Positions 1-64,000 of a stretch of DNA of 64,000 nucleotides are shown here, one piece after another. Under the pieces are notes generated by a model that saw only the letters and a list, made by a program, of their open reading frames with translations, ran no database searches and was not told the origin of the DNA. Positions within the stretch are counted from its first letter, which is position 1. Each line of letters opens with the position of its first letter. Position numbers and translations under genes: made by a program. The stretch comes from Picocystis sp. L7 (lineage: Eukaryota > Chlorophyta > Picocystophyceae > Picocystales > Picocystaceae). Location of the stretch: NCBI GenBank assembly GCA_020975725.1, contig QXJR01000006.1, positions 930,001-994,000 on the forward strand. Reading direction: 5' to 3'.

Positions 1-837
1 GCATGGCGACCACTTGCTCGTCTTTTCCGGCGAGTTCCATGAGGCAGCACTGGAGTAAGAGCCAGAGCTGTTCGGACTGCCGTTGCAGCAGGAACTGGAA
101 CCCTTTTTCTGTGATGGACCGGGTCCCATCCTTTCCGGACGCTTTCACAAGCCCCGCTTGTTCGATCAACCTCTCCAGTGTTTTGAACGCTTCCCTTTCT
201 GCCACATCCTTCCCTGTCCAGGGCTTCCGTAGCGCTCCCAGGAGGTAGAGCAGGAAGCCTTCCCATCTATCCCTGGCCCAGTTGTCCATGGCGTTGACGT
301 CTTTACCCAAGCCATAGGACAATCCCAAGGTAGAACGGATGGGTCCAGGTGTGCAGAGCACACGCCTCAGTCCAGGCACCACCCTGGACGTGTCGATCCC
401 TCTGGTCCCGTTTCCGGACTCCAAGCGTGTTTCCATGAAGAACTTTTGCGACGTGGTCAGCTCCAGGCTACGTTCCTTCGTCCTACTCGCCTCGTCACGA
501 ACCTCACCTGCAGTCCTACGAGCAGCTCGAGTGCTCCTTCCACGCTTTCTCGGTCCGTTTCTTTCATCCAGGCCATCACCACGTCTGTCCACCGCCCATT
601 CGTCGATCCCACGCGTCAGCAACACGCCTTGTTCCAGGATTCACGACGTGCCGTGCGTCCAGGTGGCGCACCTCGTGCGGTGGGCGCGTCCACGAAGGCC
701 AGGCGCAGCACCAGGTGCTTGGCCGTCGGTGGAAGCAGTCGGAACACCGCCTGTCCGCATCCGTCGTGCTCGAACACCTGTGCGATCTGCGCGGCAGGCA
801 ACGTGCACAAGTAATGGAGGAGGCGATGGGACGCCAT
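1..837 (-). CDS. TFB2: TFIIH core subunit TFB2/p52 (GTF2H4), 5' part; gene runs off the window
   Basis: TFB2/p52 anchors and stimulates the XPB helicase within TFIIH, in transcription initiation and nucleotide excision repair. I assembled it from three exons on the minus strand. Exon 1 (837-672, ATG at 837) reads MASHRLLHYLCTLPAAQ, with FRLLPPTAKHLVLRLAFV, the TFB2 N-terminal signature. It ends GAG|GTGCGC. Exon 2 (584-508) reads VVMAWMKETDRESVEG and ends CAG|GTGAGG. Exon 3 starts near 475 (or 467) and stays open to base 1. It includes RWEGFLLYLLGAL, LIEQAGLVK and ITEKGFQFLLQRQSEQLW, matching the conserved p52 middle region (GFQFLL..., LW). Intron 1 is 87 nt; intron 2 would be only about 32-35 nt. 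The C-terminal part lies outside the window. Family assignment is confident; the exact intron 2 borders are not. Confidence 0.85.
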
Positions 838-2788
838 CGCCACACGTCCAAGCGGGATGGTGGCGCACGTGGCGCGCGTCCACGGGGGAAGGAGCGCCGT
901 GTGCCGACGAGGAAAGGAGGGACGGGAAGGGACGGGTCGGGTTCGGCGTGAGCCATGGGAAACGGATGTAATGGACACACGAGGTGTCGTGGTACATGAG
1001 GTTCTCCTACCAACGGCATCACAAGGGGATGGGGTCCAAGACAAGAGATGGAGATGCATGCCATGGAGAAGTGGTTTGGATCATACGAATGCAGCACTAG
1101 GCAAGGGACGGTTTCACGCGCCGGGGCATCCGCCACGACGCCGGTCGATCTGGGCGAGAACGTCCGGCATGAAATCGACCGAGGTGGTGCCCGAGCTGAC
1201 GCAGGCAATCCTTGTGAATCTAGGCTCGTGACGACGATGAAGAAGCTTAGAAACCACTCGATGAAAGAGCGGGCATGGACGTGCGCGCAGTGCGTCGCAC
1301 GACGTACCTCTCTTCAACGCACTTTGATATGTCCGGGGAAGGAATGCACGCAACAGTCATCCACTTATAAGGTTCGAATTGACTATCCCAAGGATGGAAG
1401 GACGCAAAAGCCAAGCAAGGGATGCTAGAAAACATGCCGTCAAAACGTTTCTCATGTTGCTCAACTTTGTAAAAGAAAGAATAAACGTTGCCTTATCCTA
1501 CTCTAGCATATCCAAACCTAGGTAGATACGCGATTTCATGAGATCGCCACGCCTGGACCAACTGGTGCGTCCACTCAAAATTTGCAACGTTGGATGAACA
1601 AGATACTTTGACACCTTCAAAAATGTTATCCCTTCGAGTGCGGTTCCAGCTTGGGCACGCTTGATTCGCTACATGCGCACAGGCACGAATAATGGACACG
1701 CAATCCTAGCTCAAGGTTGCCTGTGCAAACGAGCAAACTTTGCTATGCCTGACGGCATACTTTCTTTGGTATGTTGCGTTGTATATTGCGTTTCACTTCA
1801 ACGTAGTTTATATTAGATGATTTCGCATCCATGGGAAAAATTCACTCTCAACATTTCAAGATGTACCAATCTTCAACCATCTCTGTTGACTGTTGTGAAG
1901 AATCGGGCTCGCATGATTTAAGTTAGATGCATATACTTCCTAAGATAACTCTTTGCTTCACAAGCACTCGCTTAATCTTCACCATGGCATTGCATATCGG
2001 CTCCCCCGCCGCTCATGCATAAAAACTTCTCTCTTGAATTCTACACGGCTTGCATCTACGCATTCGGGTCAAAGCGTGCAAGTGGAGGTCGACCTTCCCT
2101 TCGATCTACTCTTGATCATGTGTGGTTTTAGTGTAGATTGATACAATCATGGCGATCCTTAAGTAACCCAAGGGAGATCTATGGCTAGTCAAACTAGGCG
2201 TTCGTCTTTCTTCCTTACAAGAATCGTTGTATGCGAGGCGCTTCCGCTTTGACGCTGCAAGTACCGGAAGTATACTAGGTGTAGTCTTCGCCCCTACACG
2301 TGTGTTTCGTCAACACGTAGGGTTCGATGGATTGCGGCGTGTATCTTGCAACATGCCATGTTCGGACTTTCCACCTTCTCAGGAGGTGTGTTGGTTCCTT
2401 TGATCGTTCCCTCTCGTTCCTTCGGAGAACCATCACTTGGCTTGGTTTTCCACGGTGTCCTTGGACGATTTGTATCTTCAAGGATATCCAGGAGCATCAT
2501 CCTGCCATCCACTCGTCACAAGGAACAGACCCGTTCCCCAACCGTGGCGATGTTCCAATCGATTGGAACCCTTCCTGGTTGTTCGGTTCGATTCACCGGG
2601 ACAGAAGGTTGGCTTCTGTTCGATCGTCGTGGCACAAGGAACTTTGGCCGACATCGCTTGGACTTGCACCACCGCCAACACAGGACACCATGCAATCCTC
2701 CAGAAGCCATCACCAGGTTCGAAAGGAAGGCACGAGCGGAAGCAAAGGCAAGGAGGATCCCACGTGGGAGCGCGAGCAAGGGATCGTG
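838..2788. other. Intergenic region, no gene seen
   Basis: Lies between the divergent TFB2 and EMC6 starts, so it should hold both promoters. Open frames here look like chance frames without recognisable domains. The frame upstream of EMC6 stays open to 2327 without family similarity. Confidence 0.5.
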
Positions 2789-3091
2789 ATGGCTCTGCAA
2801 CCGGACACCAGGTTGGCCAACGCCAACGCTTTGCGAAAAGCCATCGCACTGGTGTCCGTCTTCGGAGGCGTGACCGTTGGAATCGGAATCACTGGAAGCA
2901 AGTGGGACGCCATGGGATACGCGGTGCCCCTGTGCTTCGTACTGCTGGCCCTGGGGATCTCGACCGACCGAACCTTGCAGCACACTTTTGCTTTTCAAGG
3001 ACAGTCACTGTCCAAGTCCCTCTTTCAAAGCTTGATGGCCTACGTCATGTTTTGGACACTGGCCTCCAACTTCTGCCACGTCTTCGTCTAG
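2789..3091 (+). CDS. EMC6: ER membrane protein complex subunit 6 (EMC6)
   Basis: A 100-residue protein with three likely membrane segments: IALVSVFGGVTVGIGITG, YAVPLCFVLLALGIS and LMAYVMFWTLASNFCHVFV. The short soluble start (NANALRKAIALVS), the glycine-rich first segment and the C-terminal segment with FWT and a final HVF match EMC6, whose C-terminus reads similarly (YVLFWTFLYGMVHVY). The length agrees with the usual 105-110 residues. EMC6 is a core membrane subunit of the ER insertase that places tail-anchored and multipass proteins. The ATG at 2789 is chosen because similarity begins there; the frame is open further upstream, so a longer N-terminus cannot be excluded. No intron is needed. 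The call rests on pattern similarity in a short hydrophobic protein. Confidence 0.72.
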   Translation: MALQPDTRLANANALRKAIALVSVFGGVTVGIGITGSKWDAMGYAVPLCFVLLALGISTDRTLQHTFAFQGQSLSKSLFQSLMAYVMFWTLASNFCHVFV

Positions 3092-3752
3092 AGAAGAGGA
3101 TATTTGGACATCGCTAGGGATTGGGGGGGAAAGGTAGGCTCACTCATGTCAGAAAGTACGTGTCAAGCCCTAGTCCAAAAAGCCATTCACGTTCGCAAAA
3201 GGAGCAAAGTCCGATTGCTGCAAATCACTGGCCATAATTACACCCACAGCAACAATCAAGTAAAGGAAGGGGGTTGAAGGTGGGGGCTCAATATTCGAAA
3301 GTTTCGCCCACTGTTCTGACAGGATGCTCGAACGTACATCTAGCTGCCAAAGTGTTTGGCCTGCGAGGTGCCTCCGTATGAATGTTGGCACAAAGCACCT
3401 TGTGAATACCATTTCGAATACTCAACGAGTGACACGTGAGTTCATTCAAGAGCATGGGCAATAGAAAAAGATTTGCAATGGCTGCAGGCTTGCTGAAAAC
3501 GTCCTTTGCGTCGGTCAATGACGTACTCTTTGTTTCAGGGTGTTGTCCTTGTGACCGAGAACAACTGCAAATGCCTAAGCTTTTAATCCAATTGATGTTC
3601 TTCCAAACAGCAGAATGCACAAGATCATGTGTTGTTTATATGATTCCTTCTTTATGAAGCAAGCAGGATCCTGCATCAGCTGCCAGTCACAAGCTCTCGG
3701 GAATTGTGTGCTGCACTGATTGCATTCCTTCTGAAATTATATGCAGCGTTGG
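3092..3752. other. Intergenic region between convergent genes, nothing seen
   Basis: Lies between the ends of EMC6 and the minus-strand gene that stops at 3753. No conserved frame or repeat was noticed; it presumably holds the two 3' ends. Confidence 0.4.
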
Positions 3753-4979
3753 CTACTTAGAATATCCATCTCCTCTTTGTACAGACGTTGAAAATGAATG
3801 TTTTGATGTCCTTCGTCCAAGAAATGGAATCCCACAACCCCTCTTAAGAATCGGGGATTGGACTGAAAGCATTCTCTCAGCCTTCTTCCAGACAGCCGCT
3901 ACACGTTCAACACATATTTCTTGCGGAAGTGACACAATTGTTTTGATTCTTTCCTCTGGCGAAACTACAATGAGTGCGTCCCGTGTTGTTTGCAAGGAAA
4001 GATGGCTCAAATGGGGCATTGATGGAGGTTCCAGGTTTGGGAGAAAGAGGCTCACCTGAATGGAAGACTCCTCGTCTAGGCCACGCCCAATCGTTTGTAT
4101 GGTGTACGGTGGCACATGCAAGCGTGTGCCCTCAAACTGACGGGCGCTGCCATTCAAGAATTCTTGTGCTGCACCTGTCAGCCTCAGTGGTTCTGTCACC
4201 ATCTTTCTCTGTCGTCCCACGAAGAAGTAAAGTGGGTTCCAATCTCTTTGGGGGTTGGATCCATGCCTTGAAAAATAAAGTGTTTCGACTGGTGCAGTCC
4301 AGTCTAAGAACGGATGCAAGGAGTTTTCTGTCCCGTGTGCATGGAGGACCTGAAGGAAGTTGTCTTGCAGAGCATTTGGAACAAAGAGGCTCACATCACA
4401 AATCCTAGGGTTTCCTTCAGCGGTTATATGTTTCTCTTTACGTGCAAGGAAAAGAGCTAGGTACGAAGGGGGGCCACAGAGTTTTGAAGGAGAAGGAAGT
4501 GGATAGTCTGCTTTGAACACCATGTCTGCTCGCACAATAAGTACTGCGTAGTCACCGCTCATAGCCTTGCAAGCGTACTCAAACGAACTGATCCAGCCTT
4601 GAACTTGAGTAGATGACACTTGCTTTGCCACTCGAATGCGTTGGAAACCGTGCTTCTGATATGCTTCTGTGTATATCTTTGCCCGTGAATCGTCGGATAC
4701 CACCACATCTGCCACAACAGTAGTATCCCAGCCCAGCTTCGTCAGGGGTTGCACCACACGTTCCTTAAATTTGTGTAGAGCGAGCAGCTGTTCTTTCGGA
4801 TCGCCTAACGTGTCTCTCGTGAATTGGTTACCATGCCGGAAGACTTCCCCACGGAGGATGAGCAGCAAACGACTGACAGGGCTCTTTCCGGTTGTGCAAT
4901 TCTCCATGGACGTTTGCCATTGCGTGGCGCACAAGTAGAATGTCATGAAGAAGAGAAAAAGCGAAAACAGACGCTCCAT
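3753..4979 (-). CDS. Signal-anchored protein of unknown family, possibly glycosyltransferase-like
   Basis: A 408-residue frame from the ATG at 4979 (MERLFSLFLFFMTFYLCATQ), which gives an N-terminal hydrophobic signal peptide or type II anchor, so the protein probably acts in the secretory pathway. The body has SRLLLILRGEVFRHG near the start, then WDTTVVADVVVSDDSRAKIY, a YAVLIVRADMVFKADY strand with a DxD-like RAD, and CDVSLFVPN. This alternation of strands with an LRGE start and acidic R-A-D element recalls nucleotide-sugar glycosyltransferases, but I recognise no family signature. The frame stays open upstream to 5456, but only the 4979 ATG gives a sensible signal sequence. It stops with TAG. 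A Golgi glycosyltransferase is inference, perhaps with the nearby sulfotransferase in glycan making. Confidence 0.6.
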   Translation of the reverse strand: MERLFSLFLFFMTFYLCATQWQTSMENCTTGKSPVSRLLLILRGEVFRHGNQFTRDTLGDPKEQLLALHKFKERVVQPLTKLGWDTTVVADVVVSDDSRAKIYTEAYQKHGFQRIRVAKQVSSTQVQGWISSFEYACKAMSGDYAVLIVRADMVFKADYPLPSPSKLCGPPSYLALFLARKEKHITAEGNPRICDVSLFVPNALQDNFLQVLHAHGTENSLHPFLDWTAPVETLYFSRHGSNPQRDWNPLYFFVGRQRKMVTEPLRLTGAAQEFLNGSARQFEGTRLHVPPYTIQTIGRGLDEESSIQVSLFLPNLEPPSMPHLSHLSLQTTRDALIVVSPEERIKTIVSLPQEICVERVAAVWKKAERMLSVQSPILKRGCGIPFLGRRTSKHSFSTSVQRGDGYSK

Positions 4980-7446
4980 AATGCACTTATTCCAGCCGCC
5001 TTTATTCGGCCATTCCCAGCCTCCAGTGATGTGCGAACGTATGGTGTCGAATGCGTCACCGCGCAGCGGATGGATTCTTCCACAGGCAACGTTCAGGTGT
5101 ATCCAGTACGGTGCATGGCCTTGCGGGATCGACGTGAAGAGAACGAGCCGAATCACGGCATCGTGCAATCGTGAGTGGAGGTTGAGGTGCGGAATGGGAC
5201 GTGCCTGGACGGATTCGGACGACCCCAGTGTGTCCTTGTGGGTCCGACATGTGTAGGGGCGAAATGAACTGGAGGGTGCCTTGGGGTGGACCAGCTCCAC
5301 CTGTCCACCGAGGCCGTGAAGCGGTGCCTTCCTCGGAAAACCAATGGACACGTACGTCTGGGATTTCGATGTAGTGATCACACAGGGCGGCCAAGGGGGC
5401 ACGTGTCCTCGAAGGGATAGGTGATGTTTTCCACGGACGCAAGGTCTTGCTACCATCTACAACATAGCAGATGCTAATCGAAGGAAAAGGTAAGGGCAGT
5501 GCGGTCGGGGTTTCTCGCAAGAAACTTCGTTTGACTGTGCTTGCGAGATCCAGATTTGAGGCATGGATTAAAGTCACTCTTTACATTAGTATCCAAACCT
5601 TGAGAACTCAAAGGATGGACTCCATACTCGAATCCACATTTGCTAAGGATGGGCAACTTACATCCAGTAGACATTGCTTATCATTCCCAGAGTATTCCGT
5701 ATTTTCGCATGACAATGAATTGTCTTTAATGATAGATTGTAAGAGCGTACAATTGTTCGACTGTGGAATAGTGTCCAATTATCATTGTGTGTATACTTTA
5801 GCTCGATTTGCCAAAGAGGTGTCTGACCCACATGCTTGCGTCTATGGGCATATTCGAAAGAAGAAGCGATATTTATAAAACATCATCGCAATTTCTTGTG
5901 ACACATTGTTGCATCCCGGAAACATTTTACTTGGAGCTACGTCAAAGCATGCAATTCCCCCTTGCTCGATTGGTGATGTATGCATAATCCCAAGCTCAAA
6001 TCTACGAGCATCATGGCATTCAACAAGCCAACCAATCTCATGCACTTGCCAAGTCGCTATCTTTCGGCCCTTTGTGGCACGGGCACTTCTACGACGGCAC
6101 TTGTAGTATAATGTCAATTCGATCTTTCGTGATTCTTGTGGGGGGAGGGTTCCCATCACCGAATTTTCTATTCCAGCAGCATTACTTGTGCGATGTGGAG
6201 ATTGACTTCTAATACAAAGATCAAGTTGGACAACATTACTTCATCTCCTGACGGAGAAGTAGCATTGGCACAGCTTCGCATGTGACCCCAAACGTTGTTG
6301 CTAGTTCATACGCCTCAGAAGTAGACGCTCAACTTTCATCAGCATTTTCTTCATATTGTTACTTGGTCCTAGTTTTGCACTTCCGTTCCATTTCCAACAT
6401 AAGAAATTGTAGAAGGATCCGTCCTAAAAATATGCAATGAACACTTGAATCACTTGTAATTCATAATGCGTTTCATACAAGTGAATTCTTCTAATTTACA
6501 ATGGACATAGCAGATTTTGTGAGATAAAAACGTTTTGAAGTAGTCCACCACCTAGAAACTGAACGCTTGTCGTGAATTGTTGTTTTCAAGTCAATCTTGC
6601 GATGCTCATCTTGAAGAGGCGTACATGGAATAGTATGTCTAAGCATCTAGCAATTCGAAAGAAAGAGGGTCAAGAAAATCACGTGGAATCGTCTTAGACG
6701 CGAGTTTGGACTATGCTAATAAGGAAGAGTGAGGATGGCTATATCGGCAACAATGTGCCTCGAGAAAGGGCCGAAGCAATGTGTGGTGATGTTGGCAGTT
6801 TCTACTCTTACGCTTCAAGTTATTTTCAAAAGTTTCGCGGAAACCTAATCTATAGTATTCGGCGATCTAGAATCCTACTTCCATTATTTTTATTTGAATG
6901 GAACCGAATGGAAGCTTTTACGAGGGGATATCAATCACTTACAAGTCTAGAGGGCAATAGTACTCACGAGAATCGCCTTTTTAGAAAAGATGGCAATTGA
7001 CACAAAAGGAAAAACATGCCTCACTTGAGAATGATCAGTGGAGAATTCGCTTGCACGTGTGGTTGTGCATCGCAAACGCATGTTTGCAATATGCATGCTT
7101 GATTGGCGACCGTGCAAGTAGCATGTAGTTGAAAGCTTGGAGGAAGAAGACACCACGTTGCAATGTCCCATTGAGTGAAGTCAACAATAACCAGTAGCCT
7201 TTCACAAAAGTCGACCTGGGTATAAGGCAGCTGCACCATATGTGCATGGACTTCTAGGTTTGTCTATCACATTATATCTACTACCGTTGAAGCCTTCAAA
7301 AAATAAATCAGAGTAATGTCTGGCGCTGTCCACATGGTACCTATAAGCTTTCAATCAAGACAGCATGCAATTTTTTCCAACCGAACACGATCTTGGATGT
7401 CCAAGTAGCATATGTCCTCCCACAATGAAGAGATTTCCGCACTTTG
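4980..7446. other. AT-richer intergenic region, no gene seen
   Basis: About 2.5 kb between the start of the signal-anchored gene and the end of the kinase gene. Open frames are short and unlike proteins; no repeat or RNA gene was recognised. The part next to 4979 should contain the promoter of that gene. Confidence 0.4.
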
Positions 7447-10086
7447 TCAACCCGTGGCTTCTCTATCTGCAGCTTCGAGTAAGTGTATCGTTACTTCCAG
7501 TTCCCGACAGATAGTCACAAAGGTAGGTCGTTCCTCTGGTTTGGTTGCCCAACACTTTTCAATCAGTGGTAAGAGCTGCGCAGCAATCCTTTTGTTTGCT
7601 TGCTCTGCCAAATCTTTGCTAGTTCCCGGTCGTGCGTCCTCCACAACAACGGCATGCATAACCTGCCAAGCGCTCAACCTGCTCCACGGCCTCTCAAATG
7701 TTAGGATTTCCCAAAGAATAATTCCGAAACTGTAAACGTCCGATGCTTTGCTGTATATTCCTTCTCCTAAAACTTCTGGAGCTGCCCATTGTGGTGAGTG
7801 TACTCCACATGAGGATTCATGTTTGGAACCAACAAGCATCGTGCTCAAGCCAAAGTCTGCTATCTTTGCCGTCCAGTTTCTGTCAATAAGAATGTTTGTC
7901 GACTTCAAATCTCTGTGCAAGATTGAAGGTGTCTGGTTATGCAAGTAGGCCATACCTGCAGCTGCACCCAGAGCGATGTGCAGCCTCAACCTTTCACTAA
8001 GCACAGTGCTGTACGTCTTGTGAAGCACATGATAAAGGGATCCCCTAGCACAGAACTCCGTGATAATGCACGGAGGTTCAGTGGAGTAACCTAAAAATAG
8101 CAGCACATTAGGGTGGCGAAGCGATCCCATCATAAATGCTTCGGAGGCCATCCTCTGTACCAACTGGAAAGGGATTTCAGGGACTTCTTTGGGCTTGTAC
8201 CTCATGCTGTCAGGGGGTATCAATGTCTTCACAGCAACATCGACCACTCCCCATTTGGCATAGTAGACCTTTCCGAAACCACCTTCTCCAATTTCCTTTC
8301 TCAGTTGAACTCTATAAAACGAACCGTTGCCTGGATCGATTGTGCTCGGATGATTCAAGGCCGCCTCTAGTTTCTTGTCCGCATCGAGAATGTGCCCGAC
8401 CTGCCCTTGTAGAGCAAGTTCAAATTGTTTGAGCTGCGATTCTCCATGCATACTTTCTGGCACTGCAAGGAGTAGATCGATCTCCTGCAAAGTCCAGTAG
8501 ACAATGGCCCCTGTACAACTTGTTGTCAACATGCCCCTTGTCCCGTGCTGCCCAACAGGGCAAGCATTCGCCATGCCACCTTTGTGAGCTACTAGCTTGG
8601 ATGGTGGCATCAACTTTTGGGGCAGTGTTACCTTTTCTTCCGGCCAGAAAAGCAATACTCCAGTCGAGTATGCTTGGCAAAATTTTCTCCCGATCATGAA
8701 TGCACTCAAGAGGTCTCCCATGCCTCGGGTTTCTTGAATAGTCACTTTGCTCCTTTCCATTCCCGATCTAGGGTTAAGAACATTCCAAACGTGTACACGC
8801 CCCGATGCAAGAGCCCCAAAGAGAAAAAAGTGGTTCATCTGCTTGCTATGTAACACCAATTGTTTCAGACACTCATTTTCAGCACACCACCGGCCAATCA
8901 TTGTACCCGTTTCAGCATCCCAGCATTTCACACAGTAACTATTGACATCACTGCTGGCACTCCAGAAAAAGTTTGAAGCACTTACCATGGTAACAATGCC
9001 AGTACTGTGTCCAGTGAATTGAAAGCAGATGACAATTTTTCTGCAGTTGGTATCAACTTTTCCACTACTGCTAGTGCTGCCAGCTGAAAGCGTCACACCG
9101 TACAACGTTCCATCAGATGTCCCAATCCACAAGCGATCGTCCACGCACTCCACCATCACTTGAGGCTGTGAGGAGAGAGCGTTTCGAGAATAGTGTAGAA
9201 GGGAGCAAGTGTCAATACACCACCACCCAAGCGAACCGTCCCTATGACCAGTCCATAGGTAATTCCCACTAAAGAGTAGGCACGTCACGTCTGCTATAGT
9301 GGTCTCCGGCAAAATCACTCGATATTCTTCATTGTCTATCATGTATATTGTGCACTTTTCTGTTTTGGTCCACCAGCATACTAGGTTTTTGTCGTGTGCT
9401 CCTACAGGTCCGACTACATATTCAGGGAGAGTGCCAGCCTTCCGCAATTGGTACTTTCCAGCAAGATTTTCAGGTGAAGATGACTGACGCTGAAGCTCCC
9501 ACAAGGCCATGGAGGCTTTGTGCATCTTTGAAGACTGATCCTTCAGCTGACTCTTCGACCAAGAAATGCCACAAGATCCTACACATTTCCAAATTTTAGG
9601 AGTTTCTCCTGATAGCGTCTCATGTAGGGTGGTGCAGATGTTGCTGACCTGGTGTACAAATGGCTGCAATTGTTTGTGGGTTTCTTCAGTTAAAGATCCT
9701 GAGTTGAGTGTGAGTTTCTCCATTGCGTAGTAAGCGTTCTGCACCACGATAAGCAGGTTGCTCAGTGCCCAGTACTTGTTATCTGGTATACCTTTCTTCT
9801 TCCTTTTCACCTCAATCAACCCCTTGCACTGCTGCAGTTGTTCTATGACACCCTTTAAGAATGCCAGGTTTTCTTCGTTCTCCCCATCCGAACTGCTCAC
9901 ATTCACATAATACTTGGCCCCCTTAACAACGATAACACCAGGCTGTTCTAGGCTTCCACTTTGTTCGCACGGTGATGTACGACCTCCCGTAGACACGCTC
10001 GCGTTTGCCTGCTGTCCGTCGGGAGCACTTCCTGGCAGATGGGACTGGGATGCTTTCCCTATTCTACAAGTGCAGGTCATGGTCAT
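7447..10086 (-). CDS. Beta-propeller/TKL (Raf-like) protein kinase
   Basis: An uninterrupted 879-residue frame. Residues 1-60 are low complexity. Residues about 70-190 look helical (NEENLAFLKGVIEQLQQC, KYWALSNLLIVVQNAYYAME). Residues about 200-560 hold WD40/PQQ-like blades with regularly spaced W and G-D pairs (LWTGHRDGSLGWW, LWIGTSDGTLYGV, VHVWNVLN). The kinase domain runs from about 600 to 870: GEGGFGKV loop, VAVK (K620), HRDLKSTN (catalytic D726), DFG (D744), SPQWAAPEVL, DVYSFGIILWEIL and RPTF. All catalytic residues are present, so it should be an active Ser/Thr or dual-specificity kinase of the tyrosine-kinase-like group common in plants and algae. The propeller probably binds a partner. 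No signal or membrane segment is seen. ATG at 10086, stop TGA. Confidence 0.9.
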   Translation of the reverse strand: MTMTCTCRIGKASQSHLPGSAPDGQQANASVSTGGRTSPCEQSGSLEQPGVIVVKGAKYYVNVSSSDGENEENLAFLKGVIEQLQQCKGLIEVKRKKKGIPDNKYWALSNLLIVVQNAYYAMEKLTLNSGSLTEETHKQLQPFVHQVSNICTTLHETLSGETPKIWKCVGSCGISWSKSQLKDQSSKMHKASMALWELQRQSSSPENLAGKYQLRKAGTLPEYVVGPVGAHDKNLVCWWTKTEKCTIYMIDNEEYRVILPETTIADVTCLLFSGNYLWTGHRDGSLGWWCIDTCSLLHYSRNALSSQPQVMVECVDDRLWIGTSDGTLYGVTLSAGSTSSSGKVDTNCRKIVICFQFTGHSTGIVTMVSASNFFWSASSDVNSYCVKCWDAETGTMIGRWCAENECLKQLVLHSKQMNHFFLFGALASGRVHVWNVLNPRSGMERSKVTIQETRGMGDLLSAFMIGRKFCQAYSTGVLLFWPEEKVTLPQKLMPPSKLVAHKGGMANACPVGQHGTRGMLTTSCTGAIVYWTLQEIDLLLAVPESMHGESQLKQFELALQGQVGHILDADKKLEAALNHPSTIDPGNGSFYRVQLRKEIGEGGFGKVYYAKWGVVDVAVKTLIPPDSMRYKPKEVPEIPFQLVQRMASEAFMMGSLRHPNVLLFLGYSTEPPCIITEFCARGSLYHVLHKTYSTVLSERLRLHIALGAAAGMAYLHNQTPSILHRDLKSTNILIDRNWTAKIADFGLSTMLVGSKHESSCGVHSPQWAAPEVLGEGIYSKASDVYSFGIILWEILTFERPWSRLSAWQVMHAVVVEDARPGTSKDLAEQANKRIAAQLLPLIEKCWATKPEERPTFVTICRELEVTIHLLEAADREATG

Positions 10087-11315
10087 GGAGGTAGCGGGTC
10101 AGCATCCACACAGCAGCGCAAGAACGGGTTCCTCGCCCAGGTCTTGTTGGCACTCACCTATTCGTATCCAAGCAAGTGTTGACGTGGTGATACCTCGCCG
10201 GTCTGTCCATTTTGGCGAGACTGACATCACACACCGGGCATCGCCTTTCCTCCATCGCGTCGGTGCTCCTGTGGATCGAGCACGTCGCTCAGTTCAGGTG
10301 TTTCGTCTCGTGGAGAGGATCTTGGTCCATTTTCGTTTCTCGATCGGTCTGAAGCGGCGGCAATGCGTGTTTCGTACAAGTTGTTCGCTTCCACTTGTCT
10401 CTTTCGGGGATGACCCTGCCCTGGAATTCTGGGATGGTGGATGGCCCAGATGGGGCGATGGTCCACGTCCAATGGATTGGATCAAATCCAAAGGATCGTT
10501 CAACAGATCGTATCCCTTGCCCCGGGTTGTATCACAAGGAATCCCACGCTTGAAGGGTTCCTCTGCAACCATCCACCCGAATTGCATGGGGAAGAAGTGA
10601 TAACCGGGTCAAGTACGGCCAACACGCATTCGTGATACGGCTGGACGGGAGGAAGCGATGGAAAGGAATGCCGTGTTGCGTCGTCCTGTTGTACCGGTCA
10701 CGCACTGCGTGCTCAAATGAAACTCCCATAGGAGGAAGAGACGGGGCGAGTCGTTTCGTTGCTGAACGCAAGACCATCCAACCTTCGAAATGTGAAGGCC
10801 AATGAATTCATTGATTTCGAACACTACAAAGTTGCCAAGCTAGGCGCGCCGAGGGGTGAAGTCTCTCGTAGGACAGGAATCCGTCCGTCTGAGGATCCTT
10901 AAACCAAGACTTCGAGAATGAAGCCCCTTAACCAGTACTGTCAGTGCGGAACCACCGTGACTGCGAGATTGGGTCGTGCTTCGGGTGAACCCCAAACCAG
11001 TACACATCAAGGCCTTCATACCTGCAGGTCGGGCTAGTATTCCTCAAGAACTTGGATCAAGGGATTTTCCTGTCAAGGGATCGTGCGAAAGGTTCTCTGG
11101 CGTGCTGGACGAACTCTGAAACGGTTGACATGGTTCGAGGCTAGGCTTCTGAATGTTATGTTGGTTTTGAAACACGGAAGCCAGGAAGCTATCCCCGTGT
11201 GACCTGCAAAAATATCCTGTTTGGGTGTACAATGCTCGCTTCTGCCACGGCATGGGCAGCATTTGTCTTGGCTACAGATGAGTAGTAACCAATTGTATCA
11301 GGGACCCTTATTGGC
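10087..11315. other. Intergenic region, nothing recognised
   Basis: Holds the presumed promoter of the kinase gene and the 3' flank of the sulfotransferase gene. Frames here lack domains. Confidence 0.4.
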
Positions 11316-12338
11316 CTACAATGGCAGGTATGCAGAACAGAGCGAATCTTCAAGATATTCTGGAAAGCACGCGTAATCCATTGCTATCAAGTAGCATACT
11401 GCTCTTGCGATGGAAGTATTTTCACCCATTGCTTTCTTTGCTGCTTTTAAAGTGCCCAGAGGATCCTTTGTTGTATTGTGCTGCCCACAGTAGGGCACTG
11501 ATGGAGTATGTTCCTCTGGCACATCGCACTGCTCCTGCAGAAACCTTGGTAGCGACCTTGAGAGACTCTCCAGTGGTATGAAGTGTATGGGCGTCTCTGT
11601 CCCTGACATGTGCAGTGCAAAGAGGGTGCCAGACATGAAAAAAATGTGTCTCACCTCGTAGTCTTCAGAGAGGACATGCAACATATCTTTTGGCGAGAGG
11701 ACATTGTGAACATACCTCGCGAATCTACCAGAGTTACCCAGTGGTCGCTCCAGAAAGCTTCCGCCTGAAAACCGCCTGCGGGACAACCTGTGTATCGTGG
11801 ATTTTCTCAGCTGCCTACTTTCATCCAATCTCCACTCATGCTCGTTGTAACCTGATAAAAACCTTGCAAGGGGGTCCCTGATGTAGGTTATTATACACTT
11901 GGCCTTTCTCAGCTGTTGGAGATATTCTTGACCTCGGACACGCTTCGAAGTCACGTTGAGCCTCTGCGCGACCTCCTTGAAGTAGCATCCCACTTGGTTG
12001 TTGCCCGCCTTCCAAATCCTCACGTAGGAGACAATTCCATTCGTTGGAGCTGGAAAGTGTATTCCACCAGAAGAAAACGTGTGTAAAGTCAGGGCGATCG
12101 TTGGATTCAGCGATTCTACTTTGAATCCCAGGTCAAGACCTACGGCCTTTTGGGCCATGCTGTATAGGATAGGAGCATACTTCATGTCTGGCACTTTATT
12201 CGGACATAGCTTTGCCCATTCTACACCGCTGTCCGCTGTCTCTCGATCACCGTATGTTTGTGCAAAGTAGGAGATCGAAGAGAAGAGCATCCAGGACCAC
12301 AGGAGGTTTGTGGCGGGTGCTTTTCGTGTTCCAACCAT
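11316..12338 (-). CDS. Membrane-anchored sulfotransferase, carbohydrate (Gal3ST/HNK-1-like) type
   Basis: A 340-residue protein from the ATG at 12338. It starts MVGTRKAPATNLLWSWMLFSS, a type II signal anchor as in Golgi sulfotransferases. Near residue 100 lies SYVRIWKAGNNQVGCYF, in the position of the 5'-phosphosulfate loop that binds PAPS. Near 145 lies ITYIRDPLARFLSGYNEH, the classic 3'-phosphate motif (RDPxxRFxSGYxEH). Later conserved-looking parts are HIFFMSGTLFALHM, a block that in this family helps close the active site, and cysteines probably paired in the lumen. The predicted reaction is transfer of sulfate from PAPS to a glycan hydroxyl. The loop lacks the usual KxGxxS exactly (KAGNNQ), so substrate and activity are uncertain. 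The longer frame to 12383 begins with TTG and was not used. Stop is TAG. Confidence 0.82.
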   Translation of the reverse strand: MVGTRKAPATNLLWSWMLFSSISYFAQTYGDRETADSGVEWAKLCPNKVPDMKYAPILYSMAQKAVGLDLGFKVESLNPTIALTLHTFSSGGIHFPAPTNGIVSYVRIWKAGNNQVGCYFKEVAQRLNVTSKRVRGQEYLQQLRKAKCIITYIRDPLARFLSGYNEHEWRLDESRQLRKSTIHRLSRRRFSGGSFLERPLGNSGRFARYVHNVLSPKDMLHVLSEDYEVRHIFFMSGTLFALHMSGTETPIHFIPLESLSRSLPRFLQEQCDVPEEHTPSVPYCGQHNTTKDPLGTLKAAKKAMGENTSIARAVCYLIAMDYACFPEYLEDSLCSAYLPL

Positions 12339-13612
12339 CTTCGATCGCTCTCTCTGTCCACGGCCTACGAGTCCTTCGTTCAAGCGGTCGGGATCAGTCT
12401 GCCCAGATTTCGAGCAAGAACAATTCGATCTTCGGTGCTCCTTCCTTTCTTTATCCGCTGCACCAATGCTCGTTCAGTCGATGCAATGGAAGAAGAACAA
12501 TGTGAAGATCGACGTGAGTAAGCAGTGGTTCCACCCCATCCACTGTTGGGTTGCTGACCCTATGACCCCAACACGGAACCAGACGGTCCGTTCCTGGGTC
12601 GGGTGACATTTGCCCTTGTCAATCACAATCATGTCGAAGAGAGAAGATGAACACATGGGCAAGGCTGTGCTTGGGGATAGGCAAGGAGACACAGCAGAAG
12701 GCCATGAACTGGCTTTCATGGGACCAAGCATGGACGGGAAGGGATCTGCATCCTGACAAAGTGTGCGATGATGGACAAGGCACCCTGTGTGGTATCCCTT
12801 GGGCTTCAGCCCGTGACGAGACACGTTGGCAATTGTCCCCAGAGAATCACCGAAGGAAGGCTCGAGTACATTTGGAGTGTAGGAAGGGTTTGCGAAAGAA
12901 AGCGAAACGACCCAGTGCCGTAGAGCACACATACTCGTCTGTGCTGAGCTTCACTTTCTATATGTCTCCGAGATTGTATGGACGAAGGGACCGTTGGGAC
13001 AGTCTCAGACGATTGCAAATACTCGTTCGACGACCTCTGCCGATTCTGGTGGCTCAGACACAGCAAGAAGGCAAATCAATCTTCACGGATCGCTGCGGAA
13101 TAAATGTCGATGTAGATAGATTTCAGTTGCCCCCCGAGCAAAGCTACTTGACATGAGACACCATTCCAAAAACAAAGGTGTAACATTGAGATGCTGCTCC
13201 ATGGTCAGACAAACCAAGAAAGCTTGGCAGGACTGGAGAAGTGCTAGAGTTGATCGGCACAAGATAGAACCGATGCACGGGTGTAAAGCGTTCAAAACGC
13301 AATATGTATGAGCACCGATGTTGCAGTGCACACTCGCATTCACCACAGTATTATTTAAGCAGTCAAGCAGACCCAGTGTGGCTAGTGCATATGAATTTCT
13401 GGCCCATGCAATGACACAAGTGTAACTGGAAGCTGCAGATGCACAAAGCACAGAAGCTGAGCAAAGTTTTAGAAGTGGGTCTGTACCTGCTCTGATTTCT
13501 ACCATAGCTGCTATAATGACCAGGGATTGAGTCCGTAGGACTTTATTAGGAGCGATAACCTCTTGCCTTGATATCTCGTTCAGCAAGGAGGCAAGGCTGA
13601 ATTTAGAAGAAG
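12339..13612. other. Intergenic region, nothing recognised
   Basis: About 1.3 kb between ITPK and the sulfotransferase. A 167-codon minus-strand frame (13083-13586) sits just after the ITPK stop but shows no domain and may be 3' UTR. Confidence 0.4.
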
Positions 13613-14764
13613 TCAGCGAGTGTGAACATGACTGGTATTGTGCTCGGATTCTTCACCACTACCCTTCCCATCTTCTACGTAGGATTTCAAGAAGGATGCA
13701 AAAGCAGTCTCGTACCCTGGCATCTTCGAGTAGCCTGGGAAATAATTGATATCAATGATGTAGTAAACATCATGTTCTCCATCTTCAAAGTTTTCCTTGC
13801 AGCGTATCAAATCAAAATTGAAAAGCTCAAGATTGAGTACTTGACGCAGCTTCCTTGCAATTTTGCCGAGCGTCTCCTGGGGGGGCATCTGAACGTGCCA
13901 CTCTAACGGCTTTTGCCCGTTCGGACATGTACGTGACATATACGTCCACATTTGCACATGAGGCTGCTCATGTACGGATCTGTGTCTCGCTTTCCCATCT
14001 CTTCCCATTGCATCAAGCTCTATTTGCTGGCAATTATACTTCGCTCCTTCACCGCCCCTTTGCATTTCCTTTCCCTTGGGATCTTCGTCCAATCGTGCGT
14101 TCTGCACAGATGGCCTGTGTACAGCCTGGACCGTGTCCCCCAGGACATACACCTTGAAGAGAACGCCTCCGTGTTCGAGAAACTGCTGCAGCACTACTGG
14201 CGGTTTCAGGGGTTCTAGCTTTCCCTCAAGCAGTTCCTGAACGCCTTCTTCGTCGTAAATGATGCCAAGGGTATGGCTTCCACTGCTTCCACCAGCCCTC
14301 AACGGTTTGGCCACCAGAGGTAGTTCCATCCCCCGTTTCTCGAGCGCCTCTTGCACCTCGCACTCTGGGCTCTCGAGCAGGAACTGGGCCGGGGTGTTGA
14401 GTCTGGCATTGCGTGCTGGTCTCAGCATGGTCATTCGATTCGCAAGCACGGCGATATCGTCTGGATGGTCCACGATGCACGTATTGGGATGTTCTCGTGC
14501 GTAGTTTTCCAGCCTTTCGGACCAGTCGTTCCTGGAGGTCATCTTGTGCAGCAGCACGTCGAAATGCCCTTGTTCTTCGAGTGGAAGGGACGGATCGAGT
14601 TGCTTCATTTTGAATCCGGCTCTTTCGAGTTCTTCCACCAGCTTGGGCGTGACGAAGCTCTTCATCTTCTTGGGATGGAGTGCAAATCCCACCCACTTCG
14701 GCGTCGGACGGGACGGATCTCCCTCGCGTTCCGCCGAGGTGGTGCATGGACGTTCCTCCTCCAT
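13613..14764 (-). CDS. ITPK1: Inositol-tetrakisphosphate 1-kinase (ITPK), ATP-grasp fold
   Basis: A 383-residue protein that phosphorylates inositol tris- and tetrakisphosphates in the cytosolic route to phytic acid. The family order is complete: WVGFALHPKKMKSF at the N-terminus, IVDHPDDIAVLANRMTML near 100, LVAKPLRAGGSSGSHTLGI (ATP-grasp nucleotide loop, with the SH-containing segment), VVLQQFLEHGGVLFKVYVLG (the QxFxxHGGVLFKVYV signature), LNLELFNFDLIR, and YYIIDINYFPGYSKMPGYE, whose D and N bind magnesium. Length fits the usual 320-420. The start is the ATG at 14764; the frame is open four codons further but begins with GTG. A polar insert (EDPKGKEMQRGGEGAKYN) and a charged tail are the only odd parts. 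No intron. Confidence 0.93.
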   Translation of the reverse strand: MEEERPCTTSAEREGDPSRPTPKWVGFALHPKKMKSFVTPKLVEELERAGFKMKQLDPSLPLEEQGHFDVLLHKMTSRNDWSERLENYAREHPNTCIVDHPDDIAVLANRMTMLRPARNARLNTPAQFLLESPECEVQEALEKRGMELPLVAKPLRAGGSSGSHTLGIIYDEEGVQELLEGKLEPLKPPVVLQQFLEHGGVLFKVYVLGDTVQAVHRPSVQNARLDEDPKGKEMQRGGEGAKYNCQQIELDAMGRDGKARHRSVHEQPHVQMWTYMSRTCPNGQKPLEWHVQMPPQETLGKIARKLRQVLNLELFNFDLIRCKENFEDGEHDVYYIIDINYFPGYSKMPGYETAFASFLKSYVEDGKGSGEESEHNTSHVHTR

Positions 14765-16709
14765 GTCCAGGCACACCTCTCGAAGGTATGCCAGCGTCGG
14801 CGCCGCGTGTGCTCTCCTTCGTCTCGCGCGATGGTGGTCGCACCGCCGTGTGCGCGATGGACGGTCTCACCTGTCGATCCAAACGGTTGGGATGGATTCC
14901 CCTTCTAAACCGAGGTTCCACCCGACACGATCCCCTTTCTACCGGGTGGATCGAACCCGGTCGATCCTGGCTGAAGAAGGGTGGACCAACCGAAAGGATC
15001 TCCCAAGGGATCTGTGGAACCAACCATGTCCACCACGGAAAGAACCATGCCCATGCGACATCAAAGTGCAAAGGGAATCCAGGACATGCAACTTGGCCTA
15101 CCTCAGATCGAGACAACAACGTTGGAACGTCGACGCGTCCAATCACGTCCGCCCGGGAGACGGAGGAGGATCCAAATCGACGTGCCATCCCAAACCATCG
15201 CAATACCACCCGACGTACAAATGGACTCCTGAAGGTCCCCTTCATGCACGCCATGCCTAAGAAGCGCACGGGAGCAAACCTTGTGAAGGAGAATTCCTTC
15301 TTTTGCTCTCGGGTAGGGGACACAACGGTCAAAAGCGCTCCATGAAAAAGGTGGCAACACACACACGAAGACACCATGGCGTAATGGAACACTGCTGAAT
15401 CTTTAGCAATGAGCGGTAGAATAGGAGATGCGAAACGCTTCGAGCAATTGTCACGCACGTTGAGAATGAAGCTCTTGCGACTGCGGAACTTGATGCATTA
15501 ATAAGAAAGCCCATGAATCTCAACCACACATACACATTGTCCACCGTCACAAACATGGCCAAAGATTCAAGCAAACACACGTACAATCAAGCATACTAAA
15601 ACCACGGGGCATTGTGATTGGTGAGAGCAATCGACACGAAGGTGACACTCCGATGTACTCAAAAGCTTGCAAGGGAAACGTTTGTCGTCAGGAGAAGTGA
15701 TGGGACATACGATGTTTAGCTCGAGACCCATCAAACTCTTCCTCTAGATTCTTGCACAAAAGCCGAGTTTTACGTCATGTCCATCCATCTAGATTTCGAG
15801 CTCAAATTCGCTAGGGTATGCCATTTCCATCCTACCATTCAAAAATGGGGTCCGTGTAGTTAAAGGCATCGATGCAACCCACATCCCCGACAATACTCTT
15901 CCCGTTTGGCAACTTGCACTCAAATTGTGTCAAAAGTCTACCACCGTTCCATAGTATGGATTTTCCATGTAGTGTCCATTTACTACCCGCTGCCACTTGA
16001 AGAGCCAAAGAACATGCGGTCACTCTTACTCATGGAAAGTAGAGTGAGAGCGCTTACGATCTCTTACCATTGCACAAGCTTGCTTTGCCTGCAATCGTAA
16101 ACAAGGGTATGATACCGTGGAACAAGGACTCCATAGTACATATTACCAACATCGACGCATACCCACTACCAAGTGATGATGGGCAATGACTTGTCAAGGG
16201 CTCTCCAATCGTAGACATGCAAATGGGGGCTTTGTGATATCCTTTTAAATCTTGTTGGTCCATGGAGAGCTTGCGCTACGGTTTCATTCGTGGAATGTGT
16301 CAAGAAACCTTCCATTTTTTTCCAACTACAAGCGCGAAACATTCATGACCCATACATGAAGATATCAATCGAGGACTATCTCACTGGGTAATAGGATAAG
16401 CAAGAGAATGCACCATTTTTGCAGCTAGACAAATGCGCCAGATTATACTCATGGCCCTCCTTTTGCCTTTTGCTTATCTATCATCCAGCATTCCCATGAG
16501 CGGTGGATGTCGCAACGTGATTGAACCGACTTCTGGATCACATCGACACGTAAGGCTCCTCCATGACCCTTGCTCGAGCTCAAGGCAGTGGCGTATTTGC
16601 CACTACTGCAACTCCAAGAAACAAAAGTTCGGAAGAAAAACAGAGGATTGGTAGTGAGTAATGGTAGCTACTTTGGTTACAAAGGATACCATCAGGGCCC
16701 TGACACAAA
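14765..16709. other. Intergenic region, nothing recognised
   Basis: Lies between the RPS6 3' end and the ITPK start. A long minus-strand frame overlapping the ITPK 5' region (14226-15458) is a shadow. No repeat or RNA gene was recognised. Confidence 0.4.
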
Positions 16710-17885
16710 TCAAGAAGCCAGAGATGCCCTCTCTGCACGTTTCTTGGCAAGTGATTCACTGCGGCGTTCTCTCTGTTCCTTTACTCTCAGTGCAAGCAGC
16801 TTGTGGTACTCGGCTGCTTCAGACTTTGACTTGGCAAGCTTTTCTTTCTTCAGCGCGGTTCTTCTACGCTTGCGCTGAAGGACCTGTGGAGTGACGAGAC
16901 GCTGGATCTTGGGGGCCTTGCTCTTCTGCTTTCCGTTCACCTCAAACGTCCTCCTGTACGTGTTCACGTACTTGCGCACGTCGTCCTCCTTGGTGAGGTT
17001 GAAGAGCTTTCGGATCTTAGAAGCTCTCTTTGGTCCACGCAGACGAGGCACTTCACGGTCGGTGAGGCCTGGGATGGGGTTTTCTCCTTGCTTCACGATG
17101 ACGAGGTTGAGGGCAGAGACATCTGGCGAGACAATGCACCCTCTCACTGTTTTCCTCCTGCGTTCTCCGTCGCGCCTTCCGTGGCCCCGGAAGCATTGGT
17201 CGCCCCTGTTCAGCAGCAGGCGCACACGATAGGGAACCAGCACACCTTGCTTCATGGGGAAGCCTTCCTTGTCCTGCCCGCCCTTGATCTTGAAGACGTA
17301 GCCCTTGAATTCCTGTACGAGTGGAAGGAACCGCAAGAGCATCTCGCGTCAGCCATCCTCAGATTGCGCGTGCAACAGAGGCAAGGCGAACAGACGAGGC
17401 GAACGCTCCCGCCTGCGACGGGTGCGCGAGGTCACGATCGTCGGACGCGAAGAAATCGCGGCACGTACCTCTCCGAGTGCATCTCCGTCCACTTCTTGAG
17501 CGATGCGTTTGTCGTAGACGGCGCGGAGTTTCGAATCATCGTCGATCTCCACCTTCTTCTGCGCACCGGTGGCCGGGTTGGCGATGTTGAACTGCGGGCG
17601 CGGACGAGGACGACGACGAAGCAGGTCAGCATGCGTTCGTGTTCGTCAGAACCGTCGCACGAAGCATCTTCATTCGACGCTCGTGTGTGTTTTCCATTCG
17701 GGATCCGCATCCATCCTTCTTTCACTTCTTCTACCCTTCGATCCACGTCGAAGCAAACCCTGGCCTTGGCGCGGTCTATCGATCGCGCGTGCGGCCTTTC
17801 CTTCCCGCCGTCTATTTCCTTCCCTCCTTTCCATGGACGTGTCCACGTCCATCGCCTCCCATCGCACGATGCGGCGCACCTTCAT
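16710..17885 (-). CDS. RPS6: 40S ribosomal protein S6 (eS6), copy 1, three coding exons
   Basis: A 243-residue protein of the small ribosomal subunit. Exon 1 (17885-17880) codes only Met-Lys and is followed by GTGCGC. Intron 1 is 288 nt and ends CAG. Exon 2 (17591-17469) gives [19 protein letters not shown] to [10 protein letters not shown] and is followed by GTACGT. Intron 2 is 156 nt and ends CAG. Exon 3 (17312-16710) gives [59 protein letters not shown] and [18 protein letters not shown]. The plant-like tail [17 protein letters not shown] precedes the TGA stop. In eS6 the C-terminal serines are targets of S6 kinase in TOR signalling. Splice phases are 0 at both introns and the same boundaries are seen in copy 2, which confirms the model. 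Confidence 0.95.
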
Positions 17886-18640
17886 GCTTCGATCCGGAAG
17901 CACGTGCGGTGTCGCGAAGGAAACGCGTCGAATGTGGAGTTGGGATGCGCCGCCACTGGTTGTGGCTTAATTTTGACCCCCCCGGTGCTGAATTTCGACC
18001 CCCCCCCCTTCGTAAACTTTATCGATGTTTATCGAGGGACGGCCCCACGAACGGTGGCAAAGGGACCCCCCTCTGGATCCACCGAAGATCGGCGCTTAAA
18101 ATCGAACTTAACCACACAGAGCCAGGGAGGCAGAGGTGGAACCCCTGAGCCCTGTGCACAGGCTCGATTTCGGGCAAGTCGGGCAGGTTGCCTGTGCATT
18201 CACAGGCTATTTCGGGGGACGGGACGAACTTGGTTCGTGCTTCGAATATTCGCTACTGATTCGCACGGAACTCTACCCGTACAGGCTCGAAGCATAACCC
18301 TAGGAACGTGTATGGTTGTTCATCGCGCGCAATTCCGACATGGATTGGCTTGCGTTTTGGAGAAGACCTCCCTCGATCGACGTGGAAAAGGCCTTTCGAA
18401 CCCGGGTCGCAACGAGGGAACGAAGGGAGCAGCATGAGGAAGAGGAGAGACGAGAGGCGAAACGAGCAAGGAACGAACGTATCACGCGCATGACGGCGAG
18501 ATTGCTTGCTTGTGCTCAGGTTGCAAACGCAGCCTCACATGTGCTCGTCTTGCCCAATGCGGTGCGAATAGAGGGGGAGCGGGAATGTTGGAAAAGGGAT
18601 AGGAGACAGAACAACTTTAGCGAGTTGTTCGATGACAGGA
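17886..18640. other. Upstream region of RPS6 copy 1
   Basis: Contains the presumed RPS6 promoter. Around 17970-18010 there are C-runs (tttgacccccccggtg, then a second run), and at 18140-18210 short inverted motifs around gcctgtgca. No gene was recognised. Confidence 0.4.
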
Positions 18641-19101
18641 TGTTGCAAAAGCGTCCGTGAGTTTTGGACACTCACACACGTGCCTTGGAGGAGAGCGTGT
18701 GTCGGGAAGGAGCCGGTGCACCGGTCTTGGGCGAGGGTCCTCGCACTCGCGGACAAAGTCCCCTTCTAGCTGGCTCGAGGCGTGGTACCTAGCGAGGTCG
18801 ACCTCCTGGTGGTTGGGCAAGCGCGTAGGCCTCAGCAAGTCGTCGAGAGAGGAGGGAAGGAGGCGCGCTGGTGGTTGGCAAAGTCAAAATTCTATCACAA
18901 CGCAAAGAGGGACGATAGGTCTATCTCTCTCACCGCCTCTCACTGGCGGTTGGAATTGGAGCAAAGGGGGTGTCTTATCCGCCTTCGTCCTCCTCTAAGT
19001 CACACCTGACCGTCCATTTTGCTCGCCCCGGGGCGACTATGAGTTGTCACTTGTTCGGCACCGTTCAGCCCCCTCAGGCCCACCCCTCACAATTGTGGAT
19101 T
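18641..19101. repeat. Partial LTR of the Ty3-type family (first ~460 bp)
   Basis: Starts TGTTGCA and matches, nearly base for base, the first 461 bp of the two 730-bp LTRs at 37299 and 44323. It breaks off exactly where the Harbinger element begins. The rest of the LTR is not found on the other side of that element. Fossil fragment in the same orientation on the plus strand as the two complete LTRs. Confidence 0.92.
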
Positions 19102-19138
19102 AGAGGAATTCGTTTTTCGGGAAAAATGAAAAATCGGG
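19102..19138 (+). repeat. Harbinger left terminal inverted repeat
   Basis: 37 bases identical in inverse complement to 22587-22623; begins AGAGGAATTCG and ends AATCGGG. Confidence 0.93.
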
Positions 19139-19380
19139 GTTCGTGCCAAATCCCATTTAACGACGATTTTTCAAACCCTCTCGAGGGATTCGTTTTTTCG
19201 GGGGAAAACATCGGGGCTCGGGGGGACGGGTTTCCTCGACACCGATTGTACAATATCGGGCGTCTAATACTAAAACTAAGGATGTCCTTCAATGCCTCGA
19301 ACCGCCGATAGCGATCCCTTTCCCGCCAGTACACAAGCGGTGTCCAATGGCTTGTCTCACGATTCCGAAACGACCAATTG

Positions 19381-20310
19381 ATGATTGCAAGGTGCGAAGA
19401 GGAAGCAGGGGGGGTGAGCGCGAAGAAGCAGGCGCAAATTCCCGACACCATGGCGAAGGAAGGTGAACAGCCACCCCTCGAAGAGATGGATCAAAACGTG
19501 GCCCAAGACATCGTGCCTGTTGTGGCGTCCAAACAGGTGGTCGCACGGGGAACTTGGACGGCGGAACATCGAATTCTTTTGCTTCGCCAATGTTGCATTG
19601 ACTCATGCAACCCAATCACAAAGCAAGGCAACATCGCAACGAGTTGCGCCCGGAATTGCCTTCAATTCGCTCTAAGAGCAGATCCGAATCGCATGTTTGA
19701 CGGCTTCTCGCTATCGATCGATTCATTGCGTCGCCACGTCCGCCTTGCGATGTCCAGGCAAAAGAAGCGCAACCAACAGGCAAGAGCAGCTACAGGTCGG
19801 GGTGGGACGAGTGTGCACACGGACGAAGAAGAACTGGCCCAACACCTGCTTGAACAGCACGAGAAGATGGAGAACGAGCGCACCGCGCTCGAGGAAGGCC
19901 GAGCCGCGAGGAGCTCGAAGTTGGATGCCGAGGGGAGGGTTCACCTTTCGTGTCAAATGCATACGCACAGGAAGAAACGGCGTTCTGAAGATCCGGCCGC
20001 GACTTGCGTTGGAGCAGCACGCGCCAAGGGGCTGACGAGATGGGTCGGTGCCAATTCCACGTACGAGCGCATCCTCCAGGCGGCCGTGGAGGAACGAGTC
20101 CGTTTGCGCGCTGGCAAAGAGTGGATGCGGTTCTACAACTTGCACGAAGTATCGCCAGAGAAGTGGTCGGACCCAGGAACGCACATGGACTATGTCGAGC
20201 GTGCCTTGCTTGAGCACAGAAAATCGCTCGCCCCACAACCCACCCACGTGGAGGACGAAGTTGTGCCCCTTTCATCGGAAATGGAAGAAGAAGGAACCCC
20301 TGAAGCCTGA
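19381..20310 (+). CDS. Harbinger Myb/SANT-like DNA-binding protein
   Basis: A 309-residue protein with the role of the second Harbinger protein, which in this superfamily binds the transposase and the element's ends and helps nuclear import. Residues about 55-125 form a trihelix/Myb-like region (RGTWTAEHRILLLRQCCIDS, then IDSLRRHVRLAMSRQKKRN). It is followed by an acidic, helical region (EEELAQHLLEQHEKMENERT) likely to be a coiled coil and by a basic segment (HTHRKKRRSEDP) that could act as a nuclear localisation signal. The assignment rests mainly on its place inside an element with a Harbinger transposase. Start is the ATG at 19381. Confidence 0.75.
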   Translation: MIARCEEEAGGVSAKKQAQIPDTMAKEGEQPPLEEMDQNVAQDIVPVVASKQVVARGTWTAEHRILLLRQCCIDSCNPITKQGNIATSCARNCLQFALRADPNRMFDGFSLSIDSLRRHVRLAMSRQKKRNQQARAATGRGGTSVHTDEEELAQHLLEQHEKMENERTALEEGRAARSSKLDAEGRVHLSCQMHTHRKKRRSEDPAATCVGAARAKGLTRWVGANSTYERILQAAVEERVRLRAGKEWMRFYNLHEVSPEKWSDPGTHMDYVERALLEHRKSLAPQPTHVEDEVVPLSSEMEEEGTPEA

Positions 20311-20515
20311 ATCCGCATTGTGTATTACATTTTCCTTGATTTACATGCACTCCTTCCCTTTCTAGCTAGCAGGGAACAACTTTTTTCTCTAGTACTAAAA
20401 AGGAGCTAAAGTATGGATCGATCGATTTGAGAATGCACATGTATTACCACAACATGAAGTTCTTACTTATGCTATACAAGCTCTCATGAAAAGGCTCTGC
20501 TGTTCCATCTGTTGC

Positions 20516-21055
20516 TATTGTTGTTGTTGCTGCTGCTACTGACGATGCTAATGCATGCGGTATGTTCCTGCTGCTGGTGTGCTGCTGCTGATGGTATGCT
20601 GCTGCTAATGGTATGCCGCTGCTGATGGTATGCTGTTGCTAATGGTATGCTGCTGCTGATGGTATGCTGCTGCTGATGGTATGCTGCTGATGGTATGCTG
20701 CTGATGATGATTTTCTTGCCGATGCTGCTGATGGTATGCTGCTGCTGATGGTTTTGTTGCCGATGCTGCTGATGGTATGCTGCTGCTGATGGTTTTGTTG
20801 CCGATGCTGCTGATGGTATGCTGCTGCTGATGGTATGCTGCTGCTGATGGTTTTCTTGCCGATGCTGCTGATGGTTTTCTTGCCGATGCTGCTGATGGTA
20901 TGCTGCTGCTGATGATTTTCTTGCCGATGCTGCTGATGGTATGCTGCTGCTGATGGTTTTGTTGCCGATGCTGCTGATGGTATGCTGCTGCTGATGGTTT
21001 TGTTGCCGATGCTGCTGATGGTATTCTGCTACTGAGGGTTTGCTGTTGCTGTTGA
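20516..21055. repeat. Trinucleotide-rich minisatellite between the two Harbinger genes
   Basis: About 540 bp made of TGC-TGC-TGA-TGG-TA units of roughly 17-18 bp mixed with a longer unit containing TTTTGTTGCCGATGC or TTTTCTTGCCGATGC. Six or more higher-order repeats are visible. On the minus strand it reads as His-Gln-Ser-rich chance protein, which I do not regard as a gene. It separates the convergent genes. Confidence 0.9.
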
Positions 21056-21132
21056 TGTTCTGTTGATGGTGTGTGTTAGTGCCTTTGCTATCGAAACTTG
21101 TGCTGACGTCAAGAACCCAGGAAAAAGGTGAC

Positions 21133-22305
21133 TCACCTAGGCACGTGTGCCGCGTACATCTCTTTGTACTGGCGCATGGACGGCGGACGCACACCAAAGT
21201 ACGAGTTCGCGACACCACCGTACGCACAGGTGTGATAGTTAGTCAAAAGCGCCGCAACGCAATCTTCCTTACCCGTGGCTCGCGAGCCAGTTGCTTTCCT
21301 CGTCACGTCGGTGACAAAAGGCCACAACTCGCCCAACTTTCCAAAGATCCATTCCACGCTTTCTCGATACTTTGACATTTTTTCTGCTAGCCGAAGTTCT
21401 TCCGCGCTCGCGTTGTTCACCTTCGGTGCGCGCAGTAGCACCTCGCTAGTCGGATACGCCGCGTCTCCATAAAGGCAGATTTGCTGTCCTAGCCGAGCGC
21501 GCATGCCTTGAAGTCGAGGAACCAAATGAGAATCGTCCAGCATCGTTGCATCGTTTGCACGGCCGGTTGCCGGTCCATACCAATCGCCGATCATGAAATT
21601 TGGTAAGACCACACACTGATATTTTACCTTATGCTTCCTCTTCCAGCCATTGTACATGGCTTCCTGTCCAACCACTGGCCTGCAAATATCAAACATAGTC
21701 CCGTCAATGAAGCCGAAGCAATGGGGCAATGGACAACCACATCCATGCAAATCGTCCGCGAACGAAGGGAGCGCTTCTTCCCACATTTCGAGTAGCATTG
21801 CAACCCTAGCGTGTTGGTACACGTGATGCAGGACGACGTTGTACATCTTGGAGGTGGCAGGTGGCGATCGATCGAACACCACGGCATGGTGCACACCCTT
21901 CTCGCGTCCCGGAAGCCTACGCAACAAGAGGAGGAAGGCCTCCTCGCCACGGAACCGTCGTGTGCTGCCTCGTGCCCACAAGAATGCCGGGATTTCGAGG
22001 AGGCCCATGAGCTCGCGAAGTTGATCCGCGCCAAACCGGAAGCACCCTCGCAATTCGTCCTCGGTGAACCCGTCGATCCAACGCGCCTCGTTTGCGACCA
22101 CGACACGAGGATTCCACCACGCCAGGAGCTCCTTCTCCTCAGCCCTACATTCGCCCAAATTCTCTTCTAGACATTTTTCCATCGCTTCCAGTAGCTCCGG
22201 CATGTCATCGAACTCGAGCCGGACGAAGTCTCGCATGACCTCGATCTCTTGCACCGCCTTCTTCACGTCCATGAGCTCGAGTGCCCTCCCTTTTCGCTGT
22301 GGCAT
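21133..22305 (-). CDS. PIF/Harbinger transposase (DDE_Tnp_4 type)
   Basis: A 390-residue transposase that cuts and inserts the element. An N-terminal helical region is followed by WIDGFTEDELRGCFRFGADQL, the usual Harbinger helix-turn-helix area. The catalytic core shows FGFIDGTMFDICRP (D201), KVKYQCVVLPNFMIGDWYGP with GRANDATMLDDS, CLYGDAAYPTSEVLL (D281) and YRESVEWIFGKLGELW (E318), giving a 36-residue D-to-E spacing. All three acidic residues are present and there is no stop in frame. ATG at 22305. Its 3' end faces the Myb-like gene across the minisatellite. Confidence 0.92.
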   Translation of the reverse strand: MPQRKGRALELMDVKKAVQEIEVMRDFVRLEFDDMPELLEAMEKCLEENLGECRAEEKELLAWWNPRVVVANEARWIDGFTEDELRGCFRFGADQLRELMGLLEIPAFLWARGSTRRFRGEEAFLLLLRRLPGREKGVHHAVVFDRSPPATSKMYNVVLHHVYQHARVAMLLEMWEEALPSFADDLHGCGCPLPHCFGFIDGTMFDICRPVVGQEAMYNGWKRKHKVKYQCVVLPNFMIGDWYGPATGRANDATMLDDSHLVPRLQGMRARLGQQICLYGDAAYPTSEVLLRAPKVNNASAEELRLAEKMSKYRESVEWIFGKLGELWPFVTDVTRKATGSRATGKEDCVAALLTNYHTCAYGGVANSYFGVRPPSMRQYKEMYAAHVPR

Positions 22306-22493
22306 AGCCTCCCGTGGATCTCCCTTCCCGCGTTCTTTTGATGGGCTACGTCCCGTCGAGGATGGTCGAGCTTGCCCTCCCGTGGTCGAGGACGCTCGAT
22401 TGCTTGTAGCATATGGCGAAGAAAACGATTTTTACCCTGAGTAACAAGGGTCTTAGACCGACTTTTCCTTCACGACTCGTAGAGGATGCCCCC

Positions 22494-22521
22494 AAAAAAC
22501 GTCCTTATTAAGGACGTTTTT
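22494..22521. repeat. Subterminal hairpin near the right end of the Harbinger element
   Basis: Arms AAAAACGTCCTTA and its complement meet around TTATTAA, giving an almost perfect 28-base palindrome about 100 bp inside the right terminus. It could be a transposase binding site or a terminator; the role is not known. Confidence 0.6.
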
Positions 22522-22586
22522 CGGGTTTTTCGACTTTTCGGGGTTCGGAAAATTTGGGGCAACGGATAGATTCGTGAATATCGAGG

Positions 22587-22623
22587 CCCGATTTTTCATT
22601 TTTCCCGAAAAACGAATTCCTCT
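22587..22623 (-). repeat. Harbinger right terminal inverted repeat
   Basis: Inverse complement of 19102-19138 over 37 bases; followed directly by the ATT target triplet. Confidence 0.93.
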
Positions 22624-23535
22624 ATTGAAACCTTTTTGAAACAACACCAACAGGTATACAAAGCTATTCTGCAGAATTTACAGAAACAGGCAGACTCATT
22701 CCGTGAACTGCGAAACAACCGTACGCCACGTAGCTTCAAGCCAGGAGATTTGGTCAAGGTTCAGTATGGACTCAAAAGTCCTACTGACAAACACAAACTC
22801 GATCCCTACGATGTAGGTCCGTTCACCATTGCAGAGGAGTTGGGGAAAGGAGCGTATCGCCTGGAGCTACCCAACAACTCCCCATATTCTGATCGTATTA
22901 ATGCAGACCGCTTGGAAAAATGGGTGGATTCGGACCTCACAGTATTTCCTGCACATTCAGGACATCCGCAGCATGCATTACTGCCTCCAGACACTCAAGT
23001 GGAGCCAATTCATCACACCATCCGTTACTTGCTGCGAGATTATTCGTTGTTCCCAGCAGCCAACATTCGATATTGGGTCCAAACGGACTCCGTCTCGACC
23101 CCGTTCATGTGGATCGATGAAACAAGCTATCTTTTGGAAGAATTCCTCTCATTGGAAGAAACAAATGGCTGCATACCAGAAACAGGTATAACACAGATCA
23201 ACTTTCAGCATGTTAAACAGCACAAACAACAGGTATATTTGCAGAGTCCTGCACCCATCATGGTCAACACCTGGACCTCAAGCCACCTGCCCATGCAAGT
23301 CCGTAAACGACCGCGGTTCAAACCACCTGCTAACGAGCCGCATGCCGTGGTACAGGACCTCTTCCATGTCACCGATGACAAATCAGAATTCTACCAGGGA
23401 ACAGTGATCTAGAAGCATGACAAGAGATGCCGTGTGCAATGGACAGATGGATATGAATCAACACATACCGTGGCAGAAATTCAGACCATGCTCTATGACC
23501 CCATCAGTTACATTTATGATTTCAATCATGCTTAG
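22624..23535 (+). mobile_element. Ty3-type retrotransposon remnant: integrase C-terminal part and tail
   Basis: Fossil fragment, truncated at its left by the Harbinger element. It encodes the region after the integrase core: KPGDLVKVQYGLKSPTDKHK, DPYDVGPFTIAEELGKGAYR, INADRLEKW and the tail DETSYLLEEFLSLEETNGCI. It aligns along its length with the corresponding part of the complete Ty3 element at 37.3-45.05 kb (KVKVQYGLKGPANKHK, IHADRLEHW, LPLEEHNGCIP) but differs at many residues, so it belongs to a related, older subfamily. It is a broken remnant; gag, protease, RT and the methyltransferase part are absent here. Confidence 0.88.
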
Positions 23536-23586
23536 GTGTGTCAGTTAGTGACAGGAACCAGGAGAATGTAGGCCCCATAGGCCCTA

Positions 23587-24373
23587 CACCCCACCGCCAC
23601 TTTTTCTTCATAGGGAGAGAGGGGGTGTCGCTGTGGGATCCGTGGAGCCTCCGGAGGACCTCTCCAGTCGTTGCTCTTCCAATCGAAGTTGTAGAGCACT
23701 CCGTTTTGAGGGGTTTGGATCGATGGACCCCGACCTGGTTCGGCCCGTGCAAGAGCAGGGAGGCCCGTGCACGTCCCAGGGTCTTTCGGGGCTGGATCCT
23801 GCCTCGTTTCCCCTGGCGGGTGCTCCTTCCTTTCGACGCGCGTATCTCTTCGAATATGGGTTCCAATCGAGCGAACGATGGTTGATTGGATAGGTCTCGG
23901 CGCGTTCTTTCGAACGATGCTCTCAACATGGCGACATTCTGCCTGGCGCGATTTCTACAGGCGAAAAACCACCGGCAGGTGGTGGGGACCCCAAACGGCA
24001 CCGCTGCTGCGCACCTTCCCAACGGCAGCCAGGCATCCACAAAGAACCGGAGCGCCAAACCCGGGGAAAGGAAAGACGGAGAGATAGAACACCTTCATGA
24101 GAAAAAGCACATCGAGAGTCGATGCTCCTGGTGCCATGAAGCGCATGTTCAACCGCCTGGCCAAAACGCCCAAAAAAGGGTGAATTTGGAGAACTCCCCA
24201 AGCCAGCCGCGCCGAGTTCACCCAGAAGACAGACGATCCAGGACCAACCAAGCGCAGATTCGGATTCTCCTCGTCGAATCACCTGGAAACACCACAAAAA
24301 AGAAGGGGGAACAGGCCTGATGTGAAGAAAAAGCCCGAGGACTCACGCTCCCCCCAAGTGGCGGTGGGGTGGG
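23587..24373. mobile_element. TA-flanked 787-bp repeat with short inverted ends, copy A
   Basis: Bounded by TA on both sides (23585-23586 and 24374-24375). The left end CACCCCACCGCCACTT matches the inverse of the right end AAGTGGCGGTGGGGTGGG. Both features fit a Tc1/mariner-type or other TA-targeting non-autonomous element. A 144-codon frame inside (23886-24320) has an RCSWCHEAH motif but no recognised family. The sequence recurs, apparently identically, at 26407. Confidence 0.75.
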
Positions 24374-24694
24374 TACGTGGGGGGCGTTTCGGGATCTGCT
24401 GGATTGGGGGGGGGCGTGGCGCCCAAAGTACGAGGTATTTGGTCCTGAAATTCAAACCGTACATGATCCATGGGGCGTACAGCTCACCTACCAAATCTCG
24501 TTGTCCTACCATCACTCTGTGAGTGGCAGTGCCCCCGAGGGTCACCGCTGGTAGGTATGACAGGACTGGAGGGGGGGTACTTTCAGCCCCCCTCCCCAGG
24601 CACACAGAGGCAACGAGTGGAAGCTTTGGGGTGGAATCGAAAGAGGAAAGAACAAATTCAGCACCGACAGGATTTCAAGGCAAAACGCTTCGTG

Positions 24695-25798
24695 ATGGGG
24701 AAGAAGCGCACAAAAAAGCCATCACCAGGCCTCATGGAGGAAGCGGCCATCCAGGCCACCAAAGCGGCGTACAAGGTGCTGAGTGGGAATCTCTCCGCCA
24801 CGTCCAAGGTTATGAAGCGGAGTTGGGTGACAGTGAAGTCTTGGGTGAAGGATCGTAAGCCCAAAGCTTCCCCCTCTTCGAAACGCCGTTCCCTCTCTTA
24901 TGCCCGTGGTCATGACAAGTGGCTGTGCAACTTGCTCAAGTCTCGTGCACTTGAAGGCCAGGCCATGGGGACAAGGGACGTCATGAACGAGTGGGAAGCA
25001 CGGTACGGACGGAGAGTACCGTTGAGGACCTTGCAACGGCTGTTGAAGGATTTGGGGGTGAAGACCAAGGTCCAAAAAAAGGTGATGAAGTTGCAGGCCT
25101 CACACAAGGCCAATAGAGTGAAGTTTGCGGAACGGCACTTGGGGGATGATTTTGAGCGGGTTCTTTTCACGGATGCCCACCAAATTTACCTGGGAACCAC
25201 CAAGCACAAAGGCTCCAAACGAACCCTAGTCCCTCCTGGTACCACACCCCTCGTGGAGTACAACAAGGCCCCCCCAAGAATCAAAGTGTATGGTGGGGTG
25301 TGTGCTCGTGGACTCACAGGCCTAATGACAGTCACGGGGACCACAGGGCAGCCTTGTGCCTTCAAGGATGGACAAGGGAAGGTGTCCAAGGGTGTAGGAC
25401 AGCAGGAGTATGCAGAAAAAGTCCTCCCTTGGCTGATGAAGGAGGGCACCAGGTTGTACAAGAAGGCCCCCTGGACCTTTCAACAGGATGGGGATGGGGC
25501 CCATCGATCGAAGGCCACCATTCTCAAGTTGGTGGAGCTCTCCACTCAAGCTCACGTGGATCTCATGTTGGATTGGCCCTCTCTCAGCCCTGATCTCAGT
25601 CCCATTGAAAACGTGTGGTCTTGCTTGGACAGGAGGGTGGAAGCCATGAGACCCACCACATTGGAAGAGCTCAAAACCTGCACCTTTCGTGCATGGAAGG
25701 AGCTCTCCAAAGAGGGGCTAGGTTCCAAGCTCCTCAAAACCATGCCTAAGAGGCTTGAAGAGGTCATCCTTAACCGTGGTGGCTTCACCAAGTATTGA
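24695..25798 (+). CDS. Tc1/mariner-superfamily transposase (DD39E spacing)
   Basis: A 367-residue transposase. The N-terminal half holds a helix-turn-helix (AAYKVLSGNLSATSKVMKRS, WVTVKSWVKDR) and a second one (RRVPLRTLQRLLKDLGVKTK). The catalytic part shows RVLFTDAHQIYLG (D160), PWTFQQDGDGAHRSKAT (D265) and DWPSLSPDLSPIENVWSCLD (E305). The second D and the E are separated by 39 residues, outside the common DD34D/E groups. No stop or frameshift is seen. The ATG at 24695 gives a family-like length; upstream in-frame ATGs at 24557 and 24470 are possible. I could not find terminal repeats close to the gene. The gene is enclosed by the two TA-flanked repeats, which may or may not belong to it. Confidence 0.88.
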   Translation: MGKKRTKKPSPGLMEEAAIQATKAAYKVLSGNLSATSKVMKRSWVTVKSWVKDRKPKASPSSKRRSLSYARGHDKWLCNLLKSRALEGQAMGTRDVMNEWEARYGRRVPLRTLQRLLKDLGVKTKVQKKVMKLQASHKANRVKFAERHLGDDFERVLFTDAHQIYLGTTKHKGSKRTLVPPGTTPLVEYNKAPPRIKVYGGVCARGLTGLMTVTGTTGQPCAFKDGQGKVSKGVGQQEYAEKVLPWLMKEGTRLYKKAPWTFQQDGDGAHRSKATILKLVELSTQAHVDLMLDWPSLSPDLSPIENVWSCLDRRVEAMRPTTLEELKTCTFRAWKELSKEGLGSKLLKTMPKRLEEVILNRGGFTKY

Positions 25799-26406
25799 TT
25801 GCCTCCCATGAGAAAATGGCTTTTCTTGTAATTTGACTTGAAAGTTTCTGTCAGTTTTTCCTACCGTTTCTCGCTCAAAACCAGGCACCCCCATGGACTC
25901 GTGTGTGGGGCTCCTGCGGACGTGTGGCAGCTCCACGCAGATCAAATCAACTAATGGAGCCCCTGTGAACGCCTGCATGCAACTGAAACGGCTTGAGAAG
26001 GCCAGTCTGGGGCTCGGTCCTGTTGATGGGACTCATGGGACCTCTCAACACACACCCCCAGGCTTCCCTCCCCAGGCTCTCGGGGAGGCGTGTGAAGGCG
26101 GATCGTAACCAAACTCGGTGAGCGCCACCTCTGACATGTGATTCAACTACCCTCCAGTTTTTGTGTCCCCAAACGTCGTGGTTCGTACGATATGCCGATA
26201 AGCCTCTCCCTGGAGGACAGGCCTGAATTACTGAGTTTCGGCCTGTTTTCAGCACCAAACTGTGGTCGTCCTTTCTCAGCCACCACATTGTTTGAAGAGA
26301 TACCCATCCATCACTGGATTCCTCCCGCCCACGTGATGGGTCACCCGGATTTTCGTAGCCATCCAAGGCGCAGTGCGTCCACGGTGGCCTCGGCAGCAAG
26401 CCCTTA
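25799..26406. other. 3' flank of the mariner-like gene, nothing recognised
   Basis: About 600 bp between the transposase stop and repeat copy B. No clear frame or terminal repeat. Confidence 0.4.
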
Positions 26407-27184
26407 CCCACCCCACCGCCACTTTTTCTTCATAGGGAGAGAGGGGGTGTCGCTGTGGGATCCGTGGAGCCTCCGGAGGACCTCTCCAGTCGTTGCTCTT
26501 CCAATCGAAGTTGTAGAGCACTCCGTTTTGAGGGGTTTGGATCGATGGACCCCGACCTGGTTCGGCCCGTGCAAGAGCAGGGAGGCCCGTGCACGTCCCA
26601 GGGTCTTTCGGGGCTGGATCCTGCCTCGTTTCCCCTGGCGGGTGCTCCTTCCTTTCGACGCGCGTATCTCTTCGAATATGGGTTCCAATCGAGCGAACGA
26701 TGGTTGATTGGATAGGTCTCGGCGCGTTCTTTCGAACGATGCTCTCAACATGGCGACATTCTGCCTGGCGCGATTTCTACAGGCGAAAAACCACCGGCAG
26801 GTGGTGGGGACCCCAAACGGCACCGCTGCTGCGCACCTTCCCAACGGCAGCCAGGCATCCACAAAGAACCGGAGCGCCAAACCCGGGGAAAGGAAAGACG
26901 GAGAGATAGAACACCTTCATGAGAAAAAGCACATCGAGAGTCGATGCTCCTGGTGCCATGAAGCGCATGTTCAACCGCCTGGCCAAAACGCCCAAAAAAG
27001 GGTGAATTTGGAGAACTCCCCAAGCCAGCCGCGCCGAGTTCACCCAGAAGACAGACGATCCAGGACCAACCAAGCGCAGATTCGGATTCTCCTCGTCGAA
27101 TCACCTGGAAACACCACAAAAAAGAAGGGGGAACAGGCCTGATGTGAAGAAAAAGCCCGAGGACTCACGCTCCCCCCAAGTGGC
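26407..27184. mobile_element. TA-flanked repeat, copy B (right end cut by the MULE)
   Basis: Begins after TA with CCCACCCCACCGCCACTT and follows copy A without a difference that I can see. It ends at TGGC, a few bases before its own terminus, where the MULE inverted repeat begins. Direct orientation with respect to copy A. Near-identity means very recent spread or duplication. Confidence 0.85.
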
Positions 27185-28360
27185 CGGTTTATCTATTTGT
27201 AGCCAGGCTACAAATTAGCCAGTTTTTTCCTCTGCGGGATCAACCACCGTCCGTTCCATTCGAACCAAACATCGAGGAGTAAATATACACTTTTGAACAA
27301 AAGATGCAGAGGAACGAGGATTCCTCCTCGTGTCTTCGAAATATTCGCTTGAACGATTCACCGATTCATCGATCGCCTGTCTCGAAAGCGACAACTGCCG
27401 CAGAGCGATTCCCGCTCCATTGTGAGGCGAAGGGGGGGCACCCTTGGGTCTCACCGGAGGACAAGGAAACGACTAAGCCAAAACAACCAAAGGACTCATA
27501 CATTGATCGACCTGCTGAGCCATTTCCGACGACTTTCCCGCCACAGACCACCGCGAAAGAACGCGAACACAGCCGAGAAAAAGACGGACGTCGATCAACA
27601 CGTCTCGGCAGCCTGTTCACACCCGCCAGCAGCAACCGAAAAGACAGCAGGCGCCGACCGTGGGTGTTGTTGCGGGCTGCATTTGCGACATCCAGGACAG
27701 CAGGTGACGGTATCGGACAGCCAGGTGGGCTGCTTTGGAGGCATCCAGGACAGCAGGTGACGGCATCGGACAGCCAGGTGGGCTGCTTTGGAGGCATCCA
27801 GGACAGCAGGTGACGGCATCGGACAGCCAGGTGGGCTGCTTTGGAGGCATCCAGGACAGCAGGTGACGGTAATAGAGGCAGCCAGGTGGGCTGCTTTGGA
27901 GGCATCCAGGACAGCAGGTGACGGCATCGGACAGCCAGGTGGGCTGCTTTGGAGGCATCCAGGACAGCAGGTGACGGCATCGGACAGCCAGGTGGGCTGC
28001 TTTGGAGGCATCCAGGACAGCAGGTGACGGCATCGGACAGCCAGGTGGGCTGCTTTGGAGGCATCCAGGACAGCAGGTGACGGCATCGGACAGCCAGGTG
28101 GGCTGCTTTGGAGGCATCCAGGACAGCAGGTGACGGCATCGGACAGCCAGGTGGGCTGCTTTGGAGGCATCCAGGACAGCAGGTGACGGCATCGGACAGC
28201 CAGGTGGGCTGCTTTGGAGGCATCCAGGACAGCAGGTGACGGCATCGGACAGCCAGGTGGGCTGCTTTGGAGGCATCCAGGACAGCAGGTGACGGCATCG
28301 GACAGCCAGGTGGGCTGCTTTGGAGGCATCCAGGACAGCAGGTGACGGTAATTGAGGCAG
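27185..28360 (+). repeat. MULE copy 1 left terminal inverted repeat
   Basis: Outer 500 bp followed by the 53-bp array; inverse complement of 30866-31988 apart from one extra unit. Confidence 0.92.
27689..28360. repeat. 53-bp tandem array, left arm (about 12.7 units)
   Basis: Unit starts CATCCAGGACAGCAGGTGAC, then GGCATCGGACAGCCAGG and TGGGCTGCTTTGGAGG. A variant unit has GTAATAGAGGCAGCC or GTAATTGAGGCAGCC in place of the middle part. Because 53 is not a multiple of three, all frames are open through the array, which explains the long proline/serine-rich chance frames. Confidence 0.95.
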
Positions 28361-28490
28361 CCAGGTGGGCTGCAGTTAAGAGCCACCTTTGAAAGTTGGT
28401 TGGAAAAGAGTTAAGGAGGTTGAGCTGGAGTGTGCTGTAAATGTGGTAAATGACTTCATCTTCTCAACAGCTGCATCTGCTATCCTTGAA

Positions 28491-30842
28491 CTACTTATGA
28501 ATCTCCGTACATGGCCTCCGCCTTTTTTGCTGTGGTCTCCCCCTGCCACGTACCGATGGAGGGTTTAACATTTGGCATGCTCCTTGCGCATGGATTGGAA
28601 CGTTAGGGGGTGACCCAAGCGATGAGTGTTTTTCTACTATGGTGGCTGCAAGTTTGTCAAGTTCCCTTAGTACGATGTCGGTAGTGCTTTGATCATTCAC
28701 ACATGATGCCAACTCACATACATATTTGGCCTTTTGTTGGATTGCTACATAAACTTGTTCTTTTGTTTGCAATTCTTTCTCTCTAATGGCCAATAACTCA
28801 ACATTTGGAGCATTGCTTGTTGAGTAAAAGTCTTTATATGCATTCAATGTTCGTTGGTTGCATTCAAGCTTCCAATTTTCATTGAATTCATCACCATTGA
28901 ATGAGAAGATTTGCTTGTGAATATAGAGAGCCAACATATGCCTACAAGGCAAGCCCATGTTTAAGCTATATTGGCATGAACATCTCCCAAGGGAAGTTGA
29001 GCGGCTGTCCAATCTTGATGATATTCCTAGCTCCGCATCCAAAGAATTGGTAGTTTCAATGGTTTGCTCGGTAGCTTCATTAGCACCCTCCATACGGACA
29101 CTATTTGGCTCGTTGTGAGTCGAATTTGTACGAATTCTTTGAACACGATATTGTTCACTTGCCATCCCACCTTCTTTACTCACAAGGTAATATTGTGCTT
29201 GGTTTAGTTGCCCGCTCAGATGACGCCATGCAAATGGAGTGATGAAATCAGCCGCACTATCAAGAAGAGGTGAATGCAAAATCTGGCTAGCTTGAAATAG
29301 TCTCCCATGTAGAACACGCATATAATTTTCACTCATTTTCTCATTGGCGTATTCAGACAACTTGTTCAACAAGTGAGTTAACGAACTCCGAGAGGAAAGA
29401 AACCCCTTGATGGCAGCGTGTATAGATTCTGACCGTTGAGTGGAATGAGCCCCTTGAGTGAAATGTTGCCAAGTCCATCTACTAGCCCATTGTCTCCTTT
29501 TTGCATACATCATATCTAAGTACCTTGTTGCTTTTTGTGTCGTCGTCCACTTTTTAGAAGGCATAGTTGAAGAGCCCATTGATTTGCCGTCTGCTTGGTA
29601 TGTCCCTTCATCGAGTGGGGCCTCTACTTGGGACGTTTTCCAATCATTGTGATCTTCGAAAGATGTACCTTCAGCACGTTTTCCACCCTTGTTGGCCCTC
29701 TCTGCTAGAACCTTCGAAACAAGCTCCTTGAGCTGTTCAAAATTTCTCTCAAATGATTCGATTGACCGGGCATCCGAGTCCATTGCTATCTCCCAGAATA
29801 ACTTGCGAAATGTGGACCATGAATTCCCAAGAATCGGCTTCAAGTTCTTCACCACGTTTTGTGCAAAGTGCCATAGGCATAGCAAATGAGTTACTTCCGG
29901 CCATGTACTCTTCAATGCATATGCCATCGCTTGGTCACCATCTGTCAACACCACACGGGGTGCATGACCATTTGAAGCATCCTCGAGGGATTTGAAAACC
30001 CACTCAAAATCTTCAACGGTCTCTTGCACGAGCAAAGAGCAAGCAACAATGACCGTCATCCCATTTGCATTAGTTGTACAAAAACACCCAAGCTTCATCC
30101 CATGTCTGTTCGTGGCATGACTAGTATCATAAAGAAGAACCCGCGAACTCGAAGCTTTGATCCACGCCTCTTTACCCTCCTCGAGGGTGAAGAATGCCCT
30201 CGACAATCTTCCTTCATTATCGCAATGAATGTTCCACGACTTGCTATCATGACGGTTGCGAAGTAGATTTAGAAAGTCACTACAATCTCTTGCTTTTTCC
30301 CCCAAAGAAGGTGCCAACTTGTTACAAACATCCTTGTATGTCCACATTGGTGTTTCTCCTTTGTCTTTCATCATTTGTTGTAAGCTCACATGTATATCTC
30401 GCATCCGCATACCCGATCGTAACAAGGATTGCCCATAATCCAATACTTCATTGGGAATGGTCCGTTCCGGGGGTATTACCCGCAATTCACCCACATGATC
30501 CTCCTTGAACAATTCATGGTTGTGAACTAGGGAAATAAAACGTTTCAAGTACCATTTGCCATCACGTTCCTCAACGATGAACCCATAGGGGCAACCATTA
30601 CATTGAGTTGTTGTTCGCCGTATATGGGCTTGAGAGGGGCGGTTGCCACTTCTGCGACACAAGATTTTCTTCCTTTGTCCAGATTTTTTTGTAGCCGGTA
30701 TCGACCCACCAAACCGAACCCACGATTTACCATCTTCACACAAACTTAAAAATGTGTTCACTTCACACAAAGCCCCCTCAGCCGTAGACCAAGGGCCCTG
30801 TGGGAAGCCAACAGGCCCAATATGGAGTAAACTTTGCTCCAT
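28491..30842 (-). CDS. MULE transposase with SWIM zinc finger
   Basis: A 783-residue transposase from the ATG at 30842 (MEQSLLHIGPVGFPQG); the frame is open into the array upstream, but that part is repeat. The N-terminal region carries a FAR1/WRKY-like zinc element (CNGCPYGFIVEERDGKWYLK ... HNHEL). The MULE DDE core follows: LLYDTSHATNRHGMKLGCF near residue 238, VVLTDGDQAMAYALKSTWPE near 299, and LCLWHFAQNVVKNLKP. A SWIM finger lies near 620-634 (CSCQYSLNMGLPCRH). No stop or frameshift, so it may be functional. It cuts and pastes the element via the long inverted repeats. The second copy at 61699 is almost identical. Confidence 0.93.
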   Translation of the reverse strand: MEQSLLHIGPVGFPQGPWSTAEGALCEVNTFLSLCEDGKSWVRFGGSIPATKKSGQRKKILCRRSGNRPSQAHIRRTTTQCNGCPYGFIVEERDGKWYLKRFISLVHNHELFKEDHVGELRVIPPERTIPNEVLDYGQSLLRSGMRMRDIHVSLQQMMKDKGETPMWTYKDVCNKLAPSLGEKARDCSDFLNLLRNRHDSKSWNIHCDNEGRLSRAFFTLEEGKEAWIKASSSRVLLYDTSHATNRHGMKLGCFCTTNANGMTVIVACSLLVQETVEDFEWVFKSLEDASNGHAPRVVLTDGDQAMAYALKSTWPEVTHLLCLWHFAQNVVKNLKPILGNSWSTFRKLFWEIAMDSDARSIESFERNFEQLKELVSKVLAERANKGGKRAEGTSFEDHNDWKTSQVEAPLDEGTYQADGKSMGSSTMPSKKWTTTQKATRYLDMMYAKRRQWASRWTWQHFTQGAHSTQRSESIHAAIKGFLSSRSSLTHLLNKLSEYANEKMSENYMRVLHGRLFQASQILHSPLLDSAADFITPFAWRHLSGQLNQAQYYLVSKEGGMASEQYRVQRIRTNSTHNEPNSVRMEGANEATEQTIETTNSLDAELGISSRLDSRSTSLGRCSCQYSLNMGLPCRHMLALYIHKQIFSFNGDEFNENWKLECNQRTLNAYKDFYSTSNAPNVELLAIREKELQTKEQVYVAIQQKAKYVCELASCVNDQSTTDIVLRELDKLAATIVEKHSSLGSPPNVPIHAQGACQMLNPPSVRGRGRPQQKRRRPCTEIHK

Positions 30843-30865
30843 GTGCTGAATGGGACCCAAGAGAT

Positions 30866-31988
30866 CTGCCTCAATTACCGGCACCTGCTGTCCTGGAAGC
30901 CTCCAAAGCAGCCCACCTGGCTGTCCGATGCCGTCACCTGCTGTCCTGGAAGCCTCCAAAGCAGCCCACCTGGCTGTCCGATGCCGTCACCTGCTGTCCT
31001 GGAAGCCTCCAAAGCAGCCCACCTGGCTGTCCGATGCCGTCACCTGCTGTCCTGGAAGCCTCCAAAGCAGCCCACCTGGCTGTCCGATGCCGTCACCTGC
31101 TGTCCTGGATGCCTCCAAAGCAGCCCACCTGGCTGTCCGATGCCGTCACCTGCTGTCCTGGATGCCTCCAAAGCAGCCCACCTGGCTGTCCGATGCCGTC
31201 ACCTGCTGTCCTGGAAGCCTCCAAAGCAGCCCACCTGGCTGTCCGATGCCGTCACCTGCTGTCCTGGAAGCCTCCAAAGCAGCCCACCTGGCTGCCTCAA
31301 TTACCGTCACCTGCTGTCCTGGATGCCTCCAAAGCAGCCCACCTGGCTGTCCGATGCCGTCACCTGCTGTCCTGGATGCCTCCAAAGCAGCCCACCTGGC
31401 TGTCCGATGCCGTCACCTGCTGTCCTGGATGCCTCCAAAGCAGCCCACCTGGCTGTCCGATACCGTCACCTGCTGTCCTGGATGTCGCAAATGCAGCCCG
31501 CAACAACACCCACGGTCGGCGCCTGCTGTCTTTTCGGTTGCTGCTGGCGGGTGTGAACAGGCTGCCGAGACGTGTTGATCGACGTCCGTCTTTTTCTCGG
31601 CTGTGTTCGCGTTCTTTCGCGGTGGTCTGTGGCGGGAAAGTCGTCGGAAATGGCTCGGCAGGTCGATCAATGTATGAGTCCTTTGGTTGTTTTGGCTTAG
31701 TCGTTTCCTTGTCCTCCGGTGAGACCCAAGGGTGCCCCCCCTTCGCCTCACAATGGAGCGGGAATCGCTCTGCGGCAGTTGTCGCTTTCGAGACAGGCGA
31801 TCGATGAATCGGTGAATCGTTCAAGCGAATATTTCGAAGACACGAGGAGGAATCCTCGTTCCTCTGCATCTTTTGTTCAAAAGTGTATATTTACTCCTCG
31901 ATGTTTGGTTCGAATGGAACGGACGGTGGTTGATCCCGCAGAGGAAAAAACTGGCTAATTTGTAGCCTGGCTACAAATAGATAAATCG
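30866..31988 (-). repeat. MULE copy 1 right terminal inverted repeat
   Basis: Array of about 11.7 units (30866-31484) followed by the 500-bp outer part; inverse complement of the left arm. Many units here have CTTCC instead of CATCC at the unit start (read on the minus strand). Confidence 0.92.
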
Positions 31989-32149
31989 TCTCGATACCAT
32001 GTCTTTCCTTCCTCTCGTGCCATCTCCTCGTCGGTCTCACTGAGGTTCGGGACGGGAGTTATCCTTCGAGTTAAGTGACCTGGCGGCGGCCCACAATCGT
32101 CCATCGACGCCATCACGAGCCGCACTTGCTTGTGCCTCGTTGTGTCAAC

Positions 32150-33386
32150 ATGAAGGTGCGTCACATGCGACGATGCGAATGGAACGATGGGATCCATCCT
32201 GCTGGACGTGGACGTGGCTGGACAGCGGTGGAGGATCCACGCGAACGCAACGGTGGCCGACTCGGATCGACCAGGGTTTTCTTCCGCAGGACGTGCAGGA
32301 CCTGCCACGGACCACGACGATTGCGAAGGAGTTTCGCGCAGACATCCGATGGAAGACGTGAGCTGTCCAACCAAACGAAGCTGTTCGATGGCACGCGTGC
32401 TAACGAGACTCGTGTTGCATCGAACGCGCAGATGAACATTGCCAACCCCGCCACTGGCGCACAGAAGAAGGTGGAGATCGACGACGATGCCAAGCTGCGT
32501 GCGGTGTACGACAAACGTATCGCACAAGAAGTGGAGGGCGATGCACTCGGAGAGGTACGCACGACGTTTGATTTACGTCGCACGATCGAGCACCCCCGGA
32601 CCTACTGCAGTTGTGGTCACCTCTCACGTCTGCTTCCATCGTCTACGACAGACGTACAATCGAAGAGACGACTGACACGAATGGTGCGTTTGCTGCTCTG
32701 GTATGTTCCAGGAATTCAAGGGCTACGTCTTCAAGATCAAGGGCGGGCAGGACAAGGAAGGCTTCCCCATGAAACAAGGTGTGCTGGTGCCATACCGTGT
32801 CCGCCTTCTGCTGAACAGGGGCGATCAGTGATTCCGTGGTCACGGAAGGCGCGATGGAGAACGCAGGAGGAAAACAGTGAGAGGGTGCATTGTTTCACCC
32901 GATATCTCTGCCTTGAACCTCGTGATTGTGAAGCAAGGAGAAAACCCAATCCCGGGCCTCACTGATAGAGAGGTTCCTCGCCTATGCGGACCAAAGAGAG
33001 CTTCCAAGATTCGCAAGCTCTTTAATCTCACCAAGGAAGATGATGTGCGCAAGTATGTCAACACATATAGGAGGACATTCGAGGTGAACGGAAAGCAAAA
33101 GAGCAAAGCCCCCAAGATTCAGCGCCTTGTCACTCCACAGGTCCTGCAACGCAAGCGTAGAAGAATCGCCTTGAAGAAGGAAAAGCTTGCAAAGTCAAAG
33201 GCCGAAGCATCGGAGTATCGCAAGCTTGTTGCACTGAGGGTCAAGGAACAGAGAGAGCGTCGCAGTGAGTCACTTGCAGAGAAGCGTGCAGAGAGGGCAT
33301 CTCTTGCATCTTGGTTTGCCCAAACCCTAACCGCGTACTTTGTAACTAAAGTAGCTGTTACTTCTCGATGTCTTTCTGAAACCTAG
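32150..33386 (+). pseudogene. RPS6: Ribosomal protein S6 (eS6), copy 2, with in-frame TGA; probable young pseudogene
   Basis: Exon 1 ATGAAG (32150-32155) followed by GTGCGT; exon 2 (32432-32554) [19 protein letters not shown] to EVEGDALGE followed by GTACGC; exon 3 from 32712. The intron positions and phases equal those of copy 1. Codon 40 of exon 3 is TGA (32829-32831) where copy 1 has TGC for Cys83. The normal terminal TGA is TGG (33312-33314), so the frame runs 24 residues further to a TAG at 33386. No indel separates the exons from copy 1. Apart from this only about ten residues differ in exon 3 (for instance PRLRGPKR to PRLCGPKR), while many third positions differ. The gene was therefore under selection until recently. 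A MULE ends about 160 bp upstream of the ATG. Confidence 0.85.
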
Positions 33387-34768
33387 ATCATGCCACAGCT
33401 TCCCCTTGCCACTTGCTCTGTTGAACTCTTGCCATTACCGATCTCCTTTCCAGCCGATGGTTATAAAGGTATACCCAGGTTTGTTTGCATATTCCGCTTT
33501 GCAGATGTTGCATTTCTGCTGCATCTCTCAGAAAAAGAAATGGATGATCGCCAAAAACAGCTATGGATTTGCCGGTGCGACCGGTACCTTACGTCGCACA
33601 GTTGTTTCCTGCAGTGCATTCTCTTTACTTGTGCTCATCAGCCGATTTCTGCTCTTCTCTTCGTAACTTAAGCAATCGAAATCAATGGCTTTGAAGGACC
33701 GGACTTCAACTGTTTCCACCCGGCACTTGGAAACAAAGCCATATGATTGTTATTTTGCAAGGTGATTACATGCAAGTGGTTTGATTGTGAATCTCCTAAG
33801 GTCCTTTCTCGTGGACAAGAGCGTTGAGCGATCGATTGCAAACCACTACTTGCAATGCCTCTAGGTTTCTTGCTGCACTGTGCGTCCAAAACATCATTTG
33901 TTGTAGGGTGCAAGCCTACTTTGATAGTTGGCACAAAGCATAGACACATGTATTTGCTTCACATAGTGCTCGGTTTTCTTGTTGTTTCTTTCATGAAGAT
34001 GGTGCAATTCCGTAGTCAGCTCTTAGCTTGCAAGGCAATGTGAACGATGCAATTTAATCAATAAAAGTGTTTTGTGCTTCAAGAGGGTAAGAGCTTCCAC
34101 ACATCTAGAGTGCAAAGCATCATAGGGTAAGACGAGGGCACGATATTGCATTGTAATTCACTTCCCATTCGTTGTCACTCTTCATGTTGCAAAGGTCAAT
34201 ACCTTCCTATGATTCGACGCGGTGTCTATGAGTCTTGGTTCTCACACTTAATGTCGGTGAACGCAAGATTGGAGTTTGTCACAAATTACTAGATGTACTT
34301 TCACTTGTACAATGGCTTCACCGGCCACCACGAGGCAACTGCAATCTTGGGAGTGAGGGAGGCGGAGGGTGGATAGCAGTTGGCATCTTGCTTCTAAGGT
34401 AGAACGGATCTACGAAACGACAACCATATGGAGAGGCTAGGATAGCCAAGGACGACTCCAACATCTGATTGGGGCTACCTTGGAGAACGAGGAAGAGTAG
34501 GGATCGAATCCACCACACCCTTGCGTTAGTTTTTCGCGTGGATGAGTTCCGAGAGGTCCTCTGCCTCAAAGGTATGCGATGCGAATGATATTGGCGAGCA
34601 TTATTCTTATCTTTAGTTTTTTTTTCACGTGGTAGGTACCTTTCAATGAATTGCACTATGTCGCATGCCTACTTTGGTATAGGTTAGAGGTGGGACTTGT
34701 GGAGGCCAAGTTTCTCCAACATGTTCGACAGGGGAACTAGATAATCCATGCCATGGCGAGAAGCAAAT
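33387..34768. other. Downstream of RPS6 copy 2, no gene seen
   Basis: Lower-GC sequence with short chance frames only; no recognised repeat or RNA gene. Confidence 0.4.
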
Positions 34769-35524
34769 TGTTGCACAGGGCAGGATCCCCCCTACGATGG
34801 GACCCGGTGCTTGACAAAGATCCTTGTCAAGCAGTAGCTTAGATAAGCGAGCTTGGAGCTTGCTGTGAATCGCTGGATATCAAGTCAGGTACAGGACGGG
34901 TAACCCCTCCCCAACTGGACGAGTGCGACTCAGGACCTGGGAAGGCGGGGGATGGGAAGCCCTTGGTACCCCGGTCCGAGGGTACGAGGGATCTCCCCAA
35001 TACCAGCCGTCCGGATAGACCCAGGGCGAACCCGATGAAGCCCAGGCTCAGTTCGGGGCAACCCTAGGAGACTCGGGCAGAAGGGGGGACCGGATCCCCC
35101 CGAATCTCCCGAGGTCGATCGAAGGGTGGGGAAGCACCCTGGGGATCTGGGTCACGTGCTTGCCTGTCGTGCAACCGTCCGATGAGGGCGACAGGGCCAC
35201 GTGACCACCAGGCGCCCCATGGAGATAAGGGTACCACCCTGAACCGCTGCTGGTTTGAGGGCCTACTAGAGGCCCCCCTCACTTGACTTGAAAATAGACT
35301 TTTGCCTTGACGACTTCTCAAGTGCGTGCCTCCACCAACCACGAGCTTGCTGCGGCTTCTCAACACCGCCAAGACTCGCACAAGTCAGCAGGAGCCGTCC
35401 CACACGGCTGACGGTCCACAAACGCGCCCTTCAAGGCGTTTCCATCCTCTTCCCTTGGCATCTTGGCCGCCTTGAGGCCCAAACGTGTGTGAATTGGCAG
35501 TGTCTCCACGGACGCTGTGCAATA
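34769..35524 (+). repeat. Solo LTR of a Ty3-type relative (756 bp)
   Basis: Begins TGTTGCACAGGGCAGG, like the LTR of the complete Ty3 element read on its coding strand (TGTTGCATAGGGCAGG). It ends in a segment resembling that LTR's end (CACGGACGCTGTGCAATA against CACGGACACTTTTGCAACA). AAAT flanks both sides, a possible 4-bp remnant of the target duplication. No internal sequence remains, as expected after recombination between two LTRs. Clearly diverged from the 37-45 kb element, hence older or from a sister family. Confidence 0.65.
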
Positions 35525-37298
35525 AAATGAATTGGTTGGGTTTTTCTCTTGCACCAAGTCTTCATCTTTCGTTCTTCTTCATAGTTTCCGTTACTTGTGA
35601 TTCGGTTTCAAGATAGGGAACCTTTCTACCAAGCATCCGTCTACTAGAAGGTTACAACCTTTTCGAGCTACTAGTCGTTTTCGGCTTGCGGAGTCGCGCC
35701 TAACCCGTTTCTAGCATTCCAAAGGTCTTTGTCGATACCGCACATCAAGAGCTTTCGAATTATGGGTGTACTGTAGAATAGAGTTTGTACCCACGGAAAT
35801 ACGGAAGGACAAGGCTCACCTAACCCTTGCCCACAAAGCGAACACCAAGGGACCCCATAAGTGACACCGACGACAATGTTGAATTATGCATGGACTAGAG
35901 TATTTCTACGCAAACATTTCGACGAGAGGATGGGACGTTAGATGTGTAACAACGTGAATTGAATGCTCGAGTTGGGTTACGTACCTTCCTTGACAGCATG
36001 GATTCATCCAAATGCATTCCTATATTTCCCCGCTAAAAGATTGGCATTTGTATGGCCCGGACTAGCCAATATATACCAAGTGGTGAGGAAGCAAAGGGGA
36101 GGTCTCTATTATTTGGATCCTTAAGTTGCGAAAGCCTCACGAGGAAATGTGGGGCACATAATTACAAGGCACTTTCTAGAGTTTTATGTGGCCGTCTTCA
36201 AGCATGCATTGCTTGGGGCTTTCTAAAGGACCCGTCAGTCGACTTGAAAATACATATTCGACTTCAATACACCGAAAAATCGTGCCTTTTTCGATCAATA
36301 ACTTTTTGTCTTGTCCAACGAGCGCTTGGATTAGCTTAAGGCAAGGAGAGTCGTCGCATATGGTCGGCGTTTAAGAACGGCCCCAGTGAAGGCGGTCTTT
36401 GGCCATTCTTGAGAGATATGTCGGCTTCTGTGTGATATAAAGTGTGTAAAAAGAAGATGCTTCGCAAAGCCCGTCCTATTGCATGCCTCGAACTCCCTCC
36501 ATCCTCTCCCATACAAATGGGCTTCTAATTGATTTCCACATGGGGCGTGAGGATGCTTTGTGAGAACGACAATCTGGACTCAACCCTCTTTTAAACACAT
36601 ACACGGCACATTCTTCGATTGATGTTGTTCGAAAATTTTACTCCACCAGATCGCAAAGATGTTTGAATGTCTTTAGATAGACGGTCATCCTCTTGGTCGG
36701 ATTACGCAATGGTGACACAACTCATTTCCTTGCTCTTTTTAGCGAAGTGTCCGTAAAGTTTTGTCGGAACTCACGTGGTCTTGGTGATGTGGTTCGTTCG
36801 TGTAAGAACGACTTCGAAGAGTCTTATTCTTTCCCATAAGAGAGCTTTCTTCCATGTGTCTTCCCGCCCTAGGCTCGGTTAGCATGGAATGCACCAAGGA
36901 GGGTTTGGAGAAGCGTCTTATAGGCATGGTCGTCATGCCAAGGTGAAAACAAAACACGGAGACGCGTGGCACAAGTTGCTCGGCAAGTTCTTAAGCTTAT
37001 TCAAGCACGGAGGGAAACCCCTCATTTTATGGGCTACCTCCAAAGAGAAGGTCCGTAGGTAGCCCTCCAAAGCTACTTCATGGTGTGAGATTGCCGTGGA
37101 CTTCCTGCCCGCCACTGGATGGCTCATGGGACTTTACACGCTAGCCCATATTTTATGTAACATCTCCAACCTTGTATCCCCATGCAAATTTTTGGATAGA
37201 CTCGTGCCAAGGAGATCTTCGATTCGATTCAAATTGATCGAATCGACCGTTGTTTACTTATGCTCTGTTTAAGAAGTGTACATCGTTAGCAAACTTAT
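35525..37298. other. Intergenic region, nothing recognised
   Basis: About 1.8 kb of unique-looking sequence between the solo LTR and the complete Ty3 element; no conserved frame. Confidence 0.4.
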
Positions 37299-38028
37299 TG
37301 TTGCAAAAGCGTCCGTGAGTTTTGGACACTCACACACGTGCCTTGGAGGAGAGCATGTGTCGGGAAGGAGCCGGTGCACCGGTCTTGGGCGAGGGTCCTC
37401 GCACTCACGGACAAAGTCCCCTTCTAGCCGGCTCGAGGCGTGGTACCTAGCGAGGTCGACCTCCTGGTGGTTGGGCAAGCGCGTAGGCCTCAGCAAGTCG
37501 TTGAGAGAGGACGGAAGGAGGCGCGCTGGTGGTTGGCAAAGTCAAAATTCTATCACAAAGCAAAGAGGGACGATAGGTCTACCTCTCTCACCGCCTCTCA
37601 CTGGCGGTTGGAATTGGAGCAAAGGGGGTGTCTTATCCGCCTTCGTCCTCCTCTAAGTCACACCTGACCGTCCATTTTGCTCGCCCCGGGGCGACTATGA
37701 GCTGTCACTTGTTCGGCACCGTTCAGCCCCCTCAGGCCCACCCCTCACAATTGTGGATTGGGACGGGGTCGGCTGGTTCCCTTCGGTCTGTCTCGATCAA
37801 AGTCCCCGGTTCCCCTTACAAGAAGCCCGTTCTGATCGAGGTGACCGTGCTTCCATACGCCTCGGGGAAAACTGGTTCTGATCCCGGATTGATAAGGCCG
37901 TTGCACTCCAATGGGGTATCATATCCCTTACTAGCTGGGTAGCCCTAGTGGTTCGGACCCGTTGGTCTGGTCCCATACGGACCCTGGTGGGCCTCGTTCA
38001 CAGGAGGAGGCCCCTGCCCTATGCAACA
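37299..38028 (-). repeat. 3' LTR of the Ty3-type element
   Basis: 730 bp, TG...CA ends with the longer inverted tips TGTTGCA/TGCAACA. Preceded on the plus strand by CTTAT. Confidence 0.96.
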
Positions 38029-38044
38029 CTCTCCCGGCTCCCTG
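38029..38044 (-). promoter_or_regulatory. Polypurine tract of the Ty3-type element
   Basis: On the coding strand AGGGAGCCGGGAGAG directly precedes the 3' LTR, the position from which plus-strand DNA synthesis is primed. Confidence 0.7.
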
Positions 38045-38459
38045 GGACGAACCCGGCTATACCTGAAAGCCATAGATGTATGCTATGGGGTCATACAAAA
38101 TTGATCTGATCTGGTCTGCAAGATATTAGTCTTTCTTGCCATCTGTCCATAGCACCTCAAAGAGCCCATTGTCTTCATCTGTCACCAACCCTGATAATAA
38201 GCTGACTTGTCCTGCCCCTCATGGAAAAGCTCCTGCACAACTGCGCCGGTTAGGTCAGTCCGTTGCGGCTTGCGTGGCCGCTGTCTGGTCTGAAAAGGTA
38301 GCTTGGTGAATGGCCAGGTGTTGATCATAATTGGGCTGGGTGACTGCAAGTAGGTAGTTTTCTTATGCCTCTGAATTGCTTCATAGTTAGCATCTGTGAT
38401 ACCTTGTTCTGGAATACACCCGTTGTGTTCTTCCAGTGGTAAAAAGTCATCCAACAAAG

Positions 38460-39720
38460 CTGCTGTTTCATCCACCTAGAAGTAGCGTTGCGAAGGATCT
38501 GACAGATTGCTTTCAACCCAATAGCGTACTGGCCTCGCTGGGAACGCGGAGAAATCGCGCAGCAGGTAGCGTCGTATGCGGTACAGCCTTGACTCGGTAC
38601 ACATAGCATCTATATCCGGCAGCGGGGACGCTTCCAGCTGTCGATCTTCGTTCATCGGAAATAGCGTGAGGTCCGAATCTGTCCAGTGTTCAAGGCGATC
38701 AGCGTGGATTCGTTCTGAACATGCAAAGCCAGTTGGTAAGTCCAATTCGTAACAGCCGTTCCTCAGTGCCCGTTTAATGACATAAGGGCCAACAAAGTAT
38801 GGGTCCGGCTTATGTTTGTTAGCAGGCCCCTTGAGACCATACTGCACCTTCACCTTGTCCCCAGCTTCAAATGTTTTCTTCGGTCGATGCGCGGCAGCGG
38901 CAGCCATGCGCTCCGCAGCCTTACGCAAATCGGCCTGGACAGTATCGTAGACCGATCGGTGCTGTTTTAATAAACTGGTTACCCGGCGGTCGAATGTCGT
39001 TACGATGTCTGATTGATTAGTGCCCTCTATGGGTGGAATCTGCAAATGCCAGGGGAGTCTGGATGGACATCCAAATAATAGCTGAAAGGGTGAGAAGTTA
39101 GTAGCTGTATGCACCGAATCGTTGTATGCGTGAGCTGCTGCTTGTAAGAACAGATCCCATTGATACTTATCAGAGCATGTTGTTCTCAGCGTTTGCAGGA
39201 GCGTACGATGCTGTCGCTCTGCTCCTCCCAACGATTGAGAATGGTATGGAGTGCCAGTAACATGGCGGACTCCCAAAGCTGCACAGAAAGCTTGAAACAA
39301 CGATCGGTAGGCGGGCCCATTGTCGGTATGTATATGAACTGGGGTGTGGTACTTGTACACCAGGTTATCTATTAAGCACTGAGCCTGACGATGCGCACTC
39401 CATGTGGAGTGGATCGGTATATAGATAGCGAACTTCGTGAAGCGGTCCACCACTGTCAGGACAGCATTATGGCCAAGAGCAGTGAGCGGTAGATTTTCAA
39501 CCACATCTATCACAACAGTATGGAAAGGATATGGACAGAACCTGAACTCTGGGCAAAGCTGACTGTGTCGGGACCGGTTACTGGGCTTCTCCAGTTGGCA
39601 CACAGGGCAGCGTGCGACGAAGAGTTCGACGTGTCTCTTCAGGTCCTTCCACGTGAAGTGCCTTGAGGCATCTGCATAAGTTCTCGCTGAACCAAAGTGT
39701 CACTGATCATGAACCATGTG
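38460..39720 (-). CDS. Ty3 integrase region (fossil part, approximate limits)
   Basis: Contains a zinc-binding start (ARCPVCQLEKPSNRS), the catalytic acidic residues in VVIDVVENLP, HIHTDNGPAYRSLFQAF and SQSLGGAERQHRTLLQ, and the C-terminal KVKVQYGLKGPANKHKPD block shared with the remnant at 22.6 kb. A further tail (LPLEEHNGCIPEQG) follows to about 38060. Coordinates are rounded. Confidence 0.92.
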
Positions 39721-40024
39721 TAGCAGCTCCTGTCTGAGGCTATTGTCTGCAGGCACGACCAGTACTGGCTGTGCATTGTCACTGGTTGGAAAAAGAAGGC
39801 TGTCCTTGACAATATGGTCTTCAGTTGGAGAATGAAGAAGTTCCTGGTAACTGGCATCATTGTCGGCAGCGATGCGTATACGCTCTAGTAGAGTAGGTGG
39901 CTCCCCTTGCGTAGCGCAGAGCATTGAGCGCACCGATCGTGGCGTAGTAATTGACGCGATCGATCCACACACAGTCCCTGCTGGACTGCGGCATGCTAGC
40001 GGTCTAAGCGTCCGTGTGTGAATT

Positions 40025-40905
40025 TGCCAACGCAGCAACATGTGGGCAATCCATCCAACTGGAAATGCATTACCACACATGCGCTGCCGGCTTGCATCGC
40101 TTACGTTCGCTGCAGCAGTATCACCAGGCTGCATCCCAACCAATCGCTCTCGTTCGTTAACGCTCAGCAGGCGAAGTTCGCCTCCTTCATCATGGACCCA
40201 GGTGGTTTTCGCACGATGGCTGTGCGACTGTGAGCTAGCCATCAAAATTGGACATTTCAAGCGAGGTCGATTCCGAGCATCGTGTTGGACTGTTGCACCA
40301 GCATCCAAGCACTCCTGCAAGGTAAGAGGTATTGGTCCCATCGAGAGGCGAGGTTCCTGCTGAGGGGGTAGTGAGGTCCAGCATAACCTTGTACGAGCCT
40401 GCGCCCCAAACTGTGACAGGTCCTCAACTACTGGGGATCCAAACCATTCAGCAATCGTGTCCAGGTGAGATTCCAGGTGAGTAGCAAATGGGGTGCACTC
40501 TAATATAAAGTCCAGACTGTTCAAGCGCTTGTGTATATTAGCAACTGTAGTGAACAGCTCTCGTTGGTCAAACAGTCCCAGGGGAGGTTTGCCTTGGTCT
40601 GTGCTCGCTCGTGAAAAGGGCTGGCAGGGTACTCCTGCTATAAGTAAGTGTACCTTGGGGAGTTTTCGCCGCTGCCCTAATATGGTCACATCATTGCCGT
40701 AACGGAATATGTCTTTGCGCGTAAACAGCCCTAGACGGGCGAGTCGTACTTGATTGAATACCCTCTGTATGACGCTACGGCTATCTGGGTCCCTTTCGAC
40801 GGCAATGTAATCGATCGTAATATCTGTGGATGGAGGCAGAGCAATTTCCAAAGCGCGTAGCGTTGTACCCATACCAGCACACAGATTCACTATGCAGTAG
40901 ACTGA
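40025..40905 (-). CDS. C5-cytosine DNA methyltransferase domain inside the Ty3 pol region (approximate limits)
   Basis: About 290 residues between the end of RNase H (GADYLSRHSAK) and the integrase. Motifs in the canonical order: I, IVNLCAGMGTTLRALE (AdoMet loop, consensus FxGxG-like); II, DYIAVERDPDSR, with the acidic residue that contacts AdoMet ribose; IV, LIAGVPCQPFSRAS with the PCQ catalytic cysteine; VI, DFILECTPF, where the usual ENV is ECT; VIII, GAQARTRLCWTS (QxRxR-like); IX, LLSVNERERLVGMQPGD; X, RQRMCGNAFPVGWIAHML (GNAxP). The predicted reaction is methyl transfer from AdoMet to cytosine C5. The variable region before motif IX is about 70 residues, so a target recognition part exists. 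No replication-foci, PWWP or chromo domain is seen. Lies in one element with RT, so it is a passenger of the retrotransposon, not a host gene. Confidence 0.93.
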
Positions 40906-40914
40906 TCCACTGTC

Positions 40915-43020
40915 CACCTTAGCCGAATGGCGCGATAAGTAGTCTGCCCCAGTATTTTCTGATCCTGGTCTATACTCAACAGTGAAGGGGGCAAAGTAGG
41001 CTAATTTCTCAATCCATCGCATCTCGCGCGGAGACAGCTGCTCTGTAGACTTGTTGTTGAGGAAATGGCTGGCTTTGTTATCCGTAAGTACGCTGAAGTG
41101 CTGACCAAACAACAAGTGTCTCCAGTGCTGCAGAGCATACAAGATGGCACAGGTTTCCTTCTCTGCTGGATGATAATTCTGTTGGGCTTGATTCAGCTTC
41201 TTTGACCATTATTCAACTGGGTGCCACTCCCCTTGCTCATCCTGCTGCATCAGAACTGCTCCCATGCCGATGTCCGAAGCATCCGTCTCGACTCGGATCG
41301 GTCGGTCCTCATCGAAGAGTGCCAGGACAGGTGGGTTCGTGAGTGCTGCAACCAGCTTGTTATAAGCTTCTTCTTGTGGGCCTTTCCAGTAGGATGTGAA
41401 CCTATGTTTCATCGATACCTGGTTCAGCTCGGTCAACGAGGCTGTAAGTTCAGCATAATGCGTAACAAATCGCATATAGAATTGGCACAGCCCAAGGAAG
41501 GCCATATTATCGCGTTGCGACTGCGGTCGCGGGAACTGCTGGATCTTGGTAAGTAGGTGGTTGGTACAGGCCAACTGTCCATTACGTATCCGAAAGCCTA
41601 CCCACTCCAGAGTACTTCTGAAAAAGTGACACTTCGATCGTTTCAGCCGGATGTCGGCCTGTTCACAGGTAGCGAAGAATTCCTCAAGGTGTTGGAAATG
41701 CTGTTCTTTTGTTTCAGAATGCACCAATATGTCATCCATGTACACCTTTAAGTAGAGCAGGTGACCAAATATTCTGTTCATCATGCGCTGAAACATCGCA
41801 GGCGCGTTGGCAGCACCCATGGGCATGACCTTCCACACATAGGATCCAAAGGGTGTGACCACTGCAGTTTTATCGATGTCGGCAGGATCCATCCTAACCT
41901 GGTGGAACCCATCCAAAGCATCCAGCGAGGAAAAGTATTTCGCACCTCTCAAGTTCTGCAGGTAGTCATCTATACGGGGCAGCGGATATCTGTCCTTGAC
42001 AGTAACATTGTTAAGCAGGCGGTAGTCAAACACGACCCGCCAGCCCCCGTCTTTCTTCGGTACTAGGATTACTGGGGCTCCCCAGCTGGAGCCAGCACAA
42101 AGGTCCATTTTACCGGCATCGACGTATTCGCTGATTAACTCCTTTAGGGCAGCCTGCTGGTGAGGGGATAGACGATAATAATTCCTGTACTGCGGGGTCG
42201 CATTTTCAGTGAGCTGTATTTTGAAGGCCTCTCCGCTGACACGCTCTGGCGGTAGCTGCTTACGAGGCTCAAATAAGCCCTTATATCGGTGATTGATCAG
42301 TCGGTCCAGCCGGTATTGATCGCTGTGGTCCAGCTCCCATTCATCGCTGACTTTTGTCCGCATGTGGTCAAGGTCTGCTTCTTCATCGATGATTTCTGGT
42401 CTGGGATCCAGAGGCTGTATCATAAGCAATAGACAGCCTGGGTCCTGTACCGCCTTCCGAGCTTCGCATCTGGGGACGATTAAGTCCAGCTTTCTGGATG
42501 CGATGAACTGGTGATCTCCATACACAGTGTGCTTTCTGCCATTACTGTTCTTTAAGACCATTCGGTGGTTCTGCCAGTCTAGGGCTATCAGGTGTTTGTC
42601 ACAGAAGGTCCCCCCTAATATGCAATCAAATGTCTCCAGTGGTGCAACTGCAAAGGGTACTTGACCACGGAAGCCATCGATCGTAAAGGTGGCCTGAATT
42701 ACTGGGGCTGTATGAACCTGCTGGCCTACGGCTACGGTGAACTGCACGACATCGCCAGTGTTCTTCCAGGTCACCCCTGCTGGGTCAGCGGACTGCAGTT
42801 CATGAAATAGTTTCTCGCTGATGAATGAGTAGCTTGCTAATGTATCAAGGTAGGCTTGTGTCCTGATTTTGTTCGTTTTCTTTCCAAAGTAAGTTTCTGC
42901 AGCTAGGAATTCCTGTCTAGGCCTTATATTACTCAATGAGTTCAGGCAGACAGGAGTCCTTTCATTGGTAACCGGGGCTGCTGCTGGTTTCGCTCCCGGC
43001 TCCGCTCCGGTGACCTGGGT
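40915..43020 (-). CDS. Ty3 protease, reverse transcriptase and RNase H region (fossil part, approximate limits)
   Basis: Protease: RTQAYLDTLASYSFISE, a DT-A-S variant of the aspartic protease motif. Reverse transcriptase: WRVVFDYRLLNNVTVKDRYP, FSSLDALDGFHQVRMDP, TPFGSYVWKVMPMGAANAP and the catalytic LKVYMDDILVHS. RNase H: IRVETDASDIGMGAVLMQQ and FSVLTDNKASHFLNN. This order (protease, RT, RNase H) and the sequences place it in the Ty3/Gypsy group (Metaviridae). Confidence 0.95.
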
Positions 43021-43039
43021 CACCGGGCGGAGTGTACTC

Positions 43040-44280
43040 AGTTTTTTGGGGCACCCATAACAGATGCCATTTTGCATGAGGACTGATCATGGCCGTAACG
43101 ACGGCAGCGTTGGCACAGCCCGTGCGCAAGGCACATGTTCTTCTCTTCCTGGGACAGCTTGGCTCCGAGCGGCTTGTTCGATAGCTGAGTCTGCACCTTT
43201 ATGATAGCACTCTTCTGCCCTTCATCGACATCATCGAATCGCTTTCGCTCTCTCCTTGCGGAGCCGCTGTCCTGATTATCCTTCGATGGCGCCGGCATCG
43301 CAGCAGCTACTGGCCTTCGCATAGATTCCAAACGGGGACGGTGATCGCTGTTGCGACGGGCAGTTGCGTAGCGATTCGTCCATTGATCATCAGCTGTCTT
43401 GGTCTCTTTGCGGGGCTGTTCAGCAGCTTCCTTTTCTAGCTTGAATATGACTGATGCTAAGTTTCCTGGTTCCATGTCAGGAACTTTATCCACATCCATC
43501 AGGTGGTCGAGGTGCTTATACAATGCTCGCCGGAGGTAGGCTGGCAGTCCATGTTGCAGCCTTGCTGATATATCATTCTCCGTTAGCGTACGGCATACAA
43601 GAGATGTACTTGCGTTGACGACGAATGTCAATCGCACCAGCCGGTTCAGCAACTGTAAAGCATTTTCGCTCCGGCGCATACGGGTAGTATGCAATTCGCG
43701 CCATGCCTCAGGGCCTGGGTATTGATTCTGGAACGTACGGCGGAGGTAAGCGTACAATTCTTCCACTGATTTGAGGGCACCTGGATCGCGCATAATGAGA
43801 TTCTGCACCATTGATTTTGCTGTGCCTCCCAAAGCTTGACTGATCGCAAGTACCAACTGCTCTTTTGGACGGTCGAGAGCGTATGCTTGGCACCAACACA
43901 CAACATCACGATACCAGTAAGTCAAAGCATATGGATTTTCATCAAGCTCCAGTCCAGTAAATTTTTCAGGCTTCTCCAGGGAGACCTTTTGTATGTTCTT
44001 TGAGTCCTGGAGGGTTGTTCCATACAATGTGGTGAGATGAGGAAGTCCCTCTTCCTCGGAGGGCGCATGCGTCTCTCCTACGGTTGTCACTTGCTGATTT
44101 TCTTGGTTCTCATCGGTGATATTTTGTTCTTCACCATCAGTTGGGTTTGTTTGCAAGGCTTCAAGCTGACCTTCGAGCTCAGCAATGCGCTCTTGGAGTG
44201 TGCTTCGCATGGCTCGTTCTTCTTCCAAGTCCCTACGGAGCGAACCCATTCGAGTTGTGTGCTCCAGATCTTCCATTTAC
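43040..44280 (-). CDS. Ty3 gag region (fossil part, approximate limits)
   Basis: About 410 residues. An N-terminal coiled coil (EEERAMRSTLQERIAELEGQ), a capsid-like core (YWYRDVVCWCQAYALDRPKE ... FQNQYPGPEAWRELHTTRMR) and one zinc knuckle CQRCRRYGHDQSSC (CX2CX4HX4C). Overlaps the following pol region by a few dozen bases in a different frame. Confidence 0.88.
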
Positions 44281-44322
44281 TTGAACGTACAGCAGTCTTC
44301 TCTCAAGTACAAGCTTAGACAG

Positions 44323-45052
44323 TGTTGCAAAAGTGTCCGTGAGTTTTGGACACTCACACACGTGCCTTGGAGGAGAGCGTGTGTCGGGAAGGAGCCGGTG
44401 CACCGGTCTTGGGCGAGGGTCCTCGCACTCGCGGACAAAGTCCCCTTCTAGCCGGCTCGAGGCGTGGTACCTAGCGAGGTCGACCTCCTGGTGGTTGGGC
44501 AAGCGCGTAGGCCTCAGCAAGTCGTTGAGAGAGGACGGAAGGAGGCGCGCTGGTGGTTGGCAAAGTCAAAATTCTATCACAAAGCAAAGAGGGACGATAG
44601 GTCTACCTCTCTCACCGCCTCTCACTGGCGGTTGGAATTGGAGCAAAGGGGGTGTCTTATCCGCCTTCGTCCTCCTCTAAGTCACACCTGACCGTCCATT
44701 TTGCTCGCCCCGGGGCGACTATGAGCTGTCACTTGTTCGGCACCGTTCAGCCCCCTCAGGCCCACCCCTCACAATTGTGGATTGGGACGGGGTCGGCTGG
44801 TTCCCTTCGGTCTGTCTCGATCAAAGTCCCCGGTTCCCCTTACAAGAAGCCCGTTCTGATCGAGGTGACCGTGCTTCCATACGCCTCGGGGAAAACTGGT
44901 TCTGATCCCGGATTGATAAGGCCGTTGCACTCCAATGGGGTATCATATCCCTTACTAGCTGGGTAGCCCTAGTGGTTCGGACCCGTTGGTCTGGTCCCAT
45001 ACGGACCCTGGTGGGCCTCGTTCACAGGAGGAGGCCCCTGCCCTATGCAACA
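44323..45052 (-). repeat. 5' LTR of the Ty3-type element
   Basis: 730 bp, same tips and length as the 3' LTR and nearly identical to it. Followed on the plus strand by CTTAT. I could not recognise a tRNA primer-binding site directly inside it. Confidence 0.96.
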
Positions 45053-45855
45053 CTTATCGATAATCAAGACTAGCATAAGCTTACGTTTACCTATTGCTTA
45101 TGTGCATCGGGATGGGACTTGCATCGTTAGAGGCCCCACGTAGAAGAGTGGTGATGTATTTGAAAACGAATTCTACAAAACACAACGTTGGAAAGGTACG
45201 TAAGCATTGAAAGTTTCTTCACACGTACAATAACTCGAAAGCGCTTTTTGCATGCGTATTATCTTACTAAGTGCAATATTGATTGCTTTTCTTTATAGCA
45301 ACACTTGCCACTTGTTGCGCTTCTACCTAATGCACTATTCAACGAGTTTGCAAGTTATGATGGTGTCGTTTTGTGTTCCTACCCTGCATTGGCTTCAATG
45401 CGTACACTTTCCCTATACAGGAGGAACTCCATATTGTACCTACTAACACTTTGTCGAAATTGTTTACTTCGAATGAAAATTCGGAAACATAACGGTATTC
45501 GCATTAGTTCGTTTGATTGTTTCCATGCTCAAAGTTGTCGTGAATAGTGCTTCTTCCACCGCTTCTGGGTAGATCTACCATGTTTATGGTTCTTTTTCTA
45601 ACGTGCTGTGATGATTGCTATGTTGTAAGCTATGACGTATTTGTAAGCCGTTCGTGCTCCAAGTCAATGTAGAATACAATGGTTTGATCTAGCAAGAGTG
45701 TAGATTTTCATTGTCCACCGTTGAACGGTTTTCGTTGCTCGAATTTCCATGTCAAAAGTATGATCCTGTGCATCTTCAATTTACGTGCAAAAGGGAAATG
45801 CACGCTTGAATGTACGAATCCCCACGTGTCCTATATATAGGATAATGAGGGTGTT
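45053..45855. other. Intergenic region between two mobile elements
   Basis: Low-GC sequence without recognised genes. Near its end (45828-45846) there is an extra diverged copy of the CCTATATATAGG motif found at the piggyBac borders. Confidence 0.45.
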
Positions 45856-45877
45856 ATTGTCCTATATATAGGACAAT
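45856..45877. repeat. 22-bp palindrome, left side of the piggyBac-like element
   Basis: Perfectly self-complementary, ATTGT ... ACAAT around CCTATATATAGG; identical to 48675-48696. A diverged neighbour lies 27 bp upstream. Confidence 0.85.
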
Positions 45878-46051
45878 CTTCCCAATAGGAACGTTTTTCT
45901 GCAAATTGCCCAGTTAGATGGGAGAATTGATGCCTGGATACCCGAGACATGTTGCAATCATGGGACGGAATTCCGATGAGCAAGTTGAGTATCGGTTTCT
46001 GCGCGGTCGAACCACGAACGAAGCCCTACGGAGTTTCGTACGTGATTGCGC

Positions 46052-48397
46052 ATGGCTCCGCGACGGAAGCAACGCCAGCAACGGCCTCCGAATCCGCTCA
46101 TTGGAGCGCACGTTCGCATTCCAGCAACCGAGTTTGGCTTTGAATGGGCCCGTGAAGCGCATGGGGAGGCGTGGAGCGACACGTGGTATGACGGCGTGGT
46201 ACTCCGCCTCATACGCTTACGTACAGGAGAGCAAGAGGCCATCGTTCGCTGCCACACGGCGGGCACCTGAGCGGAGGAATGGCCGGTCACCGAGGAAACG
46301 GTGAACCGTTACAGGGTTGTCGAGCAACCACCGGAAGAAGAACCGCAGCGCGCGGCCACAGAGGAAGAAAGACCGACCGGAATGGATGCGGGTGAGGATG
46401 ACGACTTGGTACCTCCACCCACGGAGGTACCACCGGAGGAGGCCTTCCTTGACGTCCAGGAGTGCGCAACGCTCCACGAGTAAGGCTTGGACCCGCTTGG
46501 AGATGGCGTGGACGCCAACGAAGTTCCTAGGAATGGTTTTGGAGTGGTGTGGGAGGAAGAGGAGGCGCATGTGACCGTCGACTCACGTGCAGCCAATGGC
46601 GTCAGGGACAGGCAGCAAGGCTATGCCTCGCCTTTGTCCTACATACCAGAGCCTTTTCGTGAGACAAAAGCACTGCAGTATTTCCTACGCTTCTTCCCGT
46701 ACGAACTGTTGCCTGATTGGACTGCTGAGATCACCAGCCATGGTCGAAGCAAGTACAACAGACCTGGTGACACTTTCTTGTCTTACGACAGAGAGTGTAC
46801 ACTTGGTGTGTTGTTGAGGGTGTTTGGGTGCTTTGTGTACATGTTGTTGCACCCTGGACAGAGCAGAAAGTCCTTCTGGCAGGTGATTGATGTGGAAAAG
46901 GACCCATTGGCGGTTCAGTTCAACCGGGACAAGTTCCTCTACACGAGGGACTTTGACCGCATCTTGGAATTCTTGGCAGCGAGTGTGCCAAAATACACAA
47001 CGGAGCGAGGATCGAGAGTGGACAGACCTGAGCAAGCTGGAGCTTGCAAGGGACCCAGAGGCACCCTGCATACACTGCGAGGTGATCCTCATTGGGAACT
47101 GCGCAGGTTCTGGGACGCATGGAATGCGCATGCATCCGGGCATTACACTCCAAGCTGGCTAGTGGTTGTGAACGAGTCCGTGTTGAAATGGATGGGCAGG
47201 TATATGCCCTCCGGGATGTTTTTGCGCAGGAAGCCTGACGACCTAGACAAGGAGCTCAAAACTATGTGTGATGGGCTAACCGGTGTTTGATTTTGCATGG
47301 AACCTGTGAATGGAGGCCTGATGAAGGAGGAGTTCTTTGCAGAATTTGGCACCACAACGGCAACCACCCTCAGGCTGATGAAGCCGTTCTTTGGCAGTGG
47401 GCATGTCTGCCTTGGTGACAGCTGGTTTGGGTCAGTCAAGACATGCTGTGCGCTGCTGGAGCGCGGTGTGTACTCCGTGTTGAATGTGAAAACAGCACAC
47501 AGGGGTTACCCCAAGGCTGCACTTCAACGTTTCCTTTCGAGTGAGCCCAACCAACCTGGACTGACTGTTTGCATTCCAGGAGAAGTCTCTGTGCGCAGGA
47601 CCCGCACCTTGATCAAGGCAACTGCCCATCGTGGGCCTGCTGGTGTACCACTCTGCTTGGTGTCTTCCTGCTTCACCACACAGCCAGCAGGCACCATGAA
47701 GTACATGATCAAGCATCCAACGGACACCACTCATCTGCTGGCAAAGCAAATCCCAGTAGATGAGACAACGCAGATGTACAGATCCAAGTACAGCATTGTG
47801 GACCAGCACAACCGTTTGCGAACAGGTAGCGTTGCGTTCCACGACGTGTGGAAAACGCACGACTTTCGAATTCGCGAGTTGAGTGAGCTGATTGGATTGG
47901 CGGAGGTGAACACCTTCCTGCTCATGCGTGCAAACGGAACAGGGCAGGTGCGACAGAAGCAATGCAGGATGCTCCTCGCAAAGGAGCTCCTGGAAAATCC
48001 GTGGATAATGGCAGAGTTGGAGACGGAGAGGCAGCAAGCTCTCCGTCTTCGTCCGTTGATCGCTGCGATGGGTGATTTCGGTGGAGGAAGTGGACACCGT
48101 CTGGTGGCACTTGAGGAAGTGATGAGGACGAGTGGCGAAGACACGCAAGTGAGGAAGGTGACGCAGCGACGCTGCGTCATGTGCGGTAGGAAAGCCTCGG
48201 CAGCATGCCAGGCATGTCACAAGCCAAGCGAAGGCATCGTTGCCTACCTCTGTGGGCCATACACGGGCCGTGATTGCGTTGCACTGCACATGGCGGGAGT
48301 CCCCTCTAGGCGACGCCGGAGGGTGTCGGGGGCGGACGTGCACACACCTGCACCGGCCCGTCTGATGCGAGGTCGGAGGCGTAGCTCCACAGAGTAA
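46052..48397 (+). pseudogene. piggyBac-like transposase (DDE_Tnp_1_7) with three in-frame stops
   Basis: One reading frame of 2.35 kb contains the whole protein. The N-terminal region (IGAHVRIPATEFGFEWAREA, WYDGVVLRLIRL) resembles a Tudor-like module. The catalytic region has SYIPEPFRETKALQYFLRFF, WQVIDVEKDPLAVQFNRDKF, VVVNESVLKWMGRYMPSGMF, then GHVCLGDSWFGSVKTCCALL, VYSVLNVKTAHRGYPK and YSIVDQHNRLRTGSVAF. The C-terminus is the Cys-rich domain (RRCVMCGRKASAACQACHK, YLCGPYTGRDCVALH). In-frame stops are TGA at 46268, TAA at 46481 and TGA at 47288. No frameshift is needed. The two TGAs could have come from CGA by CpG deamination. As it stands the protein cannot be made in full. Confidence 0.85.
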
Positions 48398-48674
48398 TAG
48401 GTCCAAACGTTGACCTCCTAAGCTTTCAAATGAGCCATGCCACGCGACGTGGGATTGCGCGATGCGTGTACACGGACCGCGCAAAGTTGGGCGCTATTGT
48501 CCTATGGGTCGACGAAGGGTCGGACGTACGGGGCGTTGGACGACGAAATGAGGCATCTCTTTGTACATGCGCATGGAATTAGAACCTTCGAAGAGTTCTC
48601 TACACGTCCTAGGACGCGCGAAAGAAACGCGCATGGTTATGGTAGCGAACATGCGGCAAACTTCATTGTTGCCA

Positions 48675-48696
48675 ATTGTCCTATATATAGGACAAT
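48675..48696. repeat. 22-bp palindrome, right side of the piggyBac-like element
   Basis: Identical to 45856-45877. Confidence 0.85.
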
Positions 48697-49516
48697 GAGC
48701 AGGGGATTTACACATGAATGTTCCATGCCAATTCGAAAAAGGCGTTTCCATGTGAGTGGAGGGGTTTCCCTTGCTGCAAAGATGTTGGTCGCTAAAAGGG
48801 CAACTATTGACAAGAGTGACTCGCCAACACATGTAGAAACGAATAAGTGGTAGAACCCGAGGGTAGAAATCAGGTGGACCCGCGGCTCAAAAGTGTAAGC
48901 CTAAATAGACGTATAACATTTTGCACACCGTTCCTCCCGACTTGTCTTAGATTGCAGATCAAGCACCAATAGGCGCTCGTCTATGTACTTGGCATTTCCC
49001 AACTAGTCATTGGACAAGTTTTCGCTTTGACATATGAAATTTCATGAAAGTGCGAAGTACCTCGTCGCAAAAGACGCGCAATTATTAGCTCAAGTTATCG
49101 TCCATTCAAGATTACGTGCATCTTGAATGGAAGCATGGCAGTACCATTCTCTCATCGCCATCTCCACCTACTTTTCTTTCTCTTGAAATGGGACATCTTC
49201 GACGAAAACGCGACCTTGTACGTCTTATTCAACACCACAACAACGACGGGATGTCACGGATCCGGTGCTTTGTCCGCAAACGCAGGGACATCCACGGCCA
49301 CCCGCGTCATTGTACACGTCCAACAAGGTCAATCCTTTGGAGAAGAAACTCCACATAACTTGTCGTGGACCTCACGTGTACGAATCCATTTGTGAAACTT
49401 GATTTGGGACGTGCTCCTCCTCTTGTCTTATCAACGAAGCACGCGAGACGTGTTCGAGCGCGTGCAGTAGAAAGAACGAAGGATTCACGAAGGTTAGGTT
49501 GCAACCACCAGATTCG
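48697..49516. other. Intergenic region upstream of RPB4
   Basis: No gene recognised; the part next to 49517 should contain the RPB4 promoter and 5' UTR. Confidence 0.4.
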
Positions 49517-49957
49517 ATGAAGCTTTCTGATCGACACCTCACCGAAGACGAGGACGCCGACAAGCTCGTGTTGGGTCCAGACTTCGAAGAAGCGAACGGG
49601 TTGTTGAACGACGAAGTGAGGATCGTGCTGGAAGCGTTGGTCAAATCCAAACGAGACGAAGGGAGAGAAGTGCCACCGCTCCTGGAACGTTCTTTGGCGT
49701 ATGCCACACGACTCAGCGTGTATCAGAATCGGCCCACGCTCGAAGCAGCCAGAGAAGTCGTGCAGCGAGCAGGTCTGACCGGATTCCAGGCCGGAACCAT
49801 TGGAAACCTAACCCCAGGATCCGTGGAGGAAGCGTTTGCACTGGTCCCTGGGCTACGGTTGACCTTTCCAGACGAGACCGAAGAAGAAAGAGAGACGTCA
49901 CATGATGCTCTGCAGAGCATCCTGGAAGGCCTGGAGAAGTACAAAAAACACACCTGA
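49517..49957 (+). CDS. RPB4: RNA polymerase II subunit RPB4
   Basis: A 146-residue protein; human RPB4 has 142. It begins MKLSDRHLTEDEDADKLVLG. The RPB4 hallmarks follow: PDFEEANGLLNDEVRIVLEA (conserved LLNxEV helix that contacts RPB7), LLERSLAYATRLSVYQNRPT, and the HRDC-like C-terminal half ending AGTIGNLTPGSVEEAFALVPGL (consensus LxNLxPExxEEAxxLIPSL). It forms the stalk of RNA polymerase II with RPB7, used in initiation, mRNA export and decay. The ATG at 49517 fits the family start; the frame upstream begins with TTG. No intron. Stop is TGA. Confidence 0.93.
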   Translation: MKLSDRHLTEDEDADKLVLGPDFEEANGLLNDEVRIVLEALVKSKRDEGREVPPLLERSLAYATRLSVYQNRPTLEAAREVVQRAGLTGFQAGTIGNLTPGSVEEAFALVPGLRLTFPDETEEERETSHDALQSILEGLEKYKKHT

Positions 49958-51098
49958 TCCGAATGTGAAGGTTGCTACTACAACTGTGCGTACCACTCAT
50001 CGTAACTGAGGACTTTCTAAAGTTGCATGAAGAGCACTACGCACACCGCTGGTTCTAAGATTGCACGACGCAACTCTGCCAAAGGGTAACTAGTTTTGCC
50101 TAGCCACAGAAGAGTGCTGTGTGGGCAGCATATCTGTTCCGTTTTGAATACTTGTACAGGTTCTGCCATGTTTGCTACGAACGGTGATATGGTTGACTGC
50201 ATCGTGTTCACGAAGATTGCAAACTTTGGAATCCATTCTCTTTTTAGTCACTTTGACATGTTTGAGCGGTGCTACACCGCAGATCAGATGTCAGCTAAAG
50301 TTACTATTTTTGCTTTCAAAAGGCTGCCCCCATCACAATGAACGACAATGGGGAGTTGAATATATTCCGTTCTTTGCGTGCTTCGGGATGGTCTGCAAGA
50401 AATATGCAACATTCTGCATCGACTCGCTTTTTTATTTTGCGATTCGATCCAGTGGAAATTCCACCTTGTACACTCCTCGGTGGGTTCAAAGTCTGGAATG
50501 GTGCTGTGGCGGCTAACCTATTCTAGGAAGGAACAATTCTTGAGCAGCATGCGAGGTCTGTTGGCTTGTTATATTTGACAACATGAGGCAGTCCCGTGCA
50601 GGCATTTCTAACTGGCATCCTCCCACAGCTGGTACACTTTGTGTTCTACACCCATCGGTTGCAGCAATGCGATTGTTCTGGCACCGCACGCTGCCGGAAC
50701 ACATAACCATTGAGAAGAGGGCGACTGGGTCCATGTATCCCTCACTACTTGTTCCTAGTCTCCACAGAGAGAAGGGACTCTGCCTTGTAGACATGCATGG
50801 ACCATGCTTTTGCACCGTTCGTATGGTGCAGATCGCACCTCCTCCGTCGCACACGTGCAATATCCTGTCCTTCTTCTCAAGCAATGCATACCAGCATGGA
50901 TGTCCACATGTGTCCAACCACCTCGGAACAATGGTGTCCATTCTCCAACATGTATTTGGGGTCCATCCATCCATCGAATGTATCCGATTCCTCCCACAGC
51001 TCCATCTGTCCCCATTCCATCTTCGTGGTTGAGAAATAAACTTGAAGAAAAGGAATCGACGAATCGAACAAGGTGGAGATGCAAATGGCAAAGTGTCG
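49958..51098. other. Intergenic region between RPB4 and ATE1
   Basis: Short frames only. The sequence just before 51099 stays open back to 51042 in the ATE1 frame but has no ATG there. Confidence 0.4.
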
Positions 51099-52694
51099 AT
51101 GAAAGGGACGATGGAAGGCGGCACGAGCGACGATGGCACGTGCTGCTTGCGGGATTATGGAAGGAGGAGCACGTCTTGCGGATACTGCGAGGTTGGTACA
51201 GCGACAGCACATCACGTGGAAATCGGAACGTTGGACGTGGTGCAATACCAGAAGCTCCTGAACCGTGGGTGGAGAAGATGTGGGATGTGGTTGTACCAAC
51301 CAGTGCTGGAAGCTTCCTGCTGTCGCACCATCGCCATGCGGGTGCGTGCGGTGGATTGGAAACCGAACAAAGAATTGAAGAAGTGCGTGCGAAGGATGGA
51401 TGCGTACCTGAACGGAGAAAGAAGGAACAAGGCTGGAAAGTTGGAGAACACCCAAGAAGTAAGAAACACAGAGAAAGAAAGGACCAAGAGCATGTGTGAA
51501 AATGCCTTGGAAAATGCCTGGAAACGTTGCATGGAACAGAAAAACATGGATGGGCCGAGATGTCCAGCCTGGAAAGTGACAACACCTTCCAAAAAAGCCC
51601 GTACCAAGTTTCAGATAGACCTTTGTTGCAGCACCCCTTTTTCAATGGCCGCTTGGTTGCTGAAAAGGGGAGACACCATCGATCCCCATACCATCGCAGT
51701 TGATGTGATCAAGAACCTCCAGGCAGAAGGAACCCCAATTGAGAGAATGCAAGCGGAGCAAGGATTCATCAACATCTTTCTGTTCAAGGGGAGTGAGGTC
51801 CAGAAGGACGAGGAAGAACGTCCAAGGAAAATAAATCAAATGGCCACTGAAGGATGCAAAAGTGTGGCCAGGGAGAACAAACACCCACAACAGAAGCACA
51901 GACTTGACATAACCATAGTCCCTGCCAGGTTCGAAGAAGAGTCGTACGAACTGTTTTTCCTCTACCAAACCCAAATTCACAAGCAAGCACCATCCGCCGT
52001 TTCCAGGTCCCATTATCTCGACTTCCTGGTCAGCACCCCTTTTCCATGCACCAACAATGCTTTAGCTCGCGAGGAAAACAGGCAAGGAACTCCTTGCCCT
52101 GAGTGGCATGGGTATGGAACATTCCACCACCAGTACAAGATCGATGGAAAGTTGGTTGCCGTCGGTGTAGTCGATATCCTACCAGAGTGCCTCTCTAGCA
52201 AGTACTTGTTTTGGCACCCTGACTACCATGACCTTTCCTTGGGAAAATATTCAGCCATAGAGGAAATTCAATGGGTGGCGAGGGTTCAAAAGACCCATCG
52301 GCAATTGCAGTACTACTACCCAGGCTACTACTTGCCATCGTGCCCAAAGATGGCTTACAAAGCTATCTATCAGCCCGCAGGACTTCTATGTCCGCTCACC
52401 TACAAATGGGTACCTTTCTCAAACTTTGATCACTCACTCTTCCAAGCAGGTTCCCCTCTTCCAAGATTGCGTCTAGGTGCCCAAGAGACTTCACATGAAA
52501 CACCCACTGACATCTATGGGACAAAAGTTGTAGTGCAAGTTTCTGATGGAAAAGCTTTAACAGTCCTGTTCAGGGACATTATGCTCAATCAAAGCAACGC
52601 TGCAGCAGGCAAGGAGCTATATACAAGGATTATGATGTGGCATTCTGCAGTGGGACCAGATGTTGCAAAGCAGGCCTATTATCTCCTCAATTGA
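51099..52694 (+). CDS. ATE1: Arginyl-tRNA--protein transferase (ATE1)
   Basis: A 531-residue enzyme that moves Arg from Arg-tRNA to N-terminal Asp, Glu or oxidised Cys, marking proteins for the Arg/N-degron route. The N-terminal domain has the signature STSCGYCEVGTATAHHVEIG (CGYC cysteines that bind an iron-sulfur cluster in this family), YQKLLNRGWRRCGMWLYQP, ASCCRTIAMRVRAVDWKPNK and CVRRMDAYL. The C-terminal GNAT-like domain has CPEWHGYGTFHHQYKIDGKL, AVGVVDILPECLSSKYLFW, HDLSLGKYSAIEEIQWV, YYYPGYYLPSCPKMAYKA and CPLTYKWVPF. The middle is a variable linker. ATG at 51099 is the first in frame; a second at 51111 is possible. No intron. Confidence 0.94.
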   Translation: MKGTMEGGTSDDGTCCLRDYGRRSTSCGYCEVGTATAHHVEIGTLDVVQYQKLLNRGWRRCGMWLYQPVLEASCCRTIAMRVRAVDWKPNKELKKCVRRMDAYLNGERRNKAGKLENTQEVRNTEKERTKSMCENALENAWKRCMEQKNMDGPRCPAWKVTTPSKKARTKFQIDLCCSTPFSMAAWLLKRGDTIDPHTIAVDVIKNLQAEGTPIERMQAEQGFINIFLFKGSEVQKDEEERPRKINQMATEGCKSVARENKHPQQKHRLDITIVPARFEEESYELFFLYQTQIHKQAPSAVSRSHYLDFLVSTPFPCTNNALAREENRQGTPCPEWHGYGTFHHQYKIDGKLVAVGVVDILPECLSSKYLFWHPDYHDLSLGKYSAIEEIQWVARVQKTHRQLQYYYPGYYLPSCPKMAYKAIYQPAGLLCPLTYKWVPFSNFDHSLFQAGSPLPRLRLGAQETSHETPTDIYGTKVVVQVSDGKALTVLFRDIMLNQSNAAAGKELYTRIMMWHSAVGPDVAKQAYYLLN

Positions 52695-54024
52695 GCGTCT
52701 TGATGATGTAAGCTTCATTTGACCAATCTTTGGTTCCAGCCACAAAGTGGGTGAACAGTTCTTTGTTGAAAAGTGCCAAGAGATCCGGAGCCATCTGAGT
52801 GGTGGAATGTGAATTTGCAGAGTGGATGAAGTAGGAAAGCCTCCCAAAGCATTGCCACAAGTCAGGAAGTGGGAAAATTAGGTGTCTGCTTTCCCACGTA
52901 CATCATATGCAATAATGCTATTCTAAAAACTTTTCACTCTCCTGCTCCATCTTTAGACAAGGGGTACCCAAGAGTTCATTTTTGTCTATGCCTAGACAAT
53001 GCGTTGATGGACTGTTCTCGATGCACCGAGATATGGCAGACAGCTACATGTCAAGTAACTGAGTGTGAATACATTGCAGAAGCTTGTCGGTGTGCCAAAG
53101 ACCGTGCCCTCTTTTATTGCAAAGCACTCTATTTGATTTGAAACCTTCATTGCACATGAGATGGAATGCATTGAAGGTAACAGTACCATGATATTCTAAA
53201 TCCGGGGCCACCCATCAAAAGATCTAGTGCCTGAAGATAAAATCTCTTCGCCGAGTCGCCATTTCGAGTTGCGAGTGCCAGAGTCTTGAACTTTGCGCTC
53301 GCTTTGTATCCACTTGAGTACACAGAGTGCCGGAACCAGCTGCAGTTTCTAAGCCGAAATCTCAAGCTGTAGAGCTTGTCAATCGAGTTGGAGTCGTGCC
53401 TGCTACAGAAGTGAAGCATCTTTGAAATGTGGAAGTAAAAATAGCCCGTGACTGCCACAAAAGGGATGCGGGCTGAATATCTGCAAGCCAACCTCTCTTC
53501 TCAAGAATTGGAGGGACATGTACAGTGTGCTAATGCCTTCAGCAACTTCTTGTCCAGCTGTTGCACTCTTCCTTTGAAGAGAAGTACACCACTAGCTTTG
53601 CCTTCATGCCCTTTCTGGTTCATTTGCCATGGCTACTTTAAGAGCCCAACCGAAAGTGCCGTACTCCACTTGCAGCATGTCTTTAAGCATCTGAGCAGGC
53701 ACACGAAATACAAAGTAAACCTAAAGACACGGTACAAGAGTCCAATGTTTTGCTACCTGTTCCAAAATGAAAAAGACTCCAATAAGAAGCACCAGTTCCT
53801 TTGCTTAGTATCTCCAAAAATTCCAAAAGTGATCACATTTACCATCAATAGAACGCCGAATGCGGGTGCACGTGCAGTACACCTGATGAAATAGGGCAGA
53901 GTATGTGTTGTTTATTTGGTGCGTTTGTGTTACTTTTTGCGGGGTGTCTTTTTGAGTTGATAAACTTAGCAAGGGAACGGTTTCTTACCCTTTCACCTGT
54001 GCCCATGCCTGGATAGGCAACCCA
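52695..54024. other. Intergenic region between convergent ATE1 and RRN3
   Basis: A 142-codon plus-strand frame (from the ATG at 53466 to 53894) and a shorter one at 52869 show no recognised domain. I saw no RNA gene. Confidence 0.4.
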
Positions 54025-55794
54025 CTAGCTTCTCTCCCATTGAGTGCAGGTATTTTCCAACTGAAGAAAAGCAGCTGACCTTTCCAGTACATAGTGATCG
54101 TACGGAAAGAAGTTGAGTGCGCTTTCAACATGCTGTTGCACTGGTTCTTGGATGTCTGAACCGGAAGGGAGGAGATGACGCACACCAAACCTTGCTGCCT
54201 GAGATACAAATTCATCGACAACTGTCTGGAGGCAAACTTCTAGAGGGTCAAGGGTGCTGTTGAGGATCCTCTGGACTGGTACCGCAACCATCTTGGCTCC
54301 CTCCCTATCGTTGAGCACATCCTTCATCTTGAAACATTAACTATACAGAATGCAATGGCAGCAACTGTAAAAGACAAGATGGTTGCTCAACTTCAGTTCT
54401 GGGAAATTTGATCCTTTCTTTTCCAGCTGGTCAAGATATGCAATACACCAATTGCAAAGGCTGCCTAGAACACCCACAAGCTGAAGAACAGGCAAGAATG
54501 CAGCCCTTGCAAGATAGGAGGCAAGGTAGCAGGCACAAGAAAGACGCGTTTCTCTTGGTGAATCTTCGCTCAGCATGCCTTTAAGTAATAGATTGTGAAA
54601 GCATTCACACGTTCGCGCTGGCGAGTGACATCCCAACAGGAATACCACGTAATGCACAATCCTGAAACAGCGTGTTGGAAGTACTGTATGTTTCATGAAT
54701 TGGGTGATCAATTGAAGCAACTCTTCCAGATGCCCAGCGTGCAGTTGCCTTAGCAAGTGGGCGAACAAGAGCTCCATTGCACTATCCAATTTGTCTGCAG
54801 TGGCCAAGGCCAATCTCTTCTGGTCATGAACAGTATCTCTGGTATCCTTCTTGGAGGTACCATTGATTTTGTCACTGCCCCTTCCATCTAGGAAATTACA
54901 GTTGCCAGTTTCATCAATGGGCTCGTCCTCGGATCTGTCTGGTCCATCAGGTACCTGCATGTGGGCATCTTCTGTATCCCATTCATCTTCCTCCATTTCA
55001 AACACTTGCCAATTCATGTGAAATTCGATGTGCAAGATGTTTTCCAAAATTGCCGCAAGTATCCTTGCGCGAATTTGTTTGCCCGCATTGCTCTCTGCCA
55101 GCTGCATGACGCCACATAGGTAGTAGCAATGTGCGTCTTGGTTCTGCTCTGGATGAGGAAATTGGTTGTTTAGCATGGGAAGAAGGATTCCAAGGGAGGA
55201 AGGATCCATTTCCACGATTTCATGCACCTTGTTCAGGACGAGTTCCAACACTCTGAATCCGTGTGGTTGCGGCACCCATGCTTCGCCAACGTTCGTTTCA
55301 ACGTCTTCCTGCGAGGAATTGTCCTTCCAGGTGCCATCAAGAGGTGGCACGAAATTTCGGACGAGAACTTGCAGCACGAACGGCACTTGTTGCGCTTGGC
55401 ACGCTGCCAATTCCACGATCAGATGCAGGTGTGCTTGGGCCACTTTCGTCGGCACGTTCCAACAGCCGAGTCTGGCCAAGGCGTGAACCAATTCCATGTG
55501 TTTTTCTTCGTCCACGTGCTCGACCGCCTTGGCCATGGCATCCAGCAGTTTGCAGAGTCCTTCTTGTTCTCTTTCCCACGAGTTTTCTTTTCCATTGGAT
55601 GGTTCTTCCATCTCATGGATCCACACGTGGTGTGCTTGTACGTTCTGGGACAGATCCACCATCCTGGCCAACAGCTGTTGATACATCTCGTCTTGTTCCC
55701 CTTCTTTACGAAGCACGAGTGCTCTCTTCACGTACTTTTTCAACAGACGATCGGCTTGCCATGTATCGACACCAACCGGTGCGTGTAGTTCCAT
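54025..55794 (-). CDS. RRN3: RNA polymerase I initiation factor RRN3 (TIF-IA), with one in-frame TAA
   Basis: RRN3 links RNA polymerase I to the promoter factors on rDNA and is the growth-controlled step of rRNA synthesis. The frame from the ATG at 55794 covers 589 codons before the terminal TAG. RRN3 features include PTRCFRIVHYVVFLLGCHSP, CACYLASYLARAAFLPVLQL (SFLARAKFIP in human), NHLVFYSCCHCILY, VPVQRILNSTLDPLEVCLQT and the C-terminal ALNFFPYDHYVLERSAAFLQ (FFPFDPCVLKRSKKFI in human). A polar acidic linker sits near residues 270-320. Codon 486 is TAA (54337-54339) inside the conserved run ILYS-stop-CFKMKDVL, where plant proteins read MYVLCFRMR. A TTA leucine changed to TAA is the simplest reading. 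No intron can remove it in frame. It is either a sequence error, a real nonsense allele or read-through. Confidence 0.87.
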
Positions 55795-56564
55795 GTCGTT
55801 GGAAGACGTGGTTGACGACCTTGGACCATCCTTCCTCCCACTTCACCTTCGGTTAACCCCTCGAAACACTCCCTGTGCCCATGTTGGTCAATTGGCTGTA
55901 TCTCGGTACAATCATGATGGTTCACTCGAGTCCCCCCAGTTCGGAGAAGATACTCCCACCCCCGGTGGTTTCGAGTCTCGGTAGGGATCGAAGGGACTGG
56001 GTCACCCCGTCACAGAAGATTGCAGTGGTAGGTAGCCTGTAGTGCATGGGACTGTAGCACTGCCCCCCCACCTGATATACTGCAGTGGAGTGTCAGAAGG
56101 GACTAGTAGAGAGAAGTGTGGACGCTTGCTGCTGTGTTGGACTCGTGAGCCTAATAGAAGACCTGAAGAGCACGGCAACGGGAACCGTTGGAACACACGT
56201 ACAGTCAAACTTGGAACCTGGTTTGTGACTCGCACGCTCGTGAGTTGAACTGTAATACTAGGTAGTGAATTACTGGTGATAATTATCGATCTCTCTCACC
56301 CAAAACCCACTGAGAAAGACTATTCGGACAACAGCCCCTGACGAAACAGCCTGTTTACGAGAAGTTGGGTGGAACGGAAGGATGGGATCGCGTTTCGAAG
56401 CAGTTCACCACCACGGGTGTGTACACCCCCAGCCTGTCCCACGAATCCCAGGACTTACCTCGTGTTCACACGCTTGAGCCGTGGTCACACCCTCAAGGGA
56501 TTAGGGTGAACCCGGGACTGCAACTTGAAACCGGATTCGATTGAGGTCACACCCTCTGTCAATT
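55795..56564. other. RRN3 upstream region and left flank of the second Harbinger
   Basis: Contains the RRN3 promoter. No gene recognised; G/C-rich short direct motifs (GGTCACACCCTC twice, at 56484 and 56545) occur near the right end. Confidence 0.4.
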
Positions 56565-56718
56565 GGGGGCGAAACTCGGTGTTTTCTTCTGCTGTTTTTT
56601 CTGCGGGTGCAGGGTTTACTGAACTTGCTCGAGATCTTCCCGCCACTCGACAGGCCCCGATCGCACGGACGTGCGAAGTTTTCACGTCCTCCTCGCTTAC
56701 GTCGACAAGAGCGCTAGC

Positions 56719-58446
56719 ATGCCCCCTATGTCGAAACGCGTTACCAAGCCCACGGAAAAGGCGGCCTACCTTGCGAAGGCAGCCGAAGTTGCGAAAAAGA
56801 AACGGAGAAAGGATGCTGCTCCGATTGGGAACTCCTTGTCTAACCTGGGTACAGCAAGCATGCTCGACCAAGTACTGTACGTTGCTCCCACCAAACAGCT
56901 CCCACAAATCGAAGGTGATATACCTGGTTTAAAAGGCAATGGTGTAAATGGAGAGTCTGGCCCTCCACAATCCACGGTAGCACCAACCAGTGAGTGTGAC
57001 ATCATAGTTGGTGAGCCATCGCATACTCAAAGTGAGAAGGGACAAGAGAATGAAACAGAAGATGTACCCACGGACATGTCTATGGCTAGTGTAGAAAAAG
57101 AAAGTGGATGCATAGAAATGTGTGGCGAAGACAAGGAGCTTGAAAGAGTGAGCCTTCTTCATACTCCATCACAACACGTGCTCCACCGGGGTGGGTGTGT
57201 CATTAAAGGACCTGTGCGTAGTCCAATAAACCCTCATCAATTTCATCCTGTTCAAGGTATAGCAGAAGAAAACCTTGTACACATGACACAAAACAAAAGT
57301 CCAGCAGATTCCATCCCTTCACATGTTGATTTGCGATCGCTTTCGGCTATCAATGCCTCGACATACGCGTGGGGAAGGGATAGGAAGACAGCCAACCCCG
57401 TGATACTGGAATTCATCAAAGTGAGAGGTGAGTTGCTCCACTCTGCTTTCAAGCCAGCCATGGGTAACAACAGCACTGTACAAGGTTGGAGAAAAGTCCG
57501 CAAGGAATTGGTGTGTAGACTAATAGCTTCTGGAGAGGGTAATAACATCCCATGGTTCATTGGTGGTGGTACTACATGGCAGTATTATGTGCATAAACAG
57601 GGTTGGGATAAGCAAGAGGCTTTGAATGCTCTAGAAAAGCACTTTTGTGCTGCAGCAACCGAAAAATGGAAGAGCCTACAACGTACTTTCAGGGAAAACC
57701 ATTTGGTTAAAGTTGTAGACAAAGAAGGCGTGCCCGTGCTTGATCCACAGTCAGGGAAGCCTTTGACACGTAAGTGGCGCACAGGTGATGCTTTTGATCC
57801 TTCTGCAGTCACGTGGGTTTATTTTGATGCGATGGCCCCGTGTATGTTGCGGAAGGGAACATACAACCGAGATCCAGGTGTTATTCTAGAGACAGGGAAA
57901 CTTTTTCAGCATAATACTTCATCCGGGAAGAAACATTCTGACCATACTCAGCATGCCTTCACATCTTCCTCTTTCGATGATTGTATACCATCCACCAAGC
58001 AACTATCAAGAAAGACGGCACACCATCCACGAGATGAAGTTGAAGAAGAAGAAGATTTGACACATGCAAAGGAACAAGGCGATGAACATGACGGTGAAAC
58101 GGCGGGTGGATCCGTGCCATGTCCAAGAAGTAGGAGGAAACGAAGCGTTGCGGACATGAGGCATGAGGAGAGTCTAGATACACTAAAACATCTTCACGAG
58201 AAAGTAATTGCTACATCAAAAGAATTCATGAATAAGATAAGCTTCACCGAAAAGATGCGTGCAGAAGCACGAACAAAGGCACATGAAGAGACTTTAGAAG
58301 AAATGCGAGAATGGGACTTGCTCATGTTAGAGTACATGGCCAAGGGATTGTCAAAGGAACAAATCATGGAAGTCATAGGGAAGAAGCCTGAATACGAAGC
58401 AACGTATGAAGCACGACTAGCAGCGCGCTTGAAGCTCATCTCTTAA
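56719..58446 (+). CDS. Harbinger-associated Myb/SANT-like protein
   Basis: A 575-residue intact frame from the ATG at 56719. Residues about 215-380 form a trihelix-like region (STVQGWRKVRKELVCRLIAS, WDKQEALNALEKHFCAAATE, KWKSLQRTFRENHLVKVVDK) in which spaced tryptophans mark a Myb/SANT or MADF-like DNA-binding fold. The C-terminus is a long charged helix (LHEKVIATSKEFMNKISFTE, ARTKAHEETLEEMREWDLLM), probably a coiled coil. A basic cluster PRSRRKRSV may be a nuclear signal. Role by analogy: binds element DNA and partners the transposase. It shows no clear sequence likeness to the Myb-like protein of the first Harbinger. Confidence 0.72.
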   Translation: MPPMSKRVTKPTEKAAYLAKAAEVAKKKRRKDAAPIGNSLSNLGTASMLDQVLYVAPTKQLPQIEGDIPGLKGNGVNGESGPPQSTVAPTSECDIIVGEPSHTQSEKGQENETEDVPTDMSMASVEKESGCIEMCGEDKELERVSLLHTPSQHVLHRGGCVIKGPVRSPINPHQFHPVQGIAEENLVHMTQNKSPADSIPSHVDLRSLSAINASTYAWGRDRKTANPVILEFIKVRGELLHSAFKPAMGNNSTVQGWRKVRKELVCRLIASGEGNNIPWFIGGGTTWQYYVHKQGWDKQEALNALEKHFCAAATEKWKSLQRTFRENHLVKVVDKEGVPVLDPQSGKPLTRKWRTGDAFDPSAVTWVYFDAMAPCMLRKGTYNRDPGVILETGKLFQHNTSSGKKHSDHTQHAFTSSSFDDCIPSTKQLSRKTAHHPRDEVEEEEDLTHAKEQGDEHDGETAGGSVPCPRSRRKRSVADMRHEESLDTLKHLHEKVIATSKEFMNKISFTEKMRAEARTKAHEETLEEMREWDLLMLEYMAKGLSKEQIMEVIGKKPEYEATYEARLAARLKLIS

Positions 58447-58719
58447 ATTTACAATGATCCAGTGGCATGGTTGAGAGTACTTTCATGTACGCTTCCTGCC
58501 CATGTCTACGTGATGCAGAAGCTTCAACGAGACATGTCCATGCTGAGCCGACGTCGCCTTTTCAACTTGCAAGAAGACCTGATTTGCTTTTTACAGTTCT
58601 GGATCGTTCGCATGATGTTCTCGCCATCGTACAACACAATTTTTGTTCACATGATGCGCAGCAGTGGAGGAGAGTAAAACTCATGCTGTGTATTCTTTCT
58701 TGCTGATTTCGATTATGTG

Positions 58720-60090
58720 TCACCTACCCCCATGTCGACGCCTTGGCTCATACATTCCTGAAGTGAAGTATTCAGCAAATTTATCTCTCACCACAGTTGC
58801 TCCACCTTGCGGTTGCAACAACGCATCCCTTTCATCATCGTGTAACAAGTGAATGGCTCGCGGTCCCTCCTCCAACTCCGGAACGCCCTCTGACCATTGT
58901 TGACGGTATGCATCGTTCTCCTCGAGGAGGAAATTATGTAGAATAACAGATGCATAAATACTCTTTGTGGCCATACTACGGCTAGTCCTATGAGCAGTGA
59001 GCAGCATTCTAAACCTACCCTTTAGTCTCCCAAAAGCATGCTCAACTATCATCCTCGCTGATGACATTGTGTAGTTGTATGTACGTTCAGGACCATGAAT
59101 AGATGTGCCCTCAAACGGTGCTTGAAACCAAGGATACAACGTGAAGGCTGCATCGCCAAGGACTTGTGGAGAAACTGAGTAGTCCATACCTAGTGGGTAT
59201 CGTAGCTTTGCATACAACCAATACATGTCTGTGAGAAAACCTGCTCTCAAGCGTTGGAAAAGTTCCATCCTGTCAATTACCGCTGCGTCACTACAGCCAC
59301 CAGGACAGCCTACATGAATAGCAAGGAACTTGCCATTCCCATCCACGAAAGCCATGCATGTCACTGCATAGAAGCCTTTGAAGCACCAGTAGCTTTGATA
59401 ATCTACTGGATCGGAGAGATCAACTGGAATGAACGATCCATCAACTGCCATACAAGCGTTGGGAAATCCCCTATGCTGCATGATCTTTATGAGGCGCGCG
59501 ACTTCTTCCTCTGTTTCTGGTGCCCGCACCATTTGCTCTCCGAGAAGCTCAATGATTGCATCCACACCCACGCGGAATGCTTTAATGGCTGTAGACCTAC
59601 CCACCCCGTACTTATACTCTAGCATGTCCCATGTGTGTCCATGGGCCAACCTCACCAGGACTATGGCAAGAATGCAAGCTGGCGTGAGATGGTCTTTTCG
59701 AGCATATCGAGAAGGCTGGAGTCTCGGAGACAAACGTAGCAAGAGTCTTTCGAAAGTCCCCTTCGTCATGCGGAAAACTCGTTTAAACCTAGCATCAGAC
59801 ACTTTTTCAGAAAAGAGATACTGGAAAGACCCACAACCATCGCGATCGAGTTTCCACACATCCTTGCACAAACGGTTCTGCTGTTCCTGCACAAAGCACA
59901 ACATACCTAGCAAGTTCAAAGCAAGGCAAAAATACCACTGCGCACTTGCGACGCATAAACAACCATACCAATCATCGTCATCTGCATCGTTTTGTGTACA
60001 GTGGAGATATCTTCGGCGTTTCTGACCAGTAAAAGTTCTTAACGCACCCAGGCGGACACGTACCTCCCTACACCCATCCGAGAGTCGCAT
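58720..60090 (-). CDS. PIF/Harbinger transposase, second family (DDE_Tnp_4)
   Basis: A 456-residue transposase. The helix-turn-helix part is FRMTKGTFERLLLRLSPRLQ with LVRLAHGHTWDMLEYKYGVG and RSTAIKAFRVGVDAI. The catalytic core has ACMAVDGSFIPVDLSDP (D217), CFKGFYAVTCMAFVDGNGKF, HVGCPGGCSDAAVIDR, QVLGDAAFTLYPWFQAPF (D313) and SARMIVEHAFGRLKGRFRML (E350), again with 36 residues between the second D and E. It ends near ASVILHNFLLE, a usual end motif. All catalytic residues are present and the frame is intact. It is a typical plant/animal-like PIF/Harbinger transposase, clearly different from the one at 21133. Confidence 0.94.
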   Translation of the reverse strand: MRLSDGCREVRVRLGALRTFTGQKRRRYLHCTQNDADDDDWYGCLCVASAQWYFCLALNLLGMLCFVQEQQNRLCKDVWKLDRDGCGSFQYLFSEKVSDARFKRVFRMTKGTFERLLLRLSPRLQPSRYARKDHLTPACILAIVLVRLAHGHTWDMLEYKYGVGRSTAIKAFRVGVDAIIELLGEQMVRAPETEEEVARLIKIMQHRGFPNACMAVDGSFIPVDLSDPVDYQSYWCFKGFYAVTCMAFVDGNGKFLAIHVGCPGGCSDAAVIDRMELFQRLRAGFLTDMYWLYAKLRYPLGMDYSVSPQVLGDAAFTLYPWFQAPFEGTSIHGPERTYNYTMSSARMIVEHAFGRLKGRFRMLLTAHRTSRSMATKSIYASVILHNFLLEENDAYRQQWSEGVPELEEGPRAIHLLHDDERDALLQPQGGATVVRDKFAEYFTSGMYEPRRRHGGR

Positions 60091-60311
60091 GAGCCTCGTT
60101 CGAGCGTTTCCAAGCCCACAAGCAGAACGTGCGACGAGCTACAAGCACACCCGTGGAATGGCGAACACGTCGAAGAGGTTCGTCAGCATACGTTGACGCA
60201 CGTTGCGCCGAAGAGGAGGCACATTCGCTTCCGACACAGCCGACGTACAACCCAAGGAGTTTCACCCCTACCGTTTTCGAGCGTGGGTGCAGGGTGGCTC
60301 GTTTCACCCCC

Positions 60312-60550
60312 TCTGCGCATATGTCGAAAATCGACCTACATATAAGTCGAGAAACCCGTCTTGAAAAGAAACTAATCGTTTCTCTCAGAGGAGGATGTGG
60401 GGGCTTCCCCCCTGCCCCGGACCCAGAGTGAAACTCTTCAGTCCTCAAAACACATGTTCCATCTTCGGTTTTTTTCCCGACTAAAGCAAGTAATATTTTT
60501 GGCAAAATATACAAATTGCTTCGAGGAGGACAATCACCCCACCGGGGGGG
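60312..60550. other. Short spacer between the second Harbinger and the second MULE
   Basis: No gene; contains C-rich and G-rich tracts (ggcttcccccctgcc, ccaccggggggg). Confidence 0.4.
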
Positions 60551-61054
60551 CGATTTATCTATTTGTAGCCAGGCTACAAATTAGCCAGTTTTTTCCTCTG
60601 CGGGATCAACCACCGTCCGTTCCATTCGAACCAAACATCGAGGAGTAAATATACACTTTTGAACAAAAGATGCAGAGGAACGAGGATTCCTCCTCGTGTC
60701 TTCGAAATATTCGCTTGAACGATTCACCGATTCATCGATCGCCTGTCTCGAAAGCGACAACTGCCGCAGAGCGATTCCCGCTCCATTGTGAGGCGAAGGG
60801 GGGGCACCCTTGGGTCTCACCGGAGGACAAGGAAACGACTAAGCCAAAACAACCAAAGGACTCATACATTGATCGACCTGCCGAGCCATTTCCGACGACT
60901 TTCCCGCCACAGACCACCGCGAAAGAACGCGAACACAGCCGAGAAAAAGACGCACGTCGATCAACACGTCTCGGCAGCCTGTTCACACCCGCCAGCAGCA
61001 ACCGAAAAGACAGCAGGCGCCGACCGTGGGTGTTGTTGCGGGCTGCATTTGCGA

Positions 61055-61675
61055 CATCCAGGACAGCAGGTGACGGTATCGGACAGCCAGGTGGGCTGCT
61101 TTGGAGGCATCCAGGACAGCAGGTCACGGTAATTGAGGCAGCCAGGTGGGCTGCTTTGGAGGCATCCAGGACAGCAGGTGACGGCATCGGACAGCCAGGT
61201 GGGCTGCTTTGGAGGCTTCCAGGACAGCAGGTGACGGCATCGGACAGCCAGGTGGGCTGCTTTGGAGGCTTCCAGGACAGCAGGTGACGGCATCGGACAG
61301 CCAGGTGGGCTGCTTTGGAGGCTTCCAGGACAGCAGGTGACGGCATCGGACAGCCAGGTGGGCTGCTTTGGAGGCATCCAGGACAGCAGGTCACGGTAAT
61401 TGAGGCAGCCAGGTGGGCTGCTTTGGAGGCATCCAGGACAGCAGGTGACGGCATTGGACAGCCAGGTGGGCTGCTTTGGAGGCATCCAGGACAGCAGGTG
61501 ACGGCATCGGACAGCCAGGTGGGCTGCTTTGGAGGCTTCCAGGACAGCAGGTGACGGCATCGGACAGCCAGGTGGGCTGCTTTGGAGGCTTCCAGGACAG
61601 CAGGTGACGGCATCGGACAGCCAGGTGGGCTGCTTTGGAGGCTTCCAGGACAGCAGGTGCCGGTAATTGAGGCAG
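61055..61675. repeat. 53-bp tandem array of MULE copy 2 (about 11.7 units)
   Basis: Same unit as in copy 1. The mix of CATCC/CTTCC and GTAATTGAGG variants is arranged differently from both copy 1 arms, and two variant units read GGTCACGG instead of GGTGACGG. Confidence 0.93.
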
Positions 61676-61698
61676 ATCTCTTGGGTCCCATTCAGCAC

Positions 61699-64000
61699 AT
61701 GGAGCAAAGTTTACTCCATATTGGGCCTGTTGGCTTCCCACAGGGCCCTTGGTCTACGGCTGAGGGGGCTTTGTGTGAAGTGAACACATTTTTAAGTTTG
61801 TGTGAAGATGGTAAATCGTGGGTTCGGTTTGGTGGGTCGATACCGGCTACAAAAAAATCTGGACAAAGGAAGAAAATCTTGTGTCGCAGAAGTGGCAACC
61901 GCCCCTCTCAAGCCCATATACGGCGAACAACAACTCAATGTAATGGTTGCCCCTATGGGTTCATCGTTGAGGAACGTGATGGCAAATGGTACTTGAAACG
62001 TTTTATTTCCCTAGTTCACAACCATGAATTGTTCAAGGAGGATCATGTGGGTGAATTGCGGGTAATACCCCCGGAACGGACCATTCCCAATGAAGTATTG
62101 GATTATGGGCAATCCTTGTTACGATCGGGTATGCGGATGCGAGATATACATGTGAGCTTACAACAAATGATGAAAGACAAAGGAGAAACACCAATGTGGA
62201 CATACAAGGATGTTTGTAACAAGTTGGCACCTTCTTTGGGGGAAAAAGCAAGAGATTGTAGTGACTTTCTAAATCTACTTCGCAACCGTCATGATAGCAA
62301 GTCGTGGAACATTCATTGCGATAATGAAGGAAGATTGTCGAGGGCATTCTTCACCCTCGAGGAGGGTAAAGAGGCGTGGATCAAAGCTTCGAGTTCGCGG
62401 GTTCTTCTTTATGATACTAGTCATGCCACGAACAGACATGGGATGAAGCTTGGGTGTTTTTGTACAACTAATGCAAATGGGATGACGGTCATTGTTGCTT
62501 GCTCTTTGCTCGTGCAAGAGACCGTTGAAGATTTTGAGTGGGTTTTCAAATCCCTCGAGGATGCTTCAAATGGTCATGCACCCCGTGTGGTGTTGACAGA
62601 TGGTGACCAAGCGATGGCATATGCATTGAAGAGTACATGGCCGGAAGTAACTCATTTGCTATGCCTATGGCACTTTGCACAAAACGTGGTGAAGAACTTG
62701 AAGCCGATTCTTGGGAATTCATGGTCCACATTTCGCAAGTTATTCTGGGAGATAGCAATGGACTCGGATGCCCGGTCAATCGAATCATTTGAGAGAAATT
62801 TTGAACAGCTCAAGGAGCTTGTTTCGAAGGTTCTAGCAGAGAGGGCCAACAAGGGTGGAAAACGTGCTGAAGGTACATCTTTCGAAGATCACAATGATTG
62901 GAAAACGTCCCAAGTAGAGGCCCCACTCGATGAAGGGACATACCAAGCAGACGGCAAATCAATGGGCTCTTCAACTATGCCTTCTAAAAAGTGGACGACG
63001 ACACAAAAAGCAACAAGGTACTTAGATATGATGTATGCAAAAAGGAGACAATGGGCTAGTAGATGGACTTGGCAACATTTCACTCAAGGGGCTCATTCCA
63101 CTCAACGGTCAGAATCTATACACGCTGCCATCAAGGGGTTTCTTTCCTCTCGGAGTTCGTTAACTCACTTGTTGAACAAGTTGTCCGAATACGCCAATGA
63201 GAAAATGAGTGAAAATTATATGCGTGTTCTACATGGGAGACTATTTCAAGCTAGCCAGATTTTGCATTCACCTCTTCTTGATAGTGCGGCTGATTTCATC
63301 ACTCCATTTGCATGGCGTCATCTGAGCGGGCAACTAAACCAAGCACAATATTACCTTGTGAGTAAAGAAGGTGGGATGGCAAGTGAACAATATCGTGTTC
63401 AAAGAATTCGTACAAATTCGACTCACAACGAGCCAAATAGTGTCCGTATGGAGGGTGCTAATGAAGCTACCGAGCAAACCATTGAAACTACCAATTCTTT
63501 GGATGCGGAGCTAGGAATATCATCAAGATTGGACAGCCGCTCAACTTCCCTTGGGAGATGTTCATGCCAATATAGCTTAAACATGGGCTTGCCTTGTAGG
63601 CATATGTTGGCTCTCTATATTCACAAGCAAATCTTCTCATTCAATGGTGATGAATTCAATGAAAATTGGAAGCTTGAATGCAACCAACGAACATTGAATG
63701 CATATAAAGACTTTTACTCAACAAGCAATGCTCCAAATGTTGAGTTATTGGCCATTAGAGAGAAAGAATTGCAAACAAAAGAACAAGTTTATGTAGCAAT
63801 CCAACAAAAGGCCAAATATGTATGTGAGTTGGCATCATGTGTGAATGATCAAAGCACTACCGACATCGTACTAAGGGAACTTGACAAACTTGCAGCCACC
63901 ATAGTAGAAAAACACTCATCGCTTGGGTCACCCCCTAACGTTCCAATCCATGCGCAAGGAGCATGCCAAATGTTAAACCCTCCATCGGTACGTGGCAGGG
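61699..64000 (+). CDS. MULE transposase with SWIM zinc finger, copy 2, 3' end outside the window
   Basis: 767 of the expected 783 codons are present from the ATG at 61699 (MEQSLLHIGPVGFPQG) to the window end. The FAR1-like zinc element, the DTSHATNRHGMKLGCF and TDGDQAMAYALKST catalytic blocks and the SWIM finger CSCQYSLNMGLPCRH are all intact and equal to copy 1. No stop occurs inside the window. The last about 16 residues and the stop should follow just beyond base 64000. Confidence 0.93.
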   Translation, partial: MEQSLLHIGPVGFPQGPWSTAEGALCEVNTFLSLCEDGKSWVRFGGSIPATKKSGQRKKILCRRSGNRPSQAHIRRTTTQCNGCPYGFIVEERDGKWYLKRFISLVHNHELFKEDHVGELRVIPPERTIPNEVLDYGQSLLRSGMRMRDIHVSLQQMMKDKGETPMWTYKDVCNKLAPSLGEKARDCSDFLNLLRNRHDSKSWNIHCDNEGRLSRAFFTLEEGKEAWIKASSSRVLLYDTSHATNRHGMKLGCFCTTNANGMTVIVACSLLVQETVEDFEWVFKSLEDASNGHAPRVVLTDGDQAMAYALKSTWPEVTHLLCLWHFAQNVVKNLKPILGNSWSTFRKLFWEIAMDSDARSIESFERNFEQLKELVSKVLAERANKGGKRAEGTSFEDHNDWKTSQVEAPLDEGTYQADGKSMGSSTMPSKKWTTTQKATRYLDMMYAKRRQWASRWTWQHFTQGAHSTQRSESIHAAIKGFLSSRSSLTHLLNKLSEYANEKMSENYMRVLHGRLFQASQILHSPLLDSAADFITPFAWRHLSGQLNQAQYYLVSKEGGMASEQYRVQRIRTNSTHNEPNSVRMEGANEATEQTIETTNSLDAELGISSRLDSRSTSLGRCSCQYSLNMGLPCRHMLALYIHKQIFSFNGDEFNENWKLECNQRTLNAYKDFYSTSNAPNVELLAIREKELQTKEQVYVAIQQKAKYVCELASCVNDQSTTDIVLRELDKLAATIVEKHSSLGSPPNVPIHAQGACQMLNPPSVRGR

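Follow-up and report, generated by a model that had tools for sequence, protein, structure and literature searches.

A DNMT3-like cytosine methyltransferase inside the Pol polyprotein of a large Ty3/Gypsy retrotransposon family in an apparent chlorophyte

A Ty3-type retrotransposon in the 64,000-nucleotide stretch of DNA analysed here (the window) carries a C5 cytosine methyltransferase domain within its Pol polyprotein. The element belongs to a large Ty3/Gypsy family in which the enzyme, made as part of Gag-Pol, would be packaged and would methylate the element's own cDNA, a reading to which we assign a probability of about 55%. It builds on the observed architecture, slippery sequence, motif conservation, copy number, purifying selection and kinship, and on a predicted fold. 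Judged by sequence comparison, the methyltransferase forms a clade, found in six or more pol subfamilies of this genome and on two contigs in public data, rather than representing a single capture.

The whole element occupies positions 37299-45052 of the minus strand, as delimited by an LTR pair and a target-site duplication (TSD). Both the 5' LTR (44323..45052) and the 3' LTR (37299..38028) are 730 bp long with the ends TGTTGC...GCAACA, and the TSD CTTAT is found at 37294..37298 and 45053..45057. Such LTRs, paired and bounded by TG...CA, and the short TSD are those of a Ty3/Gypsy element, and they bear out the initial annotation, which had described a full-length one. The gag ORF (43038..44276, minus strand) encodes 412 aa from its ATG, overlaps the pol frame and matches no Pfam family above its cut-off. 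Directly before its stop lies the heptamer A_AAA_AAC (43041..43047, minus strand), which we take to be a known -1 slippery site and which is a putative frameshift site into pol. The same heptamer directly precedes the gag-frame stop in six of seven other loci searched (L013, L017, L026, L014, L016 and L070). At locus L030 there is none before the gag-frame stop; gag and pol are in one frame there.

The pol region is read in three pieces, all on the minus strand. The first (41209..43086) contains a protease-like stretch, whose match is below its Pfam cut-off, the reverse transcriptase (RT; PF00078, 3.9e-38) and the start of RNase H, and ends at an in-frame TAA (41209-41211). The second (39700..41208) contains the remainder of RNase H (40993..41205; PF17917, 2.7e-18), in the same frame as the methyltransferase, then the methyltransferase itself and the stretch leading to the integrase zinc finger, and ends at a TGA (39700-39702). 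The third (38476..39699) encodes the integrase, with H2C2 (PF17921, 5.1e-10) and rve (PF00665, 5.2e-14) matches and an SH3-like tail that falls below its cut-off. Together the pieces follow the Ty3/Gypsy order of protease (under its cut-off), RT, RNase H and integrase. An unbroken frame of 1676 aa at locus L014 has the same domain order, with RT, RNase H and integrase together; no protease family was listed in the Pfam search of this Pol. An interrupted purine-rich stretch adjoining the 3' LTR of the window element (38029..38043, minus strand) is a candidate plus-strand primer site.

The element had also been called young. This holds for the LTRs, which differ from each other at 3 positions in 730, but not for the Pol, which is broken by two in-frame stops. 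Because the TAA and the TGA interrupt pol, the window copy is unable to make an intact Pol, and it is a defective member of its family. Its methyltransferase has 19 private changes (in columns common to 14 subfamily members) against those 3 LTR differences. Either homogenisation of the LTRs or mobilisation in trans of a copy that had already decayed would account for this.

Other mobile sequences are found in the window. Transposon genes at 21133-22431, 22570-23412, 24467-25798, 28491-30986, 46484-48397 and 58720-60138 comprise two of the DDE_Tnp_4 type, a Tc1-like, a MULE, a stop-split DDE_Tnp_1_7 (piggyBac-like) and a lone Ty3-type integrase tail. A tandem array of a 53-bp repeat extends from 30772 to 31561, and this repeat is read as protein in three places in the window, including the ORFs at 27366-28463 and 60732-61691.

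The methyltransferase is encoded on the minus strand, from about 40905 to 40025, and the plus-strand frame over 40025-40905 contains 7 stops; the 320 aa encoded by 39985..40944 were used in comparisons. PF00145 matches the minus-strand frame 39703-41208 with an E-value of 6.6e-10 (39.4 bits; cut-off 22) and the window domain alone with 41.3 bits against the same cut-off of 22. At the limit used it also matches all ten members of A1. The domain order is RT, RNase H, C5 methyltransferase and integrase, which confirms the placement between RNase H and integrase given in the initial annotation; the PF00145 match that it had proposed as a check is likewise significant.

In the window copy the motifs are LCAGMGT (I), VE (II), GVPCQPFS (IV), ECTPF (VI), QARTR (VIII) and GNAFPV (X), the motif numbers being those that we presume to apply. 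Reading and alignment agree with the order I, II, IV (PCQ), VI (ECT), VIII and X reported earlier. On the minus strand PCQ, which includes the catalytic cysteine, is at 40621..40629, the variant ECT at 40492..40500, QARTR at 40387..40401 and CGNAFP at 40060..40077. The motif I residue at 40885..40887 is Asn in the window copy alone; the column is present in 32 of 33 aligned copies, and the other 31 have Asp or Glu. The predicted structure of the domain has a pLDDT of 75.8, falling under 50 in the stretch 107-116, which includes the catalytic Cys.

The initial annotation had further suggested a search of the host genome for other copies, and these proved numerous. The genome comprises 20.5 Mb in 30 contigs, with a GC content of 51-57% in eight stretches measured. 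The PF00145 profile gave 121 matches, five host genes included by our reading. With the window domain as query there were at least 125 matches, 51-100% identical, a lower bound because 125 were scored among 193 candidates. Merging the two lists gives 162 places, six of which, again by our reading, belong to the five host genes; inspection extended to part of the remaining ones. A methyltransferase lies 547-914 bp downstream of the RT in 117 of 150 scored RT matches (273 candidates), and the other 33 have none among the matches listed, some of these being in frames of up to 2672 aa. By intact we mean a match that contains no stop and lies in an open frame of no fewer than 1660 aa; 55 of the 125 scored methyltransferase matches qualify, and 15 have an internal stop.

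A chance match or a single fragment is thus rejected, PF00145 being significant and the domain recurring downstream of RT. The initial annotation had itself raised a chance insertion of a host gene fragment; such a recent insertion in the window copy alone has a negligible probability and is already refuted by the number of copies, in several subfamilies, and by their position downstream of RT. It is contradicted as well by relatives on other contigs and by the host DNMT1 and CMT, which sit elsewhere in the methyltransferase tree.

Intact copies are unevenly distributed: contigs C3 and C4 (1.16 and 1.23 Mb) have 8 of 50, and the other contigs 47 of 75 (Fisher p 1.8e-7). With 68 of the 162 methyltransferase places and mostly broken copies, C3 and C4 may be TE-rich outlier chromosomes. 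Some matches are evenly spaced, at C4:1048782, 1055931 and 1063080 (7149 bp apart) and at C3:345498 and 352522 (7024 bp), which suggests tandem elements sharing LTRs.

Conservation was assessed in an alignment of 33 copies from six subfamilies. Every one of the 33 has GVPCQPFS and the EC of motif VI, and 32 retain the Gln of QxRxR; as in C5 methyltransferases generally, the catalytic PC, the motif VI Glu, QxRxR and motif X occur in order. Motif VI itself reads EC[T/V] instead of ENV in 33 of 33 copies. Two mid-range comparisons gave dN/dS ratios of 0.091 (at dS 0.52) and 0.077 (at dS 1.28). Closer pairs had omega values of 0.15 and 0.33, and the median within the window's own subfamily was 0.49 (90 of 91 pairs, one pair of very low dS being dropped); higher omega in closer pairs is as expected for copies decaying after insertion. 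In five pairs with longer frames the pS of the methyltransferase was 0.71-0.77, near synonymous saturation, and its dN was 0.11-0.29.

According to the reading that we prefer, the methyltransferase would be made only within Gag-Pol, by a -1 frameshift at A_AAA_AAC, and through this frameshift would therefore enter the virus-like particle along with RT and integrase. It would then be released from the polyprotein and would methylate cytosines of the element's double-stranded cDNA before or at integration. The mark could make the new copy resemble resident, already modified DNA. Purifying selection and the kept catalytic residues argue for catalysis, and double-stranded cDNA, as the most economical target, is the most likely one. 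The cDNA was suggested as target for DIRS elements by the authors who studied them (PMC5890265). Several observations count against the proposed cDNA methylation. Motif VI is without the asparagine of ENV, and the dN of the methyltransferase is 1.7-3.2 times that of RT in the five pairs; to these may be added the higher omega of the closer pairs, the lack of CpG depletion and the L030 subfamily described below, and the yeast result for the Gypsy-borne enzyme of Klebsormidium.

The CpG content of the copies bears on what the enzyme does. The observed/expected ratio was 0.68-0.96 in eight element copies and 0.73-0.97 in six loci of host genes, of which two overlap, so that the element copies show no depletion of CpG and no sign of heavy CpG methylation. 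Among 59 private changes in 14 copies, with gapped columns dropped, 23 were C-to-T or G-to-A and 8 of these were at CpG; with 116 of 512 C/G positions in CpG as background, this is at most a mild excess, and there was no clear CpG mutation signature in the 14 copies. The ordinary CpG content speaks against long-standing dense CpG methylation, or else for methylation in another context or efficient repair.

The lack of CpG depletion and the change of ENV to EC[T/V] throughout the alignment would also suit a rival view in which Pol retains the domain for binding nucleic acid or for structure, perhaps as a tether or an integrase helper, with methylation weak or irrelevant. The L030 subfamily may offer another point in favour. 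L030 (G000:C4:1000600-1008400) is a Ty3 element whose gag and pol are joined in a single frame of about 2670 aa; a Dam-like adenine methylase (PF05869, 1.7e-11) lies towards the C-terminus, after the integrase. No C5 methyltransferase was recognisable in it; about 210 aa without a Pfam match fill the slot and could be a remnant of the domain. When this stretch was compared with the methyltransferase, hhalign returned an E-value of 0.0016 but a probability of 16%. The profile gave z 2.3 and a Gumbel P of 0.029, with at least one of 150 shuffles scoring higher, and in an anchored ungapped test 126 of 1500 shuffles reached the observed value, figures on which we base no claim of a decayed methyltransferase. 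Eleven more linkers (L031-L041; one long piece and ten short stretches) are near copies of the L030 linker and therefore give no independent test. Since the L030 subfamily is without a recognisable copy, the domain is dispensable for Ty3 elements here. The catalytic Cys, the motif VI Glu and QxRxR are nevertheless invariant, or nearly so, across subfamilies down to 36% identity with the window domain. They would not be needed by a binding module, and we regard a purely structural role as unlikely.

Another possibility is that the main targets of the enzyme lie in trans, in host chromatin or RNA, so that it would seed methylation near insertions or modify the element's RNA. The high copy number in a small genome is compatible with this, and host DNMT1 (L029), CMT-like (L018) and DRM-like (L024) enzymes could maintain or extend such marks. 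The slippery site, which suggests synthesis as Gag-Pol and hence action within the particle, points the other way, and we consider action in trans distinctly unlikely. Methylation of cDNA in the particle is the role that we favour.

With respect to kinship, the catalytic domain of DNMT3A/DNMT3B was the best match among solved structures, both by profile and by predicted fold (VIA-align on Foldseek's PDB list, with Foldseek itself run on a viral model library). In a midpoint-rooted tree of 32 rows, with DNMT3A as a 221-residue piece and no protist DNMT3, the element clade (100/99) stands beside DNMT3A and two phage sequences (93/88), and the joint group has support of 100/99. The prokaryotic rows, 6 of 21 loci (L072-L092) and 8 of 35 proteins (P0149-P0183), were our choice. 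Two of six phage-side loci tried (L063 and L065) and the host DNMT2 did not pass our motif or length filter, and the host DRM gene was omitted because its motifs are rearranged. By this tree, with its one partial DNMT3A and midpoint root, the family nearest to the domain is DNMT3, ahead of Dcm, DNMT1 and CMT, although the domain is without the ENV of DNMT3 motif VI. The phylogeny called for by the initial annotation thus came out DNMT3-like and not bacterial Dcm-like, with DNMT1 and CMT elsewhere in the tree.

An origin from bacterial Dcm was rejected, DNMT3A being ahead of the bacterial chains in the profile search, the structure comparison and the tree. The NCBIfam dcm model matches ten of ten members; the window domain, at 41.3 bits, is under its cut-off of 100.65. 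The element domain and DNMT3A/DNMT3B share the same motif order and an alignable target-recognition and motif IX-X region. They differ in motifs IV and VI, GSPCNDLS and ENV in DNMT3A/DNMT3B compared with GVPCQPFS and EC[T/V], and no PWWP or ADD domain was listed for the L014 Pol. The DNMT3-like phage enzymes that group with DNMT3A next to the element clade (L062 from IMG/VR and L093 of Pseudomonas phage Epa40) are free-standing genes, in contrast to the element enzyme inside Pol. L062 has GVPCQPFS, as does the element domain, and its motif VI is EET. Against the profile L062 outscores the DNMT3A piece (63.8 and 50.0 bits; best stretch 52.1 and 49.3), and the best Foldseek match among viral models was a phage cytosine methyltransferase (A0A6J5S8R0, E 5.4e-15, TM 0.65 by query). 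The score of L062, measured against a truncated DNMT3A piece, and the Foldseek match speak against a plain origin from a host DNMT3.

Relatives of the element were found outside this genome. A 4.7-kb contig deposited under a Rhodobacteraceae MAG (PUNI01000121; L070) holds a closely related Ty3 element with the same order and frameshift sequence, whose methyltransferase is 73% identical over the whole domain. A contig under the bacterial MAG TMED88 (NHEP01000084; L071) encodes a distantly related Ty3 pol that has the methyltransferase at the corresponding position (28% identity, 117.7 bits); its RT and integrase zinc finger are over the Pfam cut-offs, rve is under and PF00145 just over. We infer that both are probably eukaryotic elements mis-binned into bacterial MAGs. 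In the protein collection a single query found 16 members of the family, eight of which carry names from the EukProt set 'Pavlova_lutheri'.

Comparison of the subfamilies suggests that the methyltransferase has moved. Within A/D/E (seven elements including L070) the mean identity is 73.6% for RT, 62.6% for the methyltransferase and 72.1% for integrase, and in the one pair within B/F it is 86% for RT and 74% for the methyltransferase. Between A/D/E and B/F it is 38.0% for RT, 49.0% for the methyltransferase and 28.2% for integrase (that of B_L010 being cut short). The methyltransferase is more alike than RT in 14 of 14 such pairs, with a difference of 11.0 (bootstrap 4.5 to 18.7). Because the order between the lineages reverses that within them, the methyltransferase cassette has probably been exchanged between Ty3 lineages. 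Against the C and TMED88 elements there was no difference between RT and methyltransferase, the intervals including zero.

Common descent without exchange would require that RT and integrase sped up in the B/F ancestor, and in that ancestor only. Such a history gains something from the RT trees with the TMED88 and C elements, which have very long branches and placements flagged as unsure by the tree tool, and from the comparison of just two B/F elements, one with the shortened integrase. It has to contend with RT being the slower domain within both B/F and A/D/E and with the reversal in every one of the 14 pairs, and we think it improbable; recombination is the simpler reading.

A wider scenario may be drawn, and we offer it as doubtful. 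An old DNMT3-like cassette would spread by recombination from one distant Ty3 element to another, always at a single fixed site flanked by RNase H and integrase, would be packaged and would pre-mark cDNA; one lineage would have swapped it for a Dam-like methylase. Host DNMT3 and the parasite enzymes would then share a mobile ancestry, since the enzymes of mobile elements and their phage relatives branch beside eukaryotic DNMT3.

The identity of the host was approached through its own methyltransferases. Its DNMT1 (L029) groups with chlorophytes, outside the core chlorophyte sequences used, with support of 100/100 versus land plants, in a midpoint-rooted tree of 26 of 120 listed matches, of our choice, that has no charophyte, dinoflagellate or haptophyte. 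As its DNMT1 groups with chlorophytes versus land plants, the host is probably neither a dinoflagellate nor a charophyte. The initial annotation had proposed that in such a host the methyltransferase would be another acquisition; the premise probably stands, within the scope of that tree, but what was acquired is a clade and not a single capture. There is also a CMT-like gene (L018) with BAH and chromodomain, and a DRM-like gene (L024, G000:C20:153500-160000) whose best match is 4onq (7.4e-38), followed by DRM2. By their motifs, two further PF00145 host genes are presumably a DNMT2-like gene and one more. The CMT-like and DRM-like genes would fit the green plant lineage. In L024 of this apparent chlorophyte the DRM-like motifs are rearranged, motif IX-X preceding motif I; DRM has been reported only in streptophytes (PMC12344493).

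A EukProt protein labelled Pavlova_lutheri (P0017) matches the host DNMT1 with 100% identity throughout the region searched. The published Diacronema (Pavlova) lutheri genome is given as 43.5 Mb with 73.25% GC (PMC8379373). The EukProt 'Pavlova_lutheri' proteome is apparently from the present organism of about 50% GC, and the reference data are likely to be mislabelled or contaminated.

Retrotransposons bearing methyltransferases are a known kind, and the present family looks like a distinct, swappable version. In Symbiodinium, SymbioDIRS-Dnmt3 and SymbioLINE-Dnmt, both with a C5 methyltransferase, are present in high copy number (PMC5890265). SymbioDIRS DNMT3 domains methylated CpG in yeast; the SymbioLINE and Klebsormidium Gypsy enzymes had no activity there, a result that the authors called inconclusive (PMC5890265). 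The Symbiodinium elements have a tyrosine recombinase or are LINEs, whereas the present family is Ty3 with a DDE integrase (rve, H2C2). The closest precedent, compared by its description only, is KnitGypsy-Dnmt3 of Klebsormidium nitens (de Mendoza et al. 2018, PMC5890265). Like the present family, it combines a Gypsy-type Pol with a C5 methyltransferase related to DNMT3, exists in several copies and is under purifying selection. Its repeat structure is DIRS-like by the legend of Fig. 4, whereas the window element has a plain LTR pair and a 5-bp TSD; its host is a charophyte, whereas the present host looks like a chlorophyte (PMC5890265). In searches of the protein collection with the element domain none of the named matches listed was from Klebsormidium, most matches being without a name. 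Dam- and Dcm-encoding Ty3/Gypsy and DIRS elements are described from several groups, including green algae (PMC6338049). The Dam-carrying ones (PMC6338049, PMC5890265) likewise have a DNA methylase inside a retrotransposon polyprotein, as does L030, where it follows the integrase; the Dam-like adenine methylase is an enzyme class unrelated to the C5 methyltransferase.

In the open literature searched, with preprints outside its scope, the only study devoted by title and abstract to retrotransposon C5 methyltransferases was PMC5890265, and we found there neither the present family nor the probable host group, the position next to DNMT3 and phage enzymes or the exchange between lineages. To the known systems the family adds an apparent chlorophyte host with a 20.5-Mb genome, more than 100 copies and dozens of open pol frames. 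It adds, too, relatives on other public contigs and evidence of a methyltransferase moving between Ty3 lineages. A compact host with apparent DNMT1, CMT and DRM makes it testable why a target of silencing carries a silencing enzyme.
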